In this document: positions 1 through 46,307 of the stretch, one piece after another
How the letters are laid out: the number at the start of each line of letters is the position of its first letter
Numbering within the stretch: position 1 is the stretch's first letter
Origin: Bacteroidota bacterium
GTDB taxonomy: Bacteria; Bacteroidota; Bacteroidia; UBA7662; JAIXUI01
DNA length: 46,307 nucleotides
Direction: 5' to 3'
Assembly (NCBI GenBank): GCA_027484125.1
Contig: JAIXUI010000005.1
Span: 1 to 46,307 of the forward strand
Notes under the pieces: generated by a model
Database searches by the model: none
What the model saw: only the letters and a program-made list of their open reading frames with translations
What the model was told of the DNA's origin: nothing
Program-made: the position numbers and the translations under genes

Positions 1-203
1 ATAATCAACTTTTGCCAATCAGTTAGAAAGCACTGGAACGGCATAATCAGCTTCTTTAATTTGAGACTAACCTCTGCAATAGCAGAGCGAATAAACCTTA
101 AAATACAAGAGATAAAACGATCCGCTAAAGGATATAGAAATATGAAAAACTTTATCGCAATGATCTACTTCCATTTAGGTAAGCTTCCAATCCCTACCCA
201 CAA

Positions 204-356
204 TTAATGGCGAAGAACCACAATTTCTAAGTAACCTTCAATTGCGTCAGGGGCTGATTGAGATTTTTGGGCAGACCTAAATCCTAGTGTAGTGTATGTT
301 ATTTTTTCACTGTCACCAATATTCATTTTTTCTTCGTTTTTATTTTCTCCTGTCAT
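204..356 (-). CDS. Possible small hypothetical protein (50 aa)
   Basis: An ATG-to-TAA frame of 50 codons encodes a hydrophilic N-terminus (MTGENKNEEKMNIGD) followed by a less charged half ending in EGYLEIVVLRH. I recognise no family. The frame lies outside any other gene, its composition looks protein-like rather than repetitive, and the ATG follows an A/T-rich stretch, but I see no convincing promoter. It could be a small orphan gene or a chance frame in an A+T-rich spacer. Confidence 0.3.
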   Translation of the reverse strand: MTGENKNEEKMNIGDSEKITYTTLGFRSAQKSQSAPDAIEGYLEIVVLRH

Positions 357-383
357 AAATTAAGTTTTGTTTATATGTTAATT

Positions 384-510
384 TTCGCGCCGTCTTCTTT
401 TAGAGTGAGGCAATACATCCCTATTCGCGCAACTCCTCTTAAACTTGCGTATCTATCTGTTCTAACTTGCGTATATTTATTCTGAGTTGCGCATAGGTTC
501 GTCTTGGTTG
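384..510 (-). repeat. Degenerate 21-bp-period repeat with TACGCAA core
   Basis: On the plus strand the motif TTGCGT or a variant occurs near 445, 467 and 487, and TTCGCG near 384 and 424, so the spacing is about 21 bp (22 and 20 in the clearest part). Read on the minus strand the core is TACGCAA, the same core as in the large array at 45474-46307, but in the opposite orientation. In one minus frame the monomers translate as seven-residue units (KYTQVRT, DRYASLR). The copies are few and eroded. Confidence 0.5.
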
Positions 511-977
511 AACCTATTGAAGTATTGGCGAAAGCGTTGAAAACTGCCTGCATAGATTTAGGGTATTTGAGGCTCTTTAGAGGGTTAATGGTGCTGTCTG
601 CTCCGTAGTGCGAAGATAGAAAATCTTAAAATTCGTTGAGGTCTATGAGGATTTTTTTTGTTCGGTTCCTTGGGGGAGTTATGTGGATACAGACTTTAGT
701 GTTATTGCTGCCTTTGTGGCCCAGGTGGGATTGGTTGTAGTGTAGGTCGGTGCCTTGTTTCATAAGCTAGAAAGTTTGGTAACATATTGATTATTTGCGA
801 CATATTTCTTTACTGCATTGTGTAGGCCGGGTATATATGGTTAAGTTGAATTAGCTATACCTTTATTGTGGGCTGGCTATTTTTAGAAGTTGGCGGATCG
901 TTTTTCAATAGGAGACAGTATAAATGCTGTCTCAACGAGGTCGTTGCATTGGTCTTTTCACCTGCAACTTCTCGCTT
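511..977. other. Intergenic stretch without recognisable gene
   Basis: I see no credible coding frame, RNA gene or strong hairpin here. The sequence is rich in T and G on the plus strand. It separates the left 21-bp-period array from the second one at 978-1103. Confidence 0.5.
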
Positions 978-1103
978 CCTTCCCAGTGCTCTGAACTAAC
1001 CTTCAAAGGCTCCGAACTACCCTCCCAATGCTCTGAATCACTCTATCAATGTTCTGAACTATCCTCCCAGTCCTCTGAATCACTTTCTCTGTTTTCTGAA
1101 CTG
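978..1103. repeat. Six tandem 21-bp repeats with TCTGAAC core
   Basis: Six consecutive 21-bp units start at 978, 999, 1020, 1041, 1062 and 1083. Each carries TCTGAA, TCCGAA or a close variant at exactly the same offset (990, 1011, 1032, 1053, 1074, 1095). The rest of the unit varies around CCTCCCAGTGCTCTGAACTA. The core differs from the TACGCA arrays at the window edges, but the period is identical. Short frames through it encode heptads only because 21 bp is seven codons. It lies just downstream of the minus-strand gene ending at 1164. Confidence 0.75.
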
Positions 1104-1138
1104 TATGTGCTGGGTGATTGTGGACTTCTTTCTTGGGG

Positions 1139-1158
1139 TTACCCGATGTATCGGGTAA
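1139..1158. repeat. Perfect inverted repeat, possible weak terminator
   Basis: TTACCCGAT, a GT spacer and ATCGGGTAA form a 20-bp near-palindrome 6 bp past the stop of the sugar dehydrogenase gene. Its place suits transcription termination for the minus-strand pair above it, but no T-run follows on that strand, so a protein-binding site is equally possible. Confidence 0.4.
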
Positions 1159-1163
1159 TGATT

Positions 1164-2330
1164 TTACTGAAGGGTTCTTACTCTTACCAGCCTGCCGGGG
1201 TTTTCGAGGCTTATCCATAGTTCTCCGTCGGGGAAGCAGGTTACGTTTCTGATTCTTCCGAGGTTTTCGAGTAGGCTGGGTTCTTCTGTGGCGGTTTCGC
1301 CGTTGAGCTTCAGTCTTCTTAGCTTTTTATCGACCAAGCATCCTAAGAGCATCTGCCCGCGCCAGGCTTGCCATCGGGGATGATGCAAGATGGTCATGCC
1401 GCAGAAGGCGGGTGAGGGTATCCAATTTAATACTGGTGCTTGTATCCCGGCGGCTAAATGTCCGTTGGAGATGAGGCTTCCGTCGTAGTTGATGCCTTCG
1501 GAATACAATGGCCAGCCGTAGTTGGCTCCTTTTCTGATGAAGTTAAGCTCGTCGCCGCCGCGTGGTCCGTGCTCGGTGGACCAAAGCCTGCCGCTTAAAT
1601 CGAAGGTTAGTCCCTGGGGATTGCGGTGCCCGTAGGTCCAAGCCGGTCGTGGCTGACTTTGCCCCGGCAAGACTGGATTGTCAGACGGAACAGTTCCATC
1701 GTCGTTTAACCGCAATATCTTCCCCCAAATACTGCCAGTGTTCTGCGCATTTTGATTGATGGAGGTTGCGCCTCCTTGGCTTCCGCTCCCTCCTTCTCCT
1801 ACGCTCCAATACAGCTTTCCGTCGGGGCCGAAGGCTAATCGGCTGCCATAATGGCCAAACCAAGAGGTTCTGTCGAGGCTTTCGAATAGCGTCGTAACTT
1901 CTACGACTTGGTTGCCGTTGAGCTTGAATCTTAGTAAACGGATGCGACCGTTGTTGAAGCAGTTGACCAAGTAAATCCATCCGTTTTGGGCATAGTTCGG
2001 ATGAACAACCAAGTCGAGCCAGCCGCCTTGCCCTCGAGGATCGGTTCCGGTGATGTTGTGGATCACGGGCGTGAGCAACTTGGTAGCGGTGTCGAGCAGC
2101 CTTAATCCGCTAGATTTTTCTGTGAGGAGTACTTTCCCATCGGGCAAGCGAACCATGCCCCAGAAAATGCCTGTTCCCTGAAAGACGGTATCCGCGACCC
2201 AGTTGGGTGTTAAGTTAGTCGGGGTTGGGTTGGGAGGCGTTGGAACTGGCTCATCTTGGCAACTCATGAACATGCATCCTAACATCAACCACCCTAACCA
2301 AAAATGAGATTGCCTCAGTTTGAAATGCAT
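1164..2330 (-). CDS. PQQ-dependent sugar (glucose/sorbosone) dehydrogenase-family lipoprotein
   Basis: The product belongs to the soluble glucose/sorbosone dehydrogenase beta-propeller family, which oxidises aldoses with PQQ at the cell envelope. Family marks are SVGEGGSGSQGG, YGHRNPQGLTFD and STEHGPRGGDELNFI followed by GANYGWP, in the usual order. I start at the internal ATG (2330) because it gives a short positive stretch, a hydrophobic core (FWLGWLMLGCMFM) and a lipobox-like SC, hence a probable lipoprotein of 388 residues. An ATG at 2369 would add 13 residues before the signal. A proline-rich linker follows the cysteine. It lies 83 bp after the PhoD-like gene on the same strand and is probably cotranscribed. 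The substrate cannot be told from sequence. Confidence 0.85.
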   Translation of the reverse strand: MHFKLRQSHFWLGWLMLGCMFMSCQDEPVPTPPNPTPTNLTPNWVADTVFQGTGIFWGMVRLPDGKVLLTEKSSGLRLLDTATKLLTPVIHNITGTDPRGQGGWLDLVVHPNYAQNGWIYLVNCFNNGRIRLLRFKLNGNQVVEVTTLFESLDRTSWFGHYGSRLAFGPDGKLYWSVGEGGSGSQGGATSINQNAQNTGSIWGKILRLNDDGTVPSDNPVLPGQSQPRPAWTYGHRNPQGLTFDLSGRLWSTEHGPRGGDELNFIRKGANYGWPLYSEGINYDGSLISNGHLAAGIQAPVLNWIPSPAFCGMTILHHPRWQAWRGQMLLGCLVDKKLRRLKLNGETATEEPSLLENLGRIRNVTCFPDGELWISLENPGRLVRVRTLQ

Positions 2331-2413
2331 GGAATTAGCATCATTCGAACACTGGAATAATTGAAACATACCGATTGAGTTAACCCCTTACTAACACCCA
2401 ATGAAGACAAATG

Positions 2414-3730
2414 TTAGAAATCTCGCTCCCATACCTTTTCATTCTTGGCATTGATAATTCGGATATTCAACTTCCGGTCTTTGCCTTTTCCGGTCAGCTT
2501 CAACAAAGCGAAGTTTCGGTCATTCACGCGAGTGCCTTCTACCCGGAGGTCGTTCACTTCCTTCTCGTACTTTCCTCTTGCTACCCCTGAGGTCAGTGGT
2601 GAACAGGTTAAATCGTAGAGGTCTTTGCCATTGCTCAACTTCAGCTTGCTCAATTCCGTAAAATGGCGGTCGCCAGTAAGAAACATCACGCCGCTGATGT
2701 TTTCCTTCACTAAAGCGTCGAGAATCTGGGTTCTGTCGGCGGGGGTATTGATGAAGTTTTCCTTGCTCGGACTTGGGTTGAGGAACTGACTTCCCACCAC
2801 CACGAGTTTGTAACGCGCTTTGCTGGTGCAGAGGTTGTCAATCAACCATTGAATTTGCTCCTGACCGAGAATGGTTCTTTCGGTGCTATCGCGGTCGTTA
2901 GGTGTTTTGAAAGTGCGGTCGTCGAGGAGGAAAAAGTCCACGTCGGCCCAACTAAACATGCCGTAGTTGCCTTTCCGTTGCGGATCGCGTGGAGCGTTGG
3001 GCCAAAAAAGGTGGAAGGCTTCCCGGGTGAGGTGCTTTCTATCAAAACCGCGGTCGCCGTCGTTAGGACCGAAGTCATGGTCATCCCAAATGGCGGCGTG
3101 GTGAGCAGTTTGCAGCAAGGCCTGCATTTCAGGGAGCTGGCGGGTATGGCTGTAGCGGTGCAGCACTCCCGAGCGTGAGCCCCAATCGGCTTCTCTTAAA
3201 TAGGTATTGTCGCCGGCCCAAATCATCCACTCGGGTTGGTGAGAGGCAATGTGGTTGAATATCTGGTAATCCCCACCGTAAGCACGCCCGGGACGATCGT
3301 ATAGGGAGTCGTTTACATAGGCGCAGCTTCCCAACGCGAAGGTAACTTCCGGGGTATCGGGCCACCATGGCCAGAGAGGAGCTGTTTGAAATTGAAGTGG
3401 ACGCGCAAAGGCTTGATTCTTTCCGTTTAATTGTACGCTGTAGCCATACTTTTTACCTGGTTCTAAAAGCGGTAAAACGAAGGTGTAGCAGAACGCTTTG
3501 TCTGCTGAAGTTTGTATTTCCTCGGTTTGTTGAACTTGCTTAGGCGCTTGTAAGGGCCAATAACTAAGTTTGACCTTTGAAGGCTGATTGGTCTGCAACC
3601 AGATGGCCACCTCACGCGGTTCAGCATAGCCCGGCATGGGGCCTGCTGCTATGCGCGCTTGTGCATTTACATCAACCACGGTTGACGCAAGCTGGAGGAA
3701 TGAGATCAAGAGAAAAAGGAGTCGCTTCAT
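2414..3730 (-). CDS. PhoD-like alkaline phosphatase/phosphodiesterase, exported
   Basis: 438 residues with a signal peptide (MKRLLFLLISFLQLAS, cleavage near NAQA). An N-terminal fibronectin-like domain precedes the metallophosphatase domain. PhoD-family marks are FALGSCAYVND, WMIWAGDNTYLRE, AAIWDDHDFGPND, VVVGSQFLNPS and MFLTGDRHFTEL. Together they supply the Asp, Asn and His metal ligands of this calcium/iron-dependent family, which hydrolyses phosphomonoesters or phosphodiesters in the periplasm or outside the cell. A TAATTTTG box ends 4 nt before the ATG. The gene is divergent from the gene at 3793 and leads the two-gene unit with the sugar dehydrogenase. The exact substrate is unknown. 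Confidence 0.88.
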   Translation of the reverse strand: MKRLLFLLISFLQLASTVVDVNAQARIAAGPMPGYAEPREVAIWLQTNQPSKVKLSYWPLQAPKQVQQTEEIQTSADKAFCYTFVLPLLEPGKKYGYSVQLNGKNQAFARPLQFQTAPLWPWWPDTPEVTFALGSCAYVNDSLYDRPGRAYGGDYQIFNHIASHQPEWMIWAGDNTYLREADWGSRSGVLHRYSHTRQLPEMQALLQTAHHAAIWDDHDFGPNDGDRGFDRKHLTREAFHLFWPNAPRDPQRKGNYGMFSWADVDFFLLDDRTFKTPNDRDSTERTILGQEQIQWLIDNLCTSKARYKLVVVGSQFLNPSPSKENFINTPADRTQILDALVKENISGVMFLTGDRHFTELSKLKLSNGKDLYDLTCSPLTSGVARGKYEKEVNDLRVEGTRVNDRNFALLKLTGKGKDRKLNIRIINAKNEKVWERDF

Positions 3731-3734
3731 TTTC

Positions 3735-3742
3735 CAAAATTA
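3735..3742 (-). promoter_or_regulatory. Bacteroidota -7 box TAATTTTG for the PhoD-like gene
   Basis: On the minus strand TAATTTTG matches the Bacteroidota -7 consensus TAnnTTTG exactly and ends 4 nt before the ATG at 3730. Transcription would begin at or very near the start codon. Confidence 0.5.
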
Positions 3743-3767
3743 AAAACCTTACGCAGGGGTTTTCGGT

Positions 3768-3775
3768 TAAATTTG
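3768..3775 (+). promoter_or_regulatory. Bacteroidota -7 box TAAATTTG, divergent
   Basis: TAAATTTG matches TAnnTTTG and ends 17 nt before the ATG at 3793, so the untranslated leader would be about 10-13 nt. It shares a 62-bp divergent intergenic region with the PhoD-like promoter. Confidence 0.5.
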
Positions 3776-3792
3776 GGTAATCAGTTAAAGCC

Positions 3793-4251
3793 ATGCCTAA
3801 AGCCAATATCCGACTCATCGACGCCTTACGTACCGTGGCAACCCGCATAGAAACCGGCGCTCCCTACATGTGGGGCCACATGGGCTCTTGTAATTGCGGC
3901 CACCTTGCTCAGGAACTCACCGCTTTTACTAAGGAAGAAATCCACCGCTACGCTTTGCAACGCTATGGCGACTGGAAGCAACAAGTGATGGACTTTTGCC
4001 CTACTACCGGCGCTCCTTTGGATATGATTATTGGTAGAATGATGGACTATGGCATGACCGCCGACGACCTCATGCGTTTAGAAGACCTGAGCGACGAGCG
4101 GGTCCTGCGCAAGCTGCCCGGAGGAAAACGCGTATTGCAACGCAATAAGAAGGAAGATGCCGTATCCTATATGAGAGCGATGGCAGAAATGCTGGAAGAA
4201 GAACTGGCAGCGGCTCCTCAGCCTGAACGCTTTCAGTTGGAATTGGCGTAA
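3793..4251 (+). CDS. Conserved-looking hypothetical protein (152 aa)
   Basis: I do not recognise the family. The protein is soluble, without signal peptide or membrane segment. It has an N-terminal helical part, a segment YMWGHMGSCNCGHLAQE with two closely spaced Cys and two His, a central part with CPTTGAPLDMIIGRMMDYGM, then a basic region RKLPGGKRVLQRNKKED and an acidic C-terminus. The Cys/His cluster could bind a metal, but the spacing fits no finger type I know. It is the first gene after a TAAATTTG promoter and leads into the AlbA_2 protein gene 24 bp downstream. Confidence 0.7.
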   Translation: MPKANIRLIDALRTVATRIETGAPYMWGHMGSCNCGHLAQELTAFTKEEIHRYALQRYGDWKQQVMDFCPTTGAPLDMIIGRMMDYGMTADDLMRLEDLSDERVLRKLPGGKRVLQRNKKEDAVSYMRAMAEMLEEELAAAPQPERFQLELA

Positions 4252-4275
4252 TTTGCTCCCGAATTTTAACAATTG

Positions 4276-5508
4276 GTGGAAGCGCTTTTACTAAGTGAAC
4301 GAATAAAGAATGCTATTCTCATTGGAGAAAGTGACTTCCGTGAATTTAAATCGGCTTGGGAAGGAAAACCCGGAGCCAAAAAACCAAGGTTAGCGAAGAA
4401 AATCAGTCAGGATATTGGAGAAGCTTTAGTTGCTTTCGCCAATACCGATGGAGGCGAAATCATCATCGGAATCGAGGACGACGGAACGATTACCGGAGTT
4501 CCACACGATGACAGAGACCTTGACTTGACGATGCATGCACCCTTCAATTGGGTAGATGAAAATCAGCAACTACCGATGGTGTTTCGCCAGAAAGTAGTGA
4601 TTGATGAAAAACTGGTTTTATTCTTTCAGGTGGACAAAGGAATCACGGAGATTTACCAACTGAAAGACGGCCGGGTGATGCGGAGGAATGAAAAAAGGCA
4701 GACCGTTCCGGCCAATTTAAAGCGACTACAATTCGAGAGAAACGAGATAAAATCGCGCTCTTACGACCGTCAGTTTGTTGATGGTGCTCAGCTCAAAGAC
4801 CTGGATATTCAGCTGGTTGAAAGGCTTACCATGGAGCTTTTACATGGAAGCACCCCTGAACGATTTCTTCAGCAAATGGGAGTTGCTGAATACACCGTTG
4901 GAGGATTAAAACTGACGAGAGCCGCACTGTTGTTATTCGCTAAAGACATTCAAAAATGGCATCCACGATGCCAAATTAGAATACTCAAAATCGCCGGAAC
5001 CGAATTACTATCTGGTGATCAATACAATGTTATAAGCGACGAAGTGGTTCAGGGCAACCTTTTTGAGCTTATCCAAAAATCGTGGGACTACTTGCGCCCC
5101 TATTTAGCATTAAGCACCAAGTTTACCAGCGAAGCCAAATTCGAACAAGTTTTTGCCTATCCGGAAGAGGCTTGCAAGGAAGCGTTATTGAATGCCATTG
5201 CGCATCGTGATTACTCAGCCGAAGGACGCGGGATTGAGGTAATGTTGTTCCATGATAGAATGGAAATCAAGAGCCCCGGCCCGTTGCTTTCAACCATCAG
5301 CGTTGAAGATCTTCAGGCCTTAGACAACCGTCATGATTCGCGAAACGCTAAAATCGCTTACGTTTTAAAAACCAGTAAGGTGATGCGAGAGATAGGAGAA
5401 GGTATGAAAAGAATATTCACTTCTATGATCGAAAATCAGCATCATCAACCTAAGCTGTATTCCAACACAGTGTGGTTTACCCTTACGTTTTTCCAAATAA
5501 ACAATTAA
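4276..5508 (+). CDS. Schlafen AlbA_2-domain putative ATP-binding protein
   Basis: 410 residues, COG2865-like. The N-terminal AlbA_2 (Schlafen) domain shows ESDFREFKSAW, then ALVAFANTDGGEIIIGIEDDG and TITGVP, the hallmark of this nucleic-acid-binding or ATP-associated fold. The C-terminal half carries the HATPase-like segment ACKEALLNAIAHRDY and MEIKSPGPL typical of the same family. Such proteins are often annotated as transcriptional regulators or RecG-like helicase relatives; the biochemical role is mostly unknown. No ATG is available near the N-terminus: starts are TTG at 4273 or GTG at 4276, and I prefer GTG. The EVE-domain gene starts 15 bp downstream, so cotranscription is likely. Confidence 0.8.
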   Translation: MEALLLSERIKNAILIGESDFREFKSAWEGKPGAKKPRLAKKISQDIGEALVAFANTDGGEIIIGIEDDGTITGVPHDDRDLDLTMHAPFNWVDENQQLPMVFRQKVVIDEKLVLFFQVDKGITEIYQLKDGRVMRRNEKRQTVPANLKRLQFERNEIKSRSYDRQFVDGAQLKDLDIQLVERLTMELLHGSTPERFLQQMGVAEYTVGGLKLTRAALLLFAKDIQKWHPRCQIRILKIAGTELLSGDQYNVISDEVVQGNLFELIQKSWDYLRPYLALSTKFTSEAKFEQVFAYPEEACKEALLNAIAHRDYSAEGRGIEVMLFHDRMEIKSPGPLLSTISVEDLQALDNRHDSRNAKIAYVLKTSKVMREIGEGMKRIFTSMIENQHHQPKLYSNTVWFTLTFFQINN

Positions 5509-5523
5509 CCCCATTTTTCTACG

Positions 5524-5940
5524 ATGCCTTATTGGTTGATGAAATCTGAGCCTGATGCTTATTCCTGGGACGACCTCTGCCGGGAAGGCGTGGGCACTTG
5601 GGATGGTGTTCGCAATTATCAGGCACGCAACCACATGCGCAACATGAAACAAGGTGAGCAAGTCTTGTTTTATCACAGCAACATCGGCATGGAGGTAGTA
5701 GGCGTTATGGAAATTTTAGAAGAAGCTTTTCAAGACCCCACCACCGACGACCAACGCTGGTCGGCTGTGCGGGTAAAGGCCATCAATCCGTTTCCGAAAC
5801 CGGTGAAGCTCAGTGAGATGAAGCAACATCCGCTCCTTCAGAACATCGGGTTAATTAAACAAAGCAGGTTGAGTGTAATGCCGCTGACCGACGAAGAATT
5901 TGCCGTAATCATGGATTTAGGCGGCATGAAGATGTCGTAG
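5524..5940 (+). CDS. EVE-domain protein
   Basis: 138 residues covering one EVE domain, a PUA-like fold that reads modified bases or RNA. Typical marks are YWLMKSEPDAYSWDDL at the very N-terminus, GVRNYQARNHMRNM, GEQVLFYHSN, GVMEI and the C-terminal SRLSVMPLTDEEF. The length equals the usual family length. In many bacteria this gene is a standalone housekeeping gene; partners and ligand are not known. It probably shares a transcript with the AlbA_2 gene before it. A small AGCG/CGCT hairpin and a new promoter box separate it from pyrR. Confidence 0.9.
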   Translation: MPYWLMKSEPDAYSWDDLCREGVGTWDGVRNYQARNHMRNMKQGEQVLFYHSNIGMEVVGVMEILEEAFQDPTTDDQRWSAVRVKAINPFPKPVKLSEMKQHPLLQNIGLIKQSRLSVMPLTDEEFAVIMDLGGMKMS

Positions 5941-5957
5941 CGCAAGCGCTTTCTACT

Positions 5958-5965
5958 TACCTTTG
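5958..5965 (+). promoter_or_regulatory. Bacteroidota -7 box TACCTTTG before pyrR
   Basis: TACCTTTG fits TAnnTTTG and ends 7 nt before the pyrR ATG, giving a leader of only a few nucleotides. That leaves no room for a PyrR-binding attenuator in front of pyrR itself. Confidence 0.5.
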
Positions 5966-5972
5966 CCGCATC

Positions 5973-6509
5973 ATGGACAAGCGGCTATTACTCGACGCCC
6001 GAACCCTTCAGATTATGCTAGATCGGCTTTGCCACCAGCTCATGGAAGACCATGATGATTTTTCCCAAACCCGACTCATTGGGTTACAACCTCGCGGAAG
6101 CCTCTTCGCCCGCCGAATTCGTCAGCGCTTAGAGCATTTTACCGGAAAATCCATTCCGCTCGGCTTATTGGATGTCACCTTTTACCGGGATGACTTCCGC
6201 CGGCGAGACGAGCCTTTAGTTGCCTCGGTCACCGATATGCCTTTCGATGTAGAAAAGAAGAAAGTCATCTTGATTGACGATGTGCTGTACACCGGTCGCA
6301 CGCTGAGAGCCGGTTTCGATGCGCTGCTCGATTTCGGCAGGCCGGAACAAGTGCAACTCCTTTGCCTCATTGAGCGAAAATTCAGCCGCCAATTTCCTAT
6401 AGAACCGGATTACTTAGGCCAGGCGGTGAACACCTTAAATACCCAAAAAGTTGTCGTTTCCTGGGCTGAATCCGAAGGCCAGGATTCCGTCTGGCTTTTA
6501 TCCCGATAA
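5973..6509 (+). CDS. pyrR: PyrR-like uracil phosphoribosyltransferase / pyrimidine regulator
   Basis: 178 residues of the PRTase fold. The PRPP-binding motif VILIDDVLYTGRTLRAG is intact, preceded by GLQPRGSLFARRI and the flexible-loop region DVTFYRDDFRRRDEP, as in PyrR. The C-terminus VNTLNTQKVVVSW agrees with the family. PyrR converts uracil and PRPP to UMP and, in Gram-positives, binds pyr mRNA leaders. pyrB follows 8 bp downstream, which supports the pyrimidine assignment. I saw no PyrR-binding RNA hairpin here, so an mRNA-binding role in this organism is unproven. Confidence 0.9.
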   Translation: MDKRLLLDARTLQIMLDRLCHQLMEDHDDFSQTRLIGLQPRGSLFARRIRQRLEHFTGKSIPLGLLDVTFYRDDFRRRDEPLVASVTDMPFDVEKKKVILIDDVLYTGRTLRAGFDALLDFGRPEQVQLLCLIERKFSRQFPIEPDYLGQAVNTLNTQKVVVSWAESEGQDSVWLLSR

Positions 6510-6517
6510 ACCACGCC

Positions 6518-7468
6518 ATGCAGAACGAATCACTCAGTGTCCGCCACCTCATCAGCATCCGCGACCTTAGCACCGCCGACATTGAGTTGATATTTCGTAC
6601 TGCCGACCAGTTTAAGGAGGTCATTAATCGACCCATCAAAAAAGTCCCCTCTCTGCGCGACATCACCGTTGCTAACCTCTTCTTCGAAAATTCTACCCGC
6701 ACCAAACTTTCCTTCGAACTAGCGGAAAAAAGGCTTTCCGCCGACATCGTCAACTTCTCAGCTTCCGGTTCTTCGGTGAGCAAAGGAGAAACCTTGATTG
6801 ACACCGTCAACAACATCCTGGCGATGAAAGTGGACATGGTAGTCATGCGGCATTCCAGCCCAGGAGCTCCGGTTTTCCTAAGCCGCCATTGCCCGGCAGT
6901 GATTATCAATGCAGGCGACGGTGCTCACGAGCATCCTACCCAAGCTTTGTTGGATGCCTATTCCATGAAAGAGAAACACGGGGAGCTTAAAGGATTGAAA
7001 GTAGCCATCATTGGCGACATTCTCCACTCACGAGTGGCCATGTCGAACCTGATCTGCTTACAAAAACTAGGCGCTGAAGTGATGTTGTGTGGGCCAAAAA
7101 CCCTCATTCAGCGTCCTTTGCTCCAACAACCCGGTTTACTCATCAGTCATAATACCGAAGAAGCCCTCCGTTGGTGCGATGTAGCCATGGTGTTGCGCAT
7201 TCAACTAGAGCGTCAAAACACACGTCTATTCCCTTCACAACGCGAATATGCGCGCGTATTCGGACTTAACCGCGCCCTGCTCGACAAAGTAGGCAAGCCC
7301 ATCACCATCATGCACCCCGGCCCTATCAATCGCGGCGTCGAAATCACCTCCGACGTAGCCGACGGCCCGGGTAACATCATCCTCGACCAAGTAGAAAACG
7401 GCGTAGCCGTAAGAATGGCCGTACTCTATCTATTGGCAGGACAAATACGCATACCCGATTCCGCTTGA
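6518..7468 (+). CDS. pyrB: Aspartate carbamoyltransferase catalytic subunit
   Basis: 316 residues. PyrB joins carbamoyl phosphate and aspartate, the first committed step of pyrimidine synthesis in the cytoplasm. The carbamoyl-phosphate loop FENSTRTKLSFE, the second loop SASGSSVSKGET, DGAHEHPTQALLD and the C-terminal MHPGPINRGVEI are all present and in order. The length is that of a class B/C catalytic chain. No regulatory pyrI chain lies nearby, so the enzyme may work as a catalytic trimer or have its partner elsewhere. It forms an operon with pyrR. Confidence 0.96.
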   Translation: MQNESLSVRHLISIRDLSTADIELIFRTADQFKEVINRPIKKVPSLRDITVANLFFENSTRTKLSFELAEKRLSADIVNFSASGSSVSKGETLIDTVNNILAMKVDMVVMRHSSPGAPVFLSRHCPAVIINAGDGAHEHPTQALLDAYSMKEKHGELKGLKVAIIGDILHSRVAMSNLICLQKLGAEVMLCGPKTLIQRPLLQQPGLLISHNTEEALRWCDVAMVLRIQLERQNTRLFPSQREYARVFGLNRALLDKVGKPITIMHPGPINRGVEITSDVADGPGNIILDQVENGVAVRMAVLYLLAGQIRIPDSA

Positions 7469-7534
7469 TTTAAATCAGGCTTTCGTAACTTAACCATCAG
7501 CAATCAACCACTCAGGCAAACGCAATCAGAAATC

Positions 7535-8554
7535 ATGAACAGACCAAGAAAAGTCACCACCCTCGGGCAGTTTATCATCGAACGGCAACGGGACTTCCCT
7601 TTCGCTAAAGGCGAATTGAGCCGCCTCCTCAGAGACATTGGCATTGCGGCTAAAATCGTGAACAGAGAAGTTAACAAAGCTGGACTTGTAGATATCCTCG
7701 GCTCCACCGGACGAGAAAACATTCAGGGTGAAGACGTGAAAAAACTCGACATCTTCGCTAATGAGCAATTCATCGCGGCGCTTACCTCCGGTGGTGAGTG
7801 TTGTGTGATTGCCTCTGAAGAGAACGAGGAAATCATCCCCATCGAAACAGAAATCTCCAAGAATGCCAAATACGTGGTCATGATTGACCCCTTAGATGGC
7901 TCCAGCAATATCGACGTGAATGTTTCTATTGGAACCATTTTCTCTATCTACCGCCGTAAATCCTTGGGTGGTCCCGGAACTTTAGAGGACTGTTTACAGG
8001 CCGGAACAGAGCAAGTGGCTGCCGGTTATGTGGTTTATGGTTCCTCTACCATGTTGGTTTACACCACTGGAAGAGGCGTCAATGGATTCACCTTAGACCC
8101 TTCTATCGGAGAGTTTTGTTTATCGCATCCGGAGATGCGCGTACCGGAAACCGGGGTTATTTACTCCATCAACGAAGGCAACTACATCAAGTTTCCGGAA
8201 GGCATCAAGAAATACATCAAGTACTGCCAAGAAGACGATAAAGCCACTTCTCGCCCGTACAGCTCTCGCTATATCGGCTCTATGGTTGCCGACTTCCACC
8301 GAAACCTCATCAAAGGTGGCGTATTCATTTACCCACAAACCCAGAAAAGCCCGAACGGCAAGCTGCGTTTGTGCTATGAGTGTAATCCACTAGCCTTTAT
8401 TGTAGAGCAAGCAGGCGGAAAAGCGAGCCACGGCACTGGACGCATCCTCGAAATCACCCCTACTGACCTTCACCAACGCACGCCGATCATCATCGGATCC
8501 GTGAAAATGGTGGAGCAAGTAGAAGATTTCCTAAGGCAGTATCCAGGGAATTAA
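7535..8554 (+). CDS. fbp: Fructose-1,6-bisphosphatase class I
   Basis: 339 residues. The enzyme dephosphorylates fructose 1,6-bisphosphate in gluconeogenesis. Class I marks include the metal-site region [52 protein letters not shown] and [22 protein letters not shown]. All catalytic segments are intact and the length is usual for bacterial class I enzymes. It starts 66 bp after pyrB, without a clear promoter box of its own, and ends before a strong hairpin terminator that closes this plus-strand gene block. Confidence 0.97.
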
Positions 8555-8574
8555 CACATAGTCCATTCACTCCC

Positions 8575-8605
8575 GCCCGACTCTTTCGAGTCGGGCTTTT
8601 TTTTT
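8575..8605 (+). terminator. Rho-independent terminator after fbp
   Basis: Perfect 9-bp stem GCCCGACTC / GAGTCGGGC with a TTTC loop, followed by nine T. It lies 20 bp past the fbp stop codon. Confidence 0.92.
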
Positions 8606-8765
8606 GAGCTACAGTACAAATTTTTTCAGGCAAAATCACTTAGTGTTTTGCGGAATTGAAGGTTAACAAGCGATTTCAGGCCGAAATAAAGTACTTGATT
8701 TTAGCTTAACTTCAACAATAAAGGAAGTTATCAAAGATGAAAGACAAATAAAAATAACCTTTCAT

Positions 8766-8841
8766 CTAACACCTTCTGTTATTCATTTATATCACTACTT
8801 TTGTTATGAAGATTCTATTTGCAGACAAGAAATTGGAGAAG
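8766..8841 (+). repeat. 76-bp promoter/5'-gene direct repeat, copy 1
   Basis: Identical over 76 bp to 10227-10302. It contains the promoter region, the TACTTTTG box and the first 36 nt of the toxin gene. Identity stops abruptly inside the toxin gene. Confidence 0.9.
8796..8803 (+). promoter_or_regulatory. -7 box TACTTTTG of the first toxin-antitoxin pair
   Basis: TACTTTTG matches TAnnTTTG and ends only 2 nt before the toxin ATG, so the transcript should be leaderless or start inside the codon. The antitoxin probably autoregulates here, by analogy with HigA systems. Confidence 0.5.
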
Positions 8842-9138
8842 CTGGCGAATGATGACCGGAAATTGATAGCCGAAATGGGTAAGAGAAGAGCCTTATTGCT
8901 TCGAAGGCGACTTACTCAAATGACAGATGCCGCTAATCTGGAAGATTTGAGAAAATTGCCGGGACGTTATCACGAATTGAAAGGAGACAGAAAAGGTCAG
9001 TGGGCTTGTGATTTAGATCAACCATATCGACTTCTTTTCACACCAATTCCACTTCCAATTCCTGCCAATTCACTAGGACAAAAGCTGTTAATCAGAATCA
9101 CACAAGTTGAAATAATCGAGATTACCAATTATCACTAA
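8806..9138 (+). CDS. higB: HigB/RelE-family toxin, copy 1
   Basis: 110 residues of the RelE/HigB 'plasmid maintenance killer' type, an mRNA interferase acting on translating ribosomes. Family marks are MKILFADKKLEKL at the start, GRYHELKGDRKGQWACDLDQPYR with the conserved basic patch, and the C-terminal IIEITNYH. The antitoxin gene starts 6 bp downstream, giving the toxin-first order of HigBA modules. It is only about 61% identical (67 of 110 by hand count) to the second toxin, although promoter and 5' end are identical at the DNA level. Toxicity is inferred from family only. Confidence 0.85.
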   Translation: MKILFADKKLEKLANDDRKLIAEMGKRRALLLRRRLTQMTDAANLEDLRKLPGRYHELKGDRKGQWACDLDQPYRLLFTPIPLPIPANSLGQKLLIRITQVEIIEITNYH

Positions 9139-9144
9139 AGAACC

Positions 9145-10080
9145 ATGACCATCACCCTACAAGAAGGCTACAACCCTCAAACCAGACCGCACCCCGGCGA
9201 AACTTTAGCGGAGAAGTTAGAAGAGATGGGCATGGGGCCCAAGGAGTTTGCGCTACGTACCGGAAAGCCAGAGAAAACCATTCTCGCAGTTTTAGGTGGA
9301 AAAAGCGGTATCACCGCCGATATGGCCATTCAGTTTGAACAGGCGACTCAAATTCCGGCGCATTTCTGGATGAACCATCAACGGAGTTACGACGAGTTTA
9401 AAGCCCGTGAAAAACGCCATGCGGTGATAAAAGCCGCTATTCCATGGATGAAATGCTTCCCTTATGAGGAGATGGTTGGACTGGGTTGGCTTCCTCAGGC
9501 TACCAATCAAAAGGATAAAACCCATGAGTTGTTGCGATTCTTCGGCATTGCAGACCATCGCGCTTGGGAAAACTACTACCTACGCCAAAAGTTGAAGGTG
9601 ACTTTTGGCCTATCGTTAAAGGGAACTGAGTACCCTCACGCACTTTCTGCCTGGTTGCGGCTGGCAGAAGTACAAGCACAAACTATATTCAGTTCTACCT
9701 TCAGCCTAAGAAAGTTCAAGGCTGATCTTAAACAGCTATCACTCGGTGAAATTTCTACCATAGACGCATTGAGAGAAACCATCTCCAACTTTTGCGCCCA
9801 ACAATCGGCAGTAGTTTTATTCACTCCTCCCCCATCGAAGCTGACAATTACCGGCGCCGTTCGTTGGCATAAAAAAACTCCGGTATTTCAGCTTTCATCA
9901 CAAATAACCGATGTAATTGAATTAACCAAAACTTTTTACCACCTCGTCGGACATGTGGTGTTGCATGGAAAGAAAGATGTTTTTCTGGAAGGAGTTGAAT
10001 ACGTTGGTCGTTCAGCAGAAAAAGAAGCGGAAGCAGAAGCGTTTGCTGAAAAGGCTATTAGAAGAATAGCCAGCTCTTAA
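9145..10080 (+). CDS. higA: HigA-family antitoxin with degenerate ImmA/IrrE-like C-terminal domain, copy 1
   Basis: 311 residues. Residues about 16-88 form a HigA-type helix-turn-helix domain (HPGETLAEKLEEMG, KPEKTILAVLGGKS, IPAHFWMNHQRSY) that should bind toxin and operator. The long C-terminal part resembles the ImmA/IrrE peptidase domain often fused to HigA, but the zinc motif reads HLVGH (residues 266-270) instead of HExxH: the catalytic Glu is missing, so peptidase activity is unlikely. Residues 297-304 repeat EA. About 95% identical to the second antitoxin from HPGET to the end, while the first 15 residues differ completely. Confidence 0.85.
   Translation: MTITLQEGYNPQTRPHPGETLAEKLEEMGMGPKEFALRTGKPEKTILAVLGGKSGITADMAIQFEQATQIPAHFWMNHQRSYDEFKAREKRHAVIKAAIPWMKCFPYEEMVGLGWLPQATNQKDKTHELLRFFGIADHRAWENYYLRQKLKVTFGLSLKGTEYPHALSAWLRLAEVQAQTIFSSTFSLRKFKADLKQLSLGEISTIDALRETISNFCAQQSAVVLFTPPPSKLTITGAVRWHKKTPVFQLSSQITDVIELTKTFYHLVGHVVLHGKKDVFLEGVEYVGRSAEKEAEAEAFAEKAIRRIASS
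9190..10054 (+). repeat. 865-bp direct repeat (antitoxin body), copy 1
   Basis: Nearly identical to 10693-11557, at a constant offset of 1503 bp with no indel seen. It begins at CACCCCGG and ends at GAAAAGG close to the 3' end of the antitoxin gene. The toxin genes upstream are much less alike, so the duplicated unit is a mosaic. Confidence 0.9.
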
Positions 10081-10226
10081 CACTTTTTGTGTAGAGCGCA
10101 ATCCTCTTATTGAAGTGCAGAATGGGACAAGAGAAGGTTTTAATAAAAGATTGTTAGGTTGAAATTGGTATTTACCTTGAATCAAAGTACAGGGAAAAGG
10201 ACAAACCCTTTTTTTATTATTTTCAA

Positions 10227-10302
10227 CTAACACCTTCTGTTATTCATTTATATCACTACTTTTGTTATGAAGATTCTATTTGCAGACAAGAAATTGGAGA
10301 AG
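10227..10302 (+). repeat. 76-bp promoter/5'-gene direct repeat, copy 2
   Basis: Identical to 8766-8841 (offset 1461 bp). It marks the left edge of the second toxin-antitoxin unit. Confidence 0.9.
10257..10264 (+). promoter_or_regulatory. -7 box TACTTTTG of the second toxin-antitoxin pair
   Basis: Same box and same 2-nt distance to ATG as in the first pair. Because the whole 76 bp is identical, the two pairs should respond to the same regulator. Confidence 0.5.
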
Positions 10303-10599
10303 TTATTGGGGGATTTTCGCAAGTGCAGCCAAGTTATGGGAGAGAAACGAGCTAAGTTGCTGGTAGTCCGGCTCAATGCCTTGAGAGATGCAAGAAGTTT
10401 GGAAGATGTTCGATGTTTCCCCGGTAGGTTTCATGAACTTGTTGCCAATCGGAAGGGACAGTGGAGCTGTGATTTAGATCACCCATATCGCCTAATTTTT
10501 GAACCTTTAGAAAATCCCATTCCAAAAAACGCGCATGGGCAATTTGAATGGATTAGGATTAAAGGAGTAAGCATTTTAGAAATTACAGACTACCACTAA
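10267..10599 (+). CDS. higB: HigB/RelE-family toxin, copy 2
   Basis: 110 residues, the same length as copy 1 and the same framework (MKILFADKKLEKL, PGRFHELVANRKGQWSCDLDHPYR, ILEITDYH). Changes cluster in residues 14-50 and 80-100. The conserved basic and aromatic positions near the C-terminal half are kept, so it looks functional rather than decayed. Its antitoxin gene starts 54 bp downstream instead of 6 bp, which may weaken translational coupling. Divergence from copy 1 against near-identical antitoxins suggests either antitoxin gene conversion or toxin replacement. Confidence 0.84.
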   Translation: MKILFADKKLEKLLGDFRKCSQVMGEKRAKLLVVRLNALRDARSLEDVRCFPGRFHELVANRKGQWSCDLDHPYRLIFEPLENPIPKNAHGQFEWIRIKGVSILEITDYH

Positions 10600-10653
10600 T
10601 TCGGAAGTATAAACTCCCAACTTGATTAAAACTACGTGTAAATAATTTTAGAA

Positions 10654-11571
10654 ATGACCATTACCAATCAATACACCCCTGCCATTTGCTTTCACCCCGG
10701 CGAAACTTTAGCAGAGAAGTTGGAAGAGATGGGCATGGGGCCCAAGGAGTTTGCGCTGCGTACCGGAAAACCGGAGAAAACCATTCTCGCAGTTCTGGGA
10801 GGAAAAAGCAGCATCACTGCCGATATGGCCATTCAATTTGAACAGGCGACTCAAATTCCGGCGCATTTCTGGATGAATCATCAACGGAGTTACGACGAGT
10901 TTAAAGCCCGTGAAAAACACCAAGCGGTGATTAAAGCCGCTATTCCATGGATGAAATGCTTCCCTTATGAGGAGATGGTTGGGCTAGGTTGGCTTCCTCA
11001 GGCTACCAATCAAAAGGATAAAACCCATGAGTTGTTGCGATTCTTCGGCATTGCAGACCATCGCGCTTGGGAAAACTACTACCTCCGCCAAAAGCTGAAG
11101 GTGACTTTTGGCCTATCGTTAAAGGGAATTGAGCATCCTCACGCACTTTCTGCCTGGTTGCGGCTGGCAGAAGTGCAAGCACAAACCATCTTCACCTCCA
11201 CCTTCAGCCTAAGAAAGTTCAAGGCTGATCTTAAACAGCTAGCACTCGGTGAAATTTCTACCATAGAGGCATTGAGAGAAGCCATCTCCAACTTTTGCGC
11301 CCAACAATCGGCAGTAGTTTTATTCACTCCTCCCCTATCGAAGCTGACAATTACCGGCGCCGTTCGTTGGCATAAAAAAACTCCGGTATTTCAGCTTTCA
11401 GTACAAATAACCGATGTAATTGAATTAACCAAAACCTTTTACCACCTCGTCGGACATGTGGTGTTGCATGGAAAGAAAGATGTTTTTCTGGAAGGAGTTG
11501 AATACGTTGGTCGTCCAGCAGAAAAAGAAGCGGAAGCCGAAGCGTTTGCTGAAAAGGAAATAAAGCGTTGA
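10654..11571 (+). CDS. higA: HigA-family antitoxin with degenerate ImmA/IrrE-like C-terminal domain, copy 2
   Basis: 305 residues, a near copy of the antitoxin at 9145. Only about a dozen residues differ after HPGET, for example GGKSS for GGKSG, QLALG for QLSLG and GRPA for GRSA. The N-terminus (MTITNQYTPAICF) and the last residues differ. The zinc-site segment is again HLVGH, so loss of the Glu predates the duplication or was homogenised with it. DNA-binding domain is intact. Cross-neutralisation of both toxins is plausible but unproven. Confidence 0.84.
   Translation: MTITNQYTPAICFHPGETLAEKLEEMGMGPKEFALRTGKPEKTILAVLGGKSSITADMAIQFEQATQIPAHFWMNHQRSYDEFKAREKHQAVIKAAIPWMKCFPYEEMVGLGWLPQATNQKDKTHELLRFFGIADHRAWENYYLRQKLKVTFGLSLKGIEHPHALSAWLRLAEVQAQTIFTSTFSLRKFKADLKQLALGEISTIEALREAISNFCAQQSAVVLFTPPLSKLTITGAVRWHKKTPVFQLSVQITDVIELTKTFYHLVGHVVLHGKKDVFLEGVEYVGRPAEKEAEAEAFAEKEIKR
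10693..11557 (+). repeat. 865-bp direct repeat (antitoxin body), copy 2
   Basis: Partner of 9190-10054. With the 76-bp repeats it shows that the second toxin-antitoxin unit arose by tandem duplication, with later divergence confined mainly to the toxin gene and the toxin-antitoxin junction. Confidence 0.9.
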
Positions 11572-11694
11572 AATGTATGGTAAAACAATATTGGCTTTCA
11601 CTATTTTTTCTTGAGCACTTTAAACAGATAACTAAAACAAATGGATAAATGGAAATTAAAGAAGGACTTCTAAATGAAAATTATCCATTTACAT

Positions 11695-12732
11695 TCATTG
11701 ATGGTATTGCAATTTTAATTTAAATCTATGGATAAATCTTCCTTTTCCGTTGGATACTACAACTAATTGAGGAACACCATAAATAAAGTTGGTCGCTATC
11801 ATTTCATAGAAAATCGATCTTTTTTCTTCTCCTGCTGGCCATTGATGGTACCAACTTGTTTGCTTCCCTGACTTAATCTGCTCGGTAAAATAAGCTTCAT
11901 CCATGGTTTGATATACCCGATAAGCTTGGATCGTTCTTCCAGTATCTACATATTCAATGGACTTTGTACGATTAGGGAAACTTGCCATTTTTTCAGCAAC
12001 AGTAGTGACTTGAAAACTTTTTATCTCAACAATTCTTTGATATGAGTCCAGTGATACTTGATCAGGTTGTGGTTGATACAATTCAAAATCTGAAACATCA
12101 GGAAACAAAGAGATTTTGGCAGCATTCGGTTGGCCTACACTAGTAAACGATTGTGGAGTAACTAAAGTATCAGGAATCGATCGTTTAGGTGCCTCAACAG
12201 ATTCCCATTCTTTTTCTGAAATGCGCTTTTGATTGGCAATCTTCCACTCCAAATGACGGGTTAAAGTATCATTTACACGAATCAAGGCATGAACTTCTTC
12301 TTGAATCATTGTCTTGTATGCACCATTAGCCTGCTGAAGACCAACCCAGGTATAAGTAGCGAGTTGCGTATCCCCACGAAGTTCCGTTTTCCAAACATGG
12401 CGTCGGATTGAGTCAACCCAATGGATGATCTCAGTATAGGTTCTTTTTCCATTAGGTGCAAATTGATAATGCATCACTGTTCTTGGATTGGAAATTCGGC
12501 CTAAGTCCTCATATTCTTCCTCTACTATGCAAGCACTAATTCGGTGATTCACAGCGAATAAGGAGTCAATCCCAAGAAAATACTCACAACAAACATCTGG
12601 AAAATCTACTTTATCGCATTTTAATAGCGATTGTGCTGGCAAATGAGCTGGAAAAAACCAAGCGATTCCCCAAATAGTTCTAAGAAGCAATTTCCATAGC
12701 AATGAGCCATAATTTCCAACATTAACACTCAT
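11695..12732 (-). CDS. Unknown, probably exported protein (345 aa)
   Basis: I do not recognise the family. The frame is open to 12945, but the first 71 codons overlap the TIGR02757 gene, so I start at the ATG at 12732, which overlaps that gene's TGA in the classic ATGA arrangement. The N-terminus holds a hydrophobic stretch (LLWKLLLRTIWGIAWFF) then PAQS, possibly a signal peptide. The mature part is hydrophilic, with two cysteines in the segment VCCEYFLG and aromatic-rich beta-like segments such as QATYTWVGL-type strands and a C-terminal RFIHRFKLKLQY. Its position implies translational coupling to TIGR02757. It could be a surface or periplasmic protein; function unknown. Confidence 0.7.
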   Translation of the reverse strand: MSVNVGNYGSLLWKLLLRTIWGIAWFFPAHLPAQSLLKCDKVDFPDVCCEYFLGIDSLFAVNHRISACIVEEEYEDLGRISNPRTVMHYQFAPNGKRTYTEIIHWVDSIRRHVWKTELRGDTQLATYTWVGLQQANGAYKTMIQEEVHALIRVNDTLTRHLEWKIANQKRISEKEWESVEAPKRSIPDTLVTPQSFTSVGQPNAAKISLFPDVSDFELYQPQPDQVSLDSYQRIVEIKSFQVTTVAEKMASFPNRTKSIEYVDTGRTIQAYRVYQTMDEAYFTEQIKSGKQTSWYHQWPAGEEKRSIFYEMIATNFIYGVPQLVVVSNGKGRFIHRFKLKLQYHQ

Positions 12733-13517
12733 AAGACTTGTTGCAATTTCAATAACGACATCCCATAGAGTGCAAAATCCAATCGAGCGGGATCTTCCGG
12801 GCAAATGGTACGCGCCCATTCGGTAAGCTGAACTACCGACTTCCAATCGTCTTGTGGGCGAGTAATTAAGCCATAACTCCTTGCCGTGCGACCAACATGC
12901 AAATCGAGTGGCAGATAAAGTTGAGCGGGCGAAACAGTTTTCCAAATACCGAAGTCAACTCCTCGATGGGCGGAACGCACCATCCAGCGGAGGAACATAT
13001 TCAGCCGTTTACATGCAGAACCACGTGCAGGTGTCGCTATATGTTTCTTGGTTCTAGTTGGTGACCATTCCGGCTCGAAAATTTTATCGTGAAAACGAGC
13101 CAGCGAATCAGGCACCAGCTCAAAATTGGAAGTATTCGTGATGGGAAACATCGCTTTTTCCAAGCTTCCAGATGAGTTTACCAAAGATTGAAGCCTATTA
13201 AGTAAGAACAGCAAATCGGTGCTGTTGAAAGTGCGGTGAACGAAGTGAATGAATACCCTCAAGTCTGATTCTTGATGCAAGCGAATAAACTGATCCGGCG
13301 CAAAATCCATGGCTTCCATCAACGACCAGGCATTGCGAATAATCACCGGCCGCTGCCCCCAGGCCAATAAGGCAGCGAAGAATCCCGCCATGGCTTGGTC
13401 TTCCGGTTTAGAAAATCGATGAGGGATAGAGATAGGATCGTCATCGCGGAACTGCTGACGCTCTACCCTGTCGGCCATAGCTAACCAGAAATCTGCATCC
13501 ACTTCGGGGTACTTCAC
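12729..13517 (-). CDS. TIGR02757 (DUF2400) family protein
   Basis: A conserved Bacteroidota/Spirochaetes family of unknown function. Marks include DDDPISIPHRFSKPEDQAM, GFFAALLAWGQRPVIIRNAW, the central KRLNMFLRWMVR and the segment LYLPLDLHVGRTARSYGL. The pattern of the C-terminal half (LDLHVGR, then a Trp-rich helix and CPEDPARLDFALYG) recalls HhH-GPD DNA glycosylase relatives, but this is only a similarity by eye. No ATG fits the family N-terminus. A TTG at 13547 gives 272 residues; I prefer GTG at 13517 (262 residues), because CAACTTTG ends 4 nt before it. Divergent from the DUF2911 gene. Confidence 0.88.
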   Translation of the reverse strand: MKYPEVDADFWLAMADRVERQQFRDDDPISIPHRFSKPEDQAMAGFFAALLAWGQRPVIIRNAWSLMEAMDFAPDQFIRLHQESDLRVFIHFVHRTFNSTDLLFLLNRLQSLVNSSGSLEKAMFPITNTSNFELVPDSLARFHDKIFEPEWSPTRTKKHIATPARGSACKRLNMFLRWMVRSAHRGVDFGIWKTVSPAQLYLPLDLHVGRTARSYGLITRPQDDWKSVVQLTEWARTICPEDPARLDFALYGMSLLKLQQVL

Positions 13518-13521
13518 TCCC

Positions 13522-13529
13522 CAAAGTTG
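13522..13529 (-). promoter_or_regulatory. Probable -7 box CAACTTTG for TIGR02757
   Basis: One mismatch to TAnnTTTG. It ends 4 nt before the proposed GTG start, the same spacing as for the PhoD-like, yggS and DUF4296 genes, and therefore supports that start. Confidence 0.3.
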
Positions 13530-13531
13530 CG

Positions 13532-13539
13532 TTAATTTG
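13532..13539 (+). promoter_or_regulatory. Probable -7 box TTAATTTG for DUF2911 gene
   Basis: One mismatch to TAnnTTTG, 14 nt before the ATG at 13554. The two divergent genes would share about 36 bp of regulatory DNA. Confidence 0.3.
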
Positions 13540-13553
13540 CAACACAATAAAGT

Positions 13554-14099
13554 ATGATGAAAAAAGCGCTTTCGTTTGTTTTAATTCTCACAGGGCTCAT
13601 GCTCGGTTTTCAGCAAGATCTTTCGGCACAAGCCCCGCCAAAGCCTCGTAAGAGTCCACTGGCCATTGCAGCCTTCAAAGCCCAGAAAACTTACATCAAA
13701 GTGGTTTACAGCCAACCATTTAAGAATGACCGCGAAATTTTCGGCGGATTAGTACCGTACAACAAAGTATGGCGTACCGGCGCCAATGAGGCCACAGAAA
13801 TCACTGTAACTCAGAAAATCAAAGTAGCCGGAAAAGTGTTACAGCCTGGCACTTACACCATTTTCAGCATTCCGGGTAAAGAAAAATGGAGCGTGATTTT
13901 CAATTCGGTAGTTGGACTTTGGGGAGATTACGAGTATAAACCCGAGTGTGATGTGCTGAAAGTTGAAGTTCCTGCAAACGCTGTTGATACCCCATGGGAA
14001 GCCTTCACAATCAAATTTGAGAACAACGGCAACATGGCCAATATGACCTTGGTTTGGGACAAAACCGCGGTTATTGTGCCGATAGAGATTTTGAAATAA
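13554..14099 (+). CDS. DUF2911-domain exported protein
   Basis: 181 residues. A signal peptide (MMKKALSFVLILTGLMLGF, cleavage near SAQA) is followed by one DUF2911 domain: KVVYSQPFKNDREIFGG, VPYNKVWRTGANEATEI, LQPGTYTIFSIPG, WSVIFNS and the C-terminal TLVWDKTAVIVPI. The family is common in Bacteroidota; the members are exported beta-rich proteins of unknown function. Two adjacent ATGs at 13554 and 13557 are both possible. It is monocistronic, ended by a good terminator. Confidence 0.92.
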   Translation: MMKKALSFVLILTGLMLGFQQDLSAQAPPKPRKSPLAIAAFKAQKTYIKVVYSQPFKNDREIFGGLVPYNKVWRTGANEATEITVTQKIKVAGKVLQPGTYTIFSIPGKEKWSVIFNSVVGLWGDYEYKPECDVLKVEVPANAVDTPWEAFTIKFENNGNMANMTLVWDKTAVIVPIEILK

Positions 14100-14121
14100 C
14101 CGGAAGATAGTTTTTCAACTT

Positions 14122-14158
14122 AAATCCCTGCACCTCCCAAGATGCAGGGATTTTTTTT
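14122..14158 (+). terminator. Rho-independent terminator after DUF2911 gene
   Basis: AAATCCCTGCA and TGCAGGGATTT form an 11-bp stem around a 10-nt loop, ending in a run of eight T. Confidence 0.88.
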
Positions 14159-14826
14159 GCCTCTAATAGGTCCTTATAGTAAGTAAAACAGCAAACCAAA
14201 TTCGTAGAAATCTTAATAAACTCTCTAAAAGGTATCAGAACGGGTCATAGTTTCATAAAGCGCAATTCGTGCCTACTGTTAACTTTTCAAGGAATCAAGC
14301 AATTCATTTCGCAAATTGATCTTTCAATGAATAATTCCAAAAGGACCAAATCGCGGCAACTAAAGTCTTTTATTCGAATTAAATCATAATAATAGAACAC
14401 CACGCAAATAATAGCATAGATTAATTGGCTATTCATCTCTTTTAGTCTTTAACGTAATTGCATCTGCCATTCACCTATTAGGAAGACTTCCTGCATGAAT
14501 CAGGATGCCTTAAACTATTGACAAAGTTTAGAACGATGAAGGCTTGTTTAACTCATTTAATTAATCATCACAATAATTAATCATCTATTTACCAACAACT
14601 TAATCCGCTTCATTTGGTTGAAAAACCGGTCAAATATCAACGCTCAAGTCCAGATTTGAATCACATTTTAATCCATGAAAACCAATCTGAGTATTTAAAC
14701 TGCCTAACTATTTTGTTAACCATGACGTTGCCTACTCTCAAACTTATTTTAATACGACGAATAAACGTAGAACTATTAATGTTAAATACCTGATAAGCAA
14801 AACTATTGACCACTTAGTTTCATTAG
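14159..14826. other. Long A+T-rich intergenic region upstream of the CHU_C-type gene
   Basis: About 670 bp without a credible coding frame or RNA gene. The only structure I noted is a direct repeat of AATTAATCATC at 14559-14569 and 14575-14585, 16 bp apart. I found no clean TAnnTTTG box close to the next start codon. The length suggests a regulated or decayed region. Confidence 0.5.
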
Positions 14827-14832
14827 TTGATT

Positions 14833-16731
14833 ATGACTTTGCGGGCATTCCTATTTTTCATTATCACAACCTTAATTGCACTCCCCAGCAGCCATGCACA
14901 ACGCCAGAACAACTGGTGGTACTTTAACAATGCAGCGGTGGACTTCAATTCCGGCTCTCCTGTATCGGTAGCCGGCAGTGCCATGACCACCACCGAAGGC
15001 AGTGCTTCTGTAGCAGATCGGCTTACCGGAGATTTGCTGTTCTACACCAACGGCATCAGTATTTGGAATAAAAACAATCAAGTAATGCCGAATGGTAACG
15101 GATTAAGAGGGGGCACCCAACTTCAAACCTCGTCCACCAATGCAGCTTTAATAGTTCCAAGACCTGGTAATCCCACCCAGTACTATGTTTTTACCGCCGA
15201 TGAGCAAGGCAACAGCAACACCCTGCATTATAACCTTGTGGATATGACTTTAAATGGAGGCCTGGGCGATGTAGTAAGCGGACAGAAAAACATCTTGCTG
15301 AACTCTTCCTCCTCGGAAAAGTTAGCCTATGCTCCCCATGCCGACGGAGTCTCTTTTTGGCTTCTTGCCCATGAAATATTTGGCGATGGCTGGCTTGCCT
15401 ACCGCGTTGATGCCAGTGGAGTGAATCCTACCCCGGTAACCTCGAATGCAGGAGTTTCCTTGAGTAATGGCGCAGGTTGTTTGAAATTCAGCCCCAACTT
15501 TAAGAAAATCGCTAATGTATTTGTGATTGGCTCGGTCGATGTCCTCGACTTCAACAACCAAACGGGAGTTGTGAGTAACGGACAAACCTTTCCAGTGCCT
15601 ATCGGAAGCTCCGTTTATGGAGTCGAATTTTCGCCTTCGGGTCGCTATCTCTATGTGAGTAACATCATTGAAGCCATTTATCAATTAGACCTTGCAAACC
15701 CCTCTGCGCCCAGGCAAACGGTTGCTTTAACTGGTGCTGTTGGATTACAACTCGGGCCGGATTGCAAAATTTACGTCGCCAATGGTGGACTGGGAGTGAT
15801 CAATCAACCTGACTCTTCCGCAGCCAATTGCAACTTTCAATCTACGGCTTTAAACTTAGCGAATGGTACCGGCAGTAGCTATGGCCTGCCCATGCAGGTT
15901 TTCTTTCTCGACCAAGTTGCTCCTCCAAAAATTGCTTTTCGCGACAGTTGTGCAGGCAATACTACCCAATTCCGCTTCACAGGCAACGGAGTTTACTCCA
16001 ATTTACGCTGGCATTTTGGAGATCCTGCGTCTGGCTCCAACAACAGCCTTGTAAGTCCACAACCTGCCAATGTGAGCCATGTTTACGCTCTTCCGGGCAA
16101 GTACAGGGTGCAGGTAATCTTCAACAATGAATGCAAAACCGACACGTTGGTTGATACAGTCACCATCATTAACTGCAATTCGGTAGCTCCCGGACCTTGC
16201 ACAGGCAGTATCAGTGCAAGGGATACCTGCGTGGAAAATGGCACCAGGTTTAGCATTATTTCTGACAGCACCATAGTGGGAGTACAATGGACATTTGGGG
16301 ACCCGGGGAGTGGCATCAGAGATACGAGTACGCTGGCCAATCCAACACACTTTTTCAGTCGGACTGGCAGATTTACCATCACCGCTATAGTGGATTTCAC
16401 ATGCGGAAAAGACACCCTGGAAACCACCCTCGACCTCATAAACTGTGCACCCGACACCACGAAATGTCAAATCCTTGTACCTGATGTTTTCACTCCCAAT
16501 GAAGATGGATTGAATGATGCCTTCCGATTGCTTAAAGAAAACTGTTCTTTCCGCAACTTCCGCATCCACTTGTACAATCGTTGGGGTCAGGAAGTTTATC
16601 AAAGCAACGACCCTGATTTTACCTGGAAGGGAGAAAAAGAACAGCAAGGAAGCTTTATCTATCTCATCGAAGCGGAGACCATCCAGGGAGAACGACTTAG
16701 ACAGAAAGGAAATGTGTTGATTTTGAGGTAG
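14833..16731 (+). CDS. T9SS-exported PKD-domain surface protein with gliding-motility (CHU_C) C-terminal domain
   Basis: 632 residues from the ATG at 14833 (a TTG two codons earlier is less likely). A signal peptide (MTLRAFLFFIITTLIALPSS, cleavage after HAQ) precedes a seven-bladed-propeller-like N-terminal half with QNNWWYFNNAAVDF, GDLLFYTNGISIWN and FSPNFKKIANVF, seen in CHU-type surface proteins. Two PKD-like domains follow (WHFGDPASG and VQWTFGDPGSG), each with a Cys pair. The last about 90 residues are the type B sorting domain: VPDVFTPNEDGLNDAF, LYNRWGQEVYQ, GSFIYLIEA. It should cross the outer membrane by T9SS and sit on the surface or be released. No linked T9SS machinery genes are present. 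Confidence 0.92.
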   Translation: MTLRAFLFFIITTLIALPSSHAQRQNNWWYFNNAAVDFNSGSPVSVAGSAMTTTEGSASVADRLTGDLLFYTNGISIWNKNNQVMPNGNGLRGGTQLQTSSTNAALIVPRPGNPTQYYVFTADEQGNSNTLHYNLVDMTLNGGLGDVVSGQKNILLNSSSSEKLAYAPHADGVSFWLLAHEIFGDGWLAYRVDASGVNPTPVTSNAGVSLSNGAGCLKFSPNFKKIANVFVIGSVDVLDFNNQTGVVSNGQTFPVPIGSSVYGVEFSPSGRYLYVSNIIEAIYQLDLANPSAPRQTVALTGAVGLQLGPDCKIYVANGGLGVINQPDSSAANCNFQSTALNLANGTGSSYGLPMQVFFLDQVAPPKIAFRDSCAGNTTQFRFTGNGVYSNLRWHFGDPASGSNNSLVSPQPANVSHVYALPGKYRVQVIFNNECKTDTLVDTVTIINCNSVAPGPCTGSISARDTCVENGTRFSIISDSTIVGVQWTFGDPGSGIRDTSTLANPTHFFSRTGRFTITAIVDFTCGKDTLETTLDLINCAPDTTKCQILVPDVFTPNEDGLNDAFRLLKENCSFRNFRIHLYNRWGQEVYQSNDPDFTWKGEKEQQGSFIYLIEAETIQGERLRQKGNVLILR

Positions 16732-16839
16732 CACTCCATACTTCGCTACAACAAAATCTTCACTCTTTAACGCAGAAAGGAGTGATTGAGCTGAAAGACT
16801 TTGAAAGCTACACGCTTCTACCCTACCAACATACACGCA

Positions 16840-16873
16840 AAAGCCCAAGACAAGTTGCTTGTTCTTGGGCTTT
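16840..16873. terminator. Bidirectional hairpin terminator between convergent genes
   Basis: AAAGCCCAAGA-CAAG, TTG loop, CTTG-TTCTTGGGCTTT form a long stem with one bulge. It lies between the CHU_C-type gene and the sigma factor gene and can serve both. T-runs are only three to four long. Confidence 0.7.
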
Positions 16874-16893
16874 GAATTAATGAGATGAGGTAG

Positions 16894-18150
16894 TTAGTTG
16901 TTGTGTTTTCTCTCTTTCAGGTAATACAAATAATTTGAAATTGACAAAAGGTCTGCATTGGTTCTTGCCAGATTCAGAGCAATTTCATAATTTTCGATTG
17001 CTTTTGCATTGTCAATATTTGTATATAAATTACCTAATAATGAATAATAAAAATGATTCTTACTTAGATTTAATTTTTCCGCCTCAACAATTGCAATTTG
17101 TTTACCCTTTACTTGTGCCAGTGCATAAGTTCTATTAAGAGCCGCTATTGGCGAATATTCTATTAACAAAAGTTGATTGTAAGCTTGTAAAATATTATCC
17201 CATTTTCTTGGATTATCAATTTTAGTACTATGCCAAAAAGCAATATTAGCCTCTAAATGAAACTTACTTACTTCATTGCCTTTAGCACTTTGTAATAAAT
17301 AATAATTTCCCTTTGTTATGAGTTCCTCATTCCATAAACTTTTATCTTGTTGGTCGTACAAGATTGGCTCCCCTATTTCATTGATTCTTGCATCAAAACG
17401 TGAAGCATGATAGCACATTAAAGCCATTAAAGCGTTTACAATGGGTTTATTTGTAGTTTCATTATCAAGTAAAAAATAATTCAAACGCATGGCTTCCAAA
17501 CATAACTCTTTTCGTAGATGGTTTTTTTGAGTTCTTGAATGATAACCTTCATTAAAAAGCAAGTACAATGTTGCCAGAACCGTTTCTAGTCTAATATTTA
17601 AATCTCTTTCGGTGGGTAATTCAATTGTTATATTTTCAGTTCGCAATTTTTCTTTAGCTCTGAATAAACGTTTGTTGATGGTTTCTTTATTGGTTAAAAA
17701 AGCCTCAGCAATCTCTTCGATTCCAAAACCACAGAGTATTCTTAAGGCTAAACCTATTTGAGCTTCAGCTGGAATTATGGGATTACAAATGGCAAAAATC
17801 ATTTGTAATTGGCTGTCATTAATATTTTTAATAGATAAATCAACTTGTATTTCTTCACTCAGGTTTTGATTCTCTTTAAAATCAACAACTATTTTTTCTG
17901 AAAATGTTCTATCTCGTTTAAAGTAGTCCTTGGTTTTATTTTTAGCAACTGCATAGAGCCAAGCAGTTGGATTTTCAGGAATGCCCTTTAAACCCCAAGT
18001 TTCAGTAGCTAATAAGAAAGTATCATTTGTAATGTCCTCTGCAATTTCAATATGAACAATACCAAACAACTTACAGAGTACAGCTATGATTTTTCTGTAC
18101 TCTGTTTTAAAAAGTTGCGTAATTAAAGCTTGTTCGTTCTGATTATCCAT
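16894..18150 (-). CDS. ECF42-like RNA polymerase sigma factor with C-terminal DUF6596/TPR-like extension
   Basis: 418 residues. Sigma region 2 lies at about 10-80 (AEDITNDTFLLATETW, NPTAWLYAVAKNKTKDYFKR) and region 4 at about 120-175 (LALRILCGFGIEEIAEAF, ETINKRLFRAKEKLR). The remaining about 240 residues are the helical extension of ECF42 sigma factors, with LYLLFNEGYHS and an A-rich TPR-like end. ECF42 factors are typically encoded next to DGPF/YCII proteins and lack a classical anti-sigma factor; both points fit here, as two YCII genes precede it and the nearer one overlaps it by 8 bp. Target promoters are unknown. The gene is strongly A+T-rich. Confidence 0.88.
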   Translation of the reverse strand: MDNQNEQALITQLFKTEYRKIIAVLCKLFGIVHIEIAEDITNDTFLLATETWGLKGIPENPTAWLYAVAKNKTKDYFKRDRTFSEKIVVDFKENQNLSEEIQVDLSIKNINDSQLQMIFAICNPIIPAEAQIGLALRILCGFGIEEIAEAFLTNKETINKRLFRAKEKLRTENITIELPTERDLNIRLETVLATLYLLFNEGYHSRTQKNHLRKELCLEAMRLNYFLLDNETTNKPIVNALMALMCYHASRFDARINEIGEPILYDQQDKSLWNEELITKGNYYLLQSAKGNEVSKFHLEANIAFWHSTKIDNPRKWDNILQAYNQLLLIEYSPIAALNRTYALAQVKGKQIAIVEAEKLNLSKNHFYYSLLGNLYTNIDNAKAIENYEIALNLARTNADLLSISNYLYYLKERKHNN

Positions 18151-18487
18151 TCATTGGCACTATACTTCTCACTTCTACATGTCCGCCATGGCTAAGAATA
18201 GGACAACCTTCTGCCAACTTCATTGCTTCATCCAGGTTAGCAGCCTTAACCACTACATAGCCACCAATGATTTCTTTTACTTCTGCATAAGGGCCATCGG
18301 TAATTACATGGTTAGTTTTCAAGGTCTTACCTTCAAAACTCAAGCGATTTGCATGAACAATTTTACCTTGTGCAGCAATTCCTCCAAACCAATCCATCCA
18401 TTGTTGAATATTGGATTGCATTTGTTCAGGTGAAGGCCCAAACGATTCATTGATTTCACTTTTGAAAATCATCATAAATTCTTTCAT
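18143..18487 (-). CDS. YCII/DGPF-domain protein
   Basis: 114 residues, one YCII-like ferredoxin-fold domain with KEFMMIFKSE at the start, WMDWFGGIAAQGK, the signature VITDGPYAEVKE (DGPY for DGPF), IGGYVVVKAANLDEAM and the C-terminal VEVRSIVPM. The family is linked to ECF41/ECF42 sigma factors and may bind a small ligand or modulate the sigma factor; chemistry is unproven. The start follows an A-rich stretch. Its 3' end overlaps the sigma gene. Confidence 0.88.
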   Translation of the reverse strand: MKEFMMIFKSEINESFGPSPEQMQSNIQQWMDWFGGIAAQGKIVHANRLSFEGKTLKTNHVITDGPYAEVKEIIGGYVVVKAANLDEAMKLAEGCPILSHGGHVEVRSIVPMNG

Positions 18488-18511
18488 TTTTTTCTTTTTA
18501 GATTGTTGAAA

Positions 18512-18856
18512 CTAATTTCGATGCTGGACTTGTCGAACTTCCACGCTGCCTTCTTCAGTCAAAATCGGACACCCTTTAGAAATTTCGACGGCTTCGTTAA
18601 TGTCTTTTGCATTTACGATTAAGTAGCCACCCACCAAGTCACTTCCTTTGGCGTATAGACCATCAGAAACTACTTTTTTTGAACCATTCACATGTTTGCC
18701 CGATACTTGAAGTGCATCGCCACCAGCAAGAATGCCTTTTTCTGCCAGTCCACCCATCCAATCATTCCAGGTTTGAATGACATCCATGGCTGCTTGTGAA
18801 TGAGCAGTGGAAATATGAGTATCGCCACCTCTGAAAATTAACACAAATTTTTCCAT
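18512..18856 (-). CDS. YCII/DGPF-domain protein, first of the sigma-linked pair
   Basis: 114 residues from the ATG at 18856. Longer frames to 18928 lack similarity to the family, whose N-terminus is matched by MEKFVLIFRGGD. WNDWMGGLAEKGI, KVVSDGLYAKGSDLVGGYLIVNA and GSVEVRQV align with its neighbour, so the two are paralogues of moderate identity. The signature is DGLY rather than DGPF. It is the promoter-proximal gene of a three-gene unit with the second YCII gene (24 bp downstream) and the sigma factor. Confidence 0.85.
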   Translation of the reverse strand: MEKFVLIFRGGDTHISTAHSQAAMDVIQTWNDWMGGLAEKGILAGGDALQVSGKHVNGSKKVVSDGLYAKGSDLVGGYLIVNAKDINEAVEISKGCPILTEEGSVEVRQVQHRN

Positions 18857-18929
18857 TCTATGTTTTTTTAAGTTGTAACAAACATCTGTTACCACCCAAT
18901 GACGATTGGCTTTTTCAAAATTGGACAAG

Positions 18930-19753
18930 TGTTACAAAATTTTTTTCCGGTGAAGTTAAAGGTGAGCTCGGACGAACTACACACTAATGGAAGTCTGTGA
19001 TTCATCTTCGTTTCCGCCTCTATGGAGGGCATTAATACTACGCTTAAACGGTTATGCAATGTTCATTCGTTAATCACTTTATCAGGTATGAAAAGTGTTT
19101 GTTTAAGAGTATCAAAGACCTTAGCAATATATCGGACACAACTGTCTTTATTTATCGATCCTGCCAGAAACGTTATCCAACTCTGAAAGCGATTCATTTC
19201 TCCCCAACCAATCATAATTCGGCCGTTATATCGGAATTCAATTTACAGACCCATAGCCTTTGTACCAATTAATTCACCGAAAACTAGGTGATATTTTTTC
19301 ACAGCCTGACATATTACCCATCTGTGTCCCATCTTATTGCTATTAGGAATCATCCCCACCCTAAACGGTTAAGAGAAACCTTTATCAGATGTAAACTTGC
19401 ATCTCATTGAAACCGGAAGAAGTGACAACATGCTGATTAAAAGAAACTTTATTACTTCCCCAAAGACACTGCAACTCCCCACAAGAACACACATCCGCGC
19501 CTCACTCTCACAACCCAACAGCAGGCATTACTCGACACCATGTCATGCAAAAGCCCCAGTCAAGCATGCTTGTTCTAGGGAGTTGGTTAGTGGACTTGAG
19601 GCTATTTAAAGGGATGTTGTTGGTTCGGTGTTATTCTTTGTCCGATGGTATGACTGTCGTTTTTTTAGCCGTATGGGCAGACACTCTTTTTGCCAAGCTT
19701 TTTTTCATCATTGGCTTGTGCTGCTAAAATGTGTGTGACTGTGAAGGGGTGGA
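18930..19753. other. Intergenic region left of the Wadjet operon
   Basis: About 820 bp with no convincing gene; the short frames present look random. It holds the left copy of the 17-bp direct repeat (19294-19310) and an imperfect palindromic stretch around CAAGCATGCTTG near 19550-19575. The latter looks like an eroded version of the hairpin at 16840-16873. Confidence 0.5.
19294..19310 (+). repeat. 17-bp direct repeat, left copy, flanking Wadjet operon
   Basis: TTTTTTCACAGCCTGAC, identical to 26836-26852. In both copies GTGA lies shortly upstream, so GTGA and TCAC can pair around a T-rich loop. The pair encloses 7.5 kb holding jetABCD and an IS remnant. Confidence 0.55.
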
Positions 19754-20902
19754 TTATTCACTGTCAAAGTATTTATTTACATAGTTAAATGGGATTTTCT
19801 CTTGTTCAAGTCTCCAGTTCTTCGTTTTCAAAATGTCGTAAAGCTGTTGTTCTTCGTCTGTCAAGTTTAGTTTCGTTGAAATCTTTGATGGTGTTCCATT
19901 ATCGCCTTCAAAAAACCTGTCAAAGGTTTGCTTGTCCATCAATATACTTCTTGTCTTCGAAAAGTAAGTTCGGAATTGAGATAGAATTTCAAAACCTTGA
20001 ACATCTATGTCACCCCAATAAAGCAAATCAAGATTGTTAAACCAGCGGACATTTTTAAGATTGAAAACGCTAAACCCACTTCCAAATATCGCAATAGTGT
20101 CATCCATTTTTGGAAGTGTCAAAGTGGTATAAAGTGTTGTTTTGTTTTCTACTACCAATACCTTTCTGATTGGTAATTCTAATTTTTCAAATTGGCTAAC
20201 TGGAATTGCAATATCATCTATACCCGTTAAAAATCTGTCTGATATTGTTTTATCAAGAACTTTAAATCTAATTTGAGGTTCAGCATATTTCAAATAGAAT
20301 CTTTTTTCAAATTCTCTTTCTTCGGTGTTTACGTGTTCGTGAATAAGGACATCCAGCAGTTCTCTAATTATGCTTTTATTCCTTTCTATAAATTTCGTAT
20401 GAACCTTTACCGGCAACTCTCTAACATATAAATTTGGTTTCGGATTTTGTTTGAAGTAATGACAAACTTGCAAAATATTTTTCCATTCGTTTGCATAGTC
20501 AATAACCTTTCTCAGATTTCTAATTATCCAATCTTTGAGTTCAGGGAATTCCCGAAGGATTGTTTCAACATTCGATTTAAAAGAATTAACTTCATTCTCT
20601 TTGTCTAAGAATTTCAAAAATTCTTTTTCATTATCAAAGTAAATTGAAATTGGCAAATCTTGAACTCCTAAATACTTTGTCTTTACTTTTTGAAAGTCTA
20701 AGGAATAGCCAAAACCTTTCTTTTCCTTTGAATGGCTTAGGATCAATTGAATTTCTCTTTCAAATTCAACTAGTGATGATTTGGTGTATGACTTATCGCC
20801 ACTAATTACCAATTTCTCAAAAGGTCGCTGTTCAACCAAAGATTGAAGAAAGGAAATATACTTTCTATCGGACTTATCCCTTATTTCCTCTGGTGTAATC
20901 AC
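19754..20902 (-). CDS. jetD: Wadjet protein JetD (Toprim-type nuclease)
   Basis: 382 residues. JetD (DUF3322/DUF2220) is the nuclease of Wadjet systems and cleaves circular plasmid DNA after loop extrusion by the JetABC complex. The C-terminal half shows the Toprim-like pattern VLVVENKTTLYT with the catalytic Glu, a central GSGFSVFNL, and YWGDIDVQGFEIL with the DxD pair. The N-terminal part is the DUF3322-like arm with conserved YANEWKNILQVCHYF. It is last in the operon and its start overlaps the jetC stop by 4 bp. Catalytic residues look intact. Confidence 0.92.
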   Translation of the reverse strand: MITPEEIRDKSDRKYISFLQSLVEQRPFEKLVISGDKSYTKSSLVEFEREIQLILSHSKEKKGFGYSLDFQKVKTKYLGVQDLPISIYFDNEKEFLKFLDKENEVNSFKSNVETILREFPELKDWIIRNLRKVIDYANEWKNILQVCHYFKQNPKPNLYVRELPVKVHTKFIERNKSIIRELLDVLIHEHVNTEEREFEKRFYLKYAEPQIRFKVLDKTISDRFLTGIDDIAIPVSQFEKLELPIRKVLVVENKTTLYTTLTLPKMDDTIAIFGSGFSVFNLKNVRWFNNLDLLYWGDIDVQGFEILSQFRTYFSKTRSILMDKQTFDRFFEGDNGTPSKISTKLNLTDEEQQLYDILKTKNWRLEQEKIPFNYVNKYFDSE

Positions 20903-23900
20903 TTTGTCAAATAATTAACTTTTTCTTCTTTGAACTGTTCAATTGGCATATCATAAAGCCAGGAATGCCTTTCTTCTTTACGTTCAACAAAGTGAACGAA
21001 TGAAATATCGTTCTCTACAATGTGAATATTGTCGCTTGGGGTAACGACCAGTAGTTGCAAATGAAGTTGTTTACAGAGTGTAATTAAGTACCGTGCTTTG
21101 TCTTCATCTTGAGCCTTAAATGCTTCGTCAATAGCAATGAAGCGAAAAGATTTAGATTCTAATCCTTGATTAAATCTTGTTAAGCCAAACTGATACGCAA
21201 TGGCCGAACCCAAAATAGTGTAAGTTAGTTGGGCTTTCTCTCCTCCGGAAAGCTGACCCATTGCTTCATAGGTCTTGAACTTTTGATTTGTTTCTTTGTA
21301 AAACTCTTCGGCTTTGTAACTAAACCAAAAACGAACGTCCATTACTTTTTTTCGCCATTCTTCTTTGTCTAAGCGTTCTATAAATGGTTGAATGTGACTA
21401 TTGAAATGATGCTTTCTTCCTTCTACATTCTTTTCCATTTGGTAAACATTGGGAACTGCTTCTTCTAAAAGCTTTCTAAACTCCTTCAATTCATCATTAA
21501 TCTTGTTTGGTGCAACAAGTTGAATGTAGGTTTGTGGTTTGTTTTTAAAGTCAATCTCTTTTAAAGATTCATTCAACTGTTTAATGTTTTCTTTGATTGA
21601 ATCTGACCAATTTTCAAAGAACATTCTAAAATCACCAACTTTATTGGTAATCGTTTCTTGCAAATAGTCGTTGAATTTCTTTTCAAACTTTGGAAGGTTA
21701 TCATTCTCCAATCTGGTCAAGAAATTTTGATATTCACTGATTAACTCTAAATGTGTTGAATCGGGTAGGGAATTAACATCAGAACGCCAATCCTTGAATC
21801 TGCTTAATATAATTTCAGAAGGCTGCTTAAAATCATTTATCTTGATGATTACTTCTCTTTCCTTCCTCTCTTTTTGTTCATGAAGTTCTCGAGTCTGTCT
21901 TGAGTTTTCTTTTTGGAATTTCTCGCGACTTGATTCAAAGGTTACATATTCTATATTCAGCAAATCAGGATGTTGTTTTTCAAGCATTGAAACATCAACA
22001 ATTCCCAATGGCTCGTAAATAGATTTGTTACTCCTTATTGATTGTTCAATAGTGCCAACTTCATTTTTCTTGGTAAATATTTCTTGTCCTTTATTAAAAA
22101 TTTCATCTGAAAGCTGTTTCAAAGCGTCTTGAACCTTTTTTAAATCTTCTTGAAGCTGCTTTACTCGATTGTTTGTTTTTTCTAATTTATCTTTCTGCTC
22201 TGTTTTTTCTTGAATTTCATTGGCGTACAATTGCCAGTGTATATCATCATACTTTTCAAACTTTGAAAAAAGGTTATGGCATTCATCTTTGAATGTTCCC
22301 AAGTTTTTAATTTCGGTGTTTTTACTTACAATCGCTTTCTTATTATCCGTTTGCTGATTTTGAAGTTTGATTAATTCTTTCTTTAAGGAGGAGAGTTTTT
22401 CTTTGTTATCCCATCCTAGGATAAAATTTTCTTTTCGATTAATATGAGGTCGGTCGTCTTTTTCGTGTTTTCCCCTTTTGAGTTTTATCAATCCGTTTTG
22501 AGTGATTGCCATTTCGTGGAATTGCTCAAATTCCGAAAGATTATCTACGCATGTGAAATCAAATTGAGATTCTAAATAGTTCTCAATCCAATCATAATAC
22601 TGTATTCTTGGCTTAATTTCAATCCTTTTGATTAATGACTTTTCATTAAAACCTTTGTTCTTAAAGTTTTTGAGATAATCTTGGTCTTCAAACTTGTCAT
22701 AACGAATTCTGCCTTTCAAATTATTGCTGTTCACATATTGATTAACTGATGAATAATACTTTGGAGGAACAATCAATCGCAGTGCAAAATTGTGTAGTAC
22801 TTTTTCAATAGAAGATTCCCACTTCATTTCATCATCTTTCACTTTGATGAGTTCGCCAATGAAGGGAATTTCTTCTCTGCTTGCACCAATGTGTTCAATT
22901 AGTTCATCACGAATACGGGCTTCATTAATAGGAATATTGTTTTTATTCTTTTGAAGTGTTTGAATTATTGTAACCAACTCTTCCGTGGATTTAGTTAAGT
23001 CATCTTCTTTGTTTTTTAAGGAACGTAGATTTTCATTTTCTGTATCAATATTATGTTGCGTACTTTGCTTTAATTGCTTCGCACTTTCCCTGTTTGTGCT
23101 AAATTTCTCCTCACTTGGATTGGTACTGAAATTTATACTCTGAGCAATTTTATTGTATTCTTCAAGTTTTCGAATTCTGTTGTCTTTTAAGGTTTGAAGA
23201 TTTTTAATTTCTTTCTCTAAATCTTTGATTTTACTTCCGACTTCATCTTTTTCAATAGAAATCGAGATAGTTCGTTCCTCTTGTTTTAGTTCCTCTTCCT
23301 TATTTCGTAGATCGGTCAATTCATCATATAATCGTTGTAATTTTTCTTTACATTTCTCTAATTCAATTTCGCCTAATTCTACACCTTTTTTGGCAAACCA
23401 ATAAACTGCCGTTTCTTTTGACTTTTCCAATCGGAACAAATCCGCTTTGATATTGGTCAGTTCTATGGCAATTTCATTAATAGGCTTTAGTTGTTCAATT
23501 TGTACTTTAGCCTTTTCAATGTTGGTTTTAGCATCCATTAAAGTCAAGAAACTTTCTTTCAGTTGAATGAACTCTGCTTCGGCATCTTGTTCTTCCAACA
23601 TATTAGTTCTAATGAAATCATCCAAGTCTTCCAGTACTTTTACCCCAACAACTTGATTGAATAAAGTCAACGCCTTTGTTGAACGCATTCCAAATAAGTC
23701 TGCCATTCTTTCTGCATAAGCAGTAGGGCCATCAATGAACTCAATTTTCTTTTTTGTAACATTAAAGTTATACTTCTTATCTAAAATTTTTTTCCAATTT
23801 CCTTTAGAATCGAATTGAGCAAAATCAGATTCTACTTCAAGAGGAACGTGCGCTATTCCAAATTGACGTCTTAACTCATTATTCGAAAACCAGCGCACTT

Positions 23901-24300
23901 GAAAGAGTGTAATTTGTTTTAGGTCTGTATTGGAAAACGAGGCAAGAATTACTGAATAAGTATTTGTGTCACGTAATTTTTGCGTTGATGTAGATGTTTT
24001 TCCTTCTTCTTGAATGTTTCCGTAATGTCCCAACACATAGGTTTCTTCGGTGCGGTCGCCTTTTTTCTCAACGCCCGAAGATTGATTGTAAAAACGGTCT
24101 TTCTTAGCAGGGACAATTAGCGTAAGCAAAGCGTCAATGTATGTACTCTTTCCAGATGCGTTTGCACCGGTCAAAAGTGAATTATTTCCTTTCGGATTTA
24201 TTCTAAAAACCCTCTCGTTAAATGTTCCCCAGTTGTAAACTTCCATATACTGAAGTCTGAACCCCGCTTTGTTGGAACTTGTACTAAACAGACTTAACAT
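20899..24300 (-). CDS. jetC: Wadjet protein JetC (SMC-like ATPase)
   Basis: 1133 residues. JetC is the SMC/MukB-like motor of Wadjet that extrudes DNA loops. The Walker A motif is GANASGKS (residues 45-52), the ABC signature LSGGEKAQ (1017-1024) and Walker B FRFIAIDEAF (about 1052-1061), all intact. Long heptad-rich coiled coils fill about 270-430 and 650-800, with a hinge-like segment between them around residues 470-600. The start overlaps the end of jetB by 17 bp, indicating translational coupling. The length is typical for type I systems. Confidence 0.95.
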   Translation of the reverse strand: MLSLFSTSSNKAGFRLQYMEVYNWGTFNERVFRINPKGNNSLLTGANASGKSTYIDALLTLIVPAKKDRFYNQSSGVEKKGDRTEETYVLGHYGNIQEEGKTSTSTQKLRDTNTYSVILASFSNTDLKQITLFQVRWFSNNELRRQFGIAHVPLEVESDFAQFDSKGNWKKILDKKYNFNVTKKKIEFIDGPTAYAERMADLFGMRSTKALTLFNQVVGVKVLEDLDDFIRTNMLEEQDAEAEFIQLKESFLTLMDAKTNIEKAKVQIEQLKPINEIAIELTNIKADLFRLEKSKETAVYWFAKKGVELGEIELEKCKEKLQRLYDELTDLRNKEEELKQEERTISISIEKDEVGSKIKDLEKEIKNLQTLKDNRIRKLEEYNKIAQSINFSTNPSEEKFSTNRESAKQLKQSTQHNIDTENENLRSLKNKEDDLTKSTEELVTIIQTLQKNKNNIPINEARIRDELIEHIGASREEIPFIGELIKVKDDEMKWESSIEKVLHNFALRLIVPPKYYSSVNQYVNSNNLKGRIRYDKFEDQDYLKNFKNKGFNEKSLIKRIEIKPRIQYYDWIENYLESQFDFTCVDNLSEFEQFHEMAITQNGLIKLKRGKHEKDDRPHINRKENFILGWDNKEKLSSLKKELIKLQNQQTDNKKAIVSKNTEIKNLGTFKDECHNLFSKFEKYDDIHWQLYANEIQEKTEQKDKLEKTNNRVKQLQEDLKKVQDALKQLSDEIFNKGQEIFTKKNEVGTIEQSIRSNKSIYEPLGIVDVSMLEKQHPDLLNIEYVTFESSREKFQKENSRQTRELHEQKERKEREVIIKINDFKQPSEIILSRFKDWRSDVNSLPDSTHLELISEYQNFLTRLENDNLPKFEKKFNDYLQETITNKVGDFRMFFENWSDSIKENIKQLNESLKEIDFKNKPQTYIQLVAPNKINDELKEFRKLLEEAVPNVYQMEKNVEGRKHHFNSHIQPFIERLDKEEWRKKVMDVRFWFSYKAEEFYKETNQKFKTYEAMGQLSGGEKAQLTYTILGSAIAYQFGLTRFNQGLESKSFRFIAIDEAFKAQDEDKARYLITLCKQLHLQLLVVTPSDNIHIVENDISFVHFVERKEERHSWLYDMPIEQFKEEKVNYLTK

Positions 24301-24862
24301 ACTCTTCTAACTTATTTTCAAAATCGTGTAAAATATCAAGAGTGACTTTTTCTTTAATTATTCTGTGTATTTGGTATTTCGTTTCATTGTCTTTCTTGCT
24401 TATTTCTTTTAAGTAGCCCAAATCAACAGCTGCATTGATGTACTTATCAAGCTCTTTAATAAACCTAACTCTATCGTATTTCTCAGGGAGAAATAGTTCT
24501 AACTCGTCCTTGATTTCTGAGTTTGTGATAAATTTCTCAGTTGCTAACTGTGTTGGATTACAGTCAAAATCTTCGAGGCTTTGCCTTAGCACGACAAGTA
24601 CAATGGAAGTTTCAAAACCGATTTGTCGCCTTTGAACTAATCCGAGCGTATTGCCCTCATTATCTTCAAGTTGCTTTACAAAGGCAAATCCTTCATCTCT
24701 TTTAACGATTAGTTCTAAACCAATTTTGCCAAGGTAATCCTGAATTTCATACTGATAATTTATTACATCATCCCAGAAATTTGAGTTTCGTTCAACGGTT
24801 GACTTCAACAGCTTTACAATGGCTTTGCTGTAAGGTGTAATATGTTTTTCTAAACTACTCAT
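24284..24862 (-). CDS. jetB: Wadjet protein JetB (DUF4194, kleisin-associated KITE-like)
   Basis: 192 residues of the DUF4194 family, the MukE-like winged-helix partner that bridges JetA and JetC. Visible features are the N-terminal helix (YSKAIVKLLKSTVERN), a central GLVQRRQIGFETSIVLVVLRQ segment typical for the family, and the C-terminal wing KYQIHRIIKEKVT. The gene overlaps jetA by 4 bp and jetC by 17 bp. Order and sizes match type I Wadjet operons. Confidence 0.92.
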   Translation of the reverse strand: MSSLEKHITPYSKAIVKLLKSTVERNSNFWDDVINYQYEIQDYLGKIGLELIVKRDEGFAFVKQLEDNEGNTLGLVQRRQIGFETSIVLVVLRQSLEDFDCNPTQLATEKFITNSEIKDELELFLPEKYDRVRFIKELDKYINAAVDLGYLKEISKKDNETKYQIHRIIKEKVTLDILHDFENKLEEYVKSV

Positions 24863-26319
24863 TTGGATAAAATAATTTCAGGGATTTTAATTTGCTTGCG
24901 GTTGTCCGGATCAAAAATGATGCTTTGCGTTCTATCAGGGTTGATAACGTGTTTGAATTCTTTCACAATGCCTATATAACCGAACAACTCAGGCAATCCT
25001 TTTTCAAGACCTCCATAGTTTTCTACAATATCCAATAGTGTGGTTTGCGATTTTTCTTTAAGCAGATCTTTTATCCTTTTTCTCAACATTTCTTTATCAA
25101 TGTTTGATTGTGAAAACAACCTGCCTAATTGGTTAGATAATGTAATGTCTTCGTTGGCAATTTTAGGTCGATGAGTGTATTTAACTTCTTCTGATTGCTC
25201 TTTTGTTAGTTTTCGCTCAAAAGGAATATTTATTTCTGTATCTGTTTCTAATTCAAATGAAATTTCAGGTTTGTTCTTCAATTTGCTAATATCAACAAGT
25301 TGTTTCTTGATGCCTTGAATTACTTTTTTCGTAGCTTCTGATTTAGAACTTTCATTCTCACGAATTATCCGGCTTAGTTTTTCAGCCATTTTATCATTGG
25401 CTTTGTAAACTTTTTGTCCTGAACTATGGAGATGTCTTTTCATACCTATTAGGAAAGTGTCACTTATAGGAATTGATTTTTGTTCCAGCGTTGTGTATAA
25501 ATCTTTGGTCAGACTTTCCCATTTGTGCTGTAAATCTGGATTTAATATGAATGACCAGAAGGCGTAAAAACTTTTTCCCTGTTGGCTTTCTTTTAATGAT
25601 TCAAGTGCATCGAAAGTGAATTCCAGTATATCACTTTTGGATAGGCTTCCTTCAGCGTGTTTTTGATAAATCCCTTTTGTGATTTCTTTAAAGTTGTCTT
25701 CAACTTCTTTAAAATCAGATAATAATTCTTTAGCGGATTGATTGAGTTGATTAAAGCGGGGTACAATTTCATATTCTTCAAACACCTTAACGTCTTCTCC
25801 AACTTTTATTCGTTGAATTTGCTGTTCAATTTCTAATTTTTTCTCTTCCAACAACTGAATACGCTTTTCGGCATCTTCATTTGTAAACTCAACCAACTCT
25901 TTCAATTGATTCAGTATATTGTTGAATTTTGATTCAGTACCAACAAACTCTTCCTTTTTCAAACTTGCCAACCAATCTATGGTTTTGCTTGAATGTGAAG
26001 AGAGTTCATAAAAAACTTCACCTTGTTCATCAGGATAATTTGTCAAATACCCATTATTAGTCCAATTTTGAATACACTTTTTGGCTTTTTCTTCATAGGT
26101 ATCGAAAAAATTGATTTCACTTTCTTCATCTATTTCAATTCTCTGTCCTTCTAAAAAGTCCGCTAATTGAGAATGGATATTTTCGGACGAAATGGAGCTT
26201 TGTTTGTTTACGAAAGTCCTTACTAAAAATTCAATAATCATTTCTCTGTTCCGTAAACGTAACAAACTAACACTTGGTGAAGTGCCGAGAGTATTTAGTA
26301 TTTGAGAAATGTCTGCCAT
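24859..26319 (-). CDS. jetA: Wadjet protein JetA (DUF3375, kleisin-like)
   Basis: 486 residues of the DUF3375 family, the MukF/kleisin-like subunit and the mark of type I Wadjet. An N-terminal winged-helix region (SLLRLRNREMIIEFLVRTF) is followed by RWT-like segment WLASLKKEEFVGTESKF, a coiled coil at about 140-200, and a C-terminal part beginning with DITLSNQLGRLF and ending in DNRKQIKIPEIIL. It is the first gene of the operon; I saw no clear TAnnTTTG box in the 150 bp upstream. Confidence 0.93.
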   Translation of the reverse strand: MADISQILNTLGTSPSVSLLRLRNREMIIEFLVRTFVNKQSSISSENIHSQLADFLEGQRIEIDEESEINFFDTYEEKAKKCIQNWTNNGYLTNYPDEQGEVFYELSSHSSKTIDWLASLKKEEFVGTESKFNNILNQLKELVEFTNEDAEKRIQLLEEKKLEIEQQIQRIKVGEDVKVFEEYEIVPRFNQLNQSAKELLSDFKEVEDNFKEITKGIYQKHAEGSLSKSDILEFTFDALESLKESQQGKSFYAFWSFILNPDLQHKWESLTKDLYTTLEQKSIPISDTFLIGMKRHLHSSGQKVYKANDKMAEKLSRIIRENESSKSEATKKVIQGIKKQLVDISKLKNKPEISFELETDTEINIPFERKLTKEQSEEVKYTHRPKIANEDITLSNQLGRLFSQSNIDKEMLRKRIKDLLKEKSQTTLLDIVENYGGLEKGLPELFGYIGIVKEFKHVINPDRTQSIIFDPDNRKQIKIPEIILSK

Positions 26320-26647
26320 AGATAATTACTTTCTGTGCTTTGGTAAAAATTCAGGCTCTTTTGCTTGCGAAGCGGTCGTTTGTGCATTGGGGCAAGCAAA
26401 TGTGCCTGAATGTGCGGTTAGCATTTGATGTCTGTCGTTCATTTTGTTCACTGTCAGTGTCTTTTTACACAGAGCGCTATCGGCAGTCTGTAAAATAACT
26501 CATATTCCGACTCTCCAGAGGGTTATATTTCGAGTTTTGCACTGATTGGCGGTATTCAATTTTTAGGCAGTTATTTTTGGGGCGAAAAAATTGACAGGGT
26601 TGTAGAGGCTTAAAAGGGTTGGTTGTGTGGAAGTTGTTGACGAATGA

Positions 26648-26749
26648 CAAAACAACAACAAACGCATCAACAAAACGGACAGGACTATCTTTATTTAACG
26701 CTTCCTCAAATGAAGTAATCCGAGTCTGAAATCTATCCTTTACTACCAT
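26648..26749 (-). pseudogene. Remnant of an IS1182-like transposase N-terminus
   Basis: About 34 codons from an ATG at 26749 read VKDRFQTRITSFEEALN and then SPVRFVDAFV, close to the conserved N-terminal 'N-PVR-VDAFVD' block of IS1182-family transposases. The similarity stops after AFV and the rest of the transposase is missing, so this is a fossil. It lies inside the 17-bp direct repeats next to the Wadjet operon. Assignment rests on one short motif. Confidence 0.4.
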
Positions 26750-26835
26750 ATTAGCAATAATTCTGCTGCTATATCTATGTACAAAATACAACGACTTCTC
26801 TTTTATACCAACACATTCAACGAAAAAGGAGTGAG

Positions 26836-26852
26836 TTTTTTCACAGCCTGAC
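26836..26852 (+). repeat. 17-bp direct repeat, right copy, flanking Wadjet operon
   Basis: Identical to 19294-19310, with the same GTGA upstream (26831-26834). It could be a target duplication, an attachment site or a dispersed repeat. Confidence 0.55.
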
Positions 26853-27005
26853 GTAACGATGTTTGCGAATGGGTGGGGTTTGTAGCAATACACTTTATCC
26901 TCGCAGAAAAAGGGAATTGCGGGCGGGGATGTTTAAACTGAAAGTAAATCCCCGCCTTTGGCAAACAAAATTGTTGGCAGCTAGTGTTTTTTCGAAATTT
27001 ATAAG

Positions 27006-27476
27006 TCATCTTTTATTACTTTTTAGCAGCTTGTTTGGGTCGATAATAGGTAATACAAAATTTTGCAATGCCGTGCCGTGTAAACGAGTTAAAAGAATGC
27101 CTCTTGATGTGGAATAGGTTACAGATGAAAGTGTATTGGCCAATCCTGGATTTAAGTTCAATCGTTTATTTTTTTCGGGCGTTGTAAGTTGTTCTAAATT
27201 TTCAATTCGGTAAATAAATATCAAATGAAAATTGCCCGTGGCTTCACTTTCGTTTTCGCCTTTGCTGTCGGTTTTCAGGCTAACAGTGAAATCAGCCTTA
27301 GCCAATTTATCGTCAAGATTAAAAACCAATTGTAATGAGTTATCCAATTGGTGTCCGACAACTTTGCTAATGTCAAAATTTTCAGGAGTGTCCACCTGTC
27401 CTTTAATCATTTTGAAATCAATCAAAGTAATCTTTTCTGGGTCGAAAATACTTTTATCCTGCATTGCATAATTCAT
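27006..27476 (-). CDS. Putative SecB-like chaperone of a toxin-antitoxin-chaperone module
   Basis: 156 residues from the ATG at 27476; a TTG at 27500 would deepen the overlap with the antitoxin gene, and another ATG lies at 27464. The sequence has an alternating beta pattern (ITLIDFKMIKGQV, LQLVFNLDDKLAKADFTVSL, NFHLIFIYRIENL) followed by STSRGILLTRLHG and LQNFVLPIIDP. Both the fold pattern and the C-terminal 'RGILL...LPxxDP' recall SecB, including the solitary SecB-like proteins that protect antitoxins. It is third after a toxin-like and an XRE gene, the order of known toxin-antitoxin-chaperone operons. The family call is by eye only. Confidence 0.55.
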   Translation of the reverse strand: MNYAMQDKSIFDPEKITLIDFKMIKGQVDTPENFDISKVVGHQLDNSLQLVFNLDDKLAKADFTVSLKTDSKGENESEATGNFHLIFIYRIENLEQLTTPEKNKRLNLNPGLANTLSSVTYSTSRGILLTRLHGTALQNFVLPIIDPNKLLKSNKR

Positions 27477-27867
27477 TATAGGGTTCTGTTTCTTCTGCAA
27501 GCTGCCAAATCATTCCACTGGTTTTTGCATCGAGCTTTGTATAACTCACAAAAGTGTGAACTCTGCACATAAAGCCATCCTCTACAAATTCTATCCGTGC
27601 TTTTTTCTTAGGCACTTCCATTAAAGGCTCACCCAATTCAGCCGATAATTTTGCCAGTGAACGAAGTGTGAAATTATGCTCACCGTTCAGCCATTTGGAA
27701 ATTTCAGATGGTTTCTTGTCCATCTTCTCTGCGAGTTCCTTTTTGCTGATGTCGTTTTCATTCAATAGCTGATTGATGCGAACCACTAGGTCGGCATACC
27801 AATCTACAAAGATTTCTACATCTTTAGGTGTGGATTTTAGCAATCTATCTACGGTTTTGCTTCTCAT
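27454..27867 (-). CDS. XRE-family antitoxin with C-terminal extension
   Basis: 137 residues. Residues about 32-82 form a Cro/C1-type helix-turn-helix (LLNENDISKKELAEKM, KPSEISKWLNGEHNFTL). A tail of about 50 residues after KKKARIEFVEDGF is longer than in simple antitoxins. In toxin-antitoxin-chaperone systems such a tail is the chaperone-addiction segment recognised by the SecB-like partner, and that is my inference here. The gene starts 4 bp after the toxin-like gene's stop and overlaps the chaperone gene. It appears intact. Confidence 0.75.
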   Translation of the reverse strand: MRSKTVDRLLKSTPKDVEIFVDWYADLVVRINQLLNENDISKKELAEKMDKKPSEISKWLNGEHNFTLRSLAKLSAELGEPLMEVPKKKARIEFVEDGFMCRVHTFVSYTKLDAKTSGMIWQLAEETEPYNELCNAG

Positions 27868-27871
27868 TGTC

Positions 27872-28408
27872 TTATAGTATGGTGTCTGTTGTTACGTCAA
27901 AGTTTTGCAAATACCTTCCGTCAACCGAGATTTCAATCGTTTCTGATTGTAATGCCTCTTCAATTTTTTTGACAAAGACTTGTGCTTCGAAAAACTTCAC
28001 ACGTAAATTTTTGCTGTCTTGCGTTGCTTGCGATTCCTTAATTCCACCATTGAAAAGAATAACAATGTTTTCGGTTACCCGATAACAAAATAACCTCAGT
28101 GGGAAATTGATGCCTAAGTCTTTTATTTCTTCTACCCATTGCTTTGGTTTTGGGGGCAATTCTTGTGCTCTATTTACTATTCTGTCAAAAAAATCATTGG
28201 TTGCTCCGTATCTGTTACCGATGCTTTCAGTTATTAATCGAAACAACTGCAAGGCTTCTTATTCAAGCGGATGCTCAGACACGGCATAGGTCTCAAAAAA
28301 CCTGTCCGTTTCGGATGCGGCAGCGTCATCATTTGTAACCCATCTGGTAGTGTAGAATGTACAAATGCTTCCTTCATCATACCATATTTCGAGTGCGATT
28401 GTATTCAT
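27872..28408 (-). pseudogene. Toxin-like gene (RelE/Gp49-like) interrupted by an in-frame TAA
   Basis: One reading frame runs from ATG 28408 for 49 codons (MNTIALEIWYDEGSICTFY ... YAVSEHPLE), meets TAA at 28259-28261, and continues in the same frame for about 128 codons to a proper stop. The downstream part (EALQLFRLITESIG, FPLRLFCYRVTENIVILFNGG, FFEAQVFVKKIEEAL) has the strand pattern of Gp49/HigB-like RelE toxins. Without the TAA the product would be about 178 residues. The downstream part alone could start only at TTG 28252. It lies 4 bp before the antitoxin gene. Either a nonsense mutation has silenced the toxin, or it is two small proteins. Confidence 0.55.
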
Positions 28409-28409
28409 T

Positions 28410-29160
28410 TATAACTGAATTATGCAAATTTCAATTTCACTTTTAAGTTAATTATTCTATGGCATCTTGTTGTTTTCTTATTGACCATTACCAATAAGAG
28501 TATCTCTACTGATTGTCGATTAATCGTCTCGTTTTTTACTTCTTTGGTTACCTGTCAAAATGGTTTGATATTTCTGTTTGTCCCTTGTTTGTTTGTCACG
28601 TTGCTTTCTTCTAATACCCTTGTTGCCTACATCCCTGTTTACGCAGCATGGGGTGGTTGGTTATGCCATACTAGAGCAAGGAAACATGCATGTTTGCCGG
28701 GTGGTTGTTTCGATTAATTGGATGAACTTGTAGTGGCTCATGGTTTCGATTGCTCTTTTGTACCAAGTTAGAAAATCTTAGGGCTCTAGTTGTTCTACAC
28801 GGTTTTTATTGGTTGATTTCTTAAATGGTTAATGGGGATTTTGATATCTCCTCCCATCAGGTAACTGAGTGGCTTTACTGGAAATTGGCTAACAAGTGAT
28901 TTCTTTTTCCTGGCTCGTCGGTTCAATTTTCTGGAAATTTATTTTCCCAACAGGGTTGCGTCTTATCCTTTTATAGGTCACAGGTTGGGAGTTTATCCGA
29001 TTTATCACAATATGCTCAGAGGCGTGTTGCTAGGAATAGTTGAATCCATCAAGGCTTTCGCGCCTTTTTCTTACTCTGTCGATTGGCTATGGTCGTTAGT
29101 CTTCGGCGTTTGCTGTTTGTTTTTCCAGATGATGTCCTTCATTGGTTTTCCATTTCACCA
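28410..29160. other. Intergenic region between the toxin module and the giant surface protein
   Basis: About 750 bp with no frame that resembles a protein. The plus strand is rich in T and G. The 78-codon plus frames near 28481 and 28985 have biased, unstructured translations. I see no repeat of the 21-bp type here. Confidence 0.5.
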
Positions 29161-29187
29161 AAAAAGCTCCCTTCGGGGAGCTTTTTT
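29161..29187. terminator. Bidirectional terminator of the giant surface-protein gene
   Basis: AAAAAGCTCCC, TTCG loop, GGGAGCTTTTTT: a GC-rich six-pair core with a stable tetraloop and A/T runs on both sides. It lies 20 bp past the stop codon of the minus-strand gene. Confidence 0.88.
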
Positions 29188-29207
29188 AGTTTATGGTGGT
29201 AAGTCGC

Positions 29208-32200
29208 TTACTTCCGTATGACGAACCGCTGGCTATGGGTTTGTCCATTTGCAGGGTTCGTGAGTCTTAGGAAGTAGATTCCATCGGCCAATCCTTCTAT
29301 CTGCACTTTCACTTGCTGACGCCCCTGACCTAGTCCTTGAATTTCCCAACGGCGGAACAAACGACCGCGGGAATCCAAAATACTAGCGTCTAGTTCGAGG
29401 GGTTCTGAGGTTTCAAGTGCTAAGGTCAATTGGTCTGATGCTGGATTCGGATATAGCTGGGTTGTCCAACTGTGGCTGGCTTCTACCACCGAAGTGAAGA
29501 AGAAACTGATGGTGTCTGCATTAGGAGAAGAACAACCATTGGCTGTCACTTGAACAGTGTAGTTGCCGTTTTGGGTGGGCTGGAATCTCGATTGGTTAGC
29601 GCCTGCTACTGGTCCGCTGCCTACCAATATCCACTGGTTGCCGCTTATTGCATTGGAGATTAAGGTGTCGGCCACTCGTGAAATCACCGGCTTCAAGGGG
29701 ATTGGGTTAACGGTTATGACTGTTGGTGCAGAGAAGGAGAAACAGCCGTTTCCACCGCTTACTCTCACTACCCAACTTCCGCTGCTTACCACTGGAAGCG
29801 GAGCGCCAACAGCGGCAAATGGTTGCCCATTTAGCACCCACGTTGCGTTTTGTGTGATAGAACTGCTGAGCGATACTTGTCCTCCTTGGCAGAAGGTGGT
29901 GGGGCCGCTGGCACCGATTAACGCTACTGGTGGCGTTGGATTTACAGTCGTGGTTATTCCGGCAGAGGTACTGCTGCAATTGTTGGCATTGGTAACTTGA
30001 ACGGTGTAGGTGCCTGCCTGTGTGGCCACTAGGCTGTCAGCGGTTTGTCCGGCTATGGGATTGCCATTGAGCAGCCATTGGTTGCCTGCAATTGCACTCG
30101 AGCGTAGCACTACTTGCGACCCGGAACAGAAGGTGGTGCTTCCTGCTGCGGTTATGGTTGGAACCGCTGGCAATGGATGAATGGTAACTGCAACCGGATT
30201 TGAGTTGCTCAAGCAGCCTGATGCATTGGTGCTTCTTACGGTGTATTGTCCGGTGGTGGAAACTCTCAAACTGTCTGCGGTTTGTCCGGCTATGGGTTGT
30301 CCGTCTCTGAACCACTGACGATTGGTTGCTGCATTGGTTAAGAGTAGGATGCTTTGTCCTTGACACAGGCTTACGGGCCCTGAAGGGGTTAGACTTGGTT
30401 GCGCTGGCAAGGCATCTACTTGAACGGTGTCTCCGGTACTTAAGCTTATACATCCTCCTGCATTTTCTACCCGTAGTTGATAAAAGCCTGCGCTGCTGGC
30501 GACGAGGCTATCTGCGGTTTGTCCGACTATGGGTTGTCCGTCTTTCAACCATTGTAGTCCGAAGCCAGCGAGGTTATTGACCCTAAATACAACTCGTCCT
30601 CCTTGGCAGAATCTCAGGTTGCCTGTTCTGCTGATGTTTGGCACTGTTGGCAGTGGATTGACGAAGATTCTGACACTATCGGAGGCAGTACCGCAACCTT
30701 GTGGGGTTACGGCTATGGCTTGGTAGAGTCCTGAAAGGATTATTTCTACGCTGTCGGCTCCTGCGGCTATCAACTGACCGTCGCGGAACCACTGTATTGA
30801 ATCGGTGGTGGTGGCTCTTAGCACCAAACCGTCGTTTTGACAGGAGGAAATGATGCCGCTTAGGTTAAGGGTTGGAATTGCAGGTTTCACATTTACCGTC
30901 ACGCTGATGGTGTTAGAGGTATTGCTACACCCGCTAAGGTTGCTGATTTGCAGGCGGTAATCCCCGCTTTGAGTGGCTTGATAGCTGGAGGCTTGTGCTC
31001 CTGAAATCGGAAGTCCATCGCGGAACCATTGCAGATTTCCCTGGGCGGTGGTAGTTAGGGTAACGCTGTCGCCTTGGCAGATGGTGGTATTGCCACTGCT
31101 TATGGCAGGAATGGCCGGTACTGGATTTACGGTTATCGCAATTGGGTTCGATTGGCTGGCGCAAAGCCCTCCATTGATGGCTTCTGCTTCATAGGTGCCG
31201 GCGGCATTGACCCATAAGCTGTCGCTGTTGTTGGCAATTTGCTGTCCGTCGCGGTACCATTTGATGGTTTGTGCCTGATAGCTGACCCTCAGCAAGACGG
31301 AATCTCCCAGACAGAGGGTTGTGCTGCCTTGTGGGGTTATGGCAGGTGTTGCTGGGATTGCAAATACGTTCACACTTACGTCGTTGGACACACGGTCACA
31401 GATGCCATTTTGTGTTGATACGCTGTAGTTGCCGCTGTCTCTTACTACCAAGAGGCTATCGTTAGCTCCGACAATGGTTTGTCCATTTTTCAACCACTGG
31501 TAGTTGGCTAATCCTGTGCTGCTGAGTACTACCGAATCGCCTTGGCAGAAACTCAAGGCATGGCTTGCGGTAATCTGTGGCTGGTTGGGGGTTGGAAGTG
31601 TTTGGGTGAGGACATCGTTCAGGGAGTTTACGGCACACAATCCATTTCGGCTTAAAATCAGGCTGTAGGTTCCTGCTTGGGTTGCGAACAAGGAATCTCC
31701 GGTTGCTCCGCTGATGGGACTTCCGTTGAAGGTCCATTGGGCATCTCCATCGGTATAAGTAGCTTTCAAGGCCACTCCGCTTCCTACGCAAAAGGTGGTA
31801 TTGCCAAGGGCGGTGAGGGTGGCTGCTGAGGGGTAGGTGTTTACTTGTACCGAAATGGCTGCTGAGGTGGCGCTGCATCCGTTTAAGTCGGTATAGCGAA
31901 CGCTGTAGTTGCCGGTTGCGGTTACCCAAAGGCTGTCGGTTTGTTGATTGGTTAATGCTTGACCGTTTAGCAACCACTGGTTGCCGTTGTTGTACGAACT
32001 ATTAAGCCTTATGCTATCACCTTGACAAAGGGTTGTGGCTCCTGATGGGATCACTGCCGGCAAGGTGGGTAGTGGGTGAATCACGACTGCAATTGCATTG
32101 GATAAACTGCTGCAACCGCTGGCGTTGGTCACTTTTAACTGATAATTACCGCTAATCCCTGCTACTAAACTGTCGGCGTTGGAGGTGCCGAATGGTTGTC

Positions 32201-35200
32201 CGTCTTTCAGCCAGGTTTTAGTACCTGTTGCGCCTGTAGCTTTGATCACTACCAATTCGCCCTGACAAACGCTGGCATTGCTCATGGCGGTTAATGTAGC
32301 AGATGCAGGATTGGCATTCACAGTAACGGTTTGGAAGCTCGACAATGCGGTACAACCAGAGCTATTGGTAAGTCTTACTCTGTAGCTTCCTGCAAGATTC
32401 ACCAAAAGGCTGTCGCTGTTGGCTCCTGGAATGATGTTGCCGTTTCTTAGCCATTGGAGGGTTCCATTTCCGGCATTTACTCGCAATAGAGTGCTCTCTC
32501 CGTCGCAAATGGCGACATTGCCAGTGAGGTTAACGGGTGCGGCTGGCACCGGATTTACCACTACAGACAGGCTATTACTCAAGCTGCTACAGCCGAAGGC
32601 ATTGGTGAGTTGTAGTTGATAGGTTCCTGTCTGATTGGCGATGATGGTATCGCTTTGTGCGGATGGCAGTGGTTGTCCGTCTAACAACCATTGTCTGTTT
32701 CCACTTGCTCCGGTCGTTCTCAAGATGGCTTGACCTCCTTGACAAAAACTCAGTGCTCCGTTTGCGGTGATGGTCAAAGGTGTTGGAACTGGATGGAAGG
32801 TTACCGCAATGGGTTGTGAAAGGCTCTCACACCCGAATGAATTGGTGCTGCTTAGCTGATAGCTTCCGGAAGAATTCACGACTAGCACGGTATCATTAGC
32901 CCCTAGCAGCGGTTGCCCATTCACTAACCATTGAGCACCTTCTACGGCTGTAGAAGTACTGAGTCTAAGGGTGTTTCCTTCACATTGGGTGAGCGCACCG
33001 CTAGCATTGATCAAGGGAACCGCAGGCAATGGGTTTACTTGAACGGTCAGGAGGTTGCTTTCGCTGAAGCAACCATTAGCTCCTACATTTCTTGCGGTGT
33101 AATCACCAGAGGTGGTGACTAACAAGGTGTCCGCTATCACATTCAAGGCTAGTCCGTTTCTATACCAATGTACGTTTACGCCTGCACTGCTTAGGGTTGT
33201 TGCATTTCCTGCACAGAATGACAAAGGTCCTTGTGATGAAATAGCGGGAGTGGTCGGCAATGATTGAAAGGTTATCGCTACGTCCTCGGAAGTGTTGCTG
33301 CATCCGGCTGTGTTGGTCACTACCAAACGGTAGTTTCCGCTGGTGGTGACAAGCAGGCTGTCGGCTTGAGCTCCGGAAATATCTGTTTGGTTATTCTGCC
33401 ACTGATATTGCTGGAAGCTGCCTATGGTCCGCAAGGTGACTGATTGTCCGTTGCAGAGGGTTTGATCGAATCCGGGGGTTAATACCGGAACTGTTGGAAT
33501 GGCGTTGACGGTTACAGCCGTTGGGACTGAAGTGGCGGAACAACCGGCCAGGGTTTGACGAAGGGTGTAGTTTCCGGAGGATTTAACTACCAAGGATGAC
33601 CCATTGGCGCCGTTGATAGGGTTGCCGTTGTTGAACCATTTTAGCCCGGCACTCAACGAAGAGGAAAGGGTTACGGAATCGCCCTGGCAGAATGCCAGGG
33701 AACCGGATGCTGCGATGGTGGGGATTGTGGGAGATGGGTTTACTACAATGTTTATCGCTACGGATGTAGCGGAACAGCCTCCTCGCTCAATACGGATCGC
33801 ATAGCTTCCGCTTGTTCTTACGGTTAAGGTTCGGCTGGTGTCGTCGGTTAGCACATTACCATTGCGTAACCATCTCCAAGAACCAAGGTTATCACTTGCG
33901 GTAAGCACCACACTATCAACGGAACAGAAGGTGGTGGCACCCGATGCGCTGATGGTTGGTGTGGGAAGTGCCGGGGTTACTACTACGGAAACGCCGGCAG
34001 AAAGTGCTGAACACTGACCGTTTGAAACTCTTACGGTATAGGTTCCTGCTGCTGTCGCGACTAAAGTTTGGGCTGTTGCACCAGCAATCACGACGTTGTT
34101 TCTCAACCAGGTATTGCCGGTTAGGCTGGAGCTGGTTAAGGTTACTGAACCACCTGAACAGAATTGCAAATTTCCTGAACTGCTTATTTGTGGTATTGAA
34201 GGCACTGCATTCACCACCACTGCGATGACATTTGAGCTGGTGGTACAATTGCCGTTGCTCACTCTAACAGCATAACTACCCGAGCTTTTCACGGTCAGAA
34301 TTCCACCGGTTTCTCCTACTATTGGCTGTCCGTTACGGAACCATTGATTGCCACTGGTGGCACTGGAACTGAGAAACACGGAATCGCCCTGGCAGAAGGT
34401 GGTTGCTCCCAATGCGGTAATTGAAGGGGTTGCCGGACTTGGATTTACCACTATCCGAACAAAAGCGGTGTCTCTACATCCATTATTGGTTCCGATAAGT
34501 CGGTAATTGGTGGAGCTTGCCGGACTGAATATGGGGGAAGATGAATTGGCATTGTTGATGCCGGTAACTGGTGTCCAGTTGTAAGAAGAAGCACCGGTGG
34601 CTTGTAATTGAGTGCTATTTCCTGCACATATTACGGTGTCACCAGTTAGCACTAAATTAGGCTTGGGGGCTACAGTAACCAAAACTTGATCAGTAGAGGT
34701 ACACCCAAATGAATTGGTGAGGGTTAAGGTATAGGTTGTGGTGGTTGAAGGAGAAGCCTTGGGGTTGGCAACGGTGGTGGAAGATAATCCGGTAGCTGGA
34801 CTCCAGCTGTAGGTGCCGGTACCTGATCCCATCAAGGTTACACTATCGCCCTGACAAACAAATAAATTGGCACCCGCTTGCGCGACTGGCGTCAACAAGG
34901 TGGAAGGACCATTGCTAACGTCATTAATCACGGCGATGATGTTGCTGGTTAGTCGAACCAAAAACAAACCGGAAGCGGTGTTTGGAACGGTCCAGTTGTA
35001 GCTGCCATTCGCTACCGGTACTGCTCCATCGATCATGGTCCATGTTAAACCATTGTTGTAAGACACTTCAATTCGAATGGTTCCCGTAAGTCCTTGAGAG
35101 GTCCATGTGATGGGCAATACCTGACAAGCCAAGTACTGTGCTCCGCCATTCGGAGAGGTGACGGTTAAACTGTTGGTGGTTTGGGTAATCGTGAAGGGGA

Positions 35201-38200
35201 AATTGGAAACATCCTGTTTACAGCTTGAACCAAACTCAGTGATTCGAATCAAACCATTGGACGTTGTAACGTTGGGCACTGTCCATAAATATTGACCGTT
35301 CGGAATAAATTGATTCACTACAATATTGGTCCAGGTTGTTCCGCCATTGAGGGAATAATCGATGTTGTAGTTCTTACTGGTTAAGGTATCGGTCCAGGTT
35401 ATCAAGCGTGTGGTATTGGCTTGCCATTGTCCGCCGGTGTTGGGGTCGGTAATGGTGATGGGCGCATAAACGGTAAACGCTGAATCGCTCACATCTACAC
35501 GGGCATTGTTGTTCTGATCCATCACCCTCACCAGGTAGGAGGCCGATCCAATAGCTGGCAATGTCCAGGTATAAGAAGCTGGATTGGCAGAGGAAGTTAG
35601 GTTGGCTACGAAGGTCCAATTCTGACCATTGTCGATGCTATATTCTATTCTAAAGAAGTTGGAGGCTCCACCACGGTTGAAGGAAATGGTGGTTTGTGCA
35701 CAGCCGAACAATTTTTCTCCTCCATTGGGCGTAAGTATCCGAATAGGGGGTTGGATGCTGAATACGTTGTTGCTGACGTCCAAAATACCGGAGTTTGTAA
35801 AATCTGAGATTCTAACCAAGGCCTGATTGGTGACGGTATTGGGTACAGTCCAATTGAAACTTCCACTGTTGGAAGTTGCATTGACGATGGTTTGCCAGCT
35901 ATTTCCATTATCCACGGAATATTCTAACCTCACAAAGCTTGAAGGGGTAAACTGGGAAGTCCAACTTATGGTCTGAACTGCTCCTACATACAGTATTTCA
36001 CCACCGTTTGGCGTACTTAAGTTGAAGGTTGGAACCGCTGGTAAAATGGTAAATGTAGCGTCGCTGACATCGTTTTTACAGGTGTTATTCACATCTGAAA
36101 CCCGAAAAACTGCGGTAGTAGAAGGTGTATTAGGAATGTTCCAAGTAAACTGATTGGTGAATGCGCTAACATTGGTGATAGAACTCCAATTCTGCCCATT
36201 ATCGATGGAATACTGGAGCGAAAGTGTAGAAGAGGTGCCCGTTGAGGCCCAACTCACTACCCTGCTGGTGCCTCCAGTCCAAATTTCTCCTCCATTAGGA
36301 CTGTTCACAATGATGCTTTGGTCTTGTAATAGGGTGAAATCTGACCTGCTGGAATCGCTCTTACTTAAATCTAACGCATCACTAACGCGAATTCTTACTG
36401 TATTGCTTGGAAGATTGGGCACTGCCCACGTATAGTTCTGGGTTACGGAGGTGGTTCCGAAATGGTTGTTGGTAATTAAATTCCAACTCTGACCACCATT
36501 CAAGGAATATTCGATTCTCCATTGGGAGGAGGTTCCTCCCCTATTCCAAGAAATAGTTCGGTTGGTACAAGCCGACCAATTCTCTCCTCCAACAGGCGCA
36601 TTTAGCACCACAAAGGGTTGAATGATGAAGGTCTGGGTGCTGGTACTCTGAATACCAGAGTTGCCTACTACGCTAATTCTTACTAAACCAAATCGTGTGG
36701 GGGTATTGGGGATGGTCCAGGTGAAATTGCCGGAGGTGTTGTTGGTTGGGGTAGAATTGGTTACGGTAATCCAACTCGAACCATTATCGATCGAATACTC
36801 GATGCGGATGTTGTTGTTCGGTAAGAATTGGTTAGACCAATTGATAGATTGGGTTTGACCTGCAAAAACGGTGGCTCCGTTGTTGAAACTGGTCAATGTC
36901 AGAATCGGATCAGGCGGGGTAATCTCAAAAAGTGAATCCGAGAAATCTCGTTTACAGGTGTTATTGAAATCCCTGATTCTAAATAATGCGGTCGTTGTTG
37001 GGGTATTCGGGATGGTCCAATTGTAGGTATTGTTGAAGGAACTTAGGTTGGTAATGGTACTCCAACTTTGCCCTCCATTGGTTGAATAGGATAGCTCAAG
37101 GGTGGAACTCACATTGTTGGCTGCCCATGATACTTGTTGAACGGTATTTCCTTTCCAACTTTCTCCTCCATTGGGGGTATTGATAACTATACTCTGATTA
37201 AGGGTGATGGTGTTATTGGACCTGCTGGAGTCTGCTTTCAATGGATCGAAAGAGTCGGTTACACGATAGCGAACTCCTGTACTTGGGGTGTTATTCACTA
37301 CCCATGAATAACTGAGACTAGTGGTAGAACCGAAACTAACGTTGTTGGCTATCGGAATCCAGGTAGCTCCGCTGTCGGTTGAGTAAGCAAAGTTGAATTG
37401 GTTGGAGGTTCCGCCTCTTGAGAAGGTTATGGTTCTGGTTTCACAGGCTGGCCAGGTTTGATTACCGGTTGGGGAGGTGAGCACTACAAACGGCAGAAGG
37501 GTGAAATTCACCGGGTTCACCGCCTGTATGGCACTATTGCCAACCAAGCTAATTTTCACCCTGGCTTGATTGGTTGGGGCATTGGGTACTGTCCAGTTAA
37601 AACTTCCGGAAGAGGTTCCCGCGGGTGCTGCATTCACAATCGTGATCCAGTTTGCCCCTCCGTCGATGGAGTATTCCAGCTTTACAAATGAGTTAGTCGG
37701 AATAAACTGATTGCTCCAACTGATGGTCTGCAACTGCCCGGCATACCAACTCACGTTCGTCGTCGGGTTTGTGATGGTAAAGGATTGATTGGCCGCGGTT
37801 ATCGTAAATGGCGCATCGCTGATGTCCTGCTTGCAGGTGTTGTTCCAATCCCTTACGCGGAATAGATTGTTACTTCCAGGTGCATTGGGTACTCCCCAAG
37901 TATATTGATTGGCACTAGAACTGATGGTGGTTATGGTGTTCCAATTCTGTCCTAAATCGGTAGAATACGACATCTCTAAGGTAGATGAAACATTTTGGGT
38001 GGCCCAACTCACTTGACGGTTGGTTCCTCCCTGCCATACTTCACCGCCGTTAGGAGAATTCAATATGATGCTTTGATCCCGTAGAATAGTGAATACTGCA
38101 TCAGAAACGTCGTTCTTACTATTATCCAATGCATCTGAAATGCGCACCAACACCGAGGTAGAAGGCACATTCGGAACCGCCCAAGTGTACGATAAATTGG

Positions 38201-41069
38201 TGCTACTGCTCGAGGATAAATTATTAACGATCAGTTGCCAGGTTTGGCCGTTATCGGTTGAATATTCTAACCTCCAACTATTGCTGGTTCCTCCTCTGCT
38301 CCAACTGATGGTTTGGGTATTGCATCCTGTTAAGGTTTGGCCTCCATTTGGGCTGTTTAACACAACAAAAGGAAGTATGGTGAAGTTAACAGGACTGGTA
38401 CTTTGAATAGAAGGACTCCCTACCGGACTCACCCGAACACGTGCTTGATTGGTAGGGGTATTGGGTACAATCCAGGAGTAAGAACCAAAGGTTGAGTTGG
38501 TTGGAGTTGAGTTAACAATGACCTGCCAAGTATTCCCCCCATCGGTAGAATATTCCAATCTTACAAAACTGCTGGGCAGGAAATTGCAATTCCAGGAAAT
38601 GGTTTGGGTTTGCCCTGCATACCAAGTAACTGCCGAGGTTGGACTCGACAAGCTGATACTGGCGTTAGGCGCAGAAATGGTAAATACGTTATCGGAAGTG
38701 TCCGCTTTACAGGTGTTGTTCCAATCTCTTACCCTAAACAAAGCGTTGGTGGTAGGCGTATTCGGAATCGTCCAGTTGTAGGTGTTGTTGAAAGAACTAA
38801 CGGTGGTGATGGAATTCCAGCTTTGTCCTGCATCGGTAGAATAGGATAGCTCCAAGGTTGAACTCACATTATTGGTGGCCCAGGAAGCCTGCTGGGTTGT
38901 GGAAGCTTGCCAAACTTGTCCGCCGTTCGGGGTATTAATAATCACACTTTGGTCACGAACTATCGTACCATTAACCCTCGATGAATCAGATTTTTGGGCA
39001 TCTGCTGCATCTCTTACTCTTATCCTTAATGCGTTGGTTGGTCTATTGGGCACTGACCATGTATAACTGAGGAAGGTACTGCTGCTAGTACTGAAGTTGC
39101 TGGTTATTAAAATCCAGTTTGCACCTCCATCTAAGGAATACTCAATTCTCCATAGGTTGCTGGTACCTCCTCGGTTCCAGCTGATGGTTTGGTTGGTACA
39201 GGCCGCCCAGTTTACGGAGGTGGTGGGTGAGGCCAAAACCACGAAGGGAAGCAGGGTGAAGTTAACCGGACTGGTTGAAGAAATGGATGGATTTCCCACC
39301 AAACTTACCCGCACCCTGGCTTGGTTAGTTGGTTCATTCGGGACGGTCCAATTGAATGAACCACTGGATGTTCCGGCAGGAGCAGAATTTACAATGGTTT
39401 GCCAGTTTGCTCCACCATCGGTAGAGTATTCCAACCGCACAAAAGAATTGGCAGGGAAAAACTGATGGCTCCATGAAATGGTCTGAAGCTGACCGGCATA
39501 CCAGTTGACTGACGATGTGGGATTGGTTAAACTGATGGTAGGGGTAGCTGCGGTAATGACAAATAGAGAATCACTTTGATCTACTTTACAGGTGTTGCTC
39601 CAATCACGAACTCTCACCAAAGCTTGTGTTCCCGGCGTATTGGGAACTAACCAATTGTATTGATTAAAGGCTGAACTAATGGTAGTAATGGAGCTCCAGC
39701 TCTGACCATTGTTGATGGAGTACAATAATTCTAACGTACTGCTGGTGGTTTGACTTGCCCAACTAATTACCCTGTTGGTTCCTCCTTGCCAAACCTCTCC
39801 CCCATTGGGTGAATTCACTATAATGCTCTGATCTCCAATAATTGTAAAGGAATCAGAGGTATCTCTTTTGGTCAGGTCTGAGGCGTCGGTAACCCTGAGC
39901 ATGACCGAGGTTCCTGGGGTATTGGGAACGCTCCAACTAAAGCTTACGCTCGTTGCGGAGTTGGAAATGTGGTTGTTGGCTATGGGAATCCAGGTCTGTC
40001 CTCCATTGGTGGAATAATCTATGTTCCATGAATTCGAGGTACCCCCACGCCCCCAAATGATCGATGTATTGTTACAAGCAGCCAACTGTGCTCCAGGAGC
40101 CGGGCTGGTAATTACCACAAAAGGGCGAATGGTAAATGGTTGTGAAATAGTTGAAATGGTGGTATCCGTAATGTGACGCAAACGAACCCTGGCTTGTGTG
40201 GTGGGAGTATTAGGAAGTGTCCAATTGAAACTTCCGGCAGTTGCGTTGGTAGGTGTTGAGGCCGCAACTAAGTTCCAGGTTAGCCCATTGTCAAAGGAGT
40301 AATCGATCCGTATAAAATTCGAAGGGAGATTGGCATTAGTCCAACTTACATTGATCACTTGGCCGGCAAACCAAGTCATTCCATTGGTTGGATTGGTGAT
40401 GTTAAGGCTTGAAGGTGCCGCAGTGATGGTAAAAACATTGTCAGAAAAATCGGTTCTGCAAGGAAAACCTGCATCGGTTACCCGAACCAAGGCTGTTGTG
40501 GTTGGAATATTCGGGACGGTCCAAGTGTAAGTATTGCTGGCTGTAGTGAAATTGTTGATGATGGGCGTCCAGCTCGACCCTGCATCGGTACTATACTCCA
40601 AATTGTAGGTCCCGGAGCCTCCCGAAGTGGCCGCCCAGCTGATGGTTTGGGTACTCTGCCCTTGCCACACTTGTCCACCATTGGGACTATTCAACACCAT
40701 AGGTGCTGTAATCGAAAACGGACTGTTGCTCTGATCCCTCACTACGGTATTCTGGGCATCCATCACCCTCACGAGTGCATTGGTGGTGTTTACATTCGGA
40801 ACTGTCCATGAAAAGGTCCTACCCAAGGCCTGAAAATTGGTGGCTACCGCACTCCAAGTAACCCCTCCGTTGATGGAAAAATCAACATTGAAAAAATTGG
40901 AAACAGATCCGGAAGTGGTCCATGTAACCGTGTATTGCGTACATCCAGGCAGTACTTCGCCTCCGTTTGGGCTGGTAACTGTTATTGTTTGTGCTTGGCT
41001 ATAAATGCCTCCTAAAAGCAATAAAGACAGTAAAATCCAACGTCTAACGCTAGTAAAAATTGGTCTCAT
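29208..41069 (-). CDS. Giant T9SS-exported multimodular adhesin-like protein (3953 aa)
   Basis: A signal peptide (RRWILLSLLLLGGIYSQA) is followed by 21 modules of about 97 residues (about 27-2060), each with SPNGGE-like, xISW, LEYSxDGGxxW and FxWTVPN motifs, a Kre9/KNH-like Ig-type fold. Two PKD/Ig-like linker domains follow (about 2060-2210: YSWSPATGL, YNWTPVTGI). Then come about 21 Ig-like modules of about 80 residues (to about 3860) with FCQGDSV, WLRNG, SGNYTVRVTN and a paired Cys. The end (about 3870-3953) is a type A sorting domain: YPNPASDQLTL, DSRGRLFRRW, LADGIYFLRL, RFVIRK. It should be exported by T9SS and anchored or released at the surface; an adhesive role is inferred from architecture. 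It is monocistronic, with no frameshift seen. Confidence 0.93.
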   Translation of the reverse strand: MRPIFTSVRRWILLSLLLLGGIYSQAQTITVTSPNGGEVLPGCTQYTVTWTTSGSVSNFFNVDFSINGGVTWSAVATNFQALGRTFSWTVPNVNTTNALVRVMDAQNTVVRDQSNSPFSITAPMVLNSPNGGQVWQGQSTQTISWAATSGGSGTYNLEYSTDAGSSWTPIINNFTTASNTYTWTVPNIPTTTALVRVTDAGFPCRTDFSDNVFTITAAPSSLNITNPTNGMTWFAGQVINVSWTNANLPSNFIRIDYSFDNGLTWNLVAASTPTNATAGSFNWTLPNTPTTQARVRLRHITDTTISTISQPFTIRPFVVITSPAPGAQLAACNNTSIIWGRGGTSNSWNIDYSTNGGQTWIPIANNHISNSATSVSFSWSVPNTPGTSVMLRVTDASDLTKRDTSDSFTIIGDQSIIVNSPNGGEVWQGGTNRVISWASQTTSSTLELLYSINNGQSWSSITTISSAFNQYNWLVPNTPGTQALVRVRDWSNTCKVDQSDSLFVITAATPTISLTNPTSSVNWYAGQLQTISWSHQFFPANSFVRLEYSTDGGANWQTIVNSAPAGTSSGSFNWTVPNEPTNQARVRVSLVGNPSISSTSPVNFTLLPFVVLASPTTSVNWAACTNQTISWNRGGTSNLWRIEYSLDGGANWILITSNFSTSSSTFLSYTWSVPNRPTNALRIRVRDAADAQKSDSSRVNGTIVRDQSVIINTPNGGQVWQASTTQQASWATNNVSSTLELSYSTDAGQSWNSITTVSSFNNTYNWTIPNTPTTNALFRVRDWNNTCKADTSDNVFTISAPNASISLSSPTSAVTWYAGQTQTISWNCNFLPSSFVRLEYSTDGGNTWQVIVNSTPTNSTFGSYSWIVPNTPTNQARVRVSPVGSPSIQSTSPVNFTILPFVVLNSPNGGQTLTGCNTQTISWSRGGTSNSWRLEYSTDNGQTWQLIVNNLSSSSSTNLSYTWAVPNVPSTSVLVRISDALDNSKNDVSDAVFTILRDQSIILNSPNGGEVWQGGTNRQVSWATQNVSSTLEMSYSTDLGQNWNTITTISSSANQYTWGVPNAPGSNNLFRVRDWNNTCKQDISDAPFTITAANQSFTITNPTTNVSWYAGQLQTISWSNQFIPTNSFVKLEYSIDGGANWITIVNAAPAGTSSGSFNWTVPNAPTNQARVKISLVGNSAIQAVNPVNFTLLPFVVLTSPTGNQTWPACETRTITFSRGGTSNQFNFAYSTDSGATWIPIANNVSFGSTTSLSYSWVVNNTPSTGVRYRVTDSFDPLKADSSRSNNTITLNQSIVINTPNGGESWKGNTVQQVSWAANNVSSTLELSYSTNGGQSWSTITNLSSFNNTYNWTIPNTPTTTALFRIRDFNNTCKRDFSDSLFEITPPDPILTLTSFNNGATVFAGQTQSINWSNQFLPNNNIRIEYSIDNGSSWITVTNSTPTNNTSGNFTWTIPNTPTRFGLVRISVVGNSGIQSTSTQTFIIQPFVVLNAPVGGENWSACTNRTISWNRGGTSSQWRIEYSLNGGQSWNLITNNHFGTTSVTQNYTWAVPNLPSNTVRIRVSDALDLSKSDSSRSDFTLLQDQSIIVNSPNGGEIWTGGTSRVVSWASTGTSSTLSLQYSIDNGQNWSSITNVSAFTNQFTWNIPNTPSTTAVFRVSDVNNTCKNDVSDATFTILPAVPTFNLSTPNGGEILYVGAVQTISWTSQFTPSSFVRLEYSVDNGNSWQTIVNATSNSGSFNWTVPNTVTNQALVRISDFTNSGILDVSNNVFSIQPPIRILTPNGGEKLFGCAQTTISFNRGGASNFFRIEYSIDNGQNWTFVANLTSSANPASYTWTLPAIGSASYLVRVMDQNNNARVDVSDSAFTVYAPITITDPNTGGQWQANTTRLITWTDTLTSKNYNIDYSLNGGTTWTNIVVNQFIPNGQYLWTVPNVTTSNGLIRITEFGSSCKQDVSNFPFTITQTTNSLTVTSPNGGAQYLACQVLPITWTSQGLTGTIRIEVSYNNGLTWTMIDGAVPVANGSYNWTVPNTASGLFLVRLTSNIIAVINDVSNGPSTLLTPVAQAGANLFVCQGDSVTLMGSGTGTYSWSPATGLSSTTVANPKASPSTTTTYTLTLTNSFGCTSTDQVLVTVAPKPNLVLTGDTVICAGNSTQLQATGASSYNWTPVTGINNANSSSPIFSPASSTNYRLIGTNNGCRDTAFVRIVVNPSPATPSITALGATTFCQGDSVFLSSSATSGNQWFRNGQPIVGETGGILTVKSSGSYAVRVSNGNCTTSSNVIAVVVNAVPSIPQISSSGNLQFCSGGSVTLTSSSLTGNTWLRNNVVIAGATAQTLVATAAGTYTVRVSNGQCSALSAGVSVVVTPALPTPTISASGATTFCSVDSVVLTASDNLGSWRWLRNGNVLTDDTSRTLTVRTSGSYAIRIERGGCSATSVAINIVVNPSPTIPTIAASGSLAFCQGDSVTLSSSLSAGLKWFNNGNPINGANGSSLVVKSSGNYTLRQTLAGCSATSVPTAVTVNAIPTVPVLTPGFDQTLCNGQSVTLRTIGSFQQYQWQNNQTDISGAQADSLLVTTSGNYRLVVTNTAGCSNTSEDVAITFQSLPTTPAISSQGPLSFCAGNATTLSSAGVNVHWYRNGLALNVIADTLLVTTSGDYTARNVGANGCFSESNLLTVQVNPLPAVPLINASGALTQCEGNTLRLSTSTAVEGAQWLVNGQPLLGANDTVLVVNSSGSYQLSSTNSFGCESLSQPIAVTFHPVPTPLTITANGALSFCQGGQAILRTTGASGNRQWLLDGQPLPSAQSDTIIANQTGTYQLQLTNAFGCSSLSNSLSVVVNPVPAAPVNLTGNVAICDGESTLLRVNAGNGTLQWLRNGNIIPGANSDSLLVNLAGSYRVRLTNSSGCTALSSFQTVTVNANPASATLTAMSNASVCQGELVVIKATGATGTKTWLKDGQPFGTSNADSLVAGISGNYQLKVTNASGCSSLSNAIAVVIHPLPTLPAVIPSGATTLCQGDSIRLNSSYNNGNQWLLNGQALTNQQTDSLWVTATGNYSVRYTDLNGCSATSAAISVQVNTYPSAATLTALGNTTFCVGSGVALKATYTDGDAQWTFNGSPISGATGDSLFATQAGTYSLILSRNGLCAVNSLNDVLTQTLPTPNQPQITASHALSFCQGDSVVLSSTGLANYQWLKNGQTIVGANDSLLVVRDSGNYSVSTQNGICDRVSNDVSVNVFAIPATPAITPQGSTTLCLGDSVLLRVSYQAQTIKWYRDGQQIANNSDSLWVNAAGTYEAEAINGGLCASQSNPIAITVNPVPAIPAISSGNTTICQGDSVTLTTTAQGNLQWFRDGLPISGAQASSYQATQSGDYRLQISNLSGCSNTSNTISVTVNVKPAIPTLNLSGIISSCQNDGLVLRATTTDSIQWFRDGQLIAAGADSVEIILSGLYQAIAVTPQGCGTASDSVRIFVNPLPTVPNISRTGNLRFCQGGRVVFRVNNLAGFGLQWLKDGQPIVGQTADSLVASSAGFYQLRVENAGGCISLSTGDTVQVDALPAQPSLTPSGPVSLCQGQSILLLTNAATNRQWFRDGQPIAGQTADSLRVSTTGQYTVRSTNASGCLSNSNPVAVTIHPLPAVPTITAAGSTTFCSGSQVVLRSSAIAGNQWLLNGNPIAGQTADSLVATQAGTYTVQVTNANNCSSTSAGITTTVNPTPPVALIGASGPTTFCQGGQVSLSSSITQNATWVLNGQPFAAVGAPLPVVSSGSWVVRVSGGNGCFSFSAPTVITVNPIPLKPVISRVADTLISNAISGNQWILVGSGPVAGANQSRFQPTQNGNYTVQVTANGCSSPNADTISFFFTSVVEASHSWTTQLYPNPASDQLTLALETSEPLELDASILDSRGRLFRRWEIQGLGQGRQQVKVQIEGLADGIYFLRLTNPANGQTHSQRFVIRK
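29470..34440 (-). repeat. Coding repeat array: about 21 Ig-like modules (~80 codons)
   Basis: Modules within the giant gene share the pattern 'I-ASG-TTFCQGDSV-L-SS', 'QWLRNGQPI-GA', 'SGNYTV', 'NGCSS-SN-I-V-VNP-P-P'. I count 20 clear ones and a degenerate last one without the first Cys. Conservation is patchy along the array, in contrast to the regular triads of the N-terminal array. Confidence 0.85.
34893..40991 (-). repeat. Coding higher-order repeat: seven A-B-C triads of ~97-codon modules
   Basis: Twenty-one modules fall into three types that alternate strictly. Type A has a Cys before the first strand and SWNRGGTSNxWRIEYS. Type B has EVWQGGT and ASTNVSSTLELSYS-like strands with NTCK near its end. 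Type C has WYAGQTQTISW and a NQFxPSNFVRLEYS strand. The basic triad is about 290 codons (about 880 bp). The first and last triads are the most divergent. Confidence 0.85.
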
Positions 41070-41101
41070 AAGAGCGATTTTCTAATCAAATTCAAATGTG
41101 C

Positions 41102-41123
41102 AAAAAAAATGCCTGCTCAGGCA
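41102..41123 (-). terminator. Terminator after yggS
   Basis: On the minus strand TGCCTGAGCAGGCA forms a short GC-rich hairpin followed by eight T. It lies 39 bp past the yggS stop and separates it from the giant gene downstream. Confidence 0.75.
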
Positions 41124-41161
41124 GGTGTTAACGTTTCTAGTAAAGTTTAACAATAAATGGA

Positions 41162-41830
41162 CTACTTCCTGCTTCCGAAGATGCTGCTGCCTACCCGAAC
41201 ATGGGTAGCACCGTACTTAATTGCAAGTCGATAATCCCCGCTCATGCCCATCGACAACACCTCTATCTGCCCCTCCGGGAAAACCGAGCTTGCTTGCATC
41301 TCCTTCAACAGCGACTGCATCAGAGAAAACTCCGACCGTATCAAAGTTTCGTCTTCTGTAAAACTCGCCAACGTCATCAATCCTACCACTTTCACCCCTG
41401 GAAAAGCAGCCGGCTGAAACTCCGCCAACCATTGCCGGAAATCAGACGGACTCATCCCCGACTTGGTAGCCTCCTGCGCTACGTGCAGTTGTATCAATAC
41501 CGGAATTACTCTACCGTGTTTCAAGGCCTGCTTGCTGATTTCCGCCAGCAACTCATTCGAATCTACCGAATGAATCAGGTGCACAAACGAAGCGATGTAT
41601 TTCACTTTATTGCGCTGCAAAGGGCCTATCAAATGCCATCGAACATCTTCTGGCATTTCAGGCGCTTTCAACATCATCTCCTGAACCCTATTTTCTCCAA
41701 AATCCCGGCATCCCGCCTCGTATGCCGGCCTGACGTGCTCCGTTGGATAGGTTTTACTTACTGCTATCAAACATACCGACTCCGGCAACGCCGATTTTAT
41801 CTCCCTGTACCGGGTTTCAACTTCCTGCAT
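41162..41830 (-). CDS. yggS: YggS-family pyridoxal-phosphate homeostasis protein
   Basis: 222 residues of the single-domain alanine-racemase-like PLP-binding fold (PLPBP/YggS), which handles PLP homeostasis in the cytoplasm. Marks: LIAVSKTYPTEHVRPAYEAG with the PLP lysine, DFGENRVQEM, WHLIGPLQRNKVKYI, HSVDSNELLAEI, KSGMSPSDF, VVGLMTLASF and the C-terminal LSMGMSGDYRLAIKYGATHVRVG. Length is standard. A TAAATTTG box ends 4 nt before the ATG, so the mRNA is probably leaderless. Divergent from the DUF4296 gene. Confidence 0.95.
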   Translation of the reverse strand: MQEVETRYREIKSALPESVCLIAVSKTYPTEHVRPAYEAGCRDFGENRVQEMMLKAPEMPEDVRWHLIGPLQRNKVKYIASFVHLIHSVDSNELLAEISKQALKHGRVIPVLIQLHVAQEATKSGMSPSDFRQWLAEFQPAAFPGVKVVGLMTLASFTEDETLIRSEFSLMQSLLKEMQASSVFPEGQIEVLSMGMSGDYRLAIKYGATHVRVGSSIFGSRK

Positions 41831-41834
41831 GATG

Positions 41835-41842
41835 CAAATTTA
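41835..41842 (-). promoter_or_regulatory. -7 box TAAATTTG of yggS
   Basis: Exact match to TAnnTTTG on the minus strand, 4 nt before the yggS ATG. Confidence 0.5.
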
Positions 41843-41866
41843 ACCCTTGTTTGTGGGGAAAGTTGC

Positions 41867-41874
41867 CACCTTTG
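41867..41874 (+). promoter_or_regulatory. -7 box CACCTTTG of the DUF4296-mutS2 operon
   Basis: One mismatch to TAnnTTTG, 4 nt before the ATG at 41879. The divergent region with yggS is 48 bp in total. Confidence 0.4.
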
Positions 41875-41878
41875 CAAC

Positions 41879-42226
41879 ATGTTCAAACGTCCTTTGGCAG
41901 CCCTCCTGGCTGTCTTGTTGCTCGCTTGCAATTCCAATTCCGATTCAGGCAACCTTCCTCCCGGAATTATGGCCAAAAACCAGCTCGCTGAAGTCCTCAC
42001 CGACGTTCACTTACTCGAAGCCCAAAAAAACATCCAAACCGGAACCCAGTATCAGATGACCTCCGATACCGTCATCCGATCCTGGTACCGCGATGTTTTT
42101 CGCCATCATAAGACCGACGAGAAAACCTTTAGACAGAGCTTGAAGTTTTATCAAGAACAGCAACCTGCTGTGCTCAAATCCATTTACGATACCGTTACCG
42201 CCCGCCTGAATGCACGCCTTTACTGA
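41879..42226 (+). CDS. DUF4296-like lipoprotein
   Basis: 115 residues. A signal with lipobox LLAVLLLAC at residues 9-17 indicates an outer- or inner-membrane lipoprotein. The mature part has the DUF4296 pattern: LAEVLTDVHLLEAQ, SWYRDVFRHHKTDEKTF and SLKFYQEQQ. The frame is open upstream to 41201, but that part is antisense to yggS and is not coding. A CACCTTTG box ends 4 nt before the chosen ATG. The gene overlaps mutS2 by 17 bp. Function unknown; the family is restricted to Bacteroidota as far as I know. Confidence 0.8.
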   Translation: MFKRPLAALLAVLLLACNSNSDSGNLPPGIMAKNQLAEVLTDVHLLEAQKNIQTGTQYQMTSDTVIRSWYRDVFRHHKTDEKTFRQSLKFYQEQQPAVLKSIYDTVTARLNARLY

Positions 42227-44660
42227 GCAGTCGCCTACTGCCCTCCAACTATATCCCCACAATGCCCTGAATCTGCTGGAGTTTCAGCAAATCAGAACCC
42301 TCTTGGCTGCACGCTGCCAGAGCCGCCAGGCAGCAGAACGCGCCCTCAGCCTTGTTCCTGAAACCCGCCACGATCTCATTGCAGACGCGCTCAACCTCGT
42401 TAAAGAATACGAGCTTTCCACCCAAACCGCCGACCGCTGGCCGGAACTTACCCTTCCCGAACTGCGCCCCATCCTTGCTGCTTTAGAAATTGAAGGCAAT
42501 CTCATCGAAGCCGAAAGCTGGCGCGACGTTAAATTCATGCTTCGCTCCTGCTTTCAAGTCTATGATTTTTTAGCAAGAAAAAAACAAGCCCTCCCCCGTC
42601 TTGCCCAGCTCGCCCATCAGCTCACCATCAACCGAACCCTCTTTACCCGCATCGATAAGGTGGTGGATGAAGAAGGTGAAATGAAACCCGATGCCAGCAA
42701 AACCCTGCAAACGCTGCACGATCGCGTAAATCGCGCTCGAACTGAACTAAGAAAGAAAATTGATAGCATCTACCGCAAAGCCAGAGAAGAAGGCTGGACC
42801 GGCGATGGCCTCGTAGGCTTGCGCGATGGGCGGTTGGTCATCCCTCTCCTCGCTGAACACAAACGCAAGATTCGCGGATTCATCATCGACGAATCCGCCA
42901 CCGGCCAAACCGTGTACCTTGAACCGGCTGAAGTACTCGAACTCAACAACGAGGTGCGCGACATGGAACTTGCCTGGAAAAGAGAAGTCCGCCGCATTCT
43001 CTTAGAACTGGCCGACTCCATTCGCCCGGAATTGTCCCTCCTTCTTGAATACCTCGAATTCCTCACCCACCTCGACTACATTCGCGCCTGCCACCTCTTC
43101 TCCCTGGAGTATGAAGGCATCGCCGTGGGCAGTTTGCCTCAGCCAGCCTTGCAATTCTTCAACGCCCGGCATCCGCTCTTGCTCATTCACCACCGCAAAC
43201 AAGCCAAGCCGGTGGTCCCCTTCAGCCTAAAACTCGATGCCGAAAAACGCATCCTGCTCATCTCCGGGCCCAATGCAGGTGGAAAATCCATCACCTTAAA
43301 AGCCGTTGGTCTGCTGCATCTTATGGCACAGTCCGGCCTCCCCATCCCTTCAGCCCCGGAAAGCGGCATCCAAGTGTTCAAGAAAATCTTCGTCAACATT
43401 GGCGATGATCAGTCTATTGAAAACGACCTCTCTACTTACAGCTCTCACCTCACCCACATGAAGGCGTTTACGGAAAACGCCGACGCTGACAGCCTCTTTC
43501 TTATCGATGAATTCGGTACCGGTACCGACCCACAAATTGGCGGCCCCATTGCCGAAGCCATCCTAGAACAATTGGTGCAAACACGCGCCAAAGGCATTGT
43601 AAACACCCACTTCTCCAACCTAAAAGCCTTCGCCAGTAGAACCGAAGCTGTGGTGAATGCCGCTATGACCTTCGATACCAAAAGTCTTCAACCACGTTAT
43701 GAACTCGTAACCGGACAACCCGGCAGCTCCTTCGCACTCGAAATAGCCCGGAAGATTGGCTTAAGTTCCGCTATCCTGCAAGCCGCCGGAGAGAAAATAG
43801 GTCAGCGAACCCAAAACGTGGAAGACCTCTTGCTCGAACTAGAAAATGAAAAGCAAGAAATGAACAAACTCAAGCATCTTGTCCGTCAGAAGGATGAGCT
43901 GCTCGACGATCTCATCAAAAAACACCAAATCAACGACCACGAAATCAAAATTCGCAAGCAGGAAATCATTCGCAAAACGCGGGAAGAGATGAAAGAAATG
44001 CTGGCGCGAACCAATCGGGAAGTAGAAAACGTCATCCGAAGCATTCGGGAATCTAAAGCCGATAAAGAAGTGGTGATGATGGCACGAGAAACCTTGAAAG
44101 CCATCCAAGAAGACCTGAAACCCCGAGAAAAGGAAGCCAAAAGCGACGGATCCGCCACACCCAATCCCGTCATTGGTGGTCCGTTGCAAGTAGGAGGTTA
44201 TGTAAGAATACGGCAAACCCAAGCCACCGCCTTGCTGCTTGAAATCAAGAAAAACAAAGCCGTGTTGGAATCAAACAGCTTACGGATGACCGTTGCGCTG
44301 GAAGATCTGGAACCCGTATCCAATGCAGAAGCACGCAAACAACGCAGGCAAACTGTGCTCGCCGCCACACCCGAGGTAAGTTCTGCCACCCAAGCTGCCA
44401 TTCAGCAGCAAATGGAATTTGTACACCAACTCGATTTAAGAGGCTACCGCACCCAAGACGCCATCGCCACCTTAGAGAAATTCTTAGACAAAGCCGTTGT
44501 GGCCGGATATGGCGAATTGCGCATCCTACATGGAAAAGGCGACGGCATCCTCATGCGATTTGTACGCGAAAACCTCAAAGGCAACCAATGGGTCAGTCAT
44601 TTTGAGAGCGAACATGCTGATAGAGGCGGCGATGGCGTCACCTTAGTGAAAATGAAATGA
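42210..44660 (+). CDS. mutS2: MutS2 family protein (Smr endonuclease / ribosome rescue ATPase)
   Basis: 816 residues. MutS2 suppresses recombination by nicking DNA intermediates and, in some bacteria, splits collided ribosomes. The MutS core and clamp region (residues about 1-330) includes DGRLVIPLLAEHKRKIRG. Walker A is SGPNAGGKS (about 352-360), followed by SSHLTHMKAF and Walker B LFLIDEFGTGTDP. A coiled coil with KOW-like part follows (about 530-650). The last about 75 residues are an Smr domain with LDLRGYRTQDAI and LRILHGKGDGIL. All motifs are intact. It overlaps both neighbours, so it is translated as part of a three-gene operon. Confidence 0.95.
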   Translation: MHAFTEQSPTALQLYPHNALNLLEFQQIRTLLAARCQSRQAAERALSLVPETRHDLIADALNLVKEYELSTQTADRWPELTLPELRPILAALEIEGNLIEAESWRDVKFMLRSCFQVYDFLARKKQALPRLAQLAHQLTINRTLFTRIDKVVDEEGEMKPDASKTLQTLHDRVNRARTELRKKIDSIYRKAREEGWTGDGLVGLRDGRLVIPLLAEHKRKIRGFIIDESATGQTVYLEPAEVLELNNEVRDMELAWKREVRRILLELADSIRPELSLLLEYLEFLTHLDYIRACHLFSLEYEGIAVGSLPQPALQFFNARHPLLLIHHRKQAKPVVPFSLKLDAEKRILLISGPNAGGKSITLKAVGLLHLMAQSGLPIPSAPESGIQVFKKIFVNIGDDQSIENDLSTYSSHLTHMKAFTENADADSLFLIDEFGTGTDPQIGGPIAEAILEQLVQTRAKGIVNTHFSNLKAFASRTEAVVNAAMTFDTKSLQPRYELVTGQPGSSFALEIARKIGLSSAILQAAGEKIGQRTQNVEDLLLELENEKQEMNKLKHLVRQKDELLDDLIKKHQINDHEIKIRKQEIIRKTREEMKEMLARTNREVENVIRSIRESKADKEVVMMARETLKAIQEDLKPREKEAKSDGSATPNPVIGGPLQVGGYVRIRQTQATALLLEIKKNKAVLESNSLRMTVALEDLEPVSNAEARKQRRQTVLAATPEVSSATQAAIQQQMEFVHQLDLRGYRTQDAIATLEKFLDKAVVAGYGELRILHGKGDGILMRFVRENLKGNQWVSHFESEHADRGGDGVTLVKMK

Positions 44661-45229
44661 TGGAAGCCCCCTGCTGGTGGTTGCTCTTCGGACTCACCCA
44701 TAGCTTATTGGCACAAAACGGCCAACGCATTGGCCTAACCCTAGGAAATAAGCCAGGCTACCATCGCCTTTGGCGATTAAGCTATAACCTATTGGCGTTA
44801 GCACTTTCACTGAAAGCACTTCATACAGGTTGGCATGAAGCAGGTTCACCCCCAACACTGCTGCTTATGCCAAGCCTGATGGCTTTACTCTTCGCATTGG
44901 CCGGAATTTACCTGATACAGCAAGGTTTCCAAGGATACCGGCTTAGCAGCTTTTTAGGATTACGAAATCCACAACCCATAGAACCCTTGGCCACCAGAGG
45001 CATACACACCGTCGTCCGACATCCTCTTTATAGCGGAACCCTGCTAATCCTCCTCGCTTGGGGGATTATTTGGCCAGCTCCAACCCACCTCGTCAGCCTC
45101 CTCGTGCTGTTGGCTTATACCCTGATCGGGTTGGAATTTGAAGAAAAAGACCTTCGGAAAATTTACGGAGAAACCTACCTCGAATACGAAAAACAAACCC
45201 CGTGGAAAATCATCCCGAAAATCTGGTAA
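44657..45229 (+). CDS. Isoprenylcysteine carboxyl methyltransferase (ICMT/NnrU-like) membrane protein
   Basis: 190 residues with about five hydrophobic segments. The C-terminal motif set TRGIHTVVRHPLYSGTLLIL, then GLEFEEKDLRKIYGETYLEY, is typical of ICMT/PEMT-type methyltransferases, with the RHP block and the Glu-rich tail that bind S-adenosylmethionine and substrate. The substrate in bacteria is generally unknown. The gene overlaps mutS2 by 4 bp (ATGA). It is the last gene before the right-edge repeat array; I saw no clear terminator. Confidence 0.82.
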   Translation: MMEAPCWWLLFGLTHSLLAQNGQRIGLTLGNKPGYHRLWRLSYNLLALALSLKALHTGWHEAGSPPTLLLMPSLMALLFALAGIYLIQQGFQGYRLSSFLGLRNPQPIEPLATRGIHTVVRHPLYSGTLLILLAWGIIWPAPTHLVSLLVLLAYTLIGLEFEEKDLRKIYGETYLEYEKQTPWKIIPKIW

Positions 45230-45473
45230 ACCCTATTGACCCCAAAAAAGGCATTTTTGACCCAGTTTCAATAACGCTTTGCCGTTACGCCAATCAATGA
45301 TCCCAACAATTATCGGAACAGGAGGATGAGGATGAGCGAATATCGGCGCTAATCATTCGGTTTTTGTGATGCCATAGAACCTTTTCCCGATTCAATGGCA
45401 AGCATCAACGTTAAACAAACCCGCCTAATCGATAACCAATTGCGCTTGGCTCAAGTATAAAGTCACACTGACG

Positions 45474-45914
45474 ATTGAAACCTACGCAAGGACCATTTAT
45501 GCTTACGCACCAACGATACTTACTAACGCTTTATGAATTGAAACCTACGCAAGGACCATTTATGCTTACGCACGAGCGATACTTACTTACGCCTTATAAA
45601 TTGAAACATACGCAAGGACCATTTATGCTTACGCACCAACGATACTTACTTACGCTTTATGAATATAAACCTACGCAAGGACCATTTATTCCTACGCACG
45701 AGCGATACCTACTTACGCTTTATGAATTGAAACTTACGCAATGACCATTTATGCTTACGCACGAGCGATACTTACTTACGCTTTATGAATTGAAACATAC
45801 GCAAAGACCATTTATGCTTACGCACCAACGATACTTACTTACGCTTTATGAATTGAAACATACGCAAGGACCATTTATTCCTACGCACGAGCGATACATA
45901 CTTACGCTTAGCTA
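45474..45914 (+). repeat. 63-bp higher-order repeat, seven units
   Basis: Units start at 45474, 45537, 45600, 45663, 45726, 45789 and 45852. Each is three 21-mers: ATTGAAACCTACGCAAGGAC(C), ATTTATGCTTACGCACCAAC(G), ATACTTACTTACGCTTTATG(A). Units alternate between CACCAACG and CACGAGCG in the second monomer, hinting at a 126-bp superperiod in part of the array. Confidence 0.92.
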
Positions 45915-46016
45915 ATAGATTATTTCGCTTTGATGATATATTTCTTCGCACTGACGATTTATTTCTTCGCACAAGCTTTACATATTTATTCTTAGCTAAT
46001 ATGTTTTTATACTTTG

Positions 46017-46307
46017 ACGATTAAAACTTTCGCAATGAAGATTTATTTCTTCGCACAAGCCTTTTACATTTATGCTTAGCTAATATGTTAAGGTGATTTC
46101 ACGATTAAAACTTTCGCAATGAAGATTTATTTCTTCGCACAAGCCTTATATATTTACGCTTAACTAATATGTTAAGATGATTTCACGATTGAAACTTTCG
46201 CAATGAAGATTTATTTCTTCGCACAAGCCTTATATATTTATGCTTAGCTAATATGTTAAGGTGATTTCACGATTGAAACTTTCGCAATGAAGATTTATTT
46301 CTTCGCA
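46017..46307 (+). repeat. 84-bp higher-order repeat, about 3.5 units to the window edge
   Basis: Units begin at 46017, 46101, 46185 and 46269. Each is four 21-mers: ATTGAAACTTTCGCAATGAAG-like (21), ATTTATTTCTTCGCACAAGC-like, TTATATATTTATGCTTAGCT-like and ATATGTTAAGGTGATTTCAC-like. The fourth monomer has lost the CGCA core. The lattice phase is the same as in the 63-bp part; 45915-46016 is a transition of eroded monomers. Confidence 0.9.

Follow-up and report, generated by a model that had tools for sequence, protein, structure and literature searches.

Trimeric and tetrameric higher-order repeats in a 21-bp array at a Bacteroidota contig end, with sister arrays of mostly unrelated sequence

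At the right-hand end of a Bacteroidota contig (JAIXUI010000005.1; the window is the whole stretch analysed, 46,307 nucleotides), an array of degenerate 21-bp monomers runs in exact register and passes from 63-bp to 84-bp higher-order units. On balance, the array is probably a non-coding, satellite-like minisatellite that grows by whole, two-turn 21-bp monomers. Exact register and higher-order structure are accompanied by sister arrays in the same genome, and the specificity for a 21-bp period holds both here and across the class.

Architecture and content of the terminal array

The array comprises 39 complete 21-bp monomers and a further 15 bp between 45474 and 46307, with zero insertions or deletions along the series. 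Phase tracking by a Viterbi procedure detected no register shift over these 834 bp, bearing out a sequence-only reading in which about 40 monomers keep exact register from 45474 onwards. The 63-bp units (A-B-C) come first and are followed by 84-bp units (A-B-C-D; Table 1). Autocorrelation of 45474-45909 gave identities of 0.91 at lag 63 and 0.53 at lag 21 (0.15-0.23 at lags 20 and 22), and that of 45910-46307 gave 0.89 at lag 84 and 0.45 at lag 21; the peaks expected at lags 21, 63 and 84 are all present. At lags 7 and 10.5, the signal is no higher than in column-permuted arrays. TRF returned a 63-bp unit in 6.9 copies and an 84-bp unit in 4.3 copies, both with 0% indels. Both higher-order forms had been recognised beforehand, but the switch between them is less direct than was described, as it passes through about five irregular monomers that stay in phase. 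Monomers A, B and C of the trimer half match their counterparts in the tetramer half at 15, 14 and 12 of 21 positions, respectively, and the tetramer consists of the diverged A, B and C of the trimer with one added monomer, D.

At the left edge, positions 45390-45473 have a mean PWM score of -0.5 in the array's own phase vs -16.5 in the best of 20 other phases. Because this segment scores clearly best in the array phase, the decaying edge is real, as had been proposed from weaker in-phase monomers reaching back to about 45390; left of that position the phase signal is lost in PWM phase scoring. What ends at 46307 is the contig and not the array, so the array probably extends beyond what the contig shows.

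Table 1 Coordinates of the array, its neighbours and associated elements (window positions unless a locus handle is given)
Feature	Position	Strand	Basis or remark
Decayed monomers in the 21-bp phase of the array	45390..45473	.	PWM phase score
63-bp higher-order unit, seven copies	45474..45914	+	Autocorrelation, TRF, CGC in 21/21 monomers
Monomers of the 63-bp unit: A = ATTGAAACCTACGCAAGGACC, B = ATTTATGCTTACGCACCAACG, C = ATACTTACTTACGCTTTATGA	45474..45914	+	
Irregular in-phase monomers, about five, bridging the 63-bp and 84-bp parts	45915..46019	+	Monomer listing, unit scores
84-bp higher-order unit, A-B-C plus extra monomer D (ATATGTTAAGGTGATTTCACG)	46020..46307	+	Truncated by contig end
Membrane methyltransferase-like gene (PEMT / isoprenylcysteine methyltransferase type)	44657..45229	+	Pfam PF04191, E 3.6e-9
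mutS2-like gene (MutS_V, Smr)	42210..44660	+	Pfam; upstream of the methyltransferase-like gene, same direction
Second, distinct 21-bp array	975..1100	+	Consensus CTACCCTCCCAGTGCTCTGAA, 6 units
Cassette system loci	Window 410-757	-	
Cassette system loci	L059:7063-7740; L080:12568-14158; L054:2803-3060		
Further cassette system loci	L066, L081, L113, L062, L044, L069, L042		
Palindromes of the GAGACGGCATNNATGCCGTCTC type	Window 901-940; L054:3107-3150; L059:6905-6953; L080:11839-11865		

The trinucleotide CGC occupies monomer positions 12-14 in 32 of the 39 monomers overall, that is, in all 21 of the 63-bp half and in 11 of the 18 beyond. Monomer D is without the CGC core and tetramer C mostly reads TATGC; the core therefore recurs once per 21 bp only in the first half. 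The fixed TACGCA/TTCGCA core claimed earlier for every monomer thus stands for the 63-bp units and fails for the later part.

The array is non-coding. Each of the six frames holds 12-44 stops and the substitutions carry no synonymous bias, findings that rule out a coding gene fragment and agree with the earlier view that no frame is sustained. A derivation from a heptapeptide-repeat protein gene would draw on the equivalence of 21 bp with seven codons, and one frame is open over 89 aa; set against the stops, the absent synonymous bias and the rarity of codon-compatible 24-bp arrays (see below), this explanation is refuted for this array and keeps almost no probability. A CRISPR array is likewise ruled out, as degenerate monomers run continuously, with no identical repeats separated by unique spacers, in line with what had been noted before. 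The array DNA had no match in plasmids or phages, none in viral contigs by pattern search and no relatives in a set of 295 class genomes from outside the same family and genus, which excludes the known elements searched. The sequence-only reading had named a missing 21-bp peak, a known element and a gene fragment as results that would overturn it; tests for all three found none of them.

Alternatively, the repeat could be transcribed into an RNA with a structured or guide-like role, or could serve the operon upstream of it as a regulatory 3' region. In the 63-bp half, the minus strand outperforms shuffles in folding (z -3.8), and the tetramer half gives z values of -2.1 and -2.5. On the other hand, the plus strand of the trimer half falls short of shuffles (z +1.7), Rfam returned no match for the array at E <= 1, and good folding in tandem repeats can be trivial. 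We regard such a role as very unlikely.

Sister arrays in the genome and across the class

A period scan (13-45 bp, score >= 0.48) covered 1.25 Mb of the 3.33-Mb genome (about 37%), in contigs of which three were picked for TWCGC pattern matches and the others by number. It returned 20 matches at period 21 and 17 at period 42; the heptamer-type periods 14, 28 and 35 gave 4, 5 and 3 matches, and the remaining periods gave single or double matches at 19, 24, 27, 37 and 38 only. With coding repeats (C7, C11, C57) and pure heptamers (C20, C104) left out, about 15 non-coding 21-bp arrays remain, representing about 13 distinct consensus sequences. Related arrays fall into the groups C162a/C44/C106b, C162m/C24, C60/C95 and C149/C101/C1, where C101 is the contig described above, and the A-B-C trimer is seen again at C149 (identical positions of 21: A, 14; B, 10; C, 14). 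Since 13 of 136 array pairs are related at p<0.01, part of the period sharing inside the genome may be due to common descent.

Across 16 arrays (5,951 bp), a single net register shift was found, at C106:16535; this count covers net shifts only, with a gapped alignment opening 96 compensating gaps in all within the arrays. The period-21 scan favours in-register stretches, and the shifted C106 array was detected nonetheless. The units of the 16 arrays diverge by 5-26% at the higher-order lag (796 mismatches), and a non-coding dispersed repeat from this genome shows, between aligned copies, 116 gap openings to 1,486 mismatches. With one shift as compared with so gap-rich a dispersed repeat, register is preserved far better than sequence, and this strictness may reflect selection or growth by whole-monomer copying.

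The tetranucleotide ACGC is common to A, B and C of the 63-bp half and to the related C149 array, amid columns that mostly differ, a pattern of conservation compatible with recognition. If the array were a phased platform for a nucleoid- or chromosome-organising protein, that protein would contact ACGC at every second turn, always on the same side of the helix; exact two-turn phasing and strictly conserved register also speak for this reading. Against it stand the absence of the core from D and mostly from tetramer C, sister arrays that are mostly unrelated, and a common motif not above the null among eight core array families (z 0.6). A core motif common to all arrays was rejected, as the z of 5.7 over 13 profiles stems largely from related families. 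Nor is there a sign of selected curvature: with assumed wedge angles, the trimer half is predicted to bend by 36 degrees over 126 bp (dinucleotide shuffles, 44 +- 18), and intrinsic curvature as a selected trait was discarded at a pooled z of -0.07 against column-permuted 21-bp arrays (13 arrays). Core loss, mostly unrelated sisters and curvature not above these controls go against the fixed-core array that had been proposed to bind protein or organise the nucleoid, and we consider such a platform unlikely. The single helical face and the two-turn spacing invoked in the same proposal would fit the period lock.

The preference for 21 bp extends to other genomes of the class. Six ACG trinucleotides spaced 21 bp apart occur in 31 of 247 class genomes (585 matches) vs 5 of 247 (21 matches) at the equally codon-compatible spacing of 24 bp, and the backward pattern (GCA) in roughly 56 genomes at 21 bp vs 12 at 24 bp; these counts cover loci irrespective of coding status, 80-bp strings being uninformative on frame for 21-bp repeats. 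Control periods were scored in 26 genomes, of which 24 had been selected on account of ACG matches at 21 bp: period 20 occurred in one genome with one array, period 22 mainly in one genome, and period 28 in one genome with ACG and a few more with GCA. The richest genomes are almost empty at 20, 22 and 28 bp. Array sequences vary between genomes and between loci within one genome.

Individual sister loci have features of their own. Two array families, CGTTCACACGAAAGTAGAGGT and CGGACACACGCGGGAACAACC, meet in exact register at L147:15968-16765, and the sole register shift (16535) falls in this stretch. A Cas9 gene (NCBIfam cas_Csn1, E 1.3e-35) begins ~300 bp downstream of another 21-bp array, CTCAATGCTCGACCGTCCCAC (L079:18652-19092 and 19397-20000). 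A 37/38-bp tandem repeat, CCCTTTCGTGCCCTCCGTGCCTTTCGTGGACATAAAAA, is present at L045:8447 and L061:6-750. In a genome from another family of the class (G023 C2, L157:4005-4270), a 21-bp array is built of AATTGCG, a variable part and TATT, and its stretch at about 4005-4270 looks non-coding.

Whole-monomer growth and comparison with known systems

In satellite-like growth, the array would gain and lose whole 21-bp monomers or blocks via unequal recombination or replication slippage. The trimeric unit would have arisen first, the addition of one monomer would have produced the tetrameric unit, and older, decayed monomers would remain at the edge of an array that itself belongs to a genome-wide population with a common unit length and mostly unrelated sequences. 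Expansion by whole monomers had been suggested earlier and gains support from the absence of register shifts, the higher-order duplications and the many sister arrays. With a helical repeat of 10.5 bp, no length in whole base pairs shorter than 21 bp completes an integral number of turns. The step would most likely be fixed at 21 bp as two full helix turns, which could keep misaligned duplexes or bound machinery in rotational register; we infer both the expansion process and this helical reason.

As the 21-bp lock is found at loci without detectable relation, the step length would stem from a mechanism or from phase selection. Likewise, the same unit length at arrays of unrelated sequence, in this genome and in dozens of distant relatives, suggests that length, not sequence, is generated or preserved. 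More tentatively, Bacteroidia-like genomes may share a class-wide system of sequence-diverse 21-bp arrays, their length set or conserved by a putative two-helical-turn mechanism (either machinery that amplifies in 21-bp steps or a DNA-binding structure that reads phase), a possibility we hold short of probable. If true, it would be a bacterial counterpart of satellite DNA, and if unit length is conserved across loci and genomes, cells would count two helical turns during repeat formation, or select phase. One contig's curiosity thereby turns into a testable question, namely by what means bacteria produce and retain satellite-like DNA. In practical terms, 21-bp arrays help account for assembly breaks (5 of 15 checked array positions reach a contig end), and annotators are cautioned against taking such arrays for heptapeptide proteins.

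The array consists of head-to-tail copies and fits the bacterial minisatellite unit range of about 10-100 bp. It resembles bacterial minisatellites or VNTR in being intergenic, in its tandem units of tens of bp and in its probable whole-unit expansion; unlike these, the arrays described here have one and the same 21-bp unit length at loci whose sequences are mostly unrelated, with strict register and higher-order repeats. Eukaryotic alpha satellite DNA is likewise made of diverged monomers in multimeric higher-order repeats that decay at the edges, whereas the present array is bacterial, short, and of 21 bp rather than nucleosome-sized. Plasmid iterons are direct repeats at about two-helical-turn spacing and are similar in this respect; they differ in that the 21-bp arrays are many, dispersed and of differing sequence in one genome, with no adjacent initiator gene identified (the left-side genes are mutS2 and a methyltransferase, and the right side is truncated where the contig stops).

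Among repeats with one favoured unit length, those of heptanucleotides are the best known, and they outnumber every other class of long SSR (Mrazek 2007 as cited in PMC4679880). Such SSRs (TAACTGA arrays, PMC4679880) are, like the 21-bp arrays, intergenic, patchy in Bacteroidetes and of a single favoured unit length with differing sequences; the arrays here have degenerate 21-bp units and are without 7-bp substructure. Their abundance would favour a heptanucleotide origin (3 x 7 = 21), in which heptamer slippage was followed by divergence and by retention in groups of three, as would the heptamer arrays common in the class and present in this genome (C20, C104). However, no 7-bp signal is left over (lag-7 identity 0.26 vs a column-permuted null of 0.25; pooled z 0.45), 39 of the 40 listed loci in other genomes are not heptameric, and diverged 28-bp arrays do not go along with 21-bp ones, making this origin quite unlikely. 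Archaeal Borg tandem repeats (PMC9879509) are also many per genome, unique in sequence, contig-terminating, and both intergenic and genic, but their units vary in length and are nearly perfect, with only 14-38% of intergenic unit lengths divisible by three (PMC9879509). No description of 21-bp-locked arrays was found in the open-access literature.

Flanking genes and an integron-like cassette system

The stop codon of the methyltransferase-like gene lies 244 bp left of 45474. Its NCBIfam matches are weak, and no match was found at E 1e-20 among 59 relatives. At 29208-41069 (minus strand), the window encodes a repetitive surface-type protein of 3953 aa whose C-terminal sequence resembles a secretion sorting domain. 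A REP-like palindrome (Table 1) adjoins several arrays and recombinase tails.

In an integron-like cassette system, a tyrosine recombinase is followed by a ~340-bp tail that recurs at least 13 times. We also weighed whether the arrays are amplified attachment sites of this recombinase, whose cassette ends carry TACGCAAG motifs ~21 bp apart. The tails hold TATACGCAACT, TATACGCAAGT and TACTCAAGT at ~20-22 bp steps and are also present on several array contigs. Nonetheless, tail-array alignments are no better than dinucleotide shuffles (z -0.5 to 0.9; C149 <=1.6). Derivation from such sites was rejected on this ground, and the explanation as a whole is highly improbable.

The recombinase matches NCBIfam integrase_gron and XerA, both below cut-off, and the tail comprises the recombinase 3' end plus a site ending GAGTTGCGTAAACAGGGATGTTA. 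Unique genes begin directly after GATGTTA; judged by eye, the cassettes look defence-related (FRG-like, TIR-like, Rpn-like). The cassette system seems to break many contigs.
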